In this document: one piece after another, positions 1 through 64,000 of the stretch
How the letters are laid out: every line of letters begins with the position of its first letter
Position numbering within the stretch: position 1 is the stretch's first letter
DNA from: Opitutaceae bacterium
GTDB taxonomy: Bacteria; Verrucomicrobiota; Verrucomicrobiia; Opitutales; Opitutaceae
Direction: 5' to 3'
Length of the DNA stretch: 64,000 bases
Assembly (NCBI GenBank): GCA_018402455.1
Contig: JAGYIG010000012.1
Coordinates: forward strand, 1 to 64,000
Translations under genes and position numbers: made by a program
Notes under the pieces: generated by a model
Told to the model about the DNA's origin: nothing
The model's input: the letters and a program-made list of their open reading frames with translations, nothing else
Databases searched by the model: none

Positions 1-2058
1 GACGTTGATCGCCCGCAGGCCCAGGTTCCAGCGCTCCGAGCTATAACCGGCGATGAGATCGTAGCTGGTGTAGCCGGGCGAGTTGGTGCCGTTGGAAAAG
101 TAGAGGGTGCCGCGGTGGAAGGCACCGCCGCCGACATACCACCCGCCCCCGGCCTGTTGCCCGAAGGTGTATTTTGTCCAGAGGGACCAAGTCTCCTTGA
201 ACGATTGGTTCACGCGGGTCTGGTTGGGGCCGGAGACGTCGGCCGCGAACAAGGTCACCAAGACGTCCCACCCCGGCACTGGTCGCGTGCCTAGTTCAAA
301 TTCCACGCCGCGGTTCGACGTGTCCGATACGACGAAGGCACCGACCGTCGAGTTGAAGGTAGCAAAGTCCTTCAGTTGTAGGTCGTAGAGCGAAAGTGAG
401 CCCCAGAGGCGGTCTTCCAGCGCGTTCCATTTCACGCCCAGCTCATAGGATTTGCCGACCACGGCGGGCGGGCGGATACCTTGGGGCGTTTGGGCGCTGG
501 CTTGATTGGGGGAAAAGGTCGTGGCGGTTTGGCCGTAGAGCTTGAAAGCGTCGCTGACGTGATAGACGGCGCCGACGGAGTAGAGCAGATCGTCATCTTT
601 ATCGCGCCGCCGCGCCGCCTGTTGGGTCCCGTCGGCCAAGTCCTGGTTATCCGATTTCTCGTTAACGAAACTGGCCCCAAGGGTGAGGGACAGGCGATCG
701 GGGATCGCGTCAAAGGACTGCACGAGGTAAGCGGTGAAGTTGCGCACATCGACCCGGGAGTCATTATACTGTCCTGGTATGATGCGATCTTGGGTAGCCG
801 GCAGCGGGATGACAGCGAAGTTGGGATTGGTGATGGAGAGTTGCCCCACGCCGGGAGTGCCGGTGGTGGCGCGGCTGAAGGCCCCAATCCGTTGGCCGTT
901 GACCAGGTTGATTAGCTGCCGGTCACGCTGGTCGAATTGTCGCTGCCAAGACCACCCAGCATTGGTGGACACCTTTATGGCACCGAGATGGTAAGTCCCG
1001 AGGATATCATGCTGGAGGTTTTGAAACAGCTGCGCCCAAGTTTGCCCAAAATAGCGATGCGCAGCCAAGCCGGTGTTGAGATTGGTTGCGCCTTGTCGAC
1101 GATGCTCTTCGTCATCCCGTCCGGTTTGGTCGTGACCGTAGGCGAGTCGGGATTCCCAGTCGCCCCAGCGTTGGATCCACGTTACAACGTGGTTGGAGGT
1201 TTCCTTGCGGGTATAGGACCAGGGAGCCTTATAATCTTGGTTGCGCCCGCCGCCCAGGAAGGGGGCGCCGTCGGGGTTGGCGATGCCGCCGGGGAGCTCT
1301 CCGTCGGTCAAAGTTTCCGCCCACATGAACTGGTAGCGCAGAACGGTTTCCCCGGACGTGAATTGGAGCATTGGCGCGATGGCATCCTGATCAGATTTAC
1401 CCCGGTAGCCCTTGTCGTCCTGTTTTGCGGCGATTACCCGATAGGCAAACTTGGCGTCGCTCCCGCCGAGCGGTCCGGTTAGATCGAGTTCCCCCCGGAA
1501 GAAGCCGTAGCTACCCGCCTGTAAGCGGATGCTCTGCGCGGTTTCGTACAGAGGCTTTTTGGTGATACGGTTGATCAGACCACCCGCCGGAGCCCGCGTG
1601 CCGTAGAGGATGGCGTTGGGGCCTTTCAACACTTCGATGCTGTCGATAACCGAGAGCTCGTTGGGGGAGTTGCTCACCCGCATGCCATCCAGAAACGGTG
1701 CTTCAAAGCGCTGCCCGCGGATTTGGATGAAGTTGTTGCGATTGGTGGCCGGGGGCGCGCCGGCCACGGCAAACTTGAGAATGTCGCCGATGGTCTGGCG
1801 TGAGGCCATGTCGTCGATGAAGTCGCGCGTGACCACGGCCACGCTGGAGGGTAGCGAGATCAGGGCTTTTTGGCTCTTGGTGCCGCTGGCGGCATTGCTG
1901 GTGCGGTAACCGGAGCCGGAGGTCTCGCTGACTTCAAAGGCCGAAAGTACGATGGTATCACCGGTGGGGGGTAACGTTTGGGCGAGGGCTGAACCGACAC
2001 CTAGGATCGAGACGAGGAGCGCGCTCGAGCCGCGAGGGTAAGGGATGGAAGCAATCAT
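1..2058 (-). CDS. TonB-dependent outer-membrane receptor (3' end beyond window)
   Basis: I translated this reading frame by hand from the ATG at 2058; it stays open for 686 codons to position 1, so the C-terminal barrel end lies outside the window. The N-terminus is a signal peptide ending near ALAQ. It is followed by the VLSAFEVSE region common in verrucomicrobial receptors, then a plug domain with IQIRGQRFEAPFLDGMRV and IEVLKGPNAILYGTRAPAGG (roughly residues 110-165), typical of FhuA/siderophore-type receptors. Long aromatic-rich beta strands follow. The family imports bulky ligands across the outer membrane using TonB energy. Its place beside sulfatases suggests a glycan ligand, but the plug resembles ferric-siderophore receptors, so the ligand is open. 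A palindromic operator-like site lies 94 bases upstream. Confidence 0.93.
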   Translation of the reverse strand, partial: MIASIPYPRGSSALLVSILGVGSALAQTLPPTGDTIVLSAFEVSETSGSGYRTSNAASGTKSQKALISLPSSVAVVTRDFIDDMASRQTIGDILKFAVAGAPPATNRNNFIQIRGQRFEAPFLDGMRVSNSPNELSVIDSIEVLKGPNAILYGTRAPAGGLINRITKKPLYETAQSIRLQAGSYGFFRGELDLTGPLGGSDAKFAYRVIAAKQDDKGYRGKSDQDAIAPMLQFTSGETVLRYQFMWAETLTDGELPGGIANPDGAPFLGGGRNQDYKAPWSYTRKETSNHVVTWIQRWGDWESRLAYGHDQTGRDDEEHRRQGATNLNTGLAAHRYFGQTWAQLFQNLQHDILGTYHLGAIKVSTNAGWSWQRQFDQRDRQLINLVNGQRIGAFSRATTGTPGVGQLSITNPNFAVIPLPATQDRIIPGQYNDSRVDVRNFTAYLVQSFDAIPDRLSLTLGASFVNEKSDNQDLADGTQQAARRRDKDDDLLYSVGAVYHVSDAFKLYGQTATTFSPNQASAQTPQGIRPPAVVGKSYELGVKWNALEDRLWGSLSLYDLQLKDFATFNSTVGAFVVSDTSNRGVEFELGTRPVPGWDVLVTLFAADVSGPNQTRVNQSFKETWSLWTKYTFGQQAGGGWYVGGGAFHRGTLYFSNGTNSPGYTSYDLIAGYSSERWNLGLRAINV

Positions 2059-2151
2059 GAATACAGGGGTGAGGGGTGGGGTAACCGCGATCGCGTCGCT
2101 GGTTTCACCTTGAGCAAGCGTCGCCTTTCTGTCCCTGCCAAGGGCGGTGCT

Positions 2152-2172
2152 TTGGTCTAAAGTTTAAACCAA
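2152..2172. promoter_or_regulatory. Operator-like palindrome upstream of TonB receptor
   Basis: A 21-bp near-perfect palindrome: outer half-sites TTGGT and ACCAA, with 9 of 10 arm positions pairing around a central G at 2162. The same TTGGTT-N9-AACCAA pattern with identical spacing recurs at 5320, 8139 and 10900. It lies in the 5' region of the TonB-dependent receptor. It is inferred to be bound by one of the two GntR/LacI-hybrid regulators encoded nearby. Confidence 0.7.
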
Positions 2173-2232
2173 TGTGGTTGGTGCTGGCTTAATCGACGGG
2201 CTTGGGAGCGGAGGCACATTCGGGTGCACCCC

Positions 2233-3837
2233 TCACGGCTGCACAGGCTCAAACCTGACCGTGCTGCTGATGGTATCAACGCCGGGTACTTGAATGACCA
2301 CCTCGTCCCCATCTTGCATGGCCGCCGGGCTGTCCGGCGTGCGGGGCACCGTACCCATGAAAATCATATCGCCGGGGTGCAGGGTGATCCGCCGGCTGAG
2401 GTAGGCGATGATCTCCGCGGGAGTGTAGCGCAGGTTGGCGATGCTGCCGTACTGGACTAATTCTTGGTTGACCCAGGTTTTGATCGTCCAGTCGCGCCAA
2501 GTTGGATCAGGGAGCAGGCGTGGTCCCACCACGGCCCAGCCATCGCCAGACTTGCCAAAAATGCCACCCCAGTCGTTCTCGCTCACGTCATTGCCCACCG
2601 CGTAGCCGGCGATGTGTGACCAAGCCTGCTCGACCGAGACTTGGTAAGCGATGCGCCCGATCACCACCACCAACTCCGCTTCCCAGTCGAGATTGCGGGA
2701 ATCGGTGGGCAGCCGGATGGGGTCCCCCGGCCGGGCCAGGGCATTGGGAAGCTTTGTTCGAATGCGGTCTTCCAACTCTACCATAAAATCCACCACTGCC
2801 GGTGAGTCGGGTCGGTTGGCATTACGCACCACACTGAAGATTTTACCTGTCGGTTTGGGGGGATGCCAGTCTTGCATGGCCTGCACGTGAGGAGCGGCCG
2901 GCGCGGGCAAGTTCGAGGGGCCGTGTCGTGGATTTAGCGCCGGGGCCAAGTTATCCAAGGCCACGGCGTGCCGTAGGCTTCCCAGCCCGTCCCCCCAGGC
3001 TTCAATGGTGGTGCCCGGTTCCAAACGCGGGGCCGCCGCGGCCACCTCCGGTGGCACCCCCAGGAAAATCAAATCACCCGCTTGCAGAGTGAGGATGCGG
3101 CTGATGCGGCTCAACCACTGGCGGGTGAGGGCGGCGGGATCCGGCCAAGTGTAGCTCAGTTCATCTTGGTGGGGCGATCGAAGCCCGAGGGTCAGATGGG
3201 CCTTCGGCATGCCCGGAACGATCCATGGCCCGATCGGCGCCCAACCATCGCCGGCGCGCCCCATCACCCAAGCGCGGTTGGCGTAGGTCGAGGGCTCGAG
3301 CAGATCCAATCCCAGCATATACCCGGCGACCACCGCATCCACTTCCTCGGGGCGCAGTTTCTTGGCCGGGGCCCCGATGAGGATCACCAGCTGGGGGGTG
3401 GCCACGATGGTTCGACTGTCGGCGGGCAACCGGAGAGTCGCGCCGGGATGCGCCAGACTGGTGGGGAAACGGGCGTAGAGGTCCGGGGGTGCCGGCACGG
3501 AGGGAGTAGGCCCGGCGGTGACCCGATGGGCGGAGTCATGTAAACCGATGATCGCCCGGCCCGGTACCGGGGAGAGCCATGTGACCTCGTCGCCGGCCAC
3601 GCGCCCGAAGTCCTGATTGGTCTGGTGGCTTTGCCCGGGGAGGTGGTTGCCTTGCAGGATGATTTCGCCGCCGTCCAGGACCCCGTAGTGCACCTCGCCG
3701 TCATGTGCCACCCGGACCCAACGCTCGCTCGCCGGGGCGGGTGTTGGGGGCGTTGCCCACAGAGCGGTCAGCGCACCCGCGGCAAACAACCCGGCTGCGA
3801 TACGACGGGCGCTAATAGCGCGTGTGAAAGGGATCAT
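2233..3837 (-). CDS. Secreted tandem fumarylacetoacetase-fold (FAH) protein
   Basis: 534 residues with an N-terminal hydrophobic segment (about 12-30) that looks like a signal peptide, followed by two FAH-type domains (about 40-290 and 320-534). The second has the family metal ligands: E386 and E388 in DWEAELVVVIG and D417 in GYAVGNDVS. In the first, the matching Glu positions are T147 and Q149, although D178 remains, so only the second domain is likely catalytic. FAH-fold enzymes are normally cytosolic hydrolases or decarboxylases acting on 1,3-dicarbonyl or 2-oxo acids; an exported tandem form is unusual. The start overlaps the end of the upstream sulfatase by 26 bases, so the two are probably co-transcribed. 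The substrate is unknown. Confidence 0.85.
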   Translation of the reverse strand: MIPFTRAISARRIAAGLFAAGALTALWATPPTPAPASERWVRVAHDGEVHYGVLDGGEIILQGNHLPGQSHQTNQDFGRVAGDEVTWLSPVPGRAIIGLHDSAHRVTAGPTPSVPAPPDLYARFPTSLAHPGATLRLPADSRTIVATPQLVILIGAPAKKLRPEEVDAVVAGYMLGLDLLEPSTYANRAWVMGRAGDGWAPIGPWIVPGMPKAHLTLGLRSPHQDELSYTWPDPAALTRQWLSRISRILTLQAGDLIFLGVPPEVAAAAPRLEPGTTIEAWGDGLGSLRHAVALDNLAPALNPRHGPSNLPAPAAPHVQAMQDWHPPKPTGKIFSVVRNANRPDSPAVVDFMVELEDRIRTKLPNALARPGDPIRLPTDSRNLDWEAELVVVIGRIAYQVSVEQAWSHIAGYAVGNDVSENDWGGIFGKSGDGWAVVGPRLLPDPTWRDWTIKTWVNQELVQYGSIANLRYTPAEIIAYLSRRITLHPGDMIFMGTVPRTPDSPAAMQDGDEVVIQVPGVDTISSTVRFEPVQP

Positions 3838-5269
3838 CCGGGGGGAGGAGCCGGGTCGAAATGAAGGGCGACAGTTCCGGCAGATCCGGTTCCGTGCCGG
3901 GGTAGTCGGGATTGGGGCGGGGCAGTTGCGCTTCGGTGGTACGCTGCCAATAGTGCAGGCGGGCCAAGAGCGCCTGTTTTAGCTCCGGCCGTGCCGCGGC
4001 CAGGTCCTGGGATTCACTGGCGTCAGTCTCCAAGTCATAGAGCTCAATCTGACCGGTCTCGTACCATTCGATGAGTTTGTAGTAGCCGGACCGCAGCGCG
4101 CTGGCTGGGGTGGATCCGTGCATATTGTAGTGGGGGAAGTGCCAGAAAAAGTCCCGCGACGGCAACTCCGACCCGGCCGTTAGGCTGGGGAGCAAGTTCA
4201 GGCCATCCAGTATCAGGTCCGCGGGCGGGGCACCCTGCGCGAGAGCCAACAGGGTCGGCCACAGGTCCACGGCATGCACTGGCCCGGCTTCAATCCTGCC
4301 GGCCCCGGTCATGCCGGGCAGCAGGGTAATCAGAGGAACCCTCAAGCCGGCCTCGTAAACCGTCCCCTTGGTGCCACGCAGGCCACCGTTGGAGCCCCAG
4401 AAGCGCACGCCGCCGTTGTCGGAGGTCAGCACGATCACCGTGTTTTCGGCCAGACCCTCCTCGGCGAGGAACTGCCGCAAGCGTCCAACGCTGGTATCGG
4501 CGTCCTCGATCATGGCCGCGTACTCCGGCACCAAGCCCCAGACGGGGTCGGCGGAGCGGGGGGTCTGACGCGCGATGGTCTCGGCTTTGGCATCGACCGG
4601 GCGGTGGACCGCGAAATGGCTCAAAAGCAGAAAAAAGGGCTGATCCCGGCTGCGCTGGATGAAGGCCTCGGCTTCGGCCTGAAGGCGATCAGTCAGGTAT
4701 TCGCCTGCTTCCACCGGCCCAAGGTTGATGCCATAGTCCGGCCCGAACATGCTCTTGTGGCTACCGATTTGATTGCCGGAGAAATTGAAATCGAACCCTT
4801 GGTCCTGGGGTAAAAAGCCCTCGGCCCCTAAATGCCATTTGCCGACATTGCCCGTGGCGTAGCCCTGATCGCGCAACACTTCCGCGAGTGTGATTTCTTC
4901 CAAGGCCAGCCGCCGCACCGTGGTAGGAGGCAGCAACCGCCGGTTCTCATTCCACCGTACTCCCGCCGTGCCGATGGCATCGGTGACGCCCGATCGCGCC
5001 GGCCAGCGCCCGGTCAACAAGCCCGCCCGCCCGGGTGAGCAAACCGGCCCGGCCGCGTAAGCCTGGGTGAAACGGATGCCATCGGCCGCGAGCCGGTCGA
5101 TGTGTGGGCTGTTTACCTTGGGATTGCCGTAGCAAGCCAGATCGCCGTAACCCAGATCATCGAGCAGAATAATGATCAGGTTGGGACGCTCAGGGGTGGC
5201 GGGCAGTTGGGCCGGCAGGCCCAGGGCCATGGCGGCCCAACAGAGGAAAACATTCAGGTAACGGTTCAT
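3812..5269 (-). CDS. Secreted sulfatase (arylsulfatase A-like)
   Basis: 485 residues. A signal peptide covers about 1-25 and ends near LPAT. The sulfatase fold begins with the metal-binding IILLDDLGYGD, and the formylglycine motif is CSPGRAGLLTGR with C77 as the modified residue. GKWHLG and TSDNGG (second metal and active-site elements) are present, with a C-terminal subdomain ending in PDYPGTEPDLP. It hydrolyses a sulfate ester, probably on a sugar, in the periplasm or at the cell surface, and needs a formylglycine-generating enzyme not encoded here. It is the first gene of a leftward unit with the FAH gene and is divergent from another sulfatase across an operator-like site. The exact sulfate position cannot be read from sequence alone. 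Confidence 0.93.
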   Translation of the reverse strand: MNRYLNVFLCWAAMALGLPAQLPATPERPNLIIILLDDLGYGDLACYGNPKVNSPHIDRLAADGIRFTQAYAAGPVCSPGRAGLLTGRWPARSGVTDAIGTAGVRWNENRRLLPPTTVRRLALEEITLAEVLRDQGYATGNVGKWHLGAEGFLPQDQGFDFNFSGNQIGSHKSMFGPDYGINLGPVEAGEYLTDRLQAEAEAFIQRSRDQPFFLLLSHFAVHRPVDAKAETIARQTPRSADPVWGLVPEYAAMIEDADTSVGRLRQFLAEEGLAENTVIVLTSDNGGVRFWGSNGGLRGTKGTVYEAGLRVPLITLLPGMTGAGRIEAGPVHAVDLWPTLLALAQGAPPADLILDGLNLLPSLTAGSELPSRDFFWHFPHYNMHGSTPASALRSGYYKLIEWYETGQIELYDLETDASESQDLAAARPELKQALLARLHYWQRTTEAQLPRPNPDYPGTEPDLPELSPFISTRLLPPDDPFHTRY

Positions 5270-5319
5270 GGGGTGGCGTAAGCCTTGGGCGGCATCGACT
5301 CGAACTAAAGCCCAACCCG

Positions 5320-5340
5320 ATGGTTTACTTTTTGAACCAA
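5320..5340. promoter_or_regulatory. Operator-like palindrome between divergent sulfatase genes
   Basis: TGGTT at 5321 and AACCA at 5335 have the same 14-base period as the other three copies of TTGGTT-N9-AACCAA. It lies between the leftward sulfatase start (5269) and the rightward sulfatase start (5386), so one site could control both genes. An ATG inside it (5320) is in frame with the rightward sulfatase but is unlikely to be its start. Confidence 0.65.
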
Positions 5341-5385
5341 GGCTATCGGCTCGCGGGGAGGATCAAGCCCCCTTTAGACCGAAAT

Positions 5386-6855
5386 ATGCGTACCCTGCTG
5401 ACATGGCTGAGGAATTTGAGCCTGTGCTGTCTGAGTTTGACTGGAACCGGTGTGGCCGGCCAGGAGGCTGCGACCGCACCGACTCGGCCTAACATCATCT
5501 TCATCATGACTGATGACCAGGGGTGGGGTGATGTGGGCTTCAACGGGCATCCCGTGTTGCAGACGCCTCACCTCGACCAACTGGCGCGGGAGGGGATCAA
5601 GCTGGATCGGTTCTATGCGGCGGCGCCAGTTTGCTCACCCACGAGAGCCTCCAGTCTTACGGGCCGGCACCCCAGTCGTTACCGCATTGATTGGGCTTAC
5701 GGGGGGCCGCTGCCGGCCAGTGAGGTCACCACCGCGACCCTTTTGCGGGAGGCAGGTTACCGCACTGCTTTGCTGGGCAAATGGCATTTGGGGCAACTCA
5801 GCAGGACTCTGCCCCAAGGTCGGCGGCACACGCCCGAACCCGCGCGCTACGCCCCGCCTTGGGAGCGCGGATTTGACGTGGTTTTTGCCACCGAAGGTAG
5901 TGTGCCCACCTTTAATCCCTACTACTACGTTGACCCGCGGGGGCCGGCCCAACCCATTTTGGAGCAGGCGGCCGAGACCTTGGGCACCGCTCATCGCTGG
6001 CCGCAGAATTATTGGACCGGGCCGGGTCGTTTTGTGGACGAGCCCCTGACGGGTGACGATTCAGCGCTCATCATGGATCGGGCCTTGGAGTTTATCCGGG
6101 ACAGTCGGGAGCAGCCCTTCTTCGCCTGTATCTGGTTTCATACGCCGCACTCGCCGATTGCGGCCGGCGAGGCTTGGCGGGCGCTCTACCCCAACCGCTC
6201 ACTGGCCGAGCAGCACTGGTGGGGCAGCTTGAGCGCGATGGACGCCCAGGTGGGGCGATTGCGGGCTGAACTGGAGCGGCTGGGGATTGCGGAAGGTACC
6301 ATCCTCTTTTTTTGCAGCGACAACGGTCCCTCCTATGTTCATCCGTTGGGTAGCACCAGTCCTTTCCGTGGCCGCAAAGGCAGCCTTGAGGAAGGCGGAA
6401 TCCGCGTGCCGGCTTTGGTCTCGTGGCCGGGCGGCTTGTCCGGTGGTCGGGTCGTGAGCGAGCCCCTTTCCACCAGTGACTTGTTGCCGACCTTTTTGCA
6501 CTGGGCCAAGGTCGCAGCACCCCGTGCCGTGCATTGGGACGGGGAGAACGTAACCGCGCTCCTCGCCGCTGAGGGGAGCGCTCGTGAGCGGCCGATTTTT
6601 TTCCACTCCCCGTTGCGCAACCCGAACGATCCCTGGCCTCGTCCCGAGGGTTTTCAGGCGGCGGTGCAATGGCGTGACTTCAAATTGTTATCCTTGGACG
6701 CGGGGGCGACTTGGGCGCTCTATAATCTGGATGCTGATCCCGGCGAGGAGATTGACCTTTCCAAGGAGGCGGCCGAGGTGGTGACGACGCTGCGCGCGCA
6801 GTATGACCAATGGCGCGAATCTTGTCTCGAGTCCCGGGCTTGGTACGACCGTTGA
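5386..6855 (+). CDS. Secreted sulfatase
   Basis: 489 residues from the ATG at 5386, chosen because it gives a clean signal peptide (MRTLLTWLRN onward, cleavage near VAGQ); an earlier in-frame ATG at 5320 would put the start inside the operator-like palindrome. Metal-binding IFIMTDDQGWGD and the formylglycine motif CSPTRASSLTGR (C83) are present, as are GKWHLGQ and FFCSDNGP. The latter half has the C-terminal sulfatase subdomain with LYNLDADPGEE. The predicted role is exo-acting sulfate ester removal outside the cytoplasm. It is divergent from the sulfatase at 3812-5269 and convergent with the regulator gene that ends at 6862. Confidence 0.92.
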   Translation: MRTLLTWLRNLSLCCLSLTGTGVAGQEAATAPTRPNIIFIMTDDQGWGDVGFNGHPVLQTPHLDQLAREGIKLDRFYAAAPVCSPTRASSLTGRHPSRYRIDWAYGGPLPASEVTTATLLREAGYRTALLGKWHLGQLSRTLPQGRRHTPEPARYAPPWERGFDVVFATEGSVPTFNPYYYVDPRGPAQPILEQAAETLGTAHRWPQNYWTGPGRFVDEPLTGDDSALIMDRALEFIRDSREQPFFACIWFHTPHSPIAAGEAWRALYPNRSLAEQHWWGSLSAMDAQVGRLRAELERLGIAEGTILFFCSDNGPSYVHPLGSTSPFRGRKGSLEEGGIRVPALVSWPGGLSGGRVVSEPLSTSDLLPTFLHWAKVAAPRAVHWDGENVTALLAAEGSARERPIFFHSPLRNPNDPWPRPEGFQAAVQWRDFKLLSLDAGATWALYNLDADPGEEIDLSKEAAEVVTTLRAQYDQWRESCLESRAWYDR

Positions 6856-6861
6856 TCGGCA

Positions 6862-7941
6862 CTACTTGTGCAGATTTCGCAATGAAGCTCCCGTCACGAA
6901 CTCGGCGATGACCTCGTAGGCCGGCGGACTCAGTTTTTCGCCTTCTACGAGGTGGGCCAGACGAGTGAGAATATGGCGTGCCATGGTGACGGGACTGAGA
7001 TGATAGCGAGTTGGTGTGGGGACCAGGTGGTGGAGAAAGGGGTCGTTCAGGCGGCTGACTAGCGAAACGTCGGCGGGTGCCGCCAGTTTGGCCCTGGCTA
7101 GGGCCGACCAGGCGGTCAGGTATTGATTGGGCGTCTCCGTCACGATGCAAGTGGGGCGCGGGTGGCTGCGTAGCCGGTGCAGGATCCGTTGAGCCAGTAG
7201 GGCGTCCTGCCCGTCGTAGGGAAGTGGATCCACCCGCTGATCACCATCCCCTGGACCCTCCAGGCCCTCCTGCAGGCCCGCCTCGCCCTCAACCAAGCCG
7301 GGCAATCTGGGCCGAGAGCTGACCATGATCACCTGACGATGGCCATAACGTCGCAGCATCACGCCGAGGTGCCGGCCGACTGCGCGGTGGTTGACATCAA
7401 CTGAAGGCAGGGCGATGCCCGCATAGGTATGACCGGAGACCAAGGTGGGGATGCGTTCGCGTTCAAACCAAGACTGGGTTTTTGGCGTGGAGTGAACGAG
7501 AATCCAGCCATGATGCCGGTAGTTGGCGACCAGCTGGCGTAACGGCTTCGCCGGGTATTGAGAAAAGTAACTACCCCCGTGATGGAGGATGAGTTTCCAG
7601 CCCCGGGCATGCGCACCTGCCTTGAGATGCGCGATCAGCATGGCCAAATAGGGACGAAGCGGTTCTAAGGGGCGGGGGGAAAGCACGCCAATTTCGATCT
7701 CTCTCGTGGCGAGAGCGAGGGGAGGCGAGTTGGGCGGAATCAGGTTGCCTTGAGGACTGCCTGTGAGCTTGCCGGAGGCGCGCAGCAGCGTCAAGGCAGC
7801 ACGCAGTGTGCCTCGACTGATCCCTAGTTCTATCGCTAAATTGCGCTCGCTGGGCAGCCGTTGCGCCCAGGTGCCCTCGCGGATCAAAGCCTCCAGGTGT
7901 TGCGCGACGTGGACGGGTAGACTTGGTCGGATTGCGGTCAT
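6862..7941 (-). CDS. GntR-type transcriptional regulator with LacI-like sensor domain
   Basis: 359 residues. A winged-helix GntR-type DNA-binding domain occupies about 1-70 (RLPSERNLAIELGISRGTLR is the recognition region). The remainder resembles the periplasmic-binding-protein-like effector domain of LacI-family repressors, with IGVLSPRPLEPLRPYLAMLI, PSVDVNHRAVGRHLGVML and the family's repeated alpha/beta layout. Such hybrids usually sense a sugar. It has the same length and domain layout as the regulator at 9722-10801. The leader contains an operator-like palindrome at 8139-8159, about 200 bases upstream, consistent with autoregulation. It is convergent with a sulfatase. The ligand is unknown; a sialic-acid or sulfated-glycan product is the obvious candidate. 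Confidence 0.85.
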   Translation of the reverse strand: MTAIRPSLPVHVAQHLEALIREGTWAQRLPSERNLAIELGISRGTLRAALTLLRASGKLTGSPQGNLIPPNSPPLALATREIEIGVLSPRPLEPLRPYLAMLIAHLKAGAHARGWKLILHHGGSYFSQYPAKPLRQLVANYRHHGWILVHSTPKTQSWFERERIPTLVSGHTYAGIALPSVDVNHRAVGRHLGVMLRRYGHRQVIMVSSRPRLPGLVEGEAGLQEGLEGPGDGDQRVDPLPYDGQDALLAQRILHRLRSHPRPTCIVTETPNQYLTAWSALARAKLAAPADVSLVSRLNDPFLHHLVPTPTRYHLSPVTMARHILTRLAHLVEGEKLSPPAYEVIAEFVTGASLRNLHK

Positions 7942-9721
7942 AGATGACCTACTTGTTTAGGGTTGAAATACGAGATGGGGGCAACTCGCCGGAACGTGTC
8001 CCGATTGACGCGGCACGGGCATGAAGCAACATTGAGTTCCGCATGGTCGGGTAGGGAGCATGGCAGTAGGAAGCGTGCGGAAGGGGGGGGGATGCGGGTT
8101 GGCTATCAGCCATTGTGGTCGGGGATAACTTGATTGATTTGGTTTAATTTTTGAACCAACCTTTGCAAACCGAACAAGGCCGGGGCCAAATTATACTGCG
8201 ATGAGGGTCTTTGGTTTGGACCACTACATCCGCTTGTAAATACGACAATTGGGGCATCTTTTTCGTCATGGTTGTGTAGCTCGAAATCGATGTAATCCTT
8301 CCATCAACGCTGAAGGGAGATGCGCTCTCCCGGGGCGCTCGTGCCCGGGCGGTCGAGGTTCCATGTCTCCATGCGGCGTGTGCGCAGCTTCTCTCATGCA
8401 TCTCGACTTCACGGTCCTCAGCCTCCGCGCTGTCTATCAATGGATGATCTCCTCCATCCTGCCACGACCCAATGCCTGGGTGGGTTCGGTGTCAGCTGAG
8501 GGGGATACCCACCTCGCTCCTTACTCTTTTCTAAGGGTGTCACGGCCAACCCGCCCCGCTTATGTTTGTGCCGTTTAATAACCGCGCCGGGGTGAAGAAG
8601 AACACCGGCCGCAACAATGAGGCGACGGGCAAGTTTACGGTGAACCCGGCAACTTGATTTTCGGTCGAATCGGCTTGGCGCATGTAGGTACTAGGTCTTG
8701 GACGCCCAAGGTCGAGCTGCCGTGAAAAAACTCGACCTGATCGGACGGCGGGGCGGCGATGACCACGCGATCGGGCGGGAGAAATTTTCTCACAGGGCCC
8801 TGTTGAGGAATCCCGTCACGAGTCACGCGCCCGGCCCTGGCTGGCCGGCTGCGCATGCGAAGCAACATGCGTCGGTGATTGCGGGGACGAGAATGGGTAG
8901 GCCGGCGGCGACGGCGCGGATGGCTTTGAGCTGGGCTGGGGCGCGAGCATCGCGTTGGCGATGGGGTTGGATTTTGCGAGTTCCCCGTTGCCTGCTTGCG
9001 ACCCCACAATCTCCATGGCCCGTGTCCCGCATCGCGTCCCCGAATCCGGCCCGGCGCTAGTGGCAGTGGCAATTGAAGTCCGTGGGCACGCCTTCAATCA
9101 TGTAGACTAGGCCCCCAACGGGAGCCCGGCAGCGAGAACCTCACCGACGGAGCGGGTTCCCCCCCGGATTGTTTAGGCTCGCAGAGGAGACGTCGAGCCC
9201 AACCACAACGATTACCTACAAAGATTAAATCCGATCGTATCGAGGAGAATAGAAAAACTTTAAGCCTATCCCAAAACAAGGGCTCCTTTTATGCAACGGC
9301 CGGTGGTTCTTTGCGCTTAATATGGCAGGTCAAAACTCCTCACCTTGGTCATGGGGCGACCAAGTTTCGGAACGTCCAGCCCAACCGACGCGGTGTGCCC
9401 GCCAAAGCTCTGGCCAAGAGTTGTGCCGGTTGGTATAGGGCAAGGTTTGTTACACCCTAACGCAGGTTTTGCTGTCGACATTGCGACCTTGGGCGTTTTC
9501 AGGCGCTGGTCTTTTAATGACCCCTTTCGAGCCCTTTTCATGCATTCGAATCGCACCCCCGTAATGACTGTCTAGGGTGCTTGAATCGGGGGTAAATCTA
9601 GGCACGCCGCCAGCCGACGGCAATTGCACTCGGCGACGAGGAGCCCTCGCGCTCGATTGACAATGAAGCGCACAACCAGCGATATTCCGCTCTGCTCAAC
9701 TGAAAAGCCTCTCCTAAACCC
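7942..9721. other. Gene-poor 1.8-kb interval inside the sulfatase/sialate locus
   Basis: I find no convincing gene here. The interval contains the operator-like palindrome at 8139-8159 near its left end. Reading frames between 8144 and 9575 on both strands have shadow-like composition and no recognisable motif. A 31-codon frame at 8562-8657 and short leftward stretches around 8830-9110 read like possible protein remnants, but they change frame and match no family I know. Decayed coding sequence is one possibility; a long leader or a small RNA is another. Nothing more can be supported from sequence. Confidence 0.4.
8139..8159. promoter_or_regulatory. Operator-like palindrome upstream of the first regulator gene
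   Basis: This is the best match to the shared pattern, with perfect TTGGTT and AACCAA half-sites separated by nine A/T-rich bases. It lies about 200 bases upstream of the regulator start at 7941, with no gene on the other side for 1.5 kb. Confidence 0.7.
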
Positions 9722-10801
9722 ATGCTCCGACGGCTCACGCTAATAGATCAAATCGAGTTCGAAATCAAACAGCGGATTTCCAGCGGCTTATGGCAGGTGG
9801 CGCTTCCGGCCGAGCGTAGTATGTGTGCCGAATTGAGGGTGGGGCGTAATTCGTTACGCGCCGCATTGGCCCGTCTCAAGCAAGAGGGCTTGTTGATGAT
9901 CGAACCAGGGGTGGGCATCAAAATCCGACATTCCTCAGGTGGGATGGCATCTCAGCCTCAGGAAACTGTTGCCCTGCTCTCGCCCGTGCCGTTGGGAAAC
10001 CTTCGGCCCCATCAGACGCTCTGGATTGACGAACTCAGGGGATTGCTGGCGGAAAAGGAGATTATCGTGCGATTTCATTGTGAAAGCCGCTGTTTCCGAC
10101 CAGGGGCAGCCAAAGCCATCGCAAAATTTGTCAAGCTACAGCCCGCCAGCTGTTGGGTCCCGGTACATTCTACGCTGACTATGCAGAACTGGTTCCAAAG
10201 CAGCCGAACGCCGTGTGTTATTGCGGGCTCCTGTCATGAAGGGGTTGATTTGCCTTATGTTGATCTTAATCATCATGCCACTTGCCGTCACGCGGCGATA
10301 ACTTTTCTGCGACTTGGTCATCGGCGCATCGCCTTTTTGACGCGGTTGGCGGAAAACGCCGGCGACCAGCAAAGTGAGCGGGGTTTCATGGAAGGGGTGG
10401 CAGAGTCTGAGGATCGTCAGGCAGTTGGCACCGTGCTGCATCTCGATAACGACAAGAGGCATACCGCTCGCGTGATTGGCAGATTGATGGCTCGAAGCGA
10501 CGCTCCTACAGCCATATTGGTCAATCAATCCTATCATTATTTGACAGTTTTCAGCATTTTAATGCAGATGGGAAAGTCCATTCCGGCCAACATATCCCTG
10601 ATCTGCCGTGACCATGACAATTTCTTGTCATTCCTTGAGCCGACCCCGGCCTACTATGGAGATGATGCTAAATTATTCTCAAAAAAAATGATACGGGTTC
10701 TGACATCCGTCATGTCAGGGGCGGCGTCCAGCAATACCCGTGTTAATTTGCTGCCGGAATTGATCATGGGTAGCAGCATTGCCCCTCTGGCTCTGGTGTA
10801 A
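9722..10801 (+). CDS. GntR-type transcriptional regulator with LacI-like sensor domain (second paralog)
   Basis: 359 residues, the same length and layout as the regulator at 6862-7941. A GntR winged helix lies at about 1-75, with ALPAERSMCAELRVGRNSLR aligned to the recognition region of the paralog, followed by a LacI/PBP-like effector domain (VALLSPVPLGNLRPHQTLWI, LPYVDLNHHATCRHAAITFL, GHRRIAFLTR). It is transcribed toward the sulfatase/sialate operon that starts at 11042 and ends 99 bases before the palindrome at 10900. Base composition is somewhat more A/T-rich than in its neighbours, which could reflect a different history. It is probably the local regulator of the downstream operon; the effector is unknown. 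Confidence 0.85.
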   Translation: MLRRLTLIDQIEFEIKQRISSGLWQVALPAERSMCAELRVGRNSLRAALARLKQEGLLMIEPGVGIKIRHSSGGMASQPQETVALLSPVPLGNLRPHQTLWIDELRGLLAEKEIIVRFHCESRCFRPGAAKAIAKFVKLQPASCWVPVHSTLTMQNWFQSSRTPCVIAGSCHEGVDLPYVDLNHHATCRHAAITFLRLGHRRIAFLTRLAENAGDQQSERGFMEGVAESEDRQAVGTVLHLDNDKRHTARVIGRLMARSDAPTAILVNQSYHYLTVFSILMQMGKSIPANISLICRDHDNFLSFLEPTPAYYGDDAKLFSKKMIRVLTSVMSGAASSNTRVNLLPELIMGSSIAPLALV

Positions 10802-10899
10802 ACCGCTATTCCTTATCGCTGAGGAAGCCAAAAGGTTGTTTAAACCTAGCCTAGGAAACGGCATATGCGACGGATAGTTAACGCCCCCGTCGAGATGGA

Positions 10900-10920
10900 G
10901 TGGTTCTAAAAGCGAACCAA
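10900..10920. promoter_or_regulatory. Operator-like palindrome upstream of sulfatase/sialate operon
   Basis: TGGTT at 10901 and AACCA at 10915 have the same spacing as the three other sites. It sits in the 240-base gap between the second regulator gene and the first sulfatase of the long rightward operon (start 11042), where an operator would be expected. Confidence 0.65.
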
Positions 10921-11041
10921 CAGCTGGAGCTTGTGCCGGCCTCCACCGTGGGCTCCGCTGGTGGTGATCGATCGTGTCTCGCCGGGCGGTTGGTTTACGC
11001 CTGCCCCCTCCTTCTTTTTATCGCTCGTTCGATTACCTGCC

Positions 11042-12514
11042 ATGTTTCACAAAACAGCCATCGCCACCGTGTTCTTGTTTGGGTTGATTTGTGCCCAAGC
11101 TTCAAGCGATTTGCCCCGCCCGAACATCCTATTGATTATTTCCGAAGACCACGGGCCCGAACTGGGGTGTTACGGTGATCCCTATGCGGTAACTCCGGTC
11201 TTGGATCGCATGGCCGCGCAAGGCGTCCGCTATGAACGTGCTTATGTGGCCCAAGCGGGTTGTAGTCCTTCGCGGGCGAGTATCATGACCGGTCTTTACA
11301 CCCACCAGAACGGTCAGGTAGGTCTGGCCACGTGGGGATTTCGTCTCCGGCATGATGTGCCCGCGACCGTGCCGAAAATCCTCCAGGAAGCGGGATACCG
11401 GACCGGAAATATTGGGAAAATCCATGTCAACCCGGAGTCGGCCTTTCCCTACGACATGCGCAAGATCCCTTCCGGCAATTTCGCCCGCCGTAATCTGGAG
11501 GATTATGCGCGGTATGCGGGTGAGTTCATGACCGAGTCGAACCAGCCCTTCTTTCTATGTGTGAACTACCCTGAAGCGCACGTGCCGTGGGAGCGTCAAG
11601 TCAACGGCTTGCCGGAGCAGCCGTTAAACGCTAAGGATATGCAATTGCCGTCATATTTTGGAGTTCACACCCCTGAGCTGCACGAGAGTTTCGCCAATCA
11701 CTATAATTCAGTCATGCGATTGGACAGTCTGATCGGCGATCTATTGGCCCAACTGGAAGTCTCGGGCAAGGCGGAAAACACCCTGATCGTCTTTGTAAGT
11801 GACCATGGTCCAGACTCTTTACGGGGAAAACGATCCTGCTATGAAGGCGGCGTCCGCGTGCCGTTGATCATTAAGTGGCCGGGGAAACTGGCCCCGAATC
11901 AAACCGTCAACACCTTGGTTTCTACCGTGGATCTGCTTCCGACGTTCCGGCTCGCGGCCGGGCTGGCGCCCGATAGCGATTTGCCCGGTTCCTCTCTTCT
12001 GCCGGAGTGCCTGACGGCGGCGGCGGATCCCAGTCGGGATCACGTTTTCTTCGAATATCATACGCACGCCGCCGCCCCCAATTACGGTCCGCAGCGGGCG
12101 GTGCGGGGTAATCGTTATAAATTGATCAAGAACCTTCGCCCTAATGTGCCGAGTCCCGGGTATACCTTTACCCTGGGTAAAGTCCCCTCATTGCCGGAGG
12201 GGCTAGCGCGAGCGCCTGAACACGTCAAGGCAAGCTATGCCCGCATAGCTCACCCGCCGGCTTATGAACTTTATGATCTAAAGAATGATCCGGACGAGTT
12301 TTACAATCTGGCCAATGATCCGGCCCATGCCGATATCAAGCAAGGGCTGCGGCAGGTGCTGCACGACTGGCGAGTGGCGACGGAGGATCCTCTCCTCTCG
12401 GCCGAGGTGTTGGAACGTTTTACACGGGAGGTTACGGGAATCACCGATCGAGTGGACGCGCGCAATCGCGAGTGGGACTACGTGCGTTATTTTTATGAAA
12501 ACCGCTCGAACTGA
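11042..12514 (+). CDS. Secreted sulfatase (N-sulfoglucosamine sulfohydrolase-like)
   Basis: 490 residues from the ATG at 11042, chosen for its signal peptide (MFHKTAIATVFLFGLICAQA); the open frame begins further upstream without a better start. The first metal motif is LLIISEDHGPELGCYGD and the formylglycine motif CSPSRASIMTGLYTHQNG gives C74. The EDHGPE and YTHQNG variants resemble the heparan N-sulfatase (sulfamidase) branch, but that is a judgement from motifs only. VSDHGPD and YEGGVRVPLIIKWPG complete the fold. It is the first gene of a rightward operon (11042-21791), with an operator-like palindrome about 120 bases upstream, and its end overlaps the next gene by 20 bases. Confidence 0.9.
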   Translation: MFHKTAIATVFLFGLICAQASSDLPRPNILLIISEDHGPELGCYGDPYAVTPVLDRMAAQGVRYERAYVAQAGCSPSRASIMTGLYTHQNGQVGLATWGFRLRHDVPATVPKILQEAGYRTGNIGKIHVNPESAFPYDMRKIPSGNFARRNLEDYARYAGEFMTESNQPFFLCVNYPEAHVPWERQVNGLPEQPLNAKDMQLPSYFGVHTPELHESFANHYNSVMRLDSLIGDLLAQLEVSGKAENTLIVFVSDHGPDSLRGKRSCYEGGVRVPLIIKWPGKLAPNQTVNTLVSTVDLLPTFRLAAGLAPDSDLPGSSLLPECLTAAADPSRDHVFFEYHTHAAAPNYGPQRAVRGNRYKLIKNLRPNVPSPGYTFTLGKVPSLPEGLARAPEHVKASYARIAHPPAYELYDLKNDPDEFYNLANDPAHADIKQGLRQVLHDWRVATEDPLLSAEVLERFTREVTGITDRVDARNREWDYVRYFYENRSN

Positions 12515-14027
12515 TTGTGGTCTAGGGCGCACTCCCCTCCTTTGGTTTGTGGCGCTTTTCCGTTGTTTGGCGGTGTCGCTTGGGCTGGCGGTGGGCGCGT
12601 TGGCGTCTGCGGTGGTCGTGCCGCCGCCCAATATCCTCATGATCGTGGTCGACGACATGAACGATTGGATTGGCGCATTGGGAGGGCATCCACAGGCAAA
12701 AACACCCCATCTGGACCGTTTGGCTGAGCGGGGTCTGTTATTTGCCAATGCCCACGTGCCGGCACCGGTATGTAATCCTTCGCGGGTGGCCGTTTTGACC
12801 GGACTCAACCCCAGCACGACGGGCATATATGACAATAGCGTGCGGTGGCACGAGGCCTATCCGGACCTGATCAGTCTGCCGCAGTATTTCAAGGACCACG
12901 GCTACCAAGTGGTGGGGGGCGGCAAGGTGCACCACCACACGCCGGGCAACAATCGGGAGTCCGACTGGAACCGTTACTTTCCGCAGGTTTTTGACAGCCA
13001 TGCGCAGAAGCACCTCTGGACGACGGGATCTTGGCGGGGCTTCGCCTGGCCGGAGGGTTTCCCGCTCAATCAGATCCCAGCCGTGCAACAACTCACTCGT
13101 CCGCCCGCAAACCCGCGGGAGTTTGATTGGGGGTCATTTGATCGGGAGGATTTGGAGATGGGAGATGGGCACATGGTGGCATGGCTGGAGGATTTTCTAG
13201 CCACGCCGGGAGAGGACCCTTTCTTCGCGGTGGCCGGGATCTACATGCCCCACTTGCCTTGGTACGCGCCACAGCGCTACTTCGATCTCTACGATCGTGA
13301 TACCCTGCTGGCCCCGCCCATTTTGGCGAAAGATTTGGATGATATTCCTGCCATCGGTCAACAAATGGCAGCGGTCCGGCGTGAGGACCTCGACCTAGTG
13401 CACGCTGAGGGCCAATATCAGGATGTGCTTCATGCCTACCTGGCCTGCATCTCCTACGCCGATGCCTTGGTGGGGCGTTTACTTGATGCGATCGATGGCA
13501 ACGACCTGGCGAGTAATACCATCATTGTGTTCTGGTCTGATCATGGGTGGCATTTCGGGGAAAAAAATCACCTGCACAAATTTACTCTTTGGGAGCGTTC
13601 CACGCGTATCCCCATGATGATAGTTGCGCCCGGGCACACCCGGGCCGGTTCGGTCACCTCGGCACCGGTGGGCGCCATCGACCTGTTCCCGACGCTGGTC
13701 GAGTTGGCAGGTTTGCCGGAGCATGGCCCGTTGGACGGTCAGAGCTTGGTGCCTTTGCTGGCGGCAACCGACCGGCCGTGGCCTCGCCCGGCCCTGACCA
13801 CCCATGGCGCGGGCAACCATACGCTGCGCAGCCGGCATTGGCGTTATATCCGCTATGTGGATGGCGGCGAGGAGTTGTATGACCATCGCACGGACCCCAA
13901 CGAATGGCATAATTTGGCGCTCAACCCGGCCTATCGGGGGGTGATTGATCTCTTGGCCGAACATCTGCCGGCCCGTGACGCGCCCCGGAAAACCGCCCAG
14001 CGGGTGCAGTCCCTGGACAGTCGGTAA
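12495..14027 (+). CDS. Secreted sulfatase (iduronate-2-sulfatase-like)
   Basis: 510 residues from the ATG at 12495, which lies inside the end of the preceding gene; a hydrophobic export segment covers about 15-40. The sulfatase core has ILMIVVDDMNDWIGALGGHP, the formylglycine motif CNPSRVAVLTGLNPSTTGIY (C93), GGGKVHHHTPG, and FWSDHGWHFGEKNHLHKFTL. The last is the form seen in the iduronate-2-sulfatase-like branch. It probably removes sulfate from a uronic acid or sugar residue outside the cytoplasm. The 20-base overlap with the upstream sulfatase implies translational coupling. Confidence 0.9.
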   Translation: MKTARTDCGLGRTPLLWFVALFRCLAVSLGLAVGALASAVVVPPPNILMIVVDDMNDWIGALGGHPQAKTPHLDRLAERGLLFANAHVPAPVCNPSRVAVLTGLNPSTTGIYDNSVRWHEAYPDLISLPQYFKDHGYQVVGGGKVHHHTPGNNRESDWNRYFPQVFDSHAQKHLWTTGSWRGFAWPEGFPLNQIPAVQQLTRPPANPREFDWGSFDREDLEMGDGHMVAWLEDFLATPGEDPFFAVAGIYMPHLPWYAPQRYFDLYDRDTLLAPPILAKDLDDIPAIGQQMAAVRREDLDLVHAEGQYQDVLHAYLACISYADALVGRLLDAIDGNDLASNTIIVFWSDHGWHFGEKNHLHKFTLWERSTRIPMMIVAPGHTRAGSVTSAPVGAIDLFPTLVELAGLPEHGPLDGQSLVPLLAATDRPWPRPALTTHGAGNHTLRSRHWRYIRYVDGGEELYDHRTDPNEWHNLALNPAYRGVIDLLAEHLPARDAPRKTAQRVQSLDSR

Positions 14028-14066
14028 TCCCTATATTTCAAATACTAAGCATTCAGTTGGACGATT

Positions 14067-15518
14067 ATGAATAAATATATACGGAGCACTTTAGGGCTAC
14101 TCAGCCTCGGACTCGGCGTGACGGGGGCGACGGCGTCGGCGGCTAATCCTCCCAATATAGTTTTATTCCTCATTGACGACATGGGGTGGCGCGATTTGGG
14201 CGCCTATGGCAGCGACTACTACCAGACGCCCGCTATCGACCGTTTGGCCAAGGAGGGCGTCAAGTTTACCGATGCCTATGCTGCTTGTGCCGTCTGCACG
14301 CCCTCCCGGGCGGCGTTGCTCACCGGCAAGTATCCGGCGCGATTGTTGATGACCAATTGGACGCCGGACGGTCGGTGGAGCCCACGTTCTCCGTTGCGAG
14401 AGGGTCGATTCTTGCGTGATTTGCCCCTGGAGCAAATCACGTTGGCGGAGGCGCTGCGGGAGGCGGGCTACGTCACGGGGCACTTTGGTAAATGGCACTT
14501 GGGAGGTCCGCCCTTTTCGATGCCGGAGCACCATGGCTTTGACGTCAACGTGGGGGGGCATCCTTACGGTGCCCCGGGTGACTATTTTTATCCCTATCAG
14601 GTGGACTGGCCGATTCCCTCCACGGGCCGGCGGGCACGCGACCAGATACTGACGGATGGAGAGCCCGGCGAGTATCTGACCGAACGGTTAACCGATGAGG
14701 CGGTGGCCTTTATTCAGCAGAATCAAGACAAGCCGTTCTTTCTCTATTTTCCCCATTACGCGGTACACACTCCCCTGCAAGCCCGGCCTGAGGTAGTGGC
14801 CCGGTATGAAGCCATCCCGGCCGCCCAGCGCCAGGGCGATCCCACCTATGCTGCCATGGTGGAGAGCGTGGACGATAGCGTGGCGCGAGTGATGGCGGCA
14901 CTTGAGGAAGCGGGCGTGGCAGAGAATACCTTGGTTATTTTCACTTCCGACAACGGCGGCCACTGGCGCGTAACCCAACATGCCCCCCTGCGTGGTCATA
15001 AAGGCACCTACTGGGAAGGGGGCATACGCGTTCCCTTAATTCTCACCATGCCTGGTTTGATGGATCGTGGGCGCGTGATCACGGAGCCTGTCATGGCAAC
15101 CGACCTCTATCCCACCATCCTGGCAGCGGCCGGTCTGCCGCTCCGCCCCAACCAGCATGAAGACGGGCTCAACCTGCTCCCGCTCCTTCGCGGAGAAACT
15201 GCGTTGAACCGGCAAGGTCTTTTCTGGCATTTCCCGCACTACAATAACCATCCGGAAACGCGGCCATCGAGCGCCTACCGAAGGGGCGATTGGAAGCTTA
15301 TCGAGTCGTTCGACCCCTCAGGCTTTGAACTTTATAATTTGGTGGAGGACTTGGGCGAAACGACCAATCGGTGGTCCACCGAGACGACCAGGGGTAGGGC
15401 CATGCTCGAGGAACTGGAACAGTGGCGGCGGGCCGTGGGGGCGGAGCCCATGCGGCCCAATCCGGATTTTGATCCCGCCTTCCAAGGCCGAGCCAGCACC
15501 CGTAGAAAGGCAAACTAA
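14067..15518 (+). CDS. Secreted sulfatase (arylsulfatase A-like)
   Basis: 483 residues. The signal peptide is MNKYIRSTLGLLSLGLGVTG, ending near ASAA. The core has VLFLIDDMGWRDLGAYGSDY, formylglycine motif CTPSRAALLTGKYPARL (C77), GHFGKWHLGG, and FTSDNGGHWRVTQHAPLRGH. The C-terminal part, FWHFPHYNNHPETRPSSAYR, is shared in pattern with the sulfatase at 3812-5269 (WHFPHYNMHGSTPASALR), so the two probably belong to one subfamily and may act on the same kind of sugar. It is separated from the previous gene by 39 bases; its stop overlaps the start of the next sulfatase by one base. Confidence 0.92.
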   Translation: MNKYIRSTLGLLSLGLGVTGATASAANPPNIVLFLIDDMGWRDLGAYGSDYYQTPAIDRLAKEGVKFTDAYAACAVCTPSRAALLTGKYPARLLMTNWTPDGRWSPRSPLREGRFLRDLPLEQITLAEALREAGYVTGHFGKWHLGGPPFSMPEHHGFDVNVGGHPYGAPGDYFYPYQVDWPIPSTGRRARDQILTDGEPGEYLTERLTDEAVAFIQQNQDKPFFLYFPHYAVHTPLQARPEVVARYEAIPAAQRQGDPTYAAMVESVDDSVARVMAALEEAGVAENTLVIFTSDNGGHWRVTQHAPLRGHKGTYWEGGIRVPLILTMPGLMDRGRVITEPVMATDLYPTILAAAGLPLRPNQHEDGLNLLPLLRGETALNRQGLFWHFPHYNNHPETRPSSAYRRGDWKLIESFDPSGFELYNLVEDLGETTNRWSTETTRGRAMLEELEQWRRAVGAEPMRPNPDFDPAFQGRASTRRKAN

Positions 15519-17017
15519 TGAAAATTACCCCCACCTGTTTACTCAGCCTGGGCCTGCTCATGGCGGCAGGAGAGGCCGACGGCAGCGGCGTTAACAAACC
15601 CAACGTGCTGTTTATAGCCATCGACGATCTCCGTCCGGCCCTGGGCACCTATGGTGACCCCCTGGCCATTTCGCCGCACATTGACGCGCTGGCGGCGAAC
15701 GGTCGACGATTTGATCGAGCCTATACGCAGCAGGCGGTATGCGGGCCCTCCCGCGCCTCGTTGCTCACCGGCAAACTACCTGATAACATTAGAGTCTGGC
15801 ACAACCGTAATCATTTTCGGGATACTCGACCTGATTTGGTGACGTTGCCGCAATGGTTTATGGGTCAGGGCTATCAAGCGATAAGCATAGGCAAAACGTA
15901 CAGCGGCAATCCGCGCGAGGAAGATCCGGCTTCATGGTCAGAGCCCGCGGTGCTGCGGGCCGCGGATTGGCACACCTATGCTTTGGCGGACAAGGATCGT
16001 ACAGGCGGCAAAGGGGTCTCCTATGAGGCCGCCGATCTGCCGGATGATGCCTACGCCGACGGGCAAGTGACGGAGATGGCCCTGGCACGCCTGCGCGAGT
16101 TCAAGGCCAAGTCGCAGCCGTTTTTTCTGGCGGTGGGCTACTTCAAACCGCACCTGCCCTTTAATGCCCCCAAGCAGTACTGGGACCTGCACGACCGGGA
16201 GAAATTTGCCCCCGATCCGTCTTGGGCGCTGGTGGAGGGCGCACCCGCCGAGGCTTATCACGAGCACCGGGAATTGGGCGGTTATGTGGACATGCCTCTC
16301 GATGAGCAACTGACGGTTGAGCAGAGCATCACCATGCGTCACGGCTACTATGCATGCGTTACCTACATTGACGCCCAGATCGGCCGGATTATGGCTGAAC
16401 TGGAAGCCACGGGGTTGATTGAGAATACCATTATTGTGTTGTGGGGCGACCATGGGTTTGCGCTGGGCGAGAACCAACGCTGGTGCAAGGGCACTAATTT
16501 CGAAGCAGATACCCGGGTGCCCCTCATTATACGTGCTCCTAGCATGAATGCTCCCGGGGAGGCCACCACCGCGTTGTTTGAATTGGTCGACCTTTACCCT
16601 ACGCTAACTGATATGATTGCGCAGACCGTGCCAGCTGGCCTCGATGGGCGGTCTCAAGTTGCCACCCTGCGGGATCCCCTTGCCCCGGGCCGCAAGTATG
16701 CCCTCAGCCAGTTTGCCCGACCCTTCACTCGCCCTGATCCCGAGGTGATGGGCTATTCTCTGCGCACCGCCGGTCAGCGTTACACCCAATGGCGGGAATA
16801 TGCGACGGGCGTGGTGTTGTCGGAGGAGTTTTATGATTACTCCGATCAGCAAAGCGTGGAAGAAGACGGACCCTATGAGTGGGAGAGGCGCAACATGATA
16901 GCCAGCGCCTCGTATCAGGATCACATCAGCGCGATGCGGACGTCCTTGGCGGCTACCCTGAGGGAGCGCACCGAGGCCGGACCAGCCAAAGCCGGCAAGA
17001 AGCCGGAGCGGCGTTAA
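15518..17017 (+). CDS. Secreted sulfatase (iduronate-2-sulfatase-like)
   Basis: 499 residues starting within the stop of the previous gene. A short signal peptide ends near GEADG. The core has VLFIAIDDLRPALGTYGDP, formylglycine motif CGPSRASLLTGKLPDNIRVW (C75), FFLAVGYFKPHLPFNAPKQY, and LWGDHGFALGENQRWCKGTN. These are characteristic of the iduronate-2-sulfatase-like branch, and the LRPALGTYGD element differs from the A-type enzymes nearby. The likely role is sulfate ester hydrolysis on a glycan. It is the last sulfatase before the sialidase, 35 bases downstream. Confidence 0.92.
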   Translation: MKITPTCLLSLGLLMAAGEADGSGVNKPNVLFIAIDDLRPALGTYGDPLAISPHIDALAANGRRFDRAYTQQAVCGPSRASLLTGKLPDNIRVWHNRNHFRDTRPDLVTLPQWFMGQGYQAISIGKTYSGNPREEDPASWSEPAVLRAADWHTYALADKDRTGGKGVSYEAADLPDDAYADGQVTEMALARLREFKAKSQPFFLAVGYFKPHLPFNAPKQYWDLHDREKFAPDPSWALVEGAPAEAYHEHRELGGYVDMPLDEQLTVEQSITMRHGYYACVTYIDAQIGRIMAELEATGLIENTIIVLWGDHGFALGENQRWCKGTNFEADTRVPLIIRAPSMNAPGEATTALFELVDLYPTLTDMIAQTVPAGLDGRSQVATLRDPLAPGRKYALSQFARPFTRPDPEVMGYSLRTAGQRYTQWREYATGVVLSEEFYDYSDQQSVEEDGPYEWERRNMIASASYQDHISAMRTSLAATLRERTEAGPAKAGKKPERR

Positions 17018-17052
17018 ACACCCCACCGCCCAGCGACTAACTTTTAAATCCA

Positions 17053-18219
17053 ATGCACAAAAAATTAATGAGTTTGGTCGGCTGGGGGGGGCTGGCCGTC
17101 GCGCTGTCTGCCCAGACGATTCAACAACAGGATATCTTCGTGGCGGGCGAGGGGGGGTATCACACCTACCGGATCCCGGCAATCGTGCAGGCGCTGGATG
17201 GAACGTTGCTGGCCTTTTGTGAAGGTCGCAAGAATAGTGCCTCGGATACCGGAGACATCGATTTGATCCTCAAACGGAGCGTGGACGGAGGCCAGACCTG
17301 GAGCGAACTCGTGGTTATCTGGGATGACGGGGACAACACCTGTGGCAATCCCTGTCCCGTGGTCGATGCAACCACAGGGGTGGTTTGGTTGTGGGCCACC
17401 CACAATTTGGGAACGGACCGGGAGCACGACATCATCACCGGCCAAGCCACGGGCACGCGAACCCCGTGGCTCATGTCTTCGCGGGATCATGGGCTGACCT
17501 GGAGTGAGCCGCGGCCGATGGCGGAGCACGTCAAAGACCCAGCCTGGGGTTGGTACGCAACCGGTCCGGGCATTGGCATCCAAGTGCAAGCCGGTCCGCA
17601 CCAGGGGCGACTGGTCGTGCCGTGCGTGCATAGCTACGACGATCCCGCAGGCAATCTGCGCGGGGGGCCTTATGAGTATGGGTCGCATGTCATCTATTCG
17701 GATGACCAGGGGGACAGTTGGCACTTGGGCGGCGTGGTGCGACCCAAGGTTAACGAGTGCCAGGTGGTGGAACTGGAACACCGCCCCGGCGCGCTCCTGC
17801 TCAATATGCGGTCATACTTTGAGCAGTATTGTCGTGCTGAAGCGGTGAGTTGGGATGGCGGTTTGACCTGGAGCGGGCCGATTAATCAGCCCGAGTTAGT
17901 CGAGCCACGGGCTCAGGCCAGCCTGCTGCGGCACCGCTGGAGCAGTGGCCCGGTTCCGGGAGTCTTGATCTTTGCCAATCCCGGGGACCCGCGCGAACGA
18001 CGCAGTATGACGGTACGTTTCAGTTTGGATGATGGCCAAACGTGGCCCCATGCCGTGACCCTCCACGATCAATTTTCGGCCTATTCCTCGTTGGTGTCGT
18101 TGGGGCCGGAGCTCATTGGCTGTTTGTATGAACGGGGCCATAGTCTGCGCCCTCGTAGCTACGAGCGCATTACTTGGGCGCGGATTACGATTTCAGACCT
18201 AGTGCCAGCCGATCTTTAA
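17053..18219 (+). CDS. nanH: Exo-sialidase (neuraminidase, GH33-like)
   Basis: 388 residues with a signal peptide (about 1-21, ending LSAQ). The RIP element YRIPAIVQA and the catalytic-Asp region GRKNSASDTGDIDLILKRS are present. Five Asp-box repeats can be read: SVDGGQTW, SRDHGLTW, SDDQGDSW, SWDGGLTW and SLDDGQTW. LLNMRS (Arg of the triad) and AYSSLVSLGPELIGCLYERG (Tyr and partner) complete a six-bladed sialidase. It releases terminal sialic acid from glycoconjugates outside the cytoplasm. It sits six bases before a sialate lyase gene and after four co-directional sulfatases, so desulfation probably precedes or accompanies sialic acid release. Confidence 0.93.
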   Translation: MHKKLMSLVGWGGLAVALSAQTIQQQDIFVAGEGGYHTYRIPAIVQALDGTLLAFCEGRKNSASDTGDIDLILKRSVDGGQTWSELVVIWDDGDNTCGNPCPVVDATTGVVWLWATHNLGTDREHDIITGQATGTRTPWLMSSRDHGLTWSEPRPMAEHVKDPAWGWYATGPGIGIQVQAGPHQGRLVVPCVHSYDDPAGNLRGGPYEYGSHVIYSDDQGDSWHLGGVVRPKVNECQVVELEHRPGALLLNMRSYFEQYCRAEAVSWDGGLTWSGPINQPELVEPRAQASLLRHRWSSGPVPGVLIFANPGDPRERRSMTVRFSLDDGQTWPHAVTLHDQFSAYSSLVSLGPELIGCLYERGHSLRPRSYERITWARITISDLVPADL

Positions 18220-18225
18220 AATTTT

Positions 18226-19161
18226 ATGGAAACCCTATCAAAAACCACCGGACTCATCGCGGCCCCTTTTACACCCATGCACGAGGATGGGCGGATGAAT
18301 CTATCCGTTATCCCCGGCTATGCCGAACATCTCGAACGTTTCGGCGTCAAGGGGGTATTCATAGGCGGAACTACCGGTGAAGGCATCGCGCTAAGTTTGC
18401 AGGAGCGCATGGATCTCTGTGAACGTTGGGTAGCGGTGGCCGGCTCCGGACTCCGAGTGATTGTCCATGTGGGGCACAACAGCTTGGAGGCCAGTTGCCG
18501 GCTGGCCACTCACGCGGAGCAAAACAGGGCCCATGCTATAGCGGGTTTACCTCCCTTTTTCTTTCGTCCTTCGGGTGTGGCACCCTTGGTGGAGTGGAGC
18601 CGGATAGTGGCGGCGGCGGCCCGAGAATTGCCCTTCTATTATTATCATATTCCTTCCATGACCGGGGTGGGTCTGAGCATGGTCGATTTTCTCAGCGAGG
18701 CGGCTAAGGCGATTCCCACTTTTGTGGGCATCAAGTTCACGCATGAGGATCTACCCGAATTTGCCGCTTGCGTCCAAGCTGCGGGCGGGCGTTTCGACAT
18801 GCTATTCGGCCGTGACGAGCTCTTGCTTTCCGCGCTGCAGGTTGGTGCCCGCGGCGCGGTGGGCAGCACCTACAACTTTGCGGCACCTTTGTATCATCGG
18901 ATAATCGCGATGGCAGTCGCCGATCCCGCGCAGGCGGGCCGGTTACAGGCGATCGCCGTTCAGATGATTCAGGCTTTCTTGGATTGCGGCGCAAATCCGC
19001 TGGCCGCGATGAAGGCCCACATGAAACGCTGGGGCGTGGATTGCGGCCCGGCCCGCTTGCCGCTGGATAACCTCAGCGCCGCACAGGCCGCCCGTTTGGA
19101 AACAGCCTTGGCCGCCAGCGGACTGAATGATTGGGTTCCGGTCGATGCCGGCATGGTCTGA
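18226..19161 (+). CDS. nanA: N-acetylneuraminate lyase
   Basis: 311 residues, (beta/alpha)8 DapA/NanA family. GGTTGEG binds the carboxylate of the keto acid. Y140 in YYYHIPSM and K170 in GIKFTHED match the catalytic Tyr and Schiff-base Lys of NanA (near 137 and 165 in E. coli), and the YHIP plus GIKFT context favours NanA over dihydrodipicolinate synthase. It cleaves N-acetylneuraminate to N-acetylmannosamine and pyruvate in the cytoplasm. It lies directly between the sialidase and the epimerase-transporter fusion, completing the uptake-and-cleavage sequence. ManNAc kinase and epimerase are not in the window. Confidence 0.93.
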   Translation: METLSKTTGLIAAPFTPMHEDGRMNLSVIPGYAEHLERFGVKGVFIGGTTGEGIALSLQERMDLCERWVAVAGSGLRVIVHVGHNSLEASCRLATHAEQNRAHAIAGLPPFFFRPSGVAPLVEWSRIVAAAARELPFYYYHIPSMTGVGLSMVDFLSEAAKAIPTFVGIKFTHEDLPEFAACVQAAGGRFDMLFGRDELLLSALQVGARGAVGSTYNFAAPLYHRIIAMAVADPAQAGRLQAIAVQMIQAFLDCGANPLAAMKAHMKRWGVDCGPARLPLDNLSAAQAARLETALAASGLNDWVPVDAGMV

Positions 19162-19196
19162 TCCTCCCGTTTGTGCTCACCCCTCATCGATCACGC

Positions 19197-21791
19197 ATGC
19201 ATCCTCTACGATTTCCCCGTCTAGCGTTATTGGCCTTCATTGTCGGAGTAGCCTCGCTGCCGGGACGGGAAACTTGGTCGGAGCTTCCGGCTCTGCCCGA
19301 CCCATGGGGCTATGCCGGGGTGTATGCCGGCGTGGTCGATGGTGCCTTGGTGGTGGCTGGAGGGGCCAACTTTCCGGAGGGTATGCCGTGGGAAGGCGGG
19401 CTCAAGCAGTGGCACCGTGACGTCTATGTGTTGGATGCGCCGGCGGGTGAGTGGCGCCGGGCTGGCGATTTGCCGCAAGCGTTGGGTTACGGAGGCACCG
19501 CGGTACTAGGTGACAGTCTTTTGTTGTTTGGCGGAAGTGATGCGGATCGCCATCATGCCACGGTTTGGAGGCTGAGGTTGCAGGGCACTGGCCTTGCTTA
19601 TGAGCGTATGCCGGACCTGCCCGCGGCAGTCGCCAACTTTGCCATGGTCCAGCTGGGGCCGATGGTTTACATTCTGGGCGGTGCCCAAACCCCGGACGGA
19701 GACACGGCCGAACCGATTTTCTGGGCGCTTAACACCGCCCGGCCCAATCTGTCTTGGGAGGTTCTCGAACCTTGGCCAGGTCCCGGACGTATCTTCCCGG
19801 TGGCGGGAGTTCAGGATGGCGCTTTGTATGTCATGAGTGGGGCCGAGCTCCATCGAGACGCAGGTGGCAATGTGCAACGCCGTTACTTGCGTGACGCCTA
19901 TCGCTATCGACCTGACAGCGGTTGGTCCCAGATAGCCGATTTGCCCCGAGCAGCGGTGGCAGCTCCAACCCCGGCTCCGGCGCTGGGCCAGTCCACCCTT
20001 TTGGTGATGGGGGGCGATGATGGGTCGATGGTAAACTTTTCGCCCATGAGCCAGCATCCCGGGTTCCCTCGCGACGTACTCGCCTACCACACGCTCACGG
20101 ACACGTGGCGCGAGGCGGAGACCATGCCGGCCAGCCATGTCACCACGCCGGTCGTTACTTGGCGGGGCTCCTACGTCATTCCCTCCGGTGAAATACGCCC
20201 GGGCGTGCGCAGCCCCGCGGTGCTCAGCCTGCGGGCGGAGCGTCAGCCCGCCACTTTTGGCTGGATCAACACCGCAGTCGTGCTGGCTTACCTCCTGGGG
20301 ATGGTGGGGATCGGTCTTGCCTGTTCCCGTCGCAACCTTACCACGGACGACTTTTTTCGGGGAGGACAAACCATCCCTTGGTGGGCGGCCGGGCTTAGCA
20401 TCTTCGCCACCATGCTCAGTTCCATCACCTTCATGGCCATACCGGCGGCGGCCTTTATGGGGGCGTGGACGCTGTTCCTGGCCAACTCCTATATCCTGAT
20501 CATGCCATTGGTGGTTTTTGCCTACCTGCCATTTTACCGCCGCTTGAATGTGACCTCGGCCTACGAATATTTAGAGTTGCGCTTCAATCTTGGGACACGA
20601 TTGGCAGGGGCCGTACTTTTCAGTGTTTACCAATGTGGCCGCATTGCCGTGGTGCTCTATCTGCCGGCGTTGGCGCTCTCGACCATTTCCAATCTGGATA
20701 TTCACACGATTATTATCCTAACCGGCCTGCTCTGCATCGTGTACACGGTGACGGGTGGCATCGCCGCCGTTATCTGGACTGATGTCGTGCAGGCGGTCGT
20801 GTTGGTGGGCGGAGCCTTATTGAGCCTATTTTATCTGTGGGGCGCGATCTCCGGGGGAGGCTGGGAAGTATTCCGTGTGGCCCAAGCCGAGGACAAGATC
20901 TTCGGAGCCGTGACTTGGAGCTGGGACCTGACCATTGCGTCCGGTTGGGTTATTCTCATCGGCAGTTTGTTTCACAACTTGTTTCCCTACACCGCTAGTC
21001 AGGATGTCGTACAACGGTACCTGACAACCGATTCGGAAGCAAAGGCAGCCCGCAGTATATGGCTCAACACGCTGCTTTCGGTACCGGCCCAGGGTATTTT
21101 CTTCGCCATCGGCACCGCCCTATTTGTGTTTTACCGTCAACAGCCGGCCCGCCTCGACGCCCACCTGCAGCATGACGCCATTTTCCCCTACTACATTATC
21201 ACCGAGCTACCGGTTGGGGTGGTGGGTTTGCTGATCGCAGGCATCCTCGCGGCCTCCCAGTCCACCCTGTCCAGCAGCATGAATTCAATTGCAGCGTGTT
21301 ATGTGACGGACTTCCACCGCCGATTGCGGCCGGTGCTGTCTGAGTCCGGCTACCTTAGCATGGCACGGTTGGTGACAATAATCGCCGGGGTATTCGGGAC
21401 CGGTGTGGCTCTGATAATGGCGAGTGCCGATATCCGATCAATTTATGTCATGTTTTTGGAGTTCATTGGCTTGGCCGGCGGTACGCTCTCGGGACTCTTT
21501 GTGCTAGGTATTTTTACCAGGCGAGCCACGGGTCGTGGGGCGGTTTGGGGCGCTTTGGTGAGCGTCGCCTTAGTGATGGGCGTGCGCTATAATTCGCCGG
21601 TAAATACTTTCGCGTATGCCATGTTGGGCCTCTTCTCCTGTGTGGCCGTGGGCTGGCTGTTCAGTGTTCTCGGGACCGGCGGCGCCCGGAAGCCTCTGGA
21701 AGGGCTGACCATCTATTCATTGCGCAAGTCGTCGTACAGCCAGCATCGAACGGAATCCACCGAGCGGGTACAAAACCCTGACAGTGATTAA
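19197..21791 (+). CDS. NanM-type kelch mutarotase fused to a sodium:solute symporter
   Basis: 864 residues from the ATG at 19197, which gives a signal peptide (MHPLRFPRLALLAFIVGVAS). Residues about 25-350 are a kelch beta-propeller like N-acetylneuraminate epimerase NanM (LVVAGGANFPEGMPWEGG, LLLFGGSD, VYILGGAQTPDGD, LLVMGGDDGS). From about 353 to 850 follows a multi-pass SSS-family transporter with the conserved start INTAVVLAYLLGMVGIG, then DDFFRGGQTIPWWAAGLSI and the LLIAGILAASQSTLSSSMNS segment. Periplasmic alpha-to-beta sialic acid conversion would feed directly into sodium-coupled import by the same polypeptide. It is the last gene of the operon. Confidence 0.93.
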   Translation: MHPLRFPRLALLAFIVGVASLPGRETWSELPALPDPWGYAGVYAGVVDGALVVAGGANFPEGMPWEGGLKQWHRDVYVLDAPAGEWRRAGDLPQALGYGGTAVLGDSLLLFGGSDADRHHATVWRLRLQGTGLAYERMPDLPAAVANFAMVQLGPMVYILGGAQTPDGDTAEPIFWALNTARPNLSWEVLEPWPGPGRIFPVAGVQDGALYVMSGAELHRDAGGNVQRRYLRDAYRYRPDSGWSQIADLPRAAVAAPTPAPALGQSTLLVMGGDDGSMVNFSPMSQHPGFPRDVLAYHTLTDTWREAETMPASHVTTPVVTWRGSYVIPSGEIRPGVRSPAVLSLRAERQPATFGWINTAVVLAYLLGMVGIGLACSRRNLTTDDFFRGGQTIPWWAAGLSIFATMLSSITFMAIPAAAFMGAWTLFLANSYILIMPLVVFAYLPFYRRLNVTSAYEYLELRFNLGTRLAGAVLFSVYQCGRIAVVLYLPALALSTISNLDIHTIIILTGLLCIVYTVTGGIAAVIWTDVVQAVVLVGGALLSLFYLWGAISGGGWEVFRVAQAEDKIFGAVTWSWDLTIASGWVILIGSLFHNLFPYTASQDVVQRYLTTDSEAKAARSIWLNTLLSVPAQGIFFAIGTALFVFYRQQPARLDAHLQHDAIFPYYIITELPVGVVGLLIAGILAASQSTLSSSMNSIAACYVTDFHRRLRPVLSESGYLSMARLVTIIAGVFGTGVALIMASADIRSIYVMFLEFIGLAGGTLSGLFVLGIFTRRATGRGAVWGALVSVALVMGVRYNSPVNTFAYAMLGLFSCVAVGWLFSVLGTGGARKPLEGLTIYSLRKSSYSQHRTESTERVQNPDSD

Positions 21792-21949
21792 GTTAACCGG
21801 GTGATATGCCCAGTCGGCAGGCGTTCGATGCGGTGGCTGGTTTGTAAGGTATGCATCGGAAGGTAGGCGTCCGTTCCGGCACGATGTGGGCAGGGAGTGA
21901 TCGGGCGGGTAGTTTGGCCAGAAGGCGCCCCTTAAAGCGAAACTGACTT

Positions 21950-22116
21950 ATGCTGACCTAGGTCTCGAGGCCATAAAAGGCATCGAGCCGATCCACGCTA
22001 TTGCCCATCATCCTTGGGTGTCGCCGTCGAACAGGGATTGCCAGGTTTCGCCGGGCTGGGCCAGGGCACCGCCACCCAAGGATGAAGGGCAATAGCGGAG
22101 TAAGCAGGAATTTCAT
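21950..22116 (-). pseudogene. Remnant of a secreted DUF1080 (3-keto-disaccharide hydrolase-like) gene
   Basis: Reading leftward from an ATG at 22116 gives a signal-peptide-like MKFLLTPLLPFILG. A one-base shift then continues as GGALAQPGETWQSLFDGDTQ before a stop. LFDG following a Trp soon after an Ala-x-Ala-like cleavage site is the usual beginning of DUF1080 proteins, which are abundant in Verrucomicrobia and Planctomycetes. Nothing of the rest of the domain is present. I therefore read it as a truncated, frameshifted 5' remnant; the family call is from one short motif and is tentative. Confidence 0.4.
21996..22097. repeat. 25-bp inverted repeat with 52-base loop
   Basis: Left arm 21996-22020 and right arm 22073-22097 are reverse complements over 25 bases with one mismatch (core GCTATTGCCC and CACCCAAGGAT). 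The arms lie inside the DUF1080-like remnant downstream of the sialate operon and downstream of comM, which converge here. It could act as a transcription terminator hairpin or mark a rearrangement that truncated the gene. The rest of the 21.8-22.2 kb gap shows nothing else. Confidence 0.7.
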
Positions 22117-22197
22117 GGGGTGGTAGGAGGTGGCGGCGCGTGGGCTCGCCTTGGGCGTGGGGTCACCGTTGGGCTGAAGCTTTTCGGTGGTGGTGGT

Positions 22198-23736
22198 TTA
22201 GAAGCGCTGGAGAGAATTACCCCGATCGAGGCTGCGGTATTGAATGGCTTCAAGGAGGTGAGGAGCCGCGATCGATTCCGCGCCCGCGAGATCGGCGATG
22301 GTCCGGGCGACCTTTAAAATGCGATCGTAAGCGCGGGCCGAGAGCGACAGTTGGTTCATGGCCCGTTCAAGCAAGTCCCCCAATTCACGATCGATGGCGC
22401 AAACTTGGCGGACTTCGCGGTGTCCCATCCGGGCGTTACACGTAACCCGCCCACCCTGGAAGCGAAGCTGCTGGCGATGGCGGGCGGTTTGGATGCGCCC
22501 GCGCAGGGTGGCGGAGGACTCGCCGGGGGCGGCGTGTCGCAGCTCGCTCACCGAAACGGCCGGCGCCTCCACATGCAGGTCAATGCGGTCCAGCAAAGGC
22601 CCACTGATGCGGGCGCGGTATCGCTGCACCTGAGTGGGGGTGCAGCGGCAGGCGTGTTGGGCGTCTCCCAAATAGCCGCACGGGCAAGGGTTCATGGCCG
22701 CCACCAGCATAAAAGCGCAGGGCAGGGTGATCTTACCAGCGCTGCGGGAAATGGAAACCACCCCGTCCTCCAAGGGTTGTCGGAGCACTTCCAGGGCGCT
22801 GCGTTTGAACTCGGGCAATTCGTCGAGGAAGAGCACGCCATGATGGGCGAGGGAGACTTCTCCCGGCCCCGGGATGGTCCCACCGCCCAGCAAGCCCACG
22901 TCCGAGATGGTGTGGTGGGGGCTGCGGACCGGGCGCTGGCCAAAACCAAATTCAGCGGGGTTTACGCCATGGGTCGCGATCGATTGCACGCTTAAGATTT
23001 CCAGTGCTTCGTCCGTCGTCGGCGGCGGCATGATGGTGGGCACCCGCTGGGCGATCATGGATTTGCCCGAACCGGGCGGCCCGATCATCAGGATGTTGTG
23101 GCCGCCCGCGACGGCCACCTCCATGGCGCGGCGCACGGCGGCTTGGCCTTTGACCTCGGCGAAGTCCCCGGCGGACGCATCCGGTCCGGAGATCGGCAAC
23201 GGCTTCGCGCGGGGGAGGTCCCTTTCGCCAGCTAGAAATCGCACCGCCGCATCCAGCGATTCGATCGCGTGCACTTCGAGCTCCGACAGCAACGCCGCTT
23301 GGGCGGCGGAGGCCGGGGGCAGGAGCACGCCCCGTTTGCCGAGCCGGCGGGCAAGCTGTGCCATGGCCAAGGCCCCGCGAACGGGGCGGGTTGCGCCCGA
23401 CAAACCCAACTCGCCCGCGATCAGGTAATCATCGAGGCGGCGCAGTGGCAGCTTGCCGGTCGCCCCCAGCAAACCCAGGGCGATCGGAAGGTCGTAGAGC
23501 GGACCTTCCTTGCGCAAGTGACCGGGGGCCAGGTTGATCGTGGTGCGCGTGTCCGGCGGTTCGAATCCGCTGTTGACCAGCGCGGAGGACACCCGGTCCC
23601 GCGATTCCTTCACCGCCGCGTCCGGCAGTCCCACAATGATGGTGTCGGGTTCACCCGTCTCGCCGGTGTTGACCTCCACTTGCACCAACTCGGCTTCGAT
23701 TCCGCGCAGAGTGGCCGAATTGATGGTGGCGAGCAT
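22198..23736 (-). CDS. comM: YifB/ComM family Mg-chelatase-like AAA+ ATPase
   Basis: 512 residues. The N-terminal Lon-protease-like fold begins [13 protein letters not shown] and contains [17 protein letters not shown]; Walker A is GPPGSGKSM near residue 218. Walker B with FLDELPEF and the Cys-containing segment [11 protein letters not shown], both typical of ComM, follow, and the C-terminal [19 protein letters not shown] is the Mg-chelatase C domain. ComM is a hexameric helicase that promotes branch migration during natural transformation. It is ten bases downstream of the HD-domain gene and probably co-transcribed with it. Confidence 0.93.
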
Positions 23737-23745
23737 GCGCGAGTT

Positions 23746-24621
23746 TCAAGACGAAGCGGACTCCGGCGCAAGACCCGCGATGCGGGTTTCGATTATCGCG
23801 ATGTTGCGCTCGATGGCGGCAAGATAGGGGTTGGGACCGTCCGGAAACGGGCTGGCAAGGTAGCGGTAAACGCCGCGGAATTCTCGATCCAATTTGGACC
23901 GCACAAAATTTCGCCAGAACTCGGGCGTGCGGCGGATCAAGTCGTCGGCATGCCGGAAGACGCGTTGGTCGGTCGGGATGCCTTGGTAGTCGTCGGACTC
24001 CTTGAACTCGTTGAAGAGAATCTCGAGTTCATCGGGGTAGTCCTGAGCTGCCATTTGCCCCAGATAATCCGCCGTGGTGACGCAGGCCCCCAGGATGAGT
24101 CCCGATTCACTGGTATGCTTGAGGGTGTCGATGTCCGCTTCGGGGCCGGTGCACCGGATCGCGTTCAACACCACCTCGATCTCTGGCGGCGTGACGCCAT
24201 GGCGGGGGAGTTGGGACGCTGCCACGGCCGTGCTGCGCAGCACGTGAGTGTAGGTAAACTTGGCCCCGGTGCCGCCGCCGTCGGCGGCCGTCATCAGATA
24301 ACCGGAATCGTGCAGCAGAACCGCCAGCATGCCCAACTGCATCTCCCGCCAGCTCAACGAGGGCGTGGCCCGGGCGCGATCGCGCCCCGCCATCAATTCC
24401 GCCATGCAAAGACTCGCCTGCAGGGTGTGTTGGAAATCGTGATAGTTTAGGTCGATCGGTCGGTAGTCGCCGAATTCACCCGCAAACATCCGGGTGACGT
24501 CGGCGAACACGCGATCGAACAACGAAAGGTCTCCGTGGTGTTCGATACCATGAAGGATCTGGCGGATTCGCGTGCCCACCGCGGAGGCTTCTCTGGTATC
24601 GACATCGGGAAAGGTGAGCAT
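23746..24621 (-). CDS. HD-domain phosphodiesterase-like protein
   Basis: 291 residues, apparently cytosolic. LNYHDFQHTLQA (about 80-91) and LLHDSGYL (about 121) supply the His, His-Asp and Asp ligands of an HD-type metal centre. The YHDFQH form is close to that of cyclic-nucleotide phosphodiesterases (YHNxxH) rather than RelA/SpoT. A later TTADYLGQMA segment could provide the distal Asp. It may hydrolyse a cyclic nucleotide or nucleotide second messenger, but no sensor domain is visible. It sits upstream of comM in the same direction. Specific substrate unknown. Confidence 0.75.
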   Translation of the reverse strand: MLTFPDVDTREASAVGTRIRQILHGIEHHGDLSLFDRVFADVTRMFAGEFGDYRPIDLNYHDFQHTLQASLCMAELMAGRDRARATPSLSWREMQLGMLAVLLHDSGYLMTAADGGGTGAKFTYTHVLRSTAVAASQLPRHGVTPPEIEVVLNAIRCTGPEADIDTLKHTSESGLILGACVTTADYLGQMAAQDYPDELEILFNEFKESDDYQGIPTDQRVFRHADDLIRRTPEFWRNFVRSKLDREFRGVYRYLASPFPDGPNPYLAAIERNIAIIETRIAGLAPESASS

Positions 24622-24729
24622 AGAAATGGACCATGGCCTTGGCGGGATGGGTTAAAAATGAAAACAAATTGCGACTTAAGCGAGCAAGCCCTTTCTAGGG
24701 GTATCTCCTGGTTTTAATCCAACTTCTCC

Positions 24730-25323
24730 GTGATCATTGGACTGACGGGTGGGATGGGATGTGGCAAAAGTGCGGCGGCGAAATTTCTGGTCGGGCGCGG
24801 GTTTTGCCTGCTCGACTCCGACGCGATCGTGAAGGCAGAGATCCTGCCTGACCCGCAGGTCATCGCGTTCGCTCGGGCCCGTTGGGGTGATGAGGTGCTG
24901 GGCGCCGACGGCCAACTCGATCGGGGGGCGATTGCCCGGCGGGTGTTTGCCACCGATGCGGAGAGACACGTCTGGGAAAACGAGGTGCATCCCCGCCTGT
25001 ATGCCATCTGGCGGTCACGACTGCGAAGTGGGTCGGGGACGAACTGGGTGGTGGAGGTCCCGTTGCTCTTCGAACAACGATTGGAAAATTGGTTTGATTT
25101 CATTCTCTGCGTGGCCTCAAGTCCGAACGTTCAGCTCGCCCGGCTGAGTGAGCGCGGAGTCCCCCATGCGCTTGCCGGGCAACGAATTTCGAAGCAATTG
25201 CCTTTGGCTCGTAAACTCGAATTGGCCGATGTGGTACTCTGGAACGATGGTTCGCTGTCTTTTTTGGAGGAGCAAATCGATCAAGCGCTGAGCACATTGA
25301 ATTTTGCGACCGCTTCCCCCTGA
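24730..25323 (+). CDS. coaE: Dephospho-CoA kinase
   Basis: 197 residues with a GTG start at 24730. The P-loop GLTGGMGCGKS is at residues 4-14, followed by DSDAIVKAEI (the family's D-x-D region), then RRVFATDAERHVWENEVHPR and VVEVPLLFEQ, which are typical CoaE elements. It phosphorylates the 3'-hydroxyl of dephospho-CoA, the last step of CoA synthesis, in the cytoplasm. It lies 51 bases upstream of rho in the same direction. Confidence 0.94.
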   Translation: MIIGLTGGMGCGKSAAAKFLVGRGFCLLDSDAIVKAEILPDPQVIAFARARWGDEVLGADGQLDRGAIARRVFATDAERHVWENEVHPRLYAIWRSRLRSGSGTNWVVEVPLLFEQRLENWFDFILCVASSPNVQLARLSERGVPHALAGQRISKQLPLARKLELADVVLWNDGSLSFLEEQIDQALSTLNFATASP

Positions 25324-25374
25324 TTCTTCAGGGGACAAAGCGAAAGCCCTCCCTCCACCCTTTATTCCGAAATC

Positions 25375-27129
25375 ATGGAAGACCAAGAACCGACCGCTGG
25401 CCCGGCAGCCGACGCCACGCCCACGCCCAAGAAAAAAACCGTCAAGCGAGCTCGCTCCCGCCCGGCCAAAACCGCCGGCGAAAAATCAGAAGCGCCCGCT
25501 CCGGAAGCGAAGGTGCCGGAGCCGACGAGTTCCGATCAGGCCAAGGAAAGCAAGTCCGCGCCCGAGACTTTTATTGCCACGGTCCTCTCCCTCGTGGGCG
25601 CCGACAGCGACGCGGGCCGAGCTGAGGCTTCGACGGGCTTCGCCCATGAGGATCGGGAGGGCGAGGGCGGCTGGCGAAACTCTCGCGGCAAAAAAGGCGG
25701 CCGGGGTAAGAAAGGAAAATGGCAGAAACGCGATCCCCGGGATCGCCCGCCGGCGCAGCCGCTGCCCCCGGGCATGGAGGAAGTCAGGATCGGCGAACTG
25801 CCGGACCCGGCCCGCTTCGAGGACCTCGCCGCTTTGGATGGGGAGGTTTTGATTCGGCATAAATCCGAGACCGATCCGATTCACCTCAATGAGCTTTATC
25901 CGCTCTCCATCGCGGAAATTGGGGCCAAGGCCGTGTCCATCGGGGCGACCATCGAGGGCGTGCCGTCCCGGCGGACCTGGTTGGAAGCGATCTTCCGGCG
26001 AGCGGCGGAGCAGGACATTCCGCTCTACGACCACGGGTGGCTGGATATGACCGACAACGGCTACGGCTTCGTGGTGCACCCGCATGTGGCCTATCGTCTG
26101 TATTCGGAAAACGCCTACGTGCCGGCCTCCCTGATCAAGCGTTATGGCATGAAGCGGGGCCATGAATTGAAGGTCACGCTGCGTCCCCCCGCTGCGGGGG
26201 AGCGGTGCCCGGCGGTGATCGGGGTGGATTCGGTGATGGGACTCGAACCGGAGTCCATTGGCGGGGTGAAACCGTTCGAGGAGTTGGAGCCCTACTATCC
26301 GCTCCAGCGCATTCTGATGGAGGCCCCGGTGCACAAAGACATCTCCATGCGGGCGGTTGACCTGCTCACGCCCATTGGTTTTGGCCAACGGGGACTGATC
26401 GTTGCCCCACCGCGCACCGGTAAAACGGTGTTGATGCAGAACATGGCCAACTCCGTGTCGCATAATTACCCCGAAGCGAAACTGATTTTGCTGCTGATTG
26501 ACGAACGTCCGGAAGAAGTGACCGACTTCAAGCGGCACACCAGCGGAGAGGTCGTTTCGTCCACCTTCGACGAAGCCCCCACCAACCACGTGCATGCCGC
26601 GGAAATGGTGATTGAAAAGGCCCGGCGGCTGGTGGAGCAGGGCGAGCACGTCGTGATCCTGCTCGATTCGATCACCCGCTTGGCGCGCGCCTACAATGCG
26701 CTCGCCAGCAGTTCGGGGAAGATCATGTCGGGTGGTATCGAAGCCACGGCGTTGCAGAAACCGAAGCGTTTCTTCGGTTCGGCGCGTAACATTGAAGGCG
26801 GCGGATCCCTCACCATTCTGGGCACCGCGCTGATCGACACCAACAGCCGCATGGACGAGGTCATTTTCGAGGAGTTCAAAGGCACCGGCAACATGGAGCT
26901 GCACTTGGACCGCGGCCTCTCGGACAAGCGGATTTTCCCCGCCATCAATATCGATCGTTCCGGCACCCGGAAGGAAGAGCTCATCTACCATCCCGACGAG
27001 ATGCAGAAAGTCTACGGCTTGCGTCGCGCGATGCAGGGCATCCCGCCGGTCGAAGCGATGGAAATGTTCATCAAGCGGCTCAAGAAGACCAAGACCAACG
27101 TCGAGTTCCTCATGAGTCTCAACAGCTAG
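25375..27129 (+). CDS. rho: Transcription termination factor Rho with long basic N-terminal extension
   Basis: 584 residues, compared with about 420 in E. coli. Residues 1-135 are Lys/Arg/Pro/Gly-rich and probably disordered ([16 protein letters not shown]). The RNA-binding OSB domain follows ([14 protein letters not shown]), then the ATPase domain with Walker [16 protein letters not shown] near 343 and [15 protein letters not shown]. The Q-loop and R-loop region is [20 protein letters not shown]. Rho is a hexameric RNA helicase that ends untranslated transcription. N-terminal extensions of this sort occur in other high-G+C lineages and may add RNA contacts. Confidence 0.95.
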
Positions 27130-27154
27130 AGCGCGGGCCCGCGCGAACACCGCC

Positions 27155-28855
27155 ATGCGTTCCGACGATGCTTTTCTGGAAGAGATCGTTCGCCGCAACG
27201 GGGTGTTATCGCCCGAGCAAATCGCGGAAGCCCGGAGTGAGCAGCGGGCGCGGGCGGATGCGTTCGGCGAAGTCCCCGACTTGGTCGAGGTTTTAATCGT
27301 TCTCGAGCTCCTGACGGAGGCCGGCTACGTTGCCCTCGTGGCTGCGGCCTTGGGGCTTTCGGTGGTCGAGTTGGACTCGCGGCGGTGCCGGGGAGGTGCT
27401 CGGCGGGTTTCCCGGGATCAGGCGCAACGTTACGGCGTGATGCCCCTGACGGTCGAGGCGGGGCGACTGCAACTGGCGGTCAGCGACCCGATCAACCTGG
27501 CGGCGATCGACGAGTTGGGCCTCCTGCTCGGGGTGGACCTGGATCCGGTGGTGGCCCGGCCCTCTCAGGTGGCCGCCGCGATTGCCCGCCACTACGGTGG
27601 CAGCGACGATGAACTCGTCGCAGGGGAGGCGGTGGACTTGGCGGCGGCGGGACTCGCGGCGGCGGACGACGCCTCCGCCGATGAGCCGGTCGTGCGCACC
27701 TTGCACACGATCATGCGTGATGCCGTGAGAATGGCGGCATCCGACATCCACCTGGAGCCTTTGGAGCGCCGGTTCCGATTGCGGTATCGGGTCGACGGCC
27801 ATCTTCGCGAAATGGAAGGCCCCCCGAAGCGCTTCCAATTGCCGTTGATTTCGCGGGTCAAGATCATGGCCGACATGTCGATCGCGGAGAAGCGGTTGCC
27901 GCAGGACGGCCGGATTCAACTGCGGGTGGAGGACAAGACCATCGATTTGCGGGTTTCCACCGTGCCTACGGCGCATGGTGAAAGTGTGGTGATGCGGGTG
28001 TTGGATGCGGACGGGCTCAAGCCGGACTTGGCGGAGTTGGGGCTGGATGCCGCCGACGCGGCGACGCTGCGGCAACTGACGCGCCTGGCGGATGGCATGG
28101 TTCTGGTAACCGGCCCCACCGGGTCGGGCAAGACGACCACCCTTTACTCCTGTCTGCATGAGATAAATCGACCGGATCGCAAAATCATCACGGTTGAAGA
28201 TCCCGTGGAATATCAGCTTGCGGGGGTGAATCAGGTGCCGGTGCGGCGGGAGGTGGGATTGACCTTCGCCGCGGCATTGCGGGCCATGCTGCGCCAGGCC
28301 CCCAACGTGGTGATGGTGGGCGAAATTCGGGACCGGGAGACCGCGGAGATCGCGATCAATGCTTCGCTGACGGGCCATTTGGTGTTTTCGACCTTGCACA
28401 CCAACGATGCCCCCAGCGCGGTGAACCGATTGGTCGATTTGGGCCTGCCGCCGTTCCTGGTGGCCAGCGCGCTGCGCGCCACGGTTGCGCAACGTTTGGT
28501 TCGGAGGGTGTGTCGGCGGTGCCGGGAGCCGGTTGTCGCGACCGAGGGGGAGGCGGCCCTGTTTCATGCCGCCGGTATCGACGACCTCGCTTTGGCCCGG
28601 GGGACCGGTTGTGCCGAGTGTCAAGGCACCGGTTACCGCGGTCGGGTGGCGTTATTCGAAATCTTTGTCGTCGGACCCGAACTTGAGCGCATGATTCATG
28701 ACCGGGCCAGTTTGTCCGCCCTCCAACGTCAGGCCCGGTCGACCGGAATGCGCACCCTGCGCGACGATGGATTGCGCAAAGCCGCCCAAGGTGTAACAAC
28801 TGTCGAAGAAGTCCTGGCCGCGACAGTTGCAGAATCCCCCTCCTCATCCGCTTAA
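27155..28855 (+). CDS. Type IV pilus / type II secretion assembly ATPase (PilB/GspE family), copy 1
   Basis: 566 residues. An MshEN-type N-terminal domain lies at about 1-150. The ATPase core has [19 protein letters not shown], Walker [10 protein letters not shown] near 319, the Asp box VEDPVEYQ, and Walker [18 protein letters not shown] four-Cys zinc site is formed by CRRC (about 452) and CAEC (about 486). It powers pilus or pseudopilus extension at the inner membrane. A second ATPase of the same layout lies at 30002, with PilT between them, so the two may serve different pilin systems or be partly redundant. Confidence 0.92.
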
Positions 28856-28871
28856 CCCTCTCCCGCCCATT

Positions 28872-29954
28872 ATGAGTTACGAAATGAACGATTTGTTGGA
28901 ACTGGTGGTCGATCAGAACGCCTCGGATTTACACTGTCAGGTGGGGCAACCGCCGACCCTGCGGTTGAGCGGCAGCATGGTGCCGATTGAGGGGCCGGAC
29001 CTGACCCCGGAAATGACGGAGGCGCTGATGCTCTCCATTACCCCGGACCACCATCAACAAACGGCTAAGCTGGAAGGGGGGGCGGATTTCGGCTTCGCCT
29101 ACATGGATCGGGCCCGCTTCCGGGTGTCCGTGCTCAAGGCCAAGGGACACTACGGCCTCGTGCTGCGCCAGATCCCCAACGCGATGTTTGGTCTGCGCGA
29201 CATCGGCTTGCCGGACAAAATTCGGGAGCTCTTGTATCGACCACGGGGATTGATTTTGGTCACGGGCCCCACTGGTTCCGGCAAATCGACCACGCTCGCG
29301 TCGATGATCAATTACATCAACGAGAACCGGGACGGTCACATCATCACCATTGAGGACCCGATTGAATATTATCACGAGCACAAGAAGTGCATCGTAACCC
29401 AGCGGGAGATCGGACAGGATGTGCCCTCCTTCGCCGAAGCCATCCGGCGCGCCCTGCGCCAGGATCCCGACGTGATTCTGGTCGGTGAAATGCGGGACCT
29501 GGAAACCATTGAAGCGGCGATCAGCGCCGCCGAAACCGGACACCTCGTGTTTGGCACCCTGCACACCAACAGCGCGGCCAAAACCATCGACCGCATCGTC
29601 GACGCCTTTCCTGCCAACATGAAGGACATGATCCGCACCCAGCTGGGCTCCTCCATCGTGGCGGTCATCTCCCAGGTGCTTTGCAAAAAAGTGGGGGGCG
29701 GTCGCATCGCCGGCTACGAGATCATGGTCACCACCACCTCGATCGCCTCCCTGATCCGGGACAACAAGACCTTCCGCATTCCCTCCGATATTCAGACCGG
29801 AGCCGGACTGGGTATGATCACAATGGATACGCACCTCATGAGCCTGGTGAACCGGGAGTTGATCACCCCGGACACGGCGGTGGAGAAGGCCCAGGATGCC
29901 GAGGAAATGCGGAAAAAGCTGCGGGAGGCCGGCATGGAGTTGACCCCGGTCTAA
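28872..29954 (+). CDS. pilT: Type IV pilus retraction ATPase PilT
   Basis: 360 residues from the ATG at 28872, chosen because [20 protein letters not shown] matches PilT N-termini. Walker [10 protein letters not shown] is near 133. The Asp box [11 protein letters not shown] and Walker [18 protein letters not shown] follow, and the retraction-ATPase signature [20 protein letters not shown] is present. It lacks the zinc Cys site and the MshEN domain of the neighbouring PilB-type proteins. It drives pilus retraction and twitching motility and lies in a run of four pilus motor genes. Confidence 0.94.
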
Positions 29955-30001
29955 CCCTTTCGCTGGGGCCTTCACCTGTTTCCCGGATCGCGGACTTTGC
30001 T

Positions 30002-31684
30002 ATGTTTGCAGCGCACCAAGCGGCCATGGTGGATTTCCTGCGGTCGCGATCGCTGCTGGATGCCGAACAGTGGCAGGGGTTGCAGGACGATCTGACGGGC
30101 CGGTCGGTGGGGGAACTGGTCCTCGCGCAAGGGTGGCTGACCAAGGATCAATTGCTGGCTGAACTCGCCGCTCACTTGAGCTGCGACTACCTGCCGGAAC
30201 TGCCGACTCAGCTCGAGGAAGGGGCCCTCAGCGAACTCTCCGGTCAGCTGGCCCGCACCTACGGCGTGGCGCCCTTGGCGGTGAGTGCCACGGGGATTCG
30301 GGTGGCTGCGATCGACCCCTTGAACCCCCGGATCGTGGAGGACCTCACGTTTGCCCTGGGCAAGGATGTCGAGGTCGTGGTGGCGGATCCGGCCGGGGTG
30401 GAACAGCTGATCCAGCGCCATTATGGCGACGACAACGCGGAGCTTGAGGAGTTGTGGGCGGACCTTGATTCGCGGACCGAGGAGGTGGATGCAGGGGCGC
30501 TGAGCGAGTCGGAAATTGCCGCGATGGCCGAGGACGCGCCGATCGTGCGATTGGTGAATCTGGTGCTGGCTCAGGCCGTGCGCGACCGGGCCTCGGACAT
30601 CCATTTCGAGCCTTTCGAACAGGTCTACAAGATTCGCTACCGGGTGGATGGGGCTCTGCTGGAGATGGCGCCGCCGCCCAAGCACCTCGCGCTGCCGATT
30701 GCATCGCGACTCAAGGTACTGGCCAATCTGAACATCGCCGAGCGCCGGGTGCCGCAAGATGGCCGCATCAAGATCACCTTGCGGGGCCGCCCGGTGGATT
30801 TACGGGTTTCGACACTCCCGACCCAGTTTGGTGAATCCGTGGTGCTCCGCGTGCTCGATCAAGGAGCGGTCCAACTCGACCTCGGTGAACTGGGCCTGCC
30901 GGCGGCGGTCGAAGCCGGGGTGCGGGGGGTGATTCGTCGGCCCAATGGCATTCTGGTGGTCACCGGACCGACCGGCTCCGGCAAGACGACCACGCTCTAC
31001 AGTGCCTTGCGGGAGCTGAATGCCATTGAACGCAAATTGCTGACGGCGGAGGACCCGGTGGAATACGAGATCGACGGTATCATGCAGGTGCCCATCAATC
31101 CCGGCATCGGCCTGACCTTTGGGCGCACGCTGCGGACCTTTTTGCGGCAAGACCCGGACGTGATCATGGTGGGCGAGATCCGCGATCTGGAGACGGCGCA
31201 GATCGCGATTCAGGCCTCCCTCACCGGTCACTTGGTCCTGGCGACCCTGCACACCAACGACGCGGCGGGCGCGGTCACTCGATTGATCGACATGGGGGTG
31301 GAACCGTTTCTGATCAGTTCCTCGATGGAAGGGATATTGGCCCAGAGACTGGTGCGGCGGATCTGTCAACACTGCCGCGAAGAACTGCCCTCGGCGGAGG
31401 CCGCGTGGCGCCAATTGGGCCTGGCGAAACCGCCGCCGGGCCAGCGCTGCTACCGGGGGCGCGGCTGCGAGCAGTGCGGGCACTCCGGCTACCGGGGGCG
31501 GCAGGGCTTGTTTGAGTGGTTGCCCATCACGGAGGCGTTCCGCGAAAAGATCACCCAGCATCAGAGCACCTTCGACTTGCGGGAGCACGCGAAGTCCGAA
31601 GGGATGATTACCTTGCGGGATGCTGGCCTGGCGGCCATCGCCGACGGCCTCACCACCATCGAAGAAGTCCTGCAATACACCTAG
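30002..31684 (+). CDS. pilB: Type IV pilus / type II secretion assembly ATPase (PilB/GspE family), copy 2
   Basis: 560 residues from the ATG at 30002; the frame is open further upstream inside pilT but without a credible start. An MshEN-type N-terminal domain lies at about 10-150. The ATPase core has DIHFEPFEQVYKIRYRVDG, Walker [10 protein letters not shown] near 322, AEDPVEYEI, and VIMVGEIRDLETAQIA. Zinc Cys pairs are CQHC and CEQC (about 454 and 488). It lies immediately upstream of pilC, the usual pilB-pilC order, so this copy is the better PilB candidate. Confidence 0.92.
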   Translation: MFAAHQAAMVDFLRSRSLLDAEQWQGLQDDLTGRSVGELVLAQGWLTKDQLLAELAAHLSCDYLPELPTQLEEGALSELSGQLARTYGVAPLAVSATGIRVAAIDPLNPRIVEDLTFALGKDVEVVVADPAGVEQLIQRHYGDDNAELEELWADLDSRTEEVDAGALSESEIAAMAEDAPIVRLVNLVLAQAVRDRASDIHFEPFEQVYKIRYRVDGALLEMAPPPKHLALPIASRLKVLANLNIAERRVPQDGRIKITLRGRPVDLRVSTLPTQFGESVVLRVLDQGAVQLDLGELGLPAAVEAGVRGVIRRPNGILVVTGPTGSGKTTTLYSALRELNAIERKLLTAEDPVEYEIDGIMQVPINPGIGLTFGRTLRTFLRQDPDVIMVGEIRDLETAQIAIQASLTGHLVLATLHTNDAAGAVTRLIDMGVEPFLISSSMEGILAQRLVRRICQHCREELPSAEAAWRQLGLAKPPPGQRCYRGRGCEQCGHSGYRGRQGLFEWLPITEAFREKITQHQSTFDLREHAKSEGMITLRDAGLAAIADGLTTIEEVLQYT

Positions 31685-31685
31685 A

Positions 31686-32936
31686 ATGGCCTCCTTTCAC
31701 TACACCGCCATCGACGGCACTACCGGTCGCCAAGATCGGGGGTCGGTGGCCGCGGCAACGCAGGCGGAGGCCGTGGTGACGCTCAAAGCACGCGGACTTT
31801 ATCCCACTCAGGTCGTCAGCGCAGAACCGGTCGCTGCGCCCCAGTCCGGGGACTCCCGCCCGTCGCGTCGCCGCCGGTGGCAGTTCCTGGGCCGGCGGGG
31901 CGGTGGAGCCAAAAGCAAGACCCTGTTTACGCGGCAGATGGCCACCCTGCTGAAAGCGGGCATGCCCATTCTGCGCGGGCTCGAGGTGCTGGCCCGACAG
32001 CAACCGGAAGGCGCCTTCAAAAAATCGCTCATTGAAATTGCCGAGACCATTAAAGGCGGGGGGAGTTTTTCGGATGGTCTGAGCCGGTTTCCCCGCTACT
32101 TCGATCCCTTGTATCTTAACATGGTGCGAGCGGGCGAGGCGGCGGGCGCCTTGGATGTCGTGATGGCTCGCCTCGCGGAGTTTTTGGAGAAGTCCCAGAA
32201 AATCCGCGGCAAGGTTAAGTCTGCGATGACCTATCCGCTGATCATCATGTCGGTCGCCGTGGCGGTGGTGGGCGCCTTGATCGTTTTTGTAATTCCCCGG
32301 TTCGAGAGCATCTTTGCCAACATGTTAAAAGGCCAGCCGCTGCCGGCGCTCACCCAGGCGGTCCTGGCCATCAGCAAAGTGGTGCAAGAGCACTTGCTGC
32401 TGTCCGCCCTCGCGGTGGGGGTCGGGTGCTGGGGCGCTCGGGCCCTGCTGCGCACCCGCCGTGGTCGTGCCGGGTGGGACCGGACGGTCTTGCCCTGCCG
32501 CTGTGGGCGATCTGGTGCTGAAGGGGGCGGTCGCGGATTCGCCCGCACTCTGGGCACCCTGTTGGCTTCCGGGGTGCAAATCCTGCCCGCGCTCAACATC
32601 ACGCGGGACACGGCGGGAAATGGACGGGTGGCCGCCGCGGTGGATCAGGTGCGGACCCGGGTGAGGCGGGGAGGGGACCGGGCGCTGGATGACACCGCCC
32701 TGTTTCCGGCCATGGTGCGAGCATGGTGGAAGTGGGGGAGGAAACCGGGCGGTTGCCGGAGATGTTGGAGCGCATCGCCGACACTTATGAAGAAGTGGAC
32801 AACGCGGTGGCGGCCCTCACGGCCATCCTGGAGCCGCTCATGATTGTGCTGGATGTCGGTGGTGGTGGGCATCGTGGTGATTGCCCTCTTTCTACCGTTG
32901 GCGGATCATTCAAACGCTCAGTTGAACGTCGCGTAA
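31686..32936 (+). pseudogene. pilC: PilC/GspF inner-membrane platform protein, frame interrupted
   Basis: The N-terminal two thirds is a normal PilC/GspF protein (MASFHYTAIDGTTGRQ; FTRQMATLLKAGMPILRGLE; SAMTYPLIIMSVAVAVVGAL). After about 32480 the homologous sequence changes frame: VGDLVLKGAVA is read in +1, FARTLGTLLASGVQI returns to frame, [20 protein letters not shown] is in +2, and the last membrane helix [16 protein letters not shown] is back in frame, with a stop at 32934-32936. The net shift is zero, so at least four small indels are present. Without the shifts it would be a full-length PilC of about 416 residues. Either the gene is decaying or the sequence contains base errors; the uninterrupted frame ends at 32843 with a scrambled C-terminus. 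Confidence 0.8.
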
Positions 32937-33142
32937 TTGGGCCCCGCGTGGAATCGAGACGAACGAAGCGGTAGCCGTTGGGTGAGGCCGACTCCACGGT
33001 CTCCAAAACCGCAACAAAAGGCCCCTGCCGCGGACGGCGGTTCAAACGGGCCGCAAGGGTTCGGTGAGCAGGCTGGTTTGCAGGCCCATCAGCCGTTCGC
33101 TAAAAGATTCGCCTTCCGGCGTCGTGCGAGGGCGCGTTGCAC

Positions 33143-34015
33143 CTACCCCATCCGGGCGTCGAGGTTGTCGATCATGGAGACAAACACGGCTTCCGGCGTG
33201 GCGGCCAACCGCCGCCCCCAGGCGGGTTCACCCTGATGGCTCAACACGATATGCTCCAGGCGTTCCAGCCGATCCGCATCCAGGTGGGCTTTGAGTCCGG
33301 CTTTGCGCACGATGGCGTAACCCAACACCACGTGCCCCTGCAGGATGCCCTTGCGTGAACGCCGGGCCCCCAGCACGCCCTCATATTCCGTCACCTTGCC
33401 GGTGTCGTGCACCAACACCCCGGCGATCGCGAGGTCGGGATCGACCTCCGGGTAAAGGGGCAGGAGGGCTTTGGCGGCACGAGCCATGTGCAGGGTGTGC
33501 TCCAACAGCCCGTGGCGGTAGGCATGGTGCATCGAAGTGGCGGCCGGAGCGGTGAGGAACGCCTCGCCGATCTCATCGAACACCCCCTGCACGGTGGTCC
33601 GGAGCGCCTCGTGTTGGATGGCGTTAATGAACTCCTGCAACTCCGCGGCCATCTTGTCCGGATCCTCCGGGGCCACCTCCACCAAGGCCGCCAGGTTGCC
33701 GGATTTGGCCAGCTCCTCCTCCTCGATAATGCGCAGGATTCCAAGCTTGGGCGAAAAACGGCCTTGGTAAGAATCGCTGCGTCCCTCCAGCTTGACCGCA
33801 CAGCCCTCGCCCGCCGCGCGCACCGTCTCGAACTGGGGATGGTCATTGAACATGGTGGCCGTGAAACTGCCGGTGCGGTCACCAAATTCCAGCGAGAGAA
33901 ACGGGTTGCCGTTGGAGGCGGTCTTGAGGGTGAGCTTGCGAAGAAGCAGCAGGGCCGCGATGGGCTTGCCACTCTCGACGGCCTTGAGCTCGGCGACGGA
34001 GGAGGGGTCGGACAT
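33143..34015 (-). CDS. YhaM-like 3'-5' exoribonuclease (OB fold plus HD domain), C-terminus frameshifted
   Basis: 290 residues from the ATG at 34015. An OB-fold nucleic-acid-binding domain occupies about 15-110 (LTLKTASNGNPFLSLEFGDR), followed by an HD domain with HHAYRHGLLEHTLHMA and GVLVHDTGKVTEYE. This is the architecture of YhaM-type nucleases. The frame stops right after NLDARMG, where a run of four G's occurs. In the next frame the sequence continues naturally as VGATRPRTTPEGESFSERLM to a stop at 33042, so the true protein is probably about 34 residues longer. Confidence 0.85.
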   Translation of the reverse strand: MSDPSSVAELKAVESGKPIAALLLLRKLTLKTASNGNPFLSLEFGDRTGSFTATMFNDHPQFETVRAAGEGCAVKLEGRSDSYQGRFSPKLGILRIIEEEELAKSGNLAALVEVAPEDPDKMAAELQEFINAIQHEALRTTVQGVFDEIGEAFLTAPAATSMHHAYRHGLLEHTLHMARAAKALLPLYPEVDPDLAIAGVLVHDTGKVTEYEGVLGARRSRKGILQGHVVLGYAIVRKAGLKAHLDADRLERLEHIVLSHQGEPAWGRRLAATPEAVFVSMIDNLDARMG

Positions 34016-34053
34016 GATGCGAGTTAGGCTGGAATTGAGATCAAATTCAATGC

Positions 34054-34713
34054 CTACGGGTAGTAGCGTTGTTGGGCGCGAACTTGGACAAAACGGCGAT
34101 CGGGGAGGACGTAAGCGGTGAGGTGCCCGCCCATCACGCACGCGGTATCGATTCCGGCAGACCACTTGAGTTTGTAGATGTCGGGTCGCGGGGTGTGCCC
34201 ATACACCACAAAGGGCGGTCCGGCCCAGAGGTCAGCCCAGATTTCGCCGTTGGGGAAATCCGCCCGTTTGGCCGGTTGACCGACAGGATCGATGACCTGG
34301 ATCCGCGTCACGATGTCGGCATCCTGCCGCGCCCACGGGATGCCGGGAAGAAACCCCCCGTGCACAAAGAGGGTTTGGCATTCGGGCACCAGGTGAGTCA
34401 GCGGCATGGCTTCAAAAAATTCCCAATCCGGTTTTTTGAGGACGGCAAGGGTGGCTGCGTCGGTCTCCTTAAGCTTGGTCCCGCCGTTGGTGCGGCGATG
34501 TTCCAGCAGGCGCAGTTCATGATTGCCCAGCAGGCAGATGGCTTTGACCTCCCGGGCGATATCCAGCACCCGCCGGGAGTTGGGCCCACGATTCACCAAG
34601 TCCCCCAGGAGGACCAGGGTGTCTTCCGAGGTGGGTTCAAGGCGCTGAAGCAGGGCCGTAAATTCTTGGTGGCAACCGTGAATGTCGCCGATGGCAATGG
34701 TGCGCCCGGTCAT
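34054..34713 (-). CDS. PPP-family metallophosphatase (Ser/Thr phosphatase or diadenosine tetraphosphatase type)
   Basis: 219 residues. All phosphoprotein-phosphatase signature motifs are present in order: GDIHGCHQEF, GDLVNRGPNS, GNHELRLLEH, FVHGGFLPG and YGHTPRPDIYK. They supply the Asp, His and Asn ligands of a two-metal centre. Bacterial members dephosphorylate Ser/Thr phosphoproteins or hydrolyse diadenosine tetraphosphate (ApaH type); the sequence does not decide between them. It lies just upstream of the YhaM-like gene in the same direction, so RNA or nucleotide turnover is a reasonable context. Confidence 0.88.
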   Translation of the reverse strand: MTGRTIAIGDIHGCHQEFTALLQRLEPTSEDTLVLLGDLVNRGPNSRRVLDIAREVKAICLLGNHELRLLEHRRTNGGTKLKETDAATLAVLKKPDWEFFEAMPLTHLVPECQTLFVHGGFLPGIPWARQDADIVTRIQVIDPVGQPAKRADFPNGEIWADLWAGPPFVVYGHTPRPDIYKLKWSAGIDTACVMGGHLTAYVLPDRRFVQVRAQQRYYP

Positions 34714-34775
34714 GTTGGTCCAGACTGTGGGGGGATTTTGCTAGCCTCGGCAATCGCGGAGCGTAGACAAGGCAC

Positions 34776-35351
34776 ATGGACCTTCACCTGCCCAGTATCA
34801 CGACCGAGTGTTTCGTCACGGGAAACGCGTTTTTCGAAGACGAGCGGGTGGTCAGTCGGTTGATCAGCCGGGCCGAGGATGGGGAAGTCGTGCGGATCGA
34901 CGTATTGGCCTCTCAGGAAGGAACGCTGGAGCTGCCCCCTGGACGGGTTGCTTGTCGCTGGGTGCAGACCTACAAGCCCAAGGTGGTTGAGGAGAATCCG
35001 GAAAAGGAACTCAAGCTCACGGCGGAGAACCTGTTTCTGACGCTGGCGGATCCCGCGAACGAACTTTCGGAGGATGACGGTCGGCTGGTGCAGTTTCTCG
35101 CGCTGATGCTTGAGCGAAAGCGACTGATCCGTCCGCAAGGGCGCAACGAAGAGGGTTCCAAGGATGTTTATATCCACCGTGGCTCCAAAGACCGTTACGA
35201 AGTTCCGGTTGGTGAACTGACGCCGGAGTTCTTTATCGCGGTGCAGGATCAGCTTTCAATTTTGGTCGGCGTGCCCGACGAGAGTTCGGCGACGGAGGAC
35301 AAAGACCCGGCCGCCAAGCCGGACGACGAGGTGCCGGCCGCTCAGTCCTGA
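34776..35351 (+). CDS. Conserved hypothetical protein
   Basis: 191 residues, no signal peptide or membrane segment. It begins MDLHLPSITTECFVTGNAFF and has a mixed alpha/beta middle. FLALMLERKRLIRPQGRNEE and VYIHRGSKDRYEVPVGELTP look like a compact domain, and the tail of about 25 residues is acidic and low in complexity. The codon pattern is that of a real gene in this genome. I do not recognise the family. It stands alone, divergent from the phosphatase gene. Confidence 0.7.
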   Translation: MDLHLPSITTECFVTGNAFFEDERVVSRLISRAEDGEVVRIDVLASQEGTLELPPGRVACRWVQTYKPKVVEENPEKELKLTAENLFLTLADPANELSEDDGRLVQFLALMLERKRLIRPQGRNEEGSKDVYIHRGSKDRYEVPVGELTPEFFIAVQDQLSILVGVPDESSATEDKDPAAKPDDEVPAAQS

Positions 35352-35384
35352 AGTGGAGGACCGAAAGGGAGGAGGAGAGGCGTG

Positions 35385-35778
35385 GCCCGGGGGGCCGAGT
35401 GCTTCGCACCAGCACGATGTGCTGCCCCTCTCGCTGCGCTCGTCGTCTACGAGCCCAGCGAGTGGCCTGACACCCCTAGGGTGTCTGATGTCGCGCTGCG
35501 CGCTCGGAACTCATCCCCCCACTGCGGTGGTTTGAACACCAGGGAGTAGCGGACCCAATTTTTGATTTTTCCTCCACCCTCCCTGCTGGCGGAGAGAGGG
35601 GGATTGGTCGGCCCGGAGGGCCGAGTGCTTCGCACCAGCACGATGTGCTGCCCCTCTCGCTGCGCTCGTCGAACCCTGAGGGCTCTCATCCCCCCACTGC
35701 GGTGGTTTGAACACCAGGGAGGAGCGGACCCAATTTTGATTTTTCCTCCACCCTCCTGCTGGCGGAGAGAGGGGGATT
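35385..35778. repeat. Tandem degenerate repeats containing copies of the tRNA-Ser 3' end
   Basis: Two kinds of unit alternate. A 61-base unit at 35385-35445 and 35611-35671 differs at a single base and contains the small palindrome CAGCACGATGTGCTG. A unit of about 95 bases lies at 35510-35605 and 35685-35778. The latter ends in TGGCGGAGAGAGGGGGATT, which is the reverse complement of the last 19 bases of the tRNA-Ser gene including CCA. The right copy is the real tRNA end; the left copy, 175 bases away, is a stray duplicate. This resembles slippage duplication or att-like scars next to a tRNA. Confidence 0.85.
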
Positions 35779-35851
35779 CGAACCCCCGGAAGGGGATTAA
35801 CCCTTCGACGATTTAGCAAACCGTTGCTTTCGACCACTCAGCCATCTCTCC
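35760..35851 (-). tRNA. tRNA-Ser (anticodon GCT)
   Basis: Read leftward from 35851: acceptor GGAGAGA, D-arm TGGCTGAGTGG, anticodon loop TTGCTAA (anticodon GCT, reading AGC/AGU). A long variable arm typical of class II tRNAs, TPsiC arm GGTTCGAATCC, acceptor TCTCTCC, discriminator G and encoded CCA follow. Length is 92 bases with CCA, right for tRNA-Ser. Confidence 0.96.
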
Positions 35852-35932
35852 GGAGCAGGAGGGGTAGGCAAATCCTCGCCTGCTTAAAGGCAAGTGGAAT
35901 TCACCTCCGCATCGCGATTTACCGATGCAATC

Positions 35933-36625
35933 TTAATCGTCGTCCTCGTCGTCCGAGGGGTGCGTGAGTTCGTCCCGGCAGTCGTTCATCACGCGCAGCC
36001 AGATTTCGCGCAGGTCAAACAGGCGGGGCGTCGCGAATTCGCGAAACCGAGACAGGCCGGGAGTCGGCGCTTCCACGGCATTGAGCAGGGCAAAACAATG
36101 GTTGAGATCCCGCAGCGCCCGCTTCAGTAGACTGATCGCCATCGCATAGTCGCCGAAATCCAATGCGGAGATGGCAAACATGGCTTGTTGCTCCGAGCGG
36201 TGGATCGCCGCGTGGAAACTCATGGCTAGGGGTTGGGGCACTCGCTCGGGGTGTCCCGCCGTGCGTTCCCAGGCACGGATCAACGTCAAAAAAATGCCCC
36301 GGGTCGCAATGAACACCGGGTTTTTGTGCAGGGTGTAGGGTTCGGGTTCCCGTTCGCCGCCCGGTTCGTGGCCCAGTTCCTCCAAGTCGGCCGGGAAGGT
36401 GAACTCCTGATCGGTGCTCCAGGTGTCGTCGTCCCACCGCATCCGGTGGGCGGCCTCGTCAAGCCGATCGCTCCGACCTTCAAGCTGCTCGTAAAACCCG
36501 ATGTAGCGGTGAATCAGTTCGTCCTGGTCGCGCAGGTAGTGTTCCCAATCGAATTCGTTCCATGCGAGTTCGCCACGGTCATCCCATTCGTTGTCGGAGG
36601 GATTTTCAGAGTCGGAATTATTCAT
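35933..36625 (-). CDS. Conserved hypothetical protein, acidic
   Basis: 230 residues from the ATG at 36625; an earlier in-frame ATG at 36688 gives an unlikely Pro/Cys-rich start. It is acidic at both ends (DDEDDD tail) with a helical centre: IFLTLIRAWERTAGHP, MSFHAAIHRSEQQAMFAISA and DYAMAISLLKRALRDLNHCF. There is no signal peptide or catalytic motif. The helical part might be a small all-alpha domain. I do not recognise the family. It lies between the tRNA-Ser gene and the divergent acyP operon. Confidence 0.7.
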   Translation of the reverse strand: MNNSDSENPSDNEWDDRGELAWNEFDWEHYLRDQDELIHRYIGFYEQLEGRSDRLDEAAHRMRWDDDTWSTDQEFTFPADLEELGHEPGGEREPEPYTLHKNPVFIATRGIFLTLIRAWERTAGHPERVPQPLAMSFHAAIHRSEQQAMFAISALDFGDYAMAISLLKRALRDLNHCFALLNAVEAPTPGLSRFREFATPRLFDLREIWLRVMNDCRDELTHPSDDEDDD

Positions 36626-36759
36626 TCGTGCGCAGGGCCGGGGGCCTGAGAAGCACCGTGGGAGGGGAGAGGGATTATGCAACCCCAAATCCGGTAAAAC
36701 GGCGGGCCGGATTTCTGAGATTGCTGGTCGTGGTGTCGCCTGCCTAGGTTCCCGCTGCC

Positions 36760-37041
36760 ATGCTGCCCCAAGCCGTTCATCACGAGGTGATTCATTTCTC
36801 CGGACATGTTCAGGGGGTCGGGTTCCGTTACACGGTTCTCCAGGTGGCGAAGGAATATGACGTCACGGGATTTGTGCAGAATCTCACGGACGGTCGGGTG
36901 GTTTTGGAGGTGGAGGGAGCGGTCGGTGACGTCGATGATTTGGTGGCGGCGATCGAAGACCGGATGGCCGGCTACGTGCGGGGAGTGGAGCGGCGGGCCC
37001 AAAGCCGAGGACCGCAGTTTCAGGGATTTTCCATCAAATAG
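36760..37041 (+). CDS. acyP: Acylphosphatase
   Basis: 93 residues, the normal size. The signature GHVQGVGFRYTV (Arg for phosphate binding) is at about 15-26, and the second element GFVQNLTDGRVVLEVEG contains the catalytic Asn. It hydrolyses acyl phosphates in the cytoplasm. Two bases separate it from the ABC ATPase gene downstream, so they are co-transcribed, though no functional link is obvious. Confidence 0.93.
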   Translation: MLPQAVHHEVIHFSGHVQGVGFRYTVLQVAKEYDVTGFVQNLTDGRVVLEVEGAVGDVDDLVAAIEDRMAGYVRGVERRAQSRGPQFQGFSIK

Positions 37042-37043
37042 TC

Positions 37044-37805
37044 ATGAGCCGACCCATTTTGGTGTTGGCGGGGATTACCAAGGATTATGCCCAACCGGGT
37101 GGCCTGCCCCGGTTGCGGGTGTTGTCAGGATTCGATCTGGAGGTGACGGCCGGGCAGGTGGTGGGACTGTTGGGGCCCAACGGTTCGGGCAAAAGCACGG
37201 CGTTGAAGATCATCCTGGGATTGGTTCGTCCGCAGGCGGGCCGCGGCTCGATTGCGGGGGCGCCGATCGGTTCGCGCGCAGCCAGACGCCGGATGGGGTA
37301 TATGCCGGAGCAGGGGGGGCTGGCTGCGCATCTCACGGGAGGGGAAGCGCTGCTGAGTTGGGGAACCATGAACAGCCCGGCAGTCGCGCTCGATCCGGGA
37401 GTGGTGGCGCATTGGTTGGAGCGGGTGGGGCTGAGTGATGCCGCGGGGCGGAGGGTCGGCACGTTTTCAAAGGGGATGCGTCAGCGGCTCGCGCTGGCGC
37501 AGGCCCTGCTGTTGGCACCGGACGTGGTGCTCCTGGATGAGCCTTTTGCGGGCGTGGATCCGGTCGGCGTGGATTTGTTGGCGGACCTCGTGCGGGAACA
37601 AACGGGGCGGGGGGCTGCCGTGGTGTTGACCTCGCATCTGCTCCATCGGGCGGAGCGGTTGTGTGATCGGGTGGTCTTGCTTGATCGCGGTCGGGTTTTG
37701 GCGCGCGGGAAAGTGACGGATTTGGTGGGGGGGACGGTCTCTCCTCCGCCGCGGGGGTTGGAGGATGTGTATCGGGAGGCCCTGCAAACCGGGAGGTCGG
37801 CATGA
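37044..37805 (+). CDS. ABC transporter ATP-binding protein
   Basis: 253 residues. Walker A GPNGSGKST is near 50, the signature is FSKGMRQRLALAQAL, and Walker B VVLLDEPFAGVDPVG is followed by the H-loop VLTSHLLHRAE. It has the layout of ABC-2 type exporters. The stop overlaps the start of the permease gene (37802) by four bases, so the pair forms one transporter. Substrate unknown. Confidence 0.92.
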   Translation: MSRPILVLAGITKDYAQPGGLPRLRVLSGFDLEVTAGQVVGLLGPNGSGKSTALKIILGLVRPQAGRGSIAGAPIGSRAARRRMGYMPEQGGLAAHLTGGEALLSWGTMNSPAVALDPGVVAHWLERVGLSDAAGRRVGTFSKGMRQRLALAQALLLAPDVVLLDEPFAGVDPVGVDLLADLVREQTGRGAAVVLTSHLLHRAERLCDRVVLLDRGRVLARGKVTDLVGGTVSPPPRGLEDVYREALQTGRSA

Positions 37806-38548
37806 GGCGACTGGTGGTCGAGTCCGGGGAGTGGTTCAAGTTGTGCGGGCGGGGCGTCCTGCGTCGCCCGTCCTCGATTGGGCTGGTGGGGGTCGCGATT
37901 TTGGCGAGCGGGAGCGGGCCCTTTTTCGCCGCCTTTGATTTTGGCGGAGCCGGGGAGGTGTTCTTGCATCGGATCGGCTGGATGTTGCAGGTGGTGATCA
38001 CCGTGACGGTGGCCGTGGCGCTGAGCCTGCAGGTGCTACTAAGCGTGGAGCGCAGTGGTTTGGTCCCGGTGGCCCTGGCTCGGGGAGGGTGGCCGGTATC
38101 CATTGTAGTGGGACAGGTGCTCACCGTGGTGGCAGTGGTGGGGATCTATGCAACCGGGTCCCAGTTCCTGCAGTTGGTTTTGGGTGCAGGCGGTCTTGGT
38201 GGTGCCCGGGGGATCCTGCAGGGGCTGGCGATGCTGTTGGTTATCGCCCTGATGGTCGCGATGGTCGGGCAGTGGGTGGGGAGTTTCAGTCAGGAGCCCG
38301 CTTTTTTGGCGGGGGCCATGGTTGGCGTCGTGCTATTGGGGTTTTTGCGACCGTTGGCGGTGGAAGTGGGAGGCGGGGCGGCTTGGTTCGCGATGCTTGC
38401 TCCGGATTTCGCGTGGTGGGCCGAACTCGGCTGGAGCACCGGAGTTCATGAGTGGGGCGACGCCGCGCGCGCGTTCGCCCATGCGTCGGTTTACCTCTTG
38501 GTGTTGGGGTGGCTGGCGGCACGGGGGATGGGACGTCGTGAATTCTAG
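37802..38548 (+). CDS. ABC-2 type transporter permease
   Basis: 248 residues with about six hydrophobic segments (for example IGLVGVAILASGSGPFFAAF, VVITVTVAVALSLQVLL, VLTVVAVVGIYATG, ILQGLAMLLVIALMVAMVG). Coupled translationally to the upstream ATPase gene and overlapping the next gene by 11 bases. It forms the membrane part of an exporter or remodelling ABC system. Family membership rests on topology and context rather than on a motif. Confidence 0.8.
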   Translation: MRRLVVESGEWFKLCGRGVLRRPSSIGLVGVAILASGSGPFFAAFDFGGAGEVFLHRIGWMLQVVITVTVAVALSLQVLLSVERSGLVPVALARGGWPVSIVVGQVLTVVAVVGIYATGSQFLQLVLGAGGLGGARGILQGLAMLLVIALMVAMVGQWVGSFSQEPAFLAGAMVGVVLLGFLRPLAVEVGGGAAWFAMLAPDFAWWAELGWSTGVHEWGDAARAFAHASVYLLVLGWLAARGMGRREF

Positions 38549-39254
38549 GGGGCCATTTCTTCGCGAGTGGGGGCTGGGCTGCCTCATGCTGATTCTGGCG
38601 GGGTGGATCAGCCAGCCGCTGCGCTGGTCGCCAGTGGGGTCGCCCGCTGAGCCCGGGCGGATGCCGAGCCGGGAGGGATTCGATTCCGGTCTAGTGGGGC
38701 TGAGGGAGTTGAGCGCGGCATTTGGGTGGGTGGGGGTCTACCGGGATTGGCGTCGCCGGGACGAGGAAGCCATGATCCGGGGCCTGGAGTGGACGGTGCG
38801 ACTTGATCCCAACACCCTGACCTACTGGCTGGAGGGAGCCCGGATGATCACCTACGATGTGGCGGCTTGGCGGCGGACCGAAGCGGAAGGGAGGGATGGT
38901 GAGGCGGTGCAACGGGAGCAGTTGCTCCGAGGCATCGCGTGGTTGGACCGGGCGCGCCACCGGCATCCCGGGGAAGCCGCCCTGCCGATTGAACAGGCCG
39001 TGATGTGGTGGAGCATTGCCCGTGATGCGGCCCGGGCCGAGCGGGCGTTGGCGGCGGCGCAGGAGTGCGCTGAGGTGCCGTATTATGTCGTCCGGATTCG
39101 GGCGGAGATGCTGATCCATCTCGGTCGCGAGGCCGCGGCGCGGGATCTTCTGCAGCAGGAACTCCCGCGCCTGTCCCGAGGGGACCCGCGGGCGATGAGA
39201 GCGGTGGTGGAACAGCGAATCCGGGAGTTGTCCGACGGACTCAAACCGGAGTGA
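38538..39254 (+). CDS. Membrane-anchored hypothetical protein, possibly TPR-like
   Basis: 238 residues from a GTG at 38538 that overlaps the permease stop; an upstream continuation of the frame is antisense-like and was not used. One N-terminal membrane segment (CLMLILAGWISQP) is followed by a soluble helical region. Repeats such as GLEWTVRLDPNTLTYWLEGA and ERALAAAQECAEVPYYVVRI suggest tetratricopeptide-like helices. It probably acts with the preceding ABC transporter on the periplasmic side. No catalytic motif. Confidence 0.7.
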   Translation: MNSRGPFLREWGLGCLMLILAGWISQPLRWSPVGSPAEPGRMPSREGFDSGLVGLRELSAAFGWVGVYRDWRRRDEEAMIRGLEWTVRLDPNTLTYWLEGARMITYDVAAWRRTEAEGRDGEAVQREQLLRGIAWLDRARHRHPGEAALPIEQAVMWWSIARDAARAERALAAAQECAEVPYYVVRIRAEMLIHLGREAAARDLLQQELPRLSRGDPRAMRAVVEQRIRELSDGLKPE

Positions 39255-39343
39255 TTCGGCTGAAATGATTTTGACTCAGGGCCGGTTCATTCTTTGACAG
39301 TCCGGAGTCGGGGGCATGCAATACTCGGTTCTCAATTCTGCTT

Positions 39344-40003
39344 ATGCTCCGTGAAATCGTCTTACTCGCCATTGGATTGGTGCTCCTGTGGAGTCCGCGC
39401 AGCCTGCTGCGGTTGGGGAAACCCACCAAGACGAGGAAAAAAACCAAAGTCACCGGGGGAACCGTCAAGGATCGCATGCCGAGTGATCACAGCCTTTGGA
39501 TTGAAGAGGAGTTTCGTCGGGGGAGGAACTGGATCGATTTTGGGCGGGGGCTGGCGGGAGGCTTGGCGGTGGTGGCCACGGTTCCGGGGTTATTGACCGC
39601 CGGAGTTTCCGTGCCGGGGGCTTCGATCAACCAGATCGTTTTTTTAACCGAAGCGGTCATTTTTTTCAGCGCGGTGGTGTTGCAGATGCTGCGGGTGGAG
39701 GGGCGCCTGGTGCTCTTTCCGCCGGTGTTTTTTGTGCTGGGACTGGCGTTTGCGGTGGTGGGGTGGAAGGTGGCGTTGATCGGATTTGTCGCCATCTGGA
39801 CCCTCAATCTGGTGTTGCCGAATCCTGCCATGTTTCTGGCGGTTTACGCGGGAGGCATCGCGATTGTAGCCGTGTTTTTGGGTAGTGGAATCAAGCCGGC
39901 GGCCGTGATGGCGGGTCTGGCGATCACGCCGCCCCTGGTGGCGATTCTGACGCGCCGTCGCCTGGTGCCTTTCCGGAAGAAAAACAAGATCGCTTCGCGA
40001 TGA
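39344..40003 (+). CDS. Integral membrane protein of unknown function
   Basis: 219 residues. After an N-terminal helix (IVLLAIGLVLLWSPRSLL) and a basic stretch (GKPTKTRKKTK) come five or so hydrophobic helices, for example LAGGLAVVATVPGLLTAGV, LVLFPPVFFVLGLAFAVVG and MFLAVYAGGIAIVAVFLG. No recognisable family motif. It overlaps the menA start by four bases, so the two are probably co-translated. Confidence 0.7.
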   Translation: MLREIVLLAIGLVLLWSPRSLLRLGKPTKTRKKTKVTGGTVKDRMPSDHSLWIEEEFRRGRNWIDFGRGLAGGLAVVATVPGLLTAGVSVPGASINQIVFLTEAVIFFSAVVLQMLRVEGRLVLFPPVFFVLGLAFAVVGWKVALIGFVAIWTLNLVLPNPAMFLAVYAGGIAIVAVFLGSGIKPAAVMAGLAITPPLVAILTRRRLVPFRKKNKIASR

Positions 40004-40899
40004 GGCCCTCCCGTGCGGTGGCGTTGTGGTGGGAAGCGGCGCGGCCGCGGACCCTGCCGGCCGCCCTGGCTCCCGTCTTGGTCGCGAGTGCGCTGGCTCA
40101 AAGGGACGGGCATTTTCAGCCGATCCCGGCGGTGACCTGTCTGGCGTTCGCGTTGTTGATCCAGATCGGAACCAACTACGCGAATGACTATTATGATTTC
40201 AAGAAAGGCGCCGACACGGCTGAACGGGTAGGCCCCCGGCGAGCGGTCGCGGCGGGTCTCATCGCTCCGGTCAAAATGAAAAGGGCGATGCTCGGCGTCT
40301 TTGGGGCCGCTTTGGCGGTGGGGCTCAGTTTGTTACCCTTCGGGGGATGGCCACTCGTGGTCGTCGGGCTGACCTCGATCCTCTGCGGGGTAATCTACAC
40401 CGGCGGCCCCTATCCCTTGGCCTACCACGGATGGGGGGACGTGTTTGTGTTCATCTTTTTTGGTGTCGTGGCGGTGGGGGCCACTTATTTCGTGCAGGTG
40501 GGGAGCCTGTCGGGCGCCAGCTGGGCGCTGGGCGTTGGGGTAGGTGCGCTGGCAGCAAATATTCTCGTGGTGAACAACTACCGGGATGTCGAAACCGACC
40601 GGAAGGCCGGGAAGCGCACCTTGGTGGTGCGGTGGGGGCGCGGCTTTGCGCAAACCCAGTTTGCCATCGCCCACCTGGTCATGGCCGCGGTGGTGATCTG
40701 GCTCGGATGGGTGGGGTATTTGAATCTGGTTTCCGCGAGCGTCCTGCTGTTGGTCGTCGGCGGGGAAGGGGGGCGCCAAGGAAGGTGTTTACGAAGAGCC
40801 ACCACCCCGGCCGAGCTCATTAATCTGCTGTCGGGGACGGGGCGGCATCTGGCGGTCGTGGCGGGATTGATGGCGGCGGGGCTGATCTGGAGCGCCTAA
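40000..40899 (+). CDS. menA: 1,4-dihydroxy-2-naphthoate polyprenyltransferase (UbiA family)
   Basis: 299 residues with about eight membrane helices. The first Asp-rich motif NYANDYYDFKKGADTAERVG and the second NNYRDVETDRKAGKRTL are those of MenA in menaquinone synthesis. Between about 40757 and 40805 the frame reads GGEGGRQGRCLRRATTPAEL, unlike the family. Another frame gives APRKVFTKSHHP, which joins well to PAELINLLSGTGR. A compensated pair of one- or two-base indels is likely. The enzyme attaches the prenyl tail to DHNA at the membrane. Confidence 0.88.
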   Translation: MRPSRAVALWWEAARPRTLPAALAPVLVASALAQRDGHFQPIPAVTCLAFALLIQIGTNYANDYYDFKKGADTAERVGPRRAVAAGLIAPVKMKRAMLGVFGAALAVGLSLLPFGGWPLVVVGLTSILCGVIYTGGPYPLAYHGWGDVFVFIFFGVVAVGATYFVQVGSLSGASWALGVGVGALAANILVVNNYRDVETDRKAGKRTLVVRWGRGFAQTQFAIAHLVMAAVVIWLGWVGYLNLVSASVLLLVVGGEGGRQGRCLRRATTPAELINLLSGTGRHLAVVAGLMAAGLIWSA

Positions 40900-40902
40900 A
40901 AA

Positions 40903-40928
40903 AAACGCGTCCCATCGGGGACGCGTTT
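40903..40928. terminator. Bidirectional stem-loop terminator between menA and trxA
   Basis: An 11-base stem (AAACGCGTCCC paired with GGGACGCGTTT) with a four-base loop lies between two convergent genes. On the minus strand it is followed by eight T's, a good intrinsic terminator for the leftward trxA operon; on the plus strand the T-tract is three bases only. Confidence 0.85.
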
Positions 40929-40955
40929 CGGCTAAAAGGGGGAGGGGAAAAGAGC

Positions 40956-41279
40956 TCAGACGTGAGCGTTGAGCTTATCGAGGAGGGCATCCTTGGAGGT
41001 CATGCCCACGATTTGTTCGACGACGCTGCCTTCCTTGAAGAGGAGCAGCGTGGGGATGGCGCGCACGCCATACTCCGCGGAGATTGCTTCGTTTTCATCC
41101 ACATTCACTTTGCCGACGGACAATTTGCCGTCCAGCTCCGTGGCGATCTCTTCCAGGATCGGCGCGATGGCCTTGCAGGGTCCACACCAAGGGGCCCAGA
41201 AGTCCACGAGCACGGGACGCTCGCCGCTGATGGTGGTCGAGAAGGAGGAGGAATCTAGGTTCGCGATGTTTGCTGACAT
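40956..41279 (-). CDS. trxA: Thioredoxin
   Basis: 107 residues, standard length. Active site WAPWCGPCK, DVDENEAISAEY-like partner region and the cis-Pro loop RAIPTLLLFKEG. A cytoplasmic disulfide reductant. Last gene of a leftward run that includes scpA and lptD; its end abuts a strong stem-loop terminator. Confidence 0.95.
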   Translation of the reverse strand: MSANIANLDSSSFSTTISGERPVLVDFWAPWCGPCKAIAPILEEIATELDGKLSVGKVNVDENEAISAEYGVRAIPTLLLFKEGSVVEQIVGMTSKDALLDKLNAHV

Positions 41280-41291
41280 ATAAGTTGGAAA

Positions 41292-41411
41292 TCAGAGTTT
41301 TTGATAAAGGAGAAGAGCGAAAGCGATCGAGCCCAAGGCGGCAAGCGCGGCGAGCGCCGTTTGCCAAATGGGCACGAATTGCGGCCCAATTTCATCCTCC
41401 AAGGCAGGCAT
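41292..41411 (-). CDS. Small single-pass membrane protein (39 residues)
   Basis: From an ATG at 41411: MPALEDEIGPQFVPIWQTAL followed by a clear hydrophobic helix (AALAALGSIAFALLLY) and QKL. The frame stays open further upstream with protein-like sequence (IPETAKFVSP) but no ATG. It ends 12 bases before the trxA start and follows the small gene at 41485. The single helix and position argue for a real small gene, but there is no family to confirm it. Confidence 0.45.
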   Translation of the reverse strand: MPALEDEIGPQFVPIWQTALAALAALGSIAFALLLYQKL

Positions 41412-41484
41412 GGGTGAAACGAATTTAGCGGTCTCAGGAATCTTTTGGCCGGAACGGAGCTGCAAGGCGATGGGTATGGCCGGG

Positions 41485-41754
41485 TTATTGCGGAGTGGAC
41501 TTATGCAGGATCTCGGCGAGCTCCCGTCGGTCCACGGACTCCAAATACTTGTCGCGTTTCTTGAGTTCTTCGAACGTTTTGACGACGGTTTCGGTCATGC
41601 GTTCGTGGGTCTCCTGCGAGCCCCCGACCAAGGCAAATTTTTCACCCGTGGTGATGCGTTTATGGCCGTCGTCATTATCCAAACCCACGCCGACCAGCCC
41701 GGCTGAGCGCGGTGAAGAGGGAGCAGGGGACGAGTTTTGGTCAGAAGGGCTCAC
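41485..41754 (-). CDS. Small conserved hypothetical protein
   Basis: 89 residues with a GTG start overlapping the scpA stop by three bases. The first 20 residues are Ser/Pro-rich; the rest is a charged, helical stretch (GSQETHERMTETVVKTFEEL, KKRDKYLESVDRRELAEILH). No membrane segment or known motif. Tight coupling to scpA and the codon pattern support a real gene. Function unknown. Confidence 0.65.
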   Translation of the reverse strand: MSPSDQNSSPAPSSPRSAGLVGVGLDNDDGHKRITTGEKFALVGGSQETHERMTETVVKTFEELKKRDKYLESVDRRELAEILHKSTPQ

Positions 41755-42539
41755 ACGGTTACGGTGTCGGGATCAGAAGGAGATTCAAGGGGGATTTGGT
41801 GATTCTCCGACGCTTCACAAATGATATCGGAGAATGCTTCATCCTGTTTTACGGCCAGCCGACCCATGCGGACCAGTTCCAGGACCGCGAGAAAAGTGGC
41901 GACCAGCAGGCGCACGGTAATCGGTCCGGTGAACAGGGCGGAGAACACAAATCGCGGTTCGGTGGTGATGCGTGCCATCAGCCATTCCATTTGATCCGCG
42001 ACGGTCACCTGCTCGTCCCTGATTTCGCCAACCACCATCTTTTCCGCCAGCCGGCGGAGCACGAGGTTGAAGGCATTCCACAGTTCCACCCGATCCAAGG
42101 GGTCGAGTGGTCGCTCGCTGGCCGGCACCGTGAGCCGGGAGACGTGGCGGCTGAGCAGACCCTGTTGAAATGCCGCCATGCGGTCGAGTTCGAGGGACGC
42201 CTCTTTGAATTTCTTGTATTGCAGCAGCTGGTGCACGAGCTCCCACCGGGGATCGATCCCGTCTCCGTCGTCGTCCCCCATGTCGATCGCGGCTTCGCCG
42301 CGGGGGAGCAACATCCGGCTTTTGATTTCCATCAACGTGGCCGCCATCACAAAAAACTCGCCGGCCACATCGAGGTTCAACTCCCGCATCGAGTGTAGAA
42401 TCTCGATGTATTGCCGGGTGACCGATTCGATCGGAATATCGTAGATATCGAGCTCGTTTTTCCGGATGAGGAAAAGCAGGAGATCGAGCGGCCCCTCGAA
42501 GACGGGCAATTTTATACGGAGATCAGAGTCGGGAACCAC
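41751..42539 (-). CDS. scpA: Segregation and condensation protein A
   Basis: 262 residues. The kleisin N-terminus IKLPVFEGPLDLLLFLIRKN and the following DIYDIPIESVTRQYIEIL and FFVMAATLMEIKSRMLLPR are diagnostic for ScpA. The C-terminal winged-helix part begins near PITVRLLVATFLAVLELVRM. ScpA bridges SMC heads during chromosome condensation. scpB is not adjacent. It belongs to the leftward run lptD, RsmB-like, scpA, trxA. Confidence 0.95.
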   Translation of the reverse strand: MVPDSDLRIKLPVFEGPLDLLLFLIRKNELDIYDIPIESVTRQYIEILHSMRELNLDVAGEFFVMAATLMEIKSRMLLPRGEAAIDMGDDDGDGIDPRWELVHQLLQYKKFKEASLELDRMAAFQQGLLSRHVSRLTVPASERPLDPLDRVELWNAFNLVLRRLAEKMVVGEIRDEQVTVADQMEWLMARITTEPRFVFSALFTGPITVRLLVATFLAVLELVRMGRLAVKQDEAFSDIICEASENHQIPLESPSDPDTVTV

Positions 42540-42607
42540 AGGTTGCGGCAGGCTTGAGTTCGCGCGACGGGCCGCAACAAAAAACCGGGAAGCCCCAGTC
42601 GATGATG

Positions 42608-43753
42608 CTAGTTTCGTCGCATTCGGGCGACGTAATACCCGTCAGAATCAAGGTCGGTGGGGAGCAGGGTGAGTTCGCCAGCGGCCAGATTTTCCCCGGT
42701 TCGAGGATGCCGCAAGGGCTGGGGCGCAAACTCCGGATGAAGGGTCCGGAAGTCGGCGACCACCCCATGGTTCTCGGAGGCACACAGCGAACAGGTCAGG
42801 TAGATCAAGTCGCCCCCGGATTTAACGAAAGACGCGAAATGGGCCAACAGTGCGCCTTGCTTTTCGGCGGCCCGACGGACGGAGTCAGGCGTGGTGGTCC
42901 ACTTGAGGTGGGGGGCTCGGCGCCAGGTGCCACTGCCCGTGCAGGGCGCATCCACCAGCACGGCATCGTAGAGCCCTTCGGGGTGGGAGCGGATCGTAAT
43001 GGTCTCCTGTCCCGCCCGTCGCCGCCGCAGTTCCAACTCCTGCAGGGCTCGGGGCCGAATGTCGTGGGCGGTGATGGTGGTGGCGGGCTGTCCCGCGAGC
43101 ATTTGGGCGAGTTGGAGGGTTTTGCCGCCGGCTCCGGCACACGCATCCAACCACCTCCCGGCGGGAAGGTGGGGCAAAGCGTGCAACAAAGCCTGGGAGC
43201 CGATATCTTGAATCTCCACCAGACCTGATCGGTAGCTGGCGGCGCCGACCACGTTGGTGTCCATCGGGAGTCGCCACGCCTGCGGCAGGTAGGCCGATTT
43301 CTCCGCCGCCGGGAAGTCCCGGCGCACCGCCGCGTCATCCTCGGACTGCTGTCGAATCCAGAGCGGGGCCCGTGACAGCAGACAGTCTCTGATATCGTCC
43401 CCCGCGGGAAACTCGGCTCCGATCCATTCGGGCCACAGGGCGGTGGCGGGCGGCGGGGTGGCGGCACTCGCGGTGGCGTAGCGAGCAATGAAGTCTTGGG
43501 TCGCCGGGGTGCGGTGGGCGTGGTGGGCGACCCGCGCGATCAGCGTCTCCGCGTCTGCATCCTCCACCCAGGGCAGGATCCGCCACAGGGTGTAGGTGAG
43601 TTCGCGGTAGAGGCGCCGGTCCCGGCTGCCCGCGCGATGGCGGGCCAACCAGTCGGCCAGCCGCTGCGGTTGACCGGGGTCACGCCGCCAGTGCGGCCGC
43701 AGCACTTCCACCAGTTCCAGAAACAGACGGCGTTGATTTTCGACGCGACTCAT
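42608..43753 (-). CDS. RsmB-like RNA m5C methyltransferase
   Basis: 381 residues. An N-terminal NusB-like/RNA-binding region lies at about 1-150. The SAM-dependent domain follows, with WLDACAGAGGKTLQLAQML (motif I), VDAPCTGSGTWRR (motif IV with a Cys) and LIYLTCSLCASEN (motif VI with the catalytic Cys). It methylates cytosine-C5 in rRNA or tRNA; the 16S position cannot be assigned. It begins 13 bases after the lptD stop. Confidence 0.9.
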   Translation of the reverse strand: MSRVENQRRLFLELVEVLRPHWRRDPGQPQRLADWLARHRAGSRDRRLYRELTYTLWRILPWVEDADAETLIARVAHHAHRTPATQDFIARYATASAATPPPATALWPEWIGAEFPAGDDIRDCLLSRAPLWIRQQSEDDAAVRRDFPAAEKSAYLPQAWRLPMDTNVVGAASYRSGLVEIQDIGSQALLHALPHLPAGRWLDACAGAGGKTLQLAQMLAGQPATTITAHDIRPRALQELELRRRRAGQETITIRSHPEGLYDAVLVDAPCTGSGTWRRAPHLKWTTTPDSVRRAAEKQGALLAHFASFVKSGGDLIYLTCSLCASENHGVVADFRTLHPEFAPQPLRHPRTGENLAAGELTLLPTDLDSDGYYVARMRRN

Positions 43754-43765
43754 GGGTGGTCGGAT

Positions 43766-45895
43766 TCAGAAGTTCACCACATCGAAGCGCAGGGCGAAGC
43801 CGAAGTTGCTTTCCCGTTGCTGGCCTTCCAGGAACGAAACCTCGTAGCCGATGACCCACCGGTTGGCGATGGTTTGCCGCAGGCCATAGGTTTGTTCGAC
43901 GAAGCGTTGACGACGGGAGTCAAAGTGCAGCCGGGTGTAGCCCTGCCAGACTTCGTTGAAGCGGTAGGCGTAGCGGCCGATGAATTCCTGAATATCGGCT
44001 TCGAGATAGTGGGTCGCGATTTGAAACTGCCAGAGGTCGGCGTTGTGCAGGGTGATCGCGGCATTGAGCTCCGGCGTGTTCCAGGATCCCGGGGTGGCGC
44101 GGTGGTAGAGTTCGAGATCCAAAAACGGCGCGGGGCTCAAGCGGAGTTCGGTGTGCAGCGCGGACAGGGTGCGTGCTCCCGGTGGTGGATCGAAGCGGGA
44201 GTCGATGGCCACCTGCAATTGAGCCAGGTCCCGTGATCCGTAGGTGGCATCGCGGGTTTGCAGGCGTTGGTCGATGGCGATGCGGAGGGTGTTGGTGGCG
44301 GTGAGATCGTCGATCTGCCGGCGTGACCCCAGGTTCAGGGGTTCCAGATAGGTGGCAAAGACCCGACGATCGATTGGCGGGATAAAGGCCGCCCCTTTGT
44401 CCGCCTCGGTGATATAGCGGTAGGAGATGCCGGGGGTGATGAGATGCCGCAGTCCGTCGATCCCCCAGCGCTCGTTCTGGTAGGCAAAGGTCCCGGCATA
44501 CCGCAGGGAGGCATCAAAGCCGATCTCGCCCAGCGTGCGGGTGTAGTCTGATTTGCCGCCGCGGGCATCGGGGTAGTGGGTGATCCGCCCCGCCACGAGT
44601 GGGTTAAACGAGAACCAGGTGTTCGGGCTCCACGGTCGCGACAGGCCGTAGTAGCCATCCAGTCGAGAGGAAGTGGTTTCCGGGGCGGCACCGGGAGGAT
44701 CGTCCCGGAGGGCGACGAAGGAAGCCTGCGCCTGTTGCTGTAGTCCGCCAAACCAGGGGGAGGGAAGCAGCTCCCAAGTCAGTTCGGGCAGCCGCTCCCG
44801 CACGACGTGAAAATCATGCAGCTGGGCCCGACTGAACACGCCCGCGACGATGTTGCCCGCATGGTAGTTGAGTTCGGCAAAGGTATCGGGAACCTGCAGG
44901 GGGAAAAAGTCCCGCGGGCGAAAATCCCGGAGCACGGCGGAGTCGCTCCAGTAGTGCAGCTCCGCGTTCAAACTCAGGGCATCGGACAGGGTTTGTTGAT
45001 GCACCCAGTGGATCAGCCCCCGGTCGGGGGCGATGGGGCGCCCCAGCACATCGGTGCCCAAGTCGCCGCGGTTTCCCCAATCGTGGAGGTAGCCGCTGGT
45101 GAAGCGGCCATGCAGGGTGGTCCCATCGGCGGCGATGCGATCATAGCCGAAAGCGGGGCCGACCATAATCCCCCGATTGGTGAAGATCCCCACATCGGCC
45201 CCGGCTCGCCACACCTCCCCGATGGGGACGGTGGCGCCGATGCGCCCGAAGAGGCCCAGTCGGCTCGAAGCGCCGCCGTCGAGCGTGATTTCCAACAGTT
45301 CCGGCCCGTGCAAGGGCAACGACACCCCCGGCAAGGGCAGCCAGGTCAGATCGCCGATACCCACCCGACCGCCCACGGAGCGAATACGCTCGGTGGCGGG
45401 ATCATAGGTGAGGGAGCGGGCTCGCAACGTGGGGGCCCAGGTGCCGGGTTCCCCGAAGGAAAGGGTCGCATCAGAAAACCGAATTCGGTCCGCGTCGCCG
45501 TCCAACCTCGCCCCGCTGAAGTAAAAGGGCTCGCGCCCGAGTCGCACGTCCCGCACCTGATACCGGCCGGAGGCCCGCTCGTAGGTCAGCGCCTCCGCGA
45601 TCAGGCGTAGTTCCCCCCGTTGCAGCACGGTTTTGCCGGTGGCGGTGGCGGTTTGCGAGGGTCGGTGCCAGCGAATTTCGTGGGCCAGAAAGATGACGTC
45701 GCCCATCACCGCCCGGGCGTTGCCTCGGTAGACGGCGGTTTGCGACGCCAGATCGATGTCCAGCTCGTCGGCCGTAATGACGGGGGCGCCGACCGCCTCG
45801 GCGGGGGCCTGCGCCGGCAAAAGCCGCGACGCGCCCAGCATGAGGCTCACGATCGCCAAAATTCGAAAACGGAGTATGCCACGTCTGATCAACAT
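43766..45895 (-). CDS. lptD: LPS-assembly outer-membrane protein LptD
   Basis: 709 residues from the ATG at 45895, which starts a signal peptide (MLIRRGILRFRILAIVSLML, cleavage near LPAQ); a more upstream in-frame ATG adds a Pro-rich stretch. An OstA-like periplasmic domain (ITADELDIDLASQTAVYRGN) covers about 35-150. The rest is a large beta barrel rich in alternating aromatic residues, with the C-terminus FALRFDVVNF ending in Phe as expected for Bam substrates. With LptE (gene at 51882) it inserts LPS into the outer membrane. The two genes are about 6 kb apart here. Confidence 0.85.
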   Translation of the reverse strand: MLIRRGILRFRILAIVSLMLGASRLLPAQAPAEAVGAPVITADELDIDLASQTAVYRGNARAVMGDVIFLAHEIRWHRPSQTATATGKTVLQRGELRLIAEALTYERASGRYQVRDVRLGREPFYFSGARLDGDADRIRFSDATLSFGEPGTWAPTLRARSLTYDPATERIRSVGGRVGIGDLTWLPLPGVSLPLHGPELLEITLDGGASSRLGLFGRIGATVPIGEVWRAGADVGIFTNRGIMVGPAFGYDRIAADGTTLHGRFTSGYLHDWGNRGDLGTDVLGRPIAPDRGLIHWVHQQTLSDALSLNAELHYWSDSAVLRDFRPRDFFPLQVPDTFAELNYHAGNIVAGVFSRAQLHDFHVVRERLPELTWELLPSPWFGGLQQQAQASFVALRDDPPGAAPETTSSRLDGYYGLSRPWSPNTWFSFNPLVAGRITHYPDARGGKSDYTRTLGEIGFDASLRYAGTFAYQNERWGIDGLRHLITPGISYRYITEADKGAAFIPPIDRRVFATYLEPLNLGSRRQIDDLTATNTLRIAIDQRLQTRDATYGSRDLAQLQVAIDSRFDPPPGARTLSALHTELRLSPAPFLDLELYHRATPGSWNTPELNAAITLHNADLWQFQIATHYLEADIQEFIGRYAYRFNEVWQGYTRLHFDSRRQRFVEQTYGLRQTIANRWVIGYEVSFLEGQQRESNFGFALRFDVVNF

Positions 45896-46040
45896 GCGGA
45901 GCAAACGGTTCGGCCCAGTGGGAGGCAAGCCGGGTTCGAGCCCGCGGGGCAATTCCCCTGGGGGCGTCGAAAAAGGAACGGCCTGATGGCTCGACGCGGC
46001 GGGAGAGCGCCACCAATCTCAGGTTTGTTAACGTATCGCC

Positions 46041-48254
<2,214 letters not shown>

Positions 48255-48331
48255 GGTTTCCGGCGAGCCGCGCCCGACCGTCCCCCGCGCTTCATGCCCA
48301 CTTGTTTGATGCCGGGATTCGCTTGCCGGCG

Positions 48332-49381
48332 CTAGGCCTGACTGAGCCGGCAACTGTGGGCACTGAATCCCGCGCCAAACGCGACCAGCCACCAGTCTTC
48401 CGCGGCGGAGGGGCCACCGCTCTGCAGCGCCTCGGCCAGCGCAAATAGCACCGACGGACTGCTCATGTTGCCGTGGCGGCGAAGGATCTCCCGGGTGGCG
48501 GTCAGCGGATAGTCGGGTAATTTGGCCTCGATAGCGTCGATCACATCCTTGCCGCCGGAGTGGGCGATGAGGCGGGAAATGGGGGGCATATTCGGTTGGG
48601 CTTTAGCGTTGGCCAACAACCGGACCACGGCATCCGCGGCCAAGTCCGGCACCGATGAGTCCAGCAGGTTGCGCAATTTGCCGTGGCGGTGTTCGAAGCG
48701 AATTCGATCGCGATTCGCCGGATCATGGAGGGTATCGAAGCCGTGGCAGCGCAGTCCGAGCCCATGGGGTTGACCGCGCCACAGGGTGGCGGCCGCCCCG
48801 TCGCCAAACAGGCAGGCGCTGATGATGACCCCGGGATCGTCATCGAGGTAGAACGCCGCCGAACAGGCCTCGACGGCGATGCACGCGACCTTGGCGGTCG
48901 GGGAGCGGGCCAGCATGTGATCCACCGCGCGCAAGGCCGGGATCGCCGCCCCGCAACCGAGCCCCACCAAATCCTGTAAAAACGCGTTTGACCGCACCCC
49001 CAATTGCTCCGCCACGTAGCTGGTCACACCGGGGCAAAGATACCCCGTGCAGGTGCAGATCACGAGTCCGTCAAGATCGGTCGGGGTTAGGTTCGCTTGC
49101 GCCAAGGCCTGCTCGAGCGCGGAGACTGCCAGCGCGGGCGCGGTGTGCCCGAACTCGGCGTTCAGGTCGTCTGCCTCCAGATCAAAGATGCGTTCGATGT
49201 CGCGCACGCCGAACTGACGTTGCTCGATGCCGGAGTCGCCGCGCAATATGGTGCGCAAGATGAGCTGACTGCGACGGGTGAGTCCCTCGCGGACGGCGGG
49301 TGAGCGTTGGGCGATTTCCCAACACTCCCGTTGGGACAAGGAGCGTTGCGGGGTGGCCGTGGCCAAGGCTTGGAGATACAT
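48332..49381 (-). CDS. Type III polyketide synthase (chalcone synthase family)
   Basis: 349 residues. The catalytic triad can be placed: Cys in LVGLGCGAAIPALRAV, His in LIAHSGGKDVIDAIE (usual HPGG replaced by HSGG) and Asn in RRHGNMSSPSVLF. It condenses an acyl starter with malonyl-CoA to give alkylresorcinols, alkylpyrones or related phenols. It is the third gene of a leftward trio with an FAD oxidoreductase and a methyltransferase. That set is known from phenolic-lipid and quinone-type pathways (for example srsA, srsB, srsC of Streptomyces griseus). Confidence 0.92.
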   Translation of the reverse strand: MYLQALATATPQRSLSQRECWEIAQRSPAVREGLTRRSQLILRTILRGDSGIEQRQFGVRDIERIFDLEADDLNAEFGHTAPALAVSALEQALAQANLTPTDLDGLVICTCTGYLCPGVTSYVAEQLGVRSNAFLQDLVGLGCGAAIPALRAVDHMLARSPTAKVACIAVEACSAAFYLDDDPGVIISACLFGDGAAATLWRGQPHGLGLRCHGFDTLHDPANRDRIRFEHRHGKLRNLLDSSVPDLAADAVVRLLANAKAQPNMPPISRLIAHSGGKDVIDAIEAKLPDYPLTATREILRRHGNMSSPSVLFALAEALQSGGPSAAEDWWLVAFGAGFSAHSCRLSQA

Positions 49382-49387
49382 GAGGTC

Positions 49388-50428
49388 CTAATGGAGGAGG
49401 TGGTAGAGCATTCGGGTGGGGATCAGGTGGCTCGCCGCTGCTTTCACCAACAGGTTTTGCCGCCGGGGCGAGAGGAGCCAGGGGTGCAGGCGCCGGGCCC
49501 GGCCAATCCGAGGGGACAGCTCCCGCTGCATGGCGCGATGAATGGTGTCCGCTGTCGTCGCCCAATCGACGTCGCCCCGGGTCCACTGGCGCAAGGGTTC
49601 GACCGCGATGCGGGCACTTTGCAGGGCCACCGTCATACCGTTGCCGGTGAAGGGGGGAATGAGGCCAAACTGGTCACCCAAATGAACTGCCCCGTCGGGC
49701 TGGAACTGCGCCCGGTAATCGAGGCCGGCGACGGTGCATTGGGAGGAGGCATCGAGGGTCGCGGCGCCGAGCCGATCAGCCAGTTCCCCCAATCCGGCGC
49801 CGCGGAGTTGGTCAAAGAGGATCGACGATTTGTCGACCGGGCCAGCTGAGCGCGGGAGACGGCGGAAGAGCCCACAAACGTTGACCCGCTCGTCCTCGAT
49901 TTGGGTCAGCCCGACATAGGCCTGATCGCCGAGATGAAGTTCCAGGGCGTCCTGCAAATTCAGGTAAAGAAAGTGGGCTTTGATTCCGATCCACTCCGAG
50001 GAGGTTTGGCGACGACGGCCCGCCGCGAGCACGCGCCCCTCCGCCCCGGTCTGGTCTGCCCGGTGGCGGGTGTGCAATTCGCCCCCCGATTCAACGAAGG
50101 CCCGGGCCATGCGATCATCCAGTCCGAAGCGACTCAGACAGATCGCCGGTTCCGGCAAGCGATGCTGGAGCTGGCGGTGACCGTCCTTGAACCAGGTCAC
50201 CGAACGCGCTTGCCGCGCCGGTGCGAGCAACGGTCCCAACCCCAGAGTCGTGATCGTCGCTTGATCGAGCGACGTGATAAATTCACCGCACACCCGGTGG
50301 CGGGGGTAGGTGCCCGCTTCGTGCAAAACCACGGGAACGCCGACCCGGCGGAGCCCAAGGGCCAAGCCCAGCCCCGCCAAGCCGCCACCGACAATCTCGA
50401 CGGTTCGAACGCCGGCCCCAGCGATCAT
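49388..50428 (-). CDS. FAD-dependent oxidoreductase (aromatic hydroxylase / geranylgeranyl-reductase-like)
   Basis: 346 residues from the ATG at 50428; a longer upstream frame is antisense-like. The Rossmann dinucleotide motif VEIVGGGLAGLGLALGLRR is N-terminal, HRVCGEFIT is the Arg-Cys-Gly element of this family, and LGDQFGLIPPFTGNGMTVAL is the FAD-binding GD motif. In a type III PKS operon it is expected to hydroxylate or oxidise the aromatic product. Its start overlaps the methyltransferase stop (ATGA) and its end is six bases from the PKS start. Confidence 0.88.
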   Translation of the reverse strand: MIAGAGVRTVEIVGGGLAGLGLALGLRRVGVPVVLHEAGTYPRHRVCGEFITSLDQATITTLGLGPLLAPARQARSVTWFKDGHRQLQHRLPEPAICLSRFGLDDRMARAFVESGGELHTRHRADQTGAEGRVLAAGRRRQTSSEWIGIKAHFLYLNLQDALELHLGDQAYVGLTQIEDERVNVCGLFRRLPRSAGPVDKSSILFDQLRGAGLGELADRLGAATLDASSQCTVAGLDYRAQFQPDGAVHLGDQFGLIPPFTGNGMTVALQSARIAVEPLRQWTRGDVDWATTADTIHRAMQRELSPRIGRARRLHPWLLSPRRQNLLVKAAASHLIPTRMLYHLLH

Positions 50429-51057
50429 CGCGGGGTCCTCCGCCGGGCGATCATGCGATACATTCCCAGCAGGGAGTGAGAAATTCCCCATCGCCATTCC
50501 GCAGAATCGAGCCCCAGCAATTGGGGCAGCTCGTCCCCCCGAAACCCGGCCGCAACACTGACGCGTCCGTCGTGCCGGCTCACGGCGTGGGCGCGAATCA
50601 GGGCACAAAGGGCGTCAAATCCCGTGCGAAATCTCCGCGCTCGCCAGGGCTCACTGACCACGAGGGTTTGGGCTGTATCACTCCAGACGCGTCCCAGCTG
50701 ACTGAGTTGCGCATCGCTCAGGTGGTGCAAAAACAGATTGGACACGATGAGGGGATAGTCGGACCAGCGATCAAACTGCGAAATGTCCTGCTGGTGCCAA
50801 AGCGATGGGGTGGGCCAAGCATCGGGTGCGGGTTGGAGGTCCAGTCCATGGAGGCCGTGTCGTCGAGCCAAATGGCCCTCGCCGGCGCCAAGTTCGATAC
50901 CGGGACCGGTGGATAGATGGGGGGGGAGCACCCGGTCCCACCACCGGTCGTTCCCCAGCAGCCGATTGAACCAGCGCAGGTCCCGACGGCTTCGCTGGGC
51001 GGCGATGGACTCGGCGGGAAGGGAGTCCAACAACTCCGGACTGACCGTGCGTTTCAC
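50425..51057 (-). CDS. Class I SAM-dependent methyltransferase (polyketide tailoring)
   Basis: 210 residues. The SAM-binding motif I is GIELGAGEGHLAR, and a downstream YPLIVSNLFLHHLSDAQL matches the motif IV region of UbiE-like enzymes. First gene of the leftward trio with overlapping stop and start (ATGA), so all three are translated together. It probably O-methylates a phenolic or quinol intermediate made by the PKS and oxidoreductase. The product is not predictable in detail. Confidence 0.85.
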   Translation of the reverse strand: MKRTVSPELLDSLPAESIAAQRSRRDLRWFNRLLGNDRWWDRVLPPHLSTGPGIELGAGEGHLARRHGLHGLDLQPAPDAWPTPSLWHQQDISQFDRWSDYPLIVSNLFLHHLSDAQLSQLGRVWSDTAQTLVVSEPWRARRFRTGFDALCALIRAHAVSRHDGRVSVAAGFRGDELPQLLGLDSAEWRWGISHSLLGMYRMIARRRTPR

Positions 51058-51193
51058 GGGACAAGTATGGGGGTAACGGCGTCCCGGTCAACGGGGCGTG
51101 ACCGATCCCAGCTTTTGAGGGTGGGCTGACTGCCACCTGGTCTGAGGGGCTACGGCGTCGAAACCCTGCCTCGCGGTGCTGACCGCGGATGCG

Positions 51194-51859
51194 CTACCAC
51201 CGCGCTACCGTCGCGGCGAAGGCGGCCCGGTCGGGGGCGGTAAAGAACGCGGTGCCCGCCACAAAGGTATCGGCACCGGCGGCGCGGCAGAGGGGGCCGG
51301 TTTTAAGGTCGACGCCGCCATCCACTTCGAGCCGAAAGCTGAGGTTGAGCTCCTGGCGCCAGGCCGCCAGCTGTTCGATCTTGGGCATCATGTCCGTCCG
51401 GAAACTTTGACCGCCGAATCCGGGTTGCACCGTCATCACCAGCACGAGGTCCACCGCCGGTAGCAGGTCCCTGACGCGATCGGCCGGCGTGGCGGGATTG
51501 AGCACGATGCCGTTTTGGCAGCCGAGTTTGCGGATCCGGGCAAGGGTGGCGCGGTGATCGTAGTCAGGTTCGATATGGATGCTGATCAGGTTGGAACCGG
51601 CTTGGGCGAAGGCCTCCACGTGGTGCTGAGGCTCATCCAGCATCAGGTGGGTGTCGAAGAAGGTGCTGGCGAGCTCGGGCCGACGGCGCAACGCGGCAAC
51701 AACTTCCGGACCAAAGGTGAGGTTGGGGACGAAATGGCCGTCCATGATGTCGACATGAAGCCACTCCAAGCCATGGGCGGTCACGGCCGCCGCGCTGTCA
51801 CCAAGCGCGGCGTGGTCACCGGCCAGCAGGGAGGGGGCGAGAAGGGGAACGAGGGTCAC
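51194..51859 (-). CDS. rpe: Ribulose-phosphate 3-epimerase
   Basis: 221 residues with a GTG start. TIM-barrel motifs: LLAPSLLAGDH, LHVDIMDGHFVPNLTFGP (metal His and Asp), FDTHLMLDEP, LVMTVQPGFGGQSF and FRLEVDGGVD. Interconverts ribulose-5-phosphate and xylulose-5-phosphate. It follows lptE in the same direction across a 22-base gap. Confidence 0.95.
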   Translation of the reverse strand: MTLVPLLAPSLLAGDHAALGDSAAAVTAHGLEWLHVDIMDGHFVPNLTFGPEVVAALRRRPELASTFFDTHLMLDEPQHHVEAFAQAGSNLISIHIEPDYDHRATLARIRKLGCQNGIVLNPATPADRVRDLLPAVDLVLVMTVQPGFGGQSFRTDMMPKIEQLAAWRQELNLSFRLEVDGGVDLKTGPLCRAAGADTFVAGTAFFTAPDRAAFAATVARW

Positions 51860-51881
51860 GCCGACCAGTCGAGCGCTTGCG

Positions 51882-52412
51882 CTACCAAACGTCGAGCACG
51901 GTGTGGATCACGCGATCGGCGAGTTGGGCCGCCAAATGGGGCTGCACCTGGTATTCAGCGACGTTTTGTCCGCCATCCACAAAGATTTGCCGCGTCACCC
52001 GGATTTCCCGGTTGGAAAAAAAATCCCGGCCGTTACGTCGATCCGCCAGCGTGCAACGGGCGGTGATGTTGAGATCAAATTTGCGGGCCAGGGCGGTATC
52101 GTTGGGCTGGACCGAGGTGAAGGTCCGGTCAAAGCGGGCCAAATCCACCGTGAGCACCGCGTCGGCGGATTGCGGCGAGGAGGCCAGTTTCACGCGGCCG
52201 TCGTTGGCGAAGGCATTGCGCAGCTCGCGGGTGAAGGTGGCCACCGCCTGCGGCAGGGCGGCGGTGTTGTGCACCGGTGCGATGTAGAGCGTGCGGAAGG
52301 GGACGGTCTCGGCGCCGGTGCCGAGCTGGTAGTGGGCACAGCCGGCGAACAGCCAACCGATGGCCAACAGGCTCAATCGGAGGAATGCGCGGGAGCGGGG
52401 CATTCCAAACAT
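51882..52412 (-). CDS. lptE: LPS-assembly lipoprotein LptE-like
   Basis: 176 residues. A lipoprotein signal peptide ends in LFAGC (lipobox). The rest is YQLGTGAETVPFRTLYIAPV followed by FTRELRNAFANDGRVKLASS and repeated beta strands, the layout of LptE/RlpB-like proteins. It would plug the LptD barrel in the outer membrane. It lies between bamD and rpe in a leftward envelope cluster. Family assignment rests on overall pattern rather than a sharp motif. Confidence 0.78.
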   Translation of the reverse strand: MFGMPRSRAFLRLSLLAIGWLFAGCAHYQLGTGAETVPFRTLYIAPVHNTAALPQAVATFTRELRNAFANDGRVKLASSPQSADAVLTVDLARFDRTFTSVQPNDTALARKFDLNITARCTLADRRNGRDFFSNREIRVTRQIFVDGGQNVAEYQVQPHLAAQLADRVIHTVLDVW

Positions 52413-52439
52413 GACAGCCTCAGCGACGGCAAAAAATGA

Positions 52440-53525
52440 TCAGAAGATTCCGAGGAATTTCTTCTGCTTTTTTGGCCTCTCGGGTGCGTCCTCGGCCAGG
52501 GCGATTTTGCCGTCTTCGTCAAAGGTCAGTCCCAAGGCGTCCATTCTTTGCTCGATCACTTCGAGTTGCCCTCGGGCCCGTTCCGCCACTTCGGAGTCGG
52601 GGAAGCCCGTGATGGCTTCGTTGTAGAACACCCGGGCACCCTGATAATTCTGGTTATACCGCAGTTGGTAGTCCGCGAGGATCATTTTACTCTCGGCAAA
52701 CACCGTGCGCATCTGGTCGAGACCGTGCTGGGCTTCGCTGAGGCCCGGGTCATCGGGGAAGAGAATCATGAAGTCCTCGAAGTAGGTGATGGCTTCGCGG
52801 GTGGATTGCTGGTCATAGGCGGGGCCATCGACCAGCGAGGCGTGCGTTTGCGCCAGGGCGAGGTAGGCATCCGGGGCGAGCAGACTCTGGGAGTAGTTGT
52901 TGATCAGGCGGTCCAGAGCATCGATCGCGTAGGGCGTGTTGTTGAGCCGTTGATGGGTCCGCGCGATGTTCATCAACGCGAGCGGCGCGTAATCACTGTA
53001 AGGCGCATTGGCCACGACCCATTCAAAGTAGGTGATCGAGCGTTCCCGGCTGCGGAAGGAGGGCAACCAGCCCCAGTGGTGGTTGCGGGCCCCGTTCATC
53101 AGATCCTCGGCCAGTCGAAACTGGGTCGCGAGCACTTCGCCAAAGCGCTCATTGTTGGGATAGAGGCTCATGACGTTCTGAAATGAGGTAAACGCCTTGT
53201 AATATTGGCGGCGGCTCAGAAAAATCTGTCCTTGGCGGTAAAGGGCTTCGGGGGCGAAGACGGAGTTGGGGAAGCGTTTGGCCACTTTCTTGTAGCCGCT
53301 GAGCGCGGACCCCTTGCGGCCCCGCTCTTCGGCGGCCCGGGCATTGTTCATCAACTCCGTGGCGCGTTGCACATCTTGGCCGGCGAGACCAGCGAGAGCG
53401 CCACCTTCCACGGTCCAGCCGGATTCGGCGGTCCAACGCAGTGCAGCGGAGAGATTTCCTCCCATGCTGAAACCCAGCAGAGCAAAGAGTAGGACGCGGA
53501 AGGATCGCATGGAGAAATTGAACAT
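52440..53525 (-). CDS. bamD: Outer-membrane assembly protein BamD-like (TPR)
   Basis: 361 residues with a signal peptide (MRSFRVLLFALLGFSMGGNL; a second in-frame Met at 53510 may be the start). No lipobox Cys is visible at the cleavage site, unlike classical BamD. TPR repeats: SALSGYKKVAKRFPNSVFAP, YYKAFTSFQNVMSLYPNN, AIDALDRLINNYSQSLLAPD and ARVFYNEAITGFPDSEVAER. It is expected to work with BamA. The tail is Lys-rich (KKQKKFLG). Confidence 0.85.
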   Translation of the reverse strand: MFNFSMRSFRVLLFALLGFSMGGNLSAALRWTAESGWTVEGGALAGLAGQDVQRATELMNNARAAEERGRKGSALSGYKKVAKRFPNSVFAPEALYRQGQIFLSRRQYYKAFTSFQNVMSLYPNNERFGEVLATQFRLAEDLMNGARNHHWGWLPSFRSRERSITYFEWVVANAPYSDYAPLALMNIARTHQRLNNTPYAIDALDRLINNYSQSLLAPDAYLALAQTHASLVDGPAYDQQSTREAITYFEDFMILFPDDPGLSEAQHGLDQMRTVFAESKMILADYQLRYNQNYQGARVFYNEAITGFPDSEVAERARGQLEVIEQRMDALGLTFDEDGKIALAEDAPERPKKQKKFLGIF

Positions 53526-53531
53526 GAAGGG

Positions 53532-54521
53532 TTACCAGCGAACCAAGGCGCTTCCGTAGGTCAAGCCCGCCCCAAAGGCCACGAGCAAAGAAAGACTGCC
53601 ATTTTGAATCCGCCCCCCCCGGCGAGCTTCGTCGATGGCCAGTGGAATTGAGGCGGCGGAGGTGTTGCCGTAGCGTTCTAGGTTCACAAAAAAACGTTCC
53701 GGAGGAAGTTGAAGAAATTTGGCGATGGAATCGATGATGCGCAGATTGGCTTGGTGAGGAACGACGCAATCCACTTCGTCGGCATCGACGTTACATTGTT
53801 CCAAAATATCCCGGACGGCGTCCTCCATTTCCCGGACGGCGAACTTATAGACCTCCCGGCCTTTCATCTGCATGAACCGCGGGGGAACGCCGGGACCGAG
53901 GTGGGGATGCGCGCTGCCCCCGCCCGGAATCCATAGCAGTTCGGTATTTTCTCCCTCCGAGTAGAGCTTGGTGCCGACAATGCTGGCGGTGGACCCCGCC
54001 GGGGTGGGGCCGATGACCACAGCCCCGGCCGCATCGCCAAACAGCACGCAGGTGGTGCGATCGGTCCAATCCATTACCGTGGAGAGCTTCTCGGCCCCGA
54101 TGACCAAGGCGTGGCGGTAGCGGCCCGACTGCAACATCGCCCAAGCGGTTTCCAGCGCGTAGATGAAGCCGGAGCAGGCGGCGGAGACATCGAAACAAGC
54201 GGTGTGGTGGGGCAAGCCCAGTTTGGCCTGCACGATGCAGGCGGTCGAGGGCATGAGCAGATCAGGCGTCAGGGTAGCCACGATGCACAGGTCGATTTGA
54301 GCGGGGGTCAAACCGGCGTCGCGGAGGGCGATGGTGGCAGCCGCCGTCGCCATGTCCGAGGTTTGCTCCTGCGGGGCGGCGATCCGTCGCTCTTTGATGC
54401 CGGTGCGCGAGAAAATCCATTCATCGGAGGTGTCGACGATTTTGGCCATATCTTCATTGGTCAAAACCCGTTCGGGCACGTAGGCACCGGTTCCGATTAG
54501 GGCGAAGGTGGGGACGGACAT
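53532..54521 (-). CDS. fabH: 3-oxoacyl-ACP synthase III
   Basis: 329 residues. The Cys-His-Asn triad is in SAACSGFIYALE, VVPHQANLRI and RYGNTSAASIPLA. EWIFSRTGIKERR is the conserved N-terminal element. It starts fatty acid synthesis by condensing acetyl-CoA with malonyl-ACP. It lies between plsX and bamD; the rpmF-plsX-fabH order is conserved in many bacteria. Confidence 0.95.
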   Translation of the reverse strand: MSVPTFALIGTGAYVPERVLTNEDMAKIVDTSDEWIFSRTGIKERRIAAPQEQTSDMATAAATIALRDAGLTPAQIDLCIVATLTPDLLMPSTACIVQAKLGLPHHTACFDVSAACSGFIYALETAWAMLQSGRYRHALVIGAEKLSTVMDWTDRTTCVLFGDAAGAVVIGPTPAGSTASIVGTKLYSEGENTELLWIPGGGSAHPHLGPGVPPRFMQMKGREVYKFAVREMEDAVRDILEQCNVDADEVDCVVPHQANLRIIDSIAKFLQLPPERFFVNLERYGNTSAASIPLAIDEARRGGRIQNGSLSLLVAFGAGLTYGSALVRW

Positions 54522-54554
54522 TTAGGGGGTGGGAATAGCGGTGCGGGGCGCGAA

Positions 54555-55625
54555 TCAGGCATCCGCCGGGGGAACCGGTTCGGGACGAAAAATGCGATTA
54601 ACTCGCTCGATGTCAGCCTCGATCCGACTGGTGCGATCGACGCGAATAAATTCACTAGCGTCACCAATCGCATTCATCAGCGCAAACCGGTTAGCCGACC
54701 CGTGGGCCTTCAATACGATGCCGTTAAGGCCCAGCAGGGGAGCACCGCCATAACGTTCGGGTTGGATGCGGTGGCGCAGGCCGGTGAACGCTCCTTTGGC
54801 CAACAAGCCGCCCAAGCGGCGGAGGGGCGTGGCGAGCATCTGCGATTTCAGCTCGTTGCGGAAAAATTTTGAAAGCGATTCCCAACTCTTGAGGCAGATG
54901 TTGCCCGTAAAGCCATCGCACACGATCACATCAACATGGTCAAAAAACACCTGAAAACCCTCTAGGGGGCCGACATAGTGCACGAGGTCGCCCATCTGCT
55001 TCAGGCTTTCATGGGTGCCATTGATCAGCGCGTTGCCTTTGCCCTCTTCGGTGCCAATGGTCAGGAGGCCCACGCGGGGTTTTTGAATCCCGAGTTCCAT
55101 CCGGGCGTAGTGGCTGCCCAGAATGGCATTGTGCGCCAAGTGGATGGGACGCGCGTCGGGGTTGGCTCCGGCATCGATCAGAATGAAGTGACCATTGTCC
55201 CGGGGAATCACCGGCGCGAGCGCCGGGCGTTCGATCCCGGCGAGGGTGCGCAATTTCAGGGTGCCAGCCGAAACCAGAATCTTGGTGTTGCCCGTGCTGA
55301 TTACGGCGCGGGCACCGCCGGTCTTGACCAGCTCCAGCGCCTTGAGCATCGACGAATCCCGTTTGCGCTTGATGGCGGTCATGACCTCATCGGCCATGGT
55401 GATGACCTCGGGAGCGTGCAGCAGCGAAACCTTGGGATGGTTTGTGAGCTGCGACTGCTCGAGCAGGGGATCTAGCATGGCCTCGTCACCGATGATGGTG
55501 ACTGGGCACAGATCAGGGAAGCCGTTGAGCGCGAGTTTAAGCGCGATGACGATCTCGCCGGGACCCATGTCCCCCCCCATTGCGTCAAGCGCGATACGAC
55601 GGGTTTCGCCGGAGCTGTTTTCCAT
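54555..55625 (-). CDS. plsX: Phosphate acyltransferase PlsX
   Basis: 356 residues. Signature RIALDAMGGDMGPGEIV at the start, then GARAVISTGNTKILVSAGTL, VIVCDGFTGNICLKSWES and ERYGGAPLLGLNGIVLKAHG. It converts acyl-ACP to acyl-phosphate for phospholipid synthesis. It lies between rpmF and fabH in the usual order. Confidence 0.95.
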   Translation of the reverse strand: MENSSGETRRIALDAMGGDMGPGEIVIALKLALNGFPDLCPVTIIGDEAMLDPLLEQSQLTNHPKVSLLHAPEVITMADEVMTAIKRKRDSSMLKALELVKTGGARAVISTGNTKILVSAGTLKLRTLAGIERPALAPVIPRDNGHFILIDAGANPDARPIHLAHNAILGSHYARMELGIQKPRVGLLTIGTEEGKGNALINGTHESLKQMGDLVHYVGPLEGFQVFFDHVDVIVCDGFTGNICLKSWESLSKFFRNELKSQMLATPLRRLGGLLAKGAFTGLRHRIQPERYGGAPLLGLNGIVLKAHGSANRFALMNAIGDASEFIRVDRTSRIEADIERVNRIFRPEPVPPADA

Positions 55626-55669
55626 CCGTATCGGGAGCCGGACGGATCAGGAGTGCGGATACGGGGAGC

Positions 55670-55849
55670 TCAGACGTTGACGTCGAGCACCTGGCGTCCG
55701 CGATACATACCGGTATTGAGGTTGACGCGGTGCGGACGAACCGCCGAGCCGTCCGTCGGATCAATGGAGACCTCGGGAGCCTTAAATGCGTTGGCGGAGC
55801 GACGGATGGCGCTGCGTCGTTTGGAGTGCTTGCGTTTCGGTTGGGCCAT
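55670..55849 (-). CDS. rpmF: 50S ribosomal protein L32 (zinc-free form)
   Basis: 59 residues read by hand from the ATG at 55849: MAQPKRKHSKRRSAIRRSAN, then SVRPH-type core (AVRPHRVNLNTGMYRGRQVL) to the stop. The N-terminal KRKHSKRR is diagnostic for L32. None of the four Cys of the zinc-ribbon form is present. It is the first gene of rpmF-plsX-fabH. Confidence 0.93.
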   Translation of the reverse strand: MAQPKRKHSKRRSAIRRSANAFKAPEVSIDPTDGSAVRPHRVNLNTGMYRGRQVLDVNV

Positions 55850-55976
55850 ATCGGGCGGTGCTTAAAGGTTCTGGAGCAGTCGGGTGACGGCTCTTTTTTG
55901 ATTGGTAAAGGGGAGGAATAACGAGGGGGCAGAATCCCCGTCAAGCGCTTATGCTACCGAGCAGTGGCAAAGAATC

Positions 55977-56978
55977 TCAGCCCCAGATCCACCACGCCAG
56001 CCCGCTGGCGACGATTAACCGGTAGATGGCGAAGGCTCCGAGCCCAAATTTCTGCAGCCAGGCCACCAAAAATCGGACGGCCACCGCCGCGGAAATCGCG
56101 GCCGCTAAACCGCCGATGAGCATTTCGCTCCAGCCGAAGACGGCGAGCATGGCCGGACCGGTTTGCGCTGCTTTGTAGACCGCGGCGCCCCCGAGCACGG
56201 GCACGCCCACCAAAAAGGCGAACTCGGCGGCCCGGGCGGGAGCGAGTCCGCAGAAGTAACCGCCCACCATGGTGACCATGGATCGACTCATCCCGGGCCA
56301 TAACGCCAGACACTGCATCAGACCGATCTGCACGGCCTCCCGCGGAGTCAGGTCCGCCGGTTGTTTGGGCGCATCCAGCGCGGGACCGCGACGTTTCCGC
56401 CAAGCTTCGGCACCCAGCATGAGGCCGGCTCCCACAATCAGGGAGGCGATCACGGTGGGCACGGAAAAAAGGTGTTCGTCGATCCAATCATCGAGAGCCA
56501 GTCCCACGATTACGACCGGGAAAAACGCGCACGCAATGTTGCGCAGCAGGCGCAGTCCGCTGGCATCCTGACCGCGCAGGCCGCGCAGGATCGACGCCAC
56601 CGCCGACCAGAAAACCATGACGACGGCCAGAATGGCGCCCACCTGAATCACCACGATATAGGTATCGGAGGCGACCTTGAGGGTGAGGGGGATACCGGCG
56701 GGATTCGCGGCCGAAGGTGCCTCCAGCCAGAGGGGCTCGCCGGCCGCGTCGAACATCGGCGTCTCGGTGTCCAATCCCAGCAGGTGATTGGTGATGATCA
56801 GATGGCCGGTGGAAGAGACCGGAAGGAATTCCGTGATGCCTTCCACCACGCCAAGGATCACCGCATCGGTTTTGGATAACTCACTGGCCGGATTCGCCGG
56901 AGTCGGCTCGGGTGGGGTGTCAGCGAGGAGCAGCCCCGGGGCGAGGCCTAAAACGATGATCAAAGTGAAGGTGCGCAC
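55977..56978 (-). CDS. uppP: Undecaprenyl-diphosphatase UppP (BacA)
   Basis: 333 residues with a GTG start, about 60 more than E. coli UppP. It has a leader-like N-terminal segment (1-20) and an extra region of about 35 residues after the first catalytic motif. The motifs VEGITEFLPVSSTGHLII and LWPGMSRSMVTMVGGYFCGL are those of BacA/UppP, and seven or eight membrane helices can be seen. It recycles undecaprenyl-diphosphate for peptidoglycan and LPS. Leftward gene divergent from trpD. Confidence 0.93.
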   Translation of the reverse strand: MRTFTLIIVLGLAPGLLLADTPPEPTPANPASELSKTDAVILGVVEGITEFLPVSSTGHLIITNHLLGLDTETPMFDAAGEPLWLEAPSAANPAGIPLTLKVASDTYIVVIQVGAILAVVMVFWSAVASILRGLRGQDASGLRLLRNIACAFFPVVIVGLALDDWIDEHLFSVPTVIASLIVGAGLMLGAEAWRKRRGPALDAPKQPADLTPREAVQIGLMQCLALWPGMSRSMVTMVGGYFCGLAPARAAEFAFLVGVPVLGGAAVYKAAQTGPAMLAVFGWSEMLIGGLAAAISAAVAVRFLVAWLQKFGLGAFAIYRLIVASGLAWWIWG

Positions 56979-57059
56979 CGCTTTTGGCTCTCACAATGGG
57001 GGAATCTTGTCCAGTTTTGGCTTTGCCCAAATGCAAATTACCGATGGGGTTCTCTCCTC

Positions 57060-58106
57060 ATGCCCGAGCTCAATGATCTCATCACCAAACTGCAGGCCCG
57101 ACAGGAACTCGACGGCCTAGACATCGCGAGGGCGGCGGAGGCCTTGGCGGCAGAGGCCGTCCCCGCCGAAGAGAAAATGGCCTTCCTAGTCGCGCTCGCG
57201 GCCAAGGGAGAGTCCGCCCGCGAGATCGCCGCCTTCGCCCGCGAGTTTCGCCAGCGAGCGATTGACCCCGAAGTCTCCGAATTTTCCGCCGAGGCCATTG
57301 ATATTGTCGGCACGGGAGGGGACCACTCGGGAGGTTTTAATATTTCCAGCATGGTAGTGCTCGTCCTGGCGAGCCTGGGGGTAAAGGTCATGAAGCATGG
57401 CAACCGGGGGATCACCTCCGCTTGTGGCAGTGCCGATCTGTTGGCGGGACTGGGCTATCAAATCGATGCGGATCCGGCCACGTTACGGCAGGGGCTCCGG
57501 GAGTTGGGGTATTGTTTCTTTTTCGCGCCGGCCTACCACCCGACGTTCAAACACATCGTGCCCGTGCGCAAAGCGCTGGCGGCCCAAGGTCAACGCACGG
57601 TTTTCAATATTCTGGGGCCGACGATCAATCCCGGGCAGCCCGCTCACGTGGTGCTGGGGGTCTTTGCCGAAGCCTGGGTGCCGCGGATGGCCGAGGTACT
57701 CGATCTATTGGGCACCAAGGCGGGCTTGGTGGCCCACGGGGTCATCGGCGAAGGGCAGGGCATTGACGAAATCACCACCGCCACCCTCAACCAAGTGAAG
57801 GGCGTGGGGCGGTTGCGGCACGTGGCAGGGCCGTGGTTGGCCTCCGATTTCGGCCTGACCCCCACGGGTTTTGATCATCTCAAAGGCGGCACCGTGGCCG
57901 AGAACCTCGCCATTGCCGAAGCCGTCCTGAACGGACGGGGCCCGTCCGGTTTGGTCGACACGATTCTGCTCAACGCGGCGATCGGCCTGTGGTCGGTCGG
58001 CCGGGTAGACGCGGTGGCCGCGGGCCTGCCGCTGGCGCGGGAAGCCCTGCTGGATGGTTCCGTTCGTAACAAGATTTCGGATACCAGAGCGTTTTTTGCC
58101 CGATGA
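57060..58106 (+). CDS. trpD: Anthranilate phosphoribosyltransferase
   Basis: 348 residues. The PRPP-binding motif IVGTGGDHSGGFNISSMVVL and VMKHGNRGITSACGSADLLA are diagnostic. A C-terminal GGTVAENLAIAEAVLNG completes the fold. It catalyses the second step of tryptophan synthesis. No other trp genes are adjacent; the stop overlaps the glmM start by four bases. Confidence 0.95.
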   Translation: MPELNDLITKLQARQELDGLDIARAAEALAAEAVPAEEKMAFLVALAAKGESAREIAAFAREFRQRAIDPEVSEFSAEAIDIVGTGGDHSGGFNISSMVVLVLASLGVKVMKHGNRGITSACGSADLLAGLGYQIDADPATLRQGLRELGYCFFFAPAYHPTFKHIVPVRKALAAQGQRTVFNILGPTINPGQPAHVVLGVFAEAWVPRMAEVLDLLGTKAGLVAHGVIGEGQGIDEITTATLNQVKGVGRLRHVAGPWLASDFGLTPTGFDHLKGGTVAENLAIAEAVLNGRGPSGLVDTILLNAAIGLWSVGRVDAVAAGLPLAREALLDGSVRNKISDTRAFFAR

Positions 58107-59422
58107 ACCGCCGGTATTTTGGCACCGACGGAGTGCGGGGTGAATTTGGCGGGGCCGTGATCAATCCCGCCTTTGCGGCGCGGTTGGCGGAAGCGGCCGC
58201 CCGCTGGCGGGGCCCCCCCGGCACGGTGGTCATCGGGCGGGACACCCGGGAATCCGGGGCGGTGTTGCTGGGGGCCTTGACGGGAGGTTTTCAGGCCGCG
58301 GGATGGCGGGTGGTGGACCTCGGGATCCTCCCCACGCCGGCGGTGGCCCGGGCCGTTCGCCAGCAGGGTCTGGATTTGGGGGTGGTGATTACGGCGAGTC
58401 ACAATCCCGCCCGCGACAACGGCATCAAGTTTTTTGGCCCCGGGGGGATCAAATTCAATGACGAGGAGGAGCGGGCCATTGAAGCCCGGCTGCCGGCCCA
58501 GCCCGCGTCCTTTCCCGCTCCCCCGGATGCGACGCAAGATGCCATCCCGGATTACCTCGATGCCCTGGCCGGAGTGCTCCCGGCGGCGGGCTTGACGGGT
58601 TGGAAAATCGTGGTCGATGCGGCCAACGGCGCCACGACCCAAACCACGCCGGTTTTGCTCGAACGCCTCGGCGCCGAAGTGGTGAGGATAGGCGCCTCGC
58701 CGAACGGCCACAATATCAATGCGGACGTGGGCAGTGAGCACCCGGCCCAACTGGCGGCCCGGGTGGTGGCCACGGGGGCGGTGGTGGGGATCACTCATGA
58801 TGGTGACGGCGACCGCTGCGTGCTGTGCGACGAGGAGGGAGGGATTCTCGACGGCGATGAAATCCTGACAATTCTCGCGCAGACGGCGATTCGGGATGGC
58901 ACCCTCCGGCAGGGGATCTTGGTGATCACGCAACAGAGCAACCTGGGCGTCGATGCGGTGGTCAAAGCGGCGGGAGGCCAGGTTCGCCGCACTGATATCG
59001 GCGATCGGTATGTGGCGGAAAAAATGCGGGAGGTGGCGGCGTCATTGGGCGGTGAATCAAGCGGCCACATTATTTGCGATGAGATCGCGCCGACCGGAGA
59101 TGGTCTGGGCGCGGCGCTGAAGGTGCTGCAAGTGATGTTGAACAGCGGGGCCCCTCTCAGTCAGTTGCGCCGGGTGCTGAAAAAATTCCCGCAGCAAACG
59201 GGTGCCTTGCCCGTGGCCCGCAAACCACCCCTGAACACGTGTCAGCAATTGGCGAGCGTGATGTCCGATTTGGAGCGTGAGTTGGGGGACTCGGGCCGGT
59301 TGCTGGTGCGTTATTCCGGCACGGAATCCAAGTTGCGACTGCTGGTGGAGGGCCCCACGGAAGCCGTGGTTGCGGCGGCCTATGAGCGTCTGAAAACCGC
59401 GGCGTTGGCCGATTTGACCTAA
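58103..59422 (+). CDS. glmM: Phosphoglucosamine mutase
   Basis: 439 residues. FGTDGVRGEFGG at the start and the phosphoserine loop VVITASHNPARDNGIKFF; metal site DGDGDRCVLCDEEGG; sugar loop GGESSGHII; phosphate-binding RYSGTESKLRLLVEG. It converts glucosamine-6-phosphate to glucosamine-1-phosphate for cell-wall and LPS precursors. It overlaps trpD by four bases. Confidence 0.96.
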   Translation: MNRRYFGTDGVRGEFGGAVINPAFAARLAEAAARWRGPPGTVVIGRDTRESGAVLLGALTGGFQAAGWRVVDLGILPTPAVARAVRQQGLDLGVVITASHNPARDNGIKFFGPGGIKFNDEEERAIEARLPAQPASFPAPPDATQDAIPDYLDALAGVLPAAGLTGWKIVVDAANGATTQTTPVLLERLGAEVVRIGASPNGHNINADVGSEHPAQLAARVVATGAVVGITHDGDGDRCVLCDEEGGILDGDEILTILAQTAIRDGTLRQGILVITQQSNLGVDAVVKAAGGQVRRTDIGDRYVAEKMREVAASLGGESSGHIICDEIAPTGDGLGAALKVLQVMLNSGAPLSQLRRVLKKFPQQTGALPVARKPPLNTCQQLASVMSDLERELGDSGRLLVRYSGTESKLRLLVEGPTEAVVAAAYERLKTAALADLT

Positions 59423-59435
59423 CGGGGACCGCCTT

Positions 59436-59933
59436 GTGGGAGACCCGAGGGTACAGGAAACCGCGGTCAGTGACCTCTCCCCGGATCTGCGGCGTCTGGC
59501 CGTTACGATCCGCGAAGCCGCGCAGCGTCAGGATCTGGCGGTGGTCAAGGAATTGAGCCGGCAAGTGTTGGCCCGCGAGCCCGGTTGCGTGGGCGTGCGC
59601 GAACTCTGGTATGAGACACTGCAGGCCGGGGTGGCTCCGGCCCCGTCGTCGGCTGCAGGGGTGGCTCACCAAGGTTGGAAAACCAGTCCTGCGGCGGCGC
59701 CGTCGCATCTGGCTGGCCCAAGCCGACGCGACTCTCCGCCGACTTTGGCCGGAAGCGACGCCGGGGCCGTTGATCGATGCCGCGCGGACGCCGGGTTGGC
59801 TCCAGACGGAATGCCCGCCTGGCAGACGCTGGCACGGGTGGATCCGCCGATGATGCCGCCCTCGGTTGGGCGAAAAAGGCAACGTCAGGCGAAAGTTGGA
59901 GGCGTCTCTGGCGGTGGGCCCAACGGTCCTTGA
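59436..59933 (+). pseudogene. Possible frameshifted hypothetical gene
   Basis: From a GTG at 59436 the frame reads like a helical protein for about 65 residues (DLRRLAVTIREAAQRQDLAV, KELSRQVLAREPGCVGVREL). It then turns Ala/Pro/Gly-rich. A plausible continuation is in the +1 frame to 59853 (GWLTKVGKPVLRRRRRIWLA, TPGPLIDAARTPGWLQTE). It lies opposite the unusually long C-terminus of the EamA gene, so one of the two readings is spurious. I do not recognise a family. Confidence 0.3.
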
Positions 59934-60918
59934 GCAGCATCCGGCGGATGTCGGGCCCTGACCGTGGTGCGGGGCTTCTGGTCGCGGTCACGATGAAGAC
60001 AGGCAGGCTCAGCCCGGGCGGAGACTCCGGCGGGGAGCGTCTGACGTCACTCAAGGGATCTGGCGTGGGCCGGGGGTTTCCGGAGCGTTGGGCGAGCGCC
60101 AAAGCCCCTCCCATAATCGCCAGACTCGCCAGCAAACTGCCCAGCGGCGCGGATTCACCGAACACCACCAAGCTCACCCCAACCGCCAATGGAATGAGGA
60201 GATTGTTGCTCACCGCGAGGGTGGGGGTGCTGACTTTGGTGGCGCCCAGATTCCAGCCGAAAAACCCCACCCCGGTGGCAACAATTCCCAAGTAGGCGAT
60301 CACTCCCCATTGGGTGAGGCTGGGCCGGAACGAAGCCGGTTCCCCCAAGGCGACGGCCAGTCCAGCCGCGGCCAACGTCGCGCCCAAATACAACCAGCCA
60401 AAGACGCTCGCATCCGAACCGTTCGGGTGGCGGTGCCGCAATTGCCGGTAGGCCAATTGGCCGGCGGCGAAACATAAGTTAGCCCCCTGCAGCAGCAGAA
60501 ACCCCCTGACGTCATCCCCGGTTATGCCCCCCTCCCACTTGAGCACGGCGGCACCGATGCCGGCCAGCGCGGCGGCCGTCAAAGCGAGCCCGTTGACCCG
60601 CCGTTGGCGCAGCCCATCCAACAGCACGATGTAGATCGGCGTGAAGATGGTGAACATCGCCACCTCGTGGGCCTGGAGGTGGTGAAAGGCGGCGATGTAG
60701 AGCACATACATCACCCCGAATTGAACGGCTCCGATCACGCCGTAGTGGAACGCGAGTTTCGGTTTCACCGACCGGAGCCGCAGCAACGGCAAAAACACCA
60801 GCGTGGCCAGCAGCAGGCGGCTGGTGGCCACCCCGTAGGCGTCGAGCCCCGCGAGTTGGTTCTTGATCAGGCCGAAGGAGAAGGCCCACAGCAGCGAGAC
60901 GGCGATGAGATAGCCCAT
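59545..60918 (-). CDS. EamA/DMT-family transporter with unusual C-terminal extension
   Basis: Residues 1-290 form a ten-helix EamA (drug/metabolite transporter) protein with two five-helix repeats: SLLWAFSFGLIKNQLAGLD, FHHLQAHEVAMFTIFTPIYI, GANLCFAAGQLAYRQLR, ATKVSTPTLAVSNNLLIPLA. It should end near GGALALAQRSG (about 60040). The frame continues for a further 160 Arg/Pro/Ser-rich residues that look non-coding, so the natural stop has probably been lost or shifted. Substrate unknown. It starts eight bases after the permease gene. Confidence 0.8.
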   Translation of the reverse strand: MGYLIAVSLLWAFSFGLIKNQLAGLDAYGVATSRLLLATLVFLPLLRLRSVKPKLAFHYGVIGAVQFGVMYVLYIAAFHHLQAHEVAMFTIFTPIYIVLLDGLRQRRVNGLALTAAALAGIGAAVLKWEGGITGDDVRGFLLLQGANLCFAAGQLAYRQLRHRHPNGSDASVFGWLYLGATLAAAGLAVALGEPASFRPSLTQWGVIAYLGIVATGVGFFGWNLGATKVSTPTLAVSNNLLIPLAVGVSLVVFGESAPLGSLLASLAIMGGALALAQRSGNPRPTPDPLSDVRRSPPESPPGLSLPVFIVTATRSPAPRSGPDIRRMLLKDRWAHRQRRLQLSPDVAFFAQPRAASSADPPVPASARRAFRLEPTRRPRGIDQRPRRRFRPKSAESRVGLGQPDATAPPQDWFSNLGEPPLQPTTGPEPPRPAVSHTRVRARPRNRARGPTLAGSIP

Positions 60919-60925
60919 CGGAGAG

Positions 60926-62620
60926 TTACACGCGGAAGATCGCCCCCAGCTTTTTTCCGAGGAGCAGGCTCATGCCGACGATCGTCACCCCGAGGAAGAC
61001 CATGGCCCAAACCCCCAGCGCGCTGGCGATGAACTTGCCGTCACCCAACAACTGGAACAGCTCCAGGATCGCCTTGGTGATCGGGTAAAAGGCCTGTTTT
61101 TGCGCGAGTATCAATGAATCGGATACCTCAAGCATGGCGAACGCGAAGGCCAGCAGACCGCCGGCGATCAAGTTGGCCATGATGAGGGGCAGGGTGATTT
61201 TGATGGTCGCTTTGAGGGGGGGCGTGCCGAGATTCTGCGCGGCTTCCTCGAGGGTGACACTGGTCTGCTGGAAGCCGGCGACCGCTGAGCGCACCACGAA
61301 CGGGAGCCGCCGCACGGAGTAGGCGATGATCAGCAGGAAGGTGGGGTTTTCGATCGGGTTGATGAAGTCAAAGAAGCGGCCCTCCTGGCTCATCGCCAGA
61401 TAACCGAACGCGAGCACCAGTCCCGGCACGGCCAAGGGCAACATGGCCAGAAAGTCCAAAATTTGCCGACCCTTGATCTTCGATCGCACCACGACGTAAG
61501 CGATGGCGATTCCGAGGATGACATCGATCACCGTGGAAATGCTGGCAAATTTGAGCGAATTGGCGATCGCCGGCACCGTCAGCGGGTGGCCGAGCGCGAT
61601 TTCATAATTGTCGAGAGTGAGGGCACTGGGCAGCACGGTGCGATACCAGTCCGTGGAAAAGGAAATCAGCACGACACCGAGATGCGGCATCACGGCGATC
61701 AGGGTCACGCCGGCAAAAACGGCGGTGCACAACCAGCCCCGCCAGCCCGGAAGCCGGCTGGGGCCGCCACTGTGCGTGGCCTTGGCCATCATCGCGTGGG
61801 CATTCCGGCCAAAAAGCCCCTTGCCCACCGCGTAGAGCGTCACCGTGCAAGCGAGCATCACCGCGACCAAGGTGTAGGGAAAAGGGTTTCCGCCGATTTC
61901 CTTCAGGCCGTAAAAAATCTGCACCGAAGTGACCCGCGGGTAGTCGAAGATCAACGGCACGCCGAGCTCCGTGAAGGCCCAGATGAACACAATGGTGCCG
62001 CCGGCAAACAGCCCGGGCCGGATCAGGGGCAGGGTGATTTTGAAGAATTTGCGAAAACCCCGGCACCCCAGGTTCTGCGCCGCCTCATCCATCGCCGGAT
62101 CCACGTTGGCGAGGGCGGCGACGGCATTGAGATACACGATCGGGTAGAGCGACAAGGCTTGCACGCAGGCGATGCCCCAAAAGCGATTGGCCGCGAACCA
62201 GTCAAACGCCCAGCCCGCGGGGGCGATTCCGATCCAGATCAGAAACGCATTCACCGCCCCGAATTGGCCAAAAATCTGTTTGATCCCGATCGCGCCCACA
62301 AACGGGGGCAGAATCATCGGGATGAGCACCAATGAGCCCAAGGCGATCTTGGCCGGAAAATCGAAGCGATCCGCCATGAAAGCCAACGGCACGGCAATGA
62401 GGAAGGCCAGCGTGGTGGTCGCACAGGCGAGGAGGAAGGAGTTGGCCAATCCCCGCACGTAAATCGGATCCTGCAACACCGCGAAGAGGTAGGCCAAAGT
62501 TACGTTGCCGTCAGCATCCGTGAATCCCCCCTTGAGAATCTGAAAAATAGGCCAGACGAAAAATGCCGCGAAAAACGTAATCGTGACGATGAAGACCAAT
62601 CGGGCGAATCCCTGTGACAT
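60926..62620 (-). CDS. Fused double ABC transporter permease (iron(III)/FbpB-like)
   Basis: 564 residues holding two permease units in one chain. Each has the EAA loop contacting the ATPase: MDEAAQNLGCRGFRKFFKIT, and LEEAAQNLGTPPLKATIKIT. There are about twelve membrane helices. This duplicated form is typical of ferric-ion (FbpB/SfuB) transporters. No ATPase or substrate-binding protein gene is adjacent in the window. Its start is 144 bases from the divergent DtxR-type regulator, with a palindrome in between, supporting metal control. Confidence 0.88.
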   Translation of the reverse strand: MSQGFARLVFIVTITFFAAFFVWPIFQILKGGFTDADGNVTLAYLFAVLQDPIYVRGLANSFLLACATTTLAFLIAVPLAFMADRFDFPAKIALGSLVLIPMILPPFVGAIGIKQIFGQFGAVNAFLIWIGIAPAGWAFDWFAANRFWGIACVQALSLYPIVYLNAVAALANVDPAMDEAAQNLGCRGFRKFFKITLPLIRPGLFAGGTIVFIWAFTELGVPLIFDYPRVTSVQIFYGLKEIGGNPFPYTLVAVMLACTVTLYAVGKGLFGRNAHAMMAKATHSGGPSRLPGWRGWLCTAVFAGVTLIAVMPHLGVVLISFSTDWYRTVLPSALTLDNYEIALGHPLTVPAIANSLKFASISTVIDVILGIAIAYVVVRSKIKGRQILDFLAMLPLAVPGLVLAFGYLAMSQEGRFFDFINPIENPTFLLIIAYSVRRLPFVVRSAVAGFQQTSVTLEEAAQNLGTPPLKATIKITLPLIMANLIAGGLLAFAFAMLEVSDSLILAQKQAFYPITKAILELFQLLGDGKFIASALGVWAMVFLGVTIVGMSLLLGKKLGAIFRV

Positions 62621-62690
62621 AAAAACGCAGTGTGTTGGGATCCGCTTTGACCGCTCAAGAGCTAAAACCTTGCCGCCTTGTCATATACCT

Positions 62691-62711
62691 TAGTAAAAGA
62701 AAGTTTGACTA
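62691..62711. promoter_or_regulatory. Candidate metal-regulator operator
   Basis: The 21-base element has arms TAGT-N-AAA and TTT-N-ACTA, with seven of ten arm positions symmetric around the centre at 62701. It lies in the divergent promoter region between the iron(III)-type permease gene (start 62620) and the DtxR-FeoA regulator gene (start 62765). This is where a DtxR-type repressor would act on both. Confidence 0.5.
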
Positions 62712-62764
62712 CCCTAATAATCTGACTCTCTTGACGAACTGAGGTTTTAACGAACCTGAAACTT

Positions 62765-63733
62765 ATGCCTGAATTAAATCCACCACGATTGGCTGATCTC
62801 GCTTCGGCGGAGCGCACGGTGATCGAGGACCTGTTGCGGGCGTTACTTGAATGCGAGAATCGGGAACTCGAGGCGACCGAAACCCAATTGGTGGGGTTGA
62901 GTGGCGTGAGCCGCGAGACGGCGACGACGAAGTTGGCGCGGGCGACGGAGCTGGGGCTGTTGATTGCCGAGCCGAGTGGCCGGTGGGGATTCACCGAGGG
63001 TGGTCGGGACGAGGCGATTCGGGTGATGCGGGCGCATCGCCTGACCGAAACTAAATTAGCCAGGGAAACCGGACTGGCGGCGGAGCGTTGGCACGAGGTC
63101 GCGCATACGGCGGAGCACCGCATGACGCAGAGCGAAGTGGACGCCCTAGCGGACCGTTTGGGAAATCCTCGATTTGATCCGCACGGCGATCCGATCCCGA
63201 CTCGCGAAGGGCGGTTCCCGGCGCCGCAGGACCGGCCGCTGTTGGATTGGTCACCGGGCCAACCGGGGGTGATCGCGCATGTCGAAGACGAACCAGCGGA
63301 GTTGTTTGCCCGGTTGGTGGCGATGGGCGTCACGGCGGGTTTGCGATTCGTGAGCATGCGGGAGGACCGGGGCGTGGGGCTTTTTATTGAAGGGCGTTCG
63401 CTGGTGATTCCGCCGGAGCTCTTGCCGCTGCTGAGGGTGCGGTCCCTCCACCCGGAGGAAAAGGGACCGGTGGCAGGGGCCATCCGATTGAGTGATCTCG
63501 AGACGGACGAACCCGGGGAAGTGGTGACCCTGCTGCCCAGTTGCACGGGATCGGAGCGCTCGCGTCTGTTGGATTTGGGCTTTGTTCCGGGCAGCAGGAT
63601 AGAGCGCGTCTTGGAAAGTCCGTTGCATGGCCCGGTGGCCTATCGGGTGCGGGGCACGATGATCGCCCTGCGTCGCCCGCAAGCCGACCATGTATTGGTT
63701 TCGCGACTGGATTCGACCCGAAAGCCGTTATGA
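62765..63733 (+). CDS. DtxR-family metal-dependent regulator with C-terminal FeoA domain
   Basis: 322 residues. A winged helix at about 15-75 ([20 protein letters not shown]) is followed by the metal-binding/dimerisation region [36 protein letters not shown] and [14 protein letters not shown], typical of DtxR/IdeR. At the position of the usual Cys ligand (EAC in DtxR) this protein has His (EVAH). Residues about 240-320 are an SH3-like FeoA domain ([20 protein letters not shown]). Its stop overlaps feoB by four bases. A single protein may thus be both iron repressor and FeoA partner. Confidence 0.92.
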
Positions 63734-64000
63734 GCGATGCGTGTCCACCTTCGGCCTGTGACGGCTGCCGGGCGGCTCGAGGAGAACTCGAGCGCCTCGG
63801 GATCAGCGTGGCCCGCTGGGACTACGTCGTGGCCTTGGCGGGTAATCCCAACACCGGCAAAAGCACGTTGTTCAATCGCCTGACCGGCCTGCGCCAACAT
63901 ACGGGCAACTGGCCCGGCAAGACCATCGCACGGGCGGAAGGCGGCTTCGGCTACGGCGGATCCCGCTACAAACTCGTCGATCTCCCCGGCACCTACTCGC
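63730..64000 (+). CDS. feoB: Ferrous iron transporter FeoB (5' part)
   Basis: The first 90 codons. A short Cys-containing leader ([17 protein letters not shown]) precedes the G domain: G1 [18 protein letters not shown] at about 36, the switch I region [15 protein letters not shown], and the G3 motif VDLPGTYS at the window edge. FeoB is the GTP-dependent Fe(II) permease of the inner membrane. The start overlaps the stop of the DtxR-FeoA gene. The membrane part lies beyond the window. Confidence 0.95.

Follow-up and report, generated by a model that had tools for sequence, protein, structure and literature searches.

A sulfatase locus near the start of a 64,000-nucleotide stretch of DNA from an Opitutaceae bacterium (contig JAGYIG010000012.1, positions 1 to 64,000; hereafter the window) contains four palindromes and two regulator genes, all within 9 kb. 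It raises the questions of which protein would read these palindromes and whether the genes beside them answer to one regulator or to two. The genes of the locus are as follows:

1..2058, minus strand: TonB-dependent receptor, truncated by the contig start
2233..3837, minus strand: FAA-hydrolase-domain protein, 534 aa, with two matched stretches; overlaps the sulfatase A gene
3812..5269, minus strand: sulfatase A
5389..6855, plus strand: sulfatase B; the start at 5389 is our choice, and the open reading frame (ORF) opens at 5320, within a palindrome
6862..7941, minus strand: regulator A, 359 aa, GntR winged helix-turn-helix (HTH) plus Peripla_BP_3 (LacI-type) domain
9722..10801, plus strand: regulator B, 359 aa, GntR winged HTH plus Peripla_BP_3 (LacI-type) domain
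11042..12514, plus strand: sulfatase C
12285..14027, plus strand: sulfatase D (ORF; true start uncertain)
14067..15518, plus strand: sulfatase E
15518..17017, plus strand: sulfatase F
17053..18219, plus strand: BNR sialidase-like protein
18226..19161, plus strand: NanA-like (DHDPS family) lyase
19131..21791, plus strand: NanM-type kelch domain and, after it, a sodium:solute symporter domain in a single ORF, 886 aa

The last of these, the NanM-kelch/symporter ORF, has matches of similar length in several relatives' loci. Between the site upstream of regulator A and the start of regulator B (~8160-9720) lies about 1.5 kb of DNA without any ORF of at least 150 aa.

Four palindromes with one spacing

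The original prediction had described four equally spaced palindromes, each beside a different transcription unit (the TonB receptor, the divergent sulfatases, a regulator, and a sulfatase-sialidase operon). Both the positions and the neighbouring genes were confirmed, with mismatches counted against TTGGTT-N9-AACCAA:

2152..2172, no strand assigned: operator-like palindrome TTGGTCTAAAGTTTAAACCAA, ~95 bp upstream of the TonB receptor start, 1 mismatch
5320..5340, no strand assigned: operator-like palindrome ATGGTTTACTTTTTGAACCAA, between the divergent sulfatases A and B, 1 mismatch
8139..8159, no strand assigned: operator-like palindrome TTGGTTTAATTTTTGAACCAA, ~200 bp upstream of regulator A, 0 mismatches
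10900..10920, no strand assigned: operator-like palindrome GTGGTTCTAAAAGCGAACCAA, between the regulator B stop and sulfatase C, 1 mismatch

All four are intergenic, and the last precedes the run of four sulfatases, the BNR sialidase-like protein, the NanA-like lyase and the NanM-kelch/symporter ORF. Seven places in the window match TTGGTT-N9-AACCAA with at most two mismatches (1.32 expected; seven were reached in 0 of 100 shuffles), and among these seven only the four palindromes have at most one. When the half-site was shortened and the spacing left free (TGGT-Nk-ACCA), k = 11 retrieved exactly the four palindromes from the intergenic DNA of the window, while every other k from 3 to 19 gave 0 or 1 match; three further TGGT-N11-ACCA matches are intragenic. 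The sites at 2152, 5320 and 8139 have in common a longer palindrome, TTGGTTYAA-N3-TTRAACCAA, which excludes the site at 10900. A sigma-70-like promoter was sought at the four sites, and none was found.

The two regulators had been predicted to be GntR/LacI hybrids of identical length, which was borne out by the domains that Pfam assigns to each (GntR and Peripla_BP_3) and by their common length of 359 aa. They are 30% identical, their recognition helices differ (SRGT versus GRNS), and a search of the genome at E ≤ 0.001 returned no other member of their family. None of the NCBIfam models reached its own cut-off against either protein. The profile of the family matches GntR-type and LacI-type structures, including the ligand-domain structure of AraR (3tb6, 2.1e-14) and the HTH of NanR (6on4, 1.4e-11). 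TGGT-N11-ACCA stands upstream of regulator A and is absent upstream of regulator B.

The motif across the genome

The original prediction had proposed a genome-wide scan with a matrix built from the four sites, and its outcome in the 3.67-Mb assembly (100 contigs, 91% complete) depended on the stringency of the motif. The exact form TGGTTY-N7-RAACCA occurs at three places in the genome, all at the window locus (5321, 8140 and 10901), versus none in the control, and the site at 2152 is one base off this form. The looser forms were no commoner than in the control or barely above it, and carry little or no signal: TTGGTTN9AACCAA with at most two mismatches gave 118 matches versus 93, and TGGTTYN7RAACCA with at most one mismatch gave 31 versus 31. 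The longer palindrome TTGGTTYAA-N3-TTRAACCAA, with at most three mismatches, gave 6 places versus 1. Of strict form and loose matrix, only the former showed enrichment. The subtype of the site found with regulator B was also scanned in four relatives' genomes (G120, G086, G013 and G078), where matches were below the control in every case, and a site at 448119 in G120 has no homologue of the window genes around it.

The N11 spacing in the regulator family

Homologues of the two regulators were searched in 141 genomes at E ≤ 0.001, which returned matches to B in 71 and to A in 51 (the bacterium's own genome counted, the weakest matches being partial). A first set of 80 loci (L052-L091 and L121-L160), drawn around the stronger matches only and thus a subset of all matches, yielded 85 regulator upstream regions, of which 83 came from relatives and two from the window. 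TGGT-Nk-ACCA occurred at k = 11 in 20 of the 85 upstreams (regulator A among them) and in between 0 and 3 for any other k in the range 0-25. The shorter GGT-Nk-ACC was present at k = 11 in 35 of the 85, against 1 to 14 at other k. These counts overstate independence, since the 85 include close relatives (for example L061 and L064). In the intergenic DNA of the 80 loci outside the regulator upstreams, k = 11 accounted for 27 sites, compared with 0-4 at k from 4 to 10 and from 12 to 19. Eight of the 40 intergenic sites listed sit just downstream of a regulator gene, like the site at 10900.

The same spacing recurred in two further sets. Among eight held-out regulators, k = 11 gave three sites in two upstreams and no other k from 0 to 21 gave any. 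Among 42 regulators taken from elsewhere in the phylum (other orders and classes), it was found in 11 upstreams (ten independent ones, since one divergent pair shares its sites) versus 0-2 at other k. A de novo palindrome search over whole loci was overwhelmed by terminator-like repeats and by GC-rich palindromes of coding DNA; restricted to intergenic DNA, it revealed the shared spacing. Judged by these comparisons, TGGT-N11-ACCA is the unit that is conserved and is a feature of the GntR/LacI-hybrid regulator family, and the 11-bp distance between half-sites appears to be a property of much of this family in the phylum. Two half-sites conserved together with their distance are what would be expected of a dimer on DNA.

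Recognition of the site nevertheless varies within the family: even GGT-N11-ACC is absent from the 400 bp upstream of 50 of the 85 regulators, a genus of small genomes with family regulators (g121; L269 and L271-L277) has no N11 site upstream in any of the eight examined, and locus L083 carries a different palindrome, [AT]CTCGCATTGGCATGCAAGA, in three copies (4359, 9014 and 9188) around its family regulator, perhaps its own operator. Inside the coding DNA of the 80 loci, TGGT-N11-ACCA was also commoner than other spacings (30 versus 6-21), an excess that is unexplained and may reflect intragenic operators or wrong gene calls.

Taken with the window, these counts make it very probable that the four palindromes are operators of this hybrid family. 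That the repeats instead form RNA hairpins, or are palindromes by chance, would agree with the 8 of 9 complementary pairs present in two of the four. Yet the spacing counts single out k = 11, a scan of 1-12000 turned up 13 terminator-like stems but none at the position of a site, and we rejected the hairpin reading, which we regard as scarcely credible, because just one of the 40 intergenic sites of relatives is able to pair at all of positions 5-8. Palindromes do not by themselves name the protein that binds them, and the four could in principle belong to another factor, LacI-type or global, with the hybrids nearby by coincidence. This we consider improbable, since in three sets the N11 spacing goes with the regions upstream of the hybrids themselves, and the strict form is confined to the window locus, unlike what would be seen for a global factor. 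In addition, most LacI motifs described in the published survey are of even length, and 1173 of 1303 LacI regulators have a central CG (PMC4052901, in the part covered), whereas the four sites are 21-bp odd palindromes without a central CG.

Assignment of the sites to the two regulators

Given operators of the hybrid family, the remaining question is whether both regulators share all of them. In a tree of the 85 regulators, B groups with the regulators of L053 (genome G120) and L052 (genome G086) with support of 99/97, whereas A forms a long branch without a supported place. All three members of the regulator-B clade have corresponding sites ahead of sulfatase C. The site reads TGGTTCTAAAAGCGAACCA in the window and TGGTTCTATTAAGGAACCA in L053, where it occupies the same interval, between regulator and sulfatase; in L052 it is a single site, CGGTTCCAATTCAGGACCG, ~60 bp upstream (probability by chance 0.027 in 100 bp and 0.094 in 300 bp). 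In G086 one family member was detected, the regulator-B orthologue. Another genome, G390, carries on one contig (C18) homologues of the TonB receptor (60%), regulator A (45%), sulfatase B (62%), sulfatase A (56%) and regulator B (43%). Its divergent sulfatase interval, beside homologues of both regulators, holds a single matching site, CGGTTTGGAAAGAGGACCA (probability by chance 0.032), and its interval between TonB receptor and regulator A lacks GGT-N11-ACC and holds only a one-base variant, CGGCCCAAAGATTGTACCG.

A single regulon, in which one regulator, or both redundantly, would bind all four sites, fits with the TGGT-N11-ACCA common to them, with the confinement of sites and regulators to 9 kb, and with the presence of both regulators, the TonB receptor and sulfatases A and B on one contig of G390. 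Against it stand the longer palindrome, shared by three sites and missing at 10900, the differing recognition helices of A and B, and the sulfatase-C site of G086, where only a regulator-B orthologue was detected; we therefore hold a single regulon to be possible but somewhat doubtful. Two adjacent modules are favoured because the sulfatase-C site accompanies the regulator-B lineage in G120 and G086, the latter showing one family member. From these few sequences we lean towards assigning the sites at 2152, 5320 and 8139 to regulator A and that at 10900 to regulator B. Of the regulon originally predicted, the role of the sites as operators of the local hybrids is thus well supported by comparison in three sets, while its unity is less so, two adjacent modules probably describing the locus better.

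A second cluster on contig C13

Another contig of the same genome, C13, carries a second TonB/BNR/sulfatase cluster with similar sites. A segment of 6.1 kb (C13:166064-172145) holds 5 of the 27 loose matches outside the window, which was equalled in 0 of 200,000 random placements in a test made post hoc. Three of these five matches are intragenic, and the two intergenic ones lie upstream of a sulfatase and upstream of a TonB receptor, the latter (TGGTTCTATAATAGAACCG) resembling the regulator-B sites. No family regulator was found at this cluster. A search of 88 loci placed homologues of the BNR genes of C13 in L053 and L052, both of the regulator-B clade (69-72% identity, whichever query was better), and also in five other family-regulator loci (43-73%).

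Because the similar sites of C13 have no family regulator beside them, control in trans from the window is predicted, and regulator B is a rather likely candidate for it. The regulon thus probably extends past the coordinates of the original prediction to contig C13.

Two FG-GAP-like proteins of C13 have homologues (89% and 59%) in locus L207, one on each side of a family regulator that has two N11 sites. The closer of these (L207 6270-8246) shares 89% protein identity with the C13 gene across genomes of different families, which suggests recent transfer.

Comparison with known regulators and a candidate mechanism

The closest counterpart in domain architecture is AraR of Bacillus subtilis, which likewise joins an N-terminal GntR winged HTH to a C-terminal LacI/GalR-type ligand domain, an arrangement that Pfam finds in both window regulators. 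As far as the cited texts were covered, AraR governs a local sugar-use regulon with autoregulation (PMC4218819, PMC4494728), and in its operator consensus, At(T/A)tGTaCGTAcaa(A/T)T, GT and AC are separated by 4 bp (PMC4218819). The operator differs, being GT-N4-AC with a CGT/ACG centre in AraR as opposed to 11 bp and another half-site here, and TGGT-Nk-ACCA at the AraR-like k = 4 was found in 2 of 85 and 2 of 42 upstreams. The effector may differ as well: AraR responds to arabinose, whereas the sulfatase, sialidase-like and TonB-receptor targets here suggest sialate or sulfated sugars.

Other GntR-type regulators share single traits with the window proteins. FadR-type sites are given with TKGT/ACMA half-sites and 3 (or 2) bp between GT and AC, and HutC sites with 4 bp (PMC4494728, in the part covered); the half-site letters of the former agree with TGGT/ACCA, whereas the spacing here is 11, and TGGT-N3-ACCA and TGGT-N2-ACCA occur in none of the 85 and none of the 42 upstreams. 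E. coli NanR, whose HTH matches the family profile, is a regulator of sialic-acid genes and is described as binding GGTATA direct repeats (PMC8012715, in the part covered). FadR and NanR have an all-helical FadR-type C-terminal domain in place of Peripla_BP_3. Peripla_BP_3 is shared with the LacI/GalR family, but Pfam at E ≤ 0.001 places a GntR and no LacI HTH at the N terminus of regulators A and B. In the account of YtrA covered here, GT and AC are distant from the centre, at quoted positions 12-13 and 29-30, which suggest to us a GT-to-AC distance of ~15 bp. GT-N11-AC thus fits none of the operators of AraR, FadR, HutC, YtrA, LacI or NanR as they are described in the parts of these sources covered, and an earlier report of it was not found in the open-access literature, surveyed mostly by listing.

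By analogy of domain architecture, the window regulators may work like AraR with another operator geometry. Regulator dimers would bind the four palindromes, the GntR-type winged helix of each subunit reading one TGGT half-site, and the LacI-type domain would serve dimerisation and the sensing of a sugar ligand. Following the AraR model, of repression without ligand and release by sugar, both regulators would most likely repress and be released once a breakdown product of a sulfated, sialylated glycan binds. Regulator A would most likely control the TonB receptor, sulfatases A and B and itself, by autorepression, and regulator B the sulfatase-sialidase operon behind 10900 and, in trans, the C13 cluster. 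That the ligand is sialate or a sulfated derivative is a guess that we base on the NanA-like, NanM-like and sulfatase genes nearby.

Implications for glycan use in the phylum

The bacteria concerned are rich in sulfatases and glycan-degrading enzymes, and the GntR/LacI hybrids of the phylum likely form a separate operator class (GT-N11-AC versus 2-4 bp), governing numerous loci of sulfatase, sialidase and TonB-receptor genes, among them targets that lie in separate parts of a genome, as in this bacterium. With a shared, recognisable site, the targets of each regulator could be read from sequence, including unlinked clusters that act on one substrate. A half-site distance of 11 bp instead of 2-4 bp would also imply a different geometry of the dimer on DNA, and poses the structural question of how an AraR-like dimer may span half-sites 15 bp apart, centre to centre.
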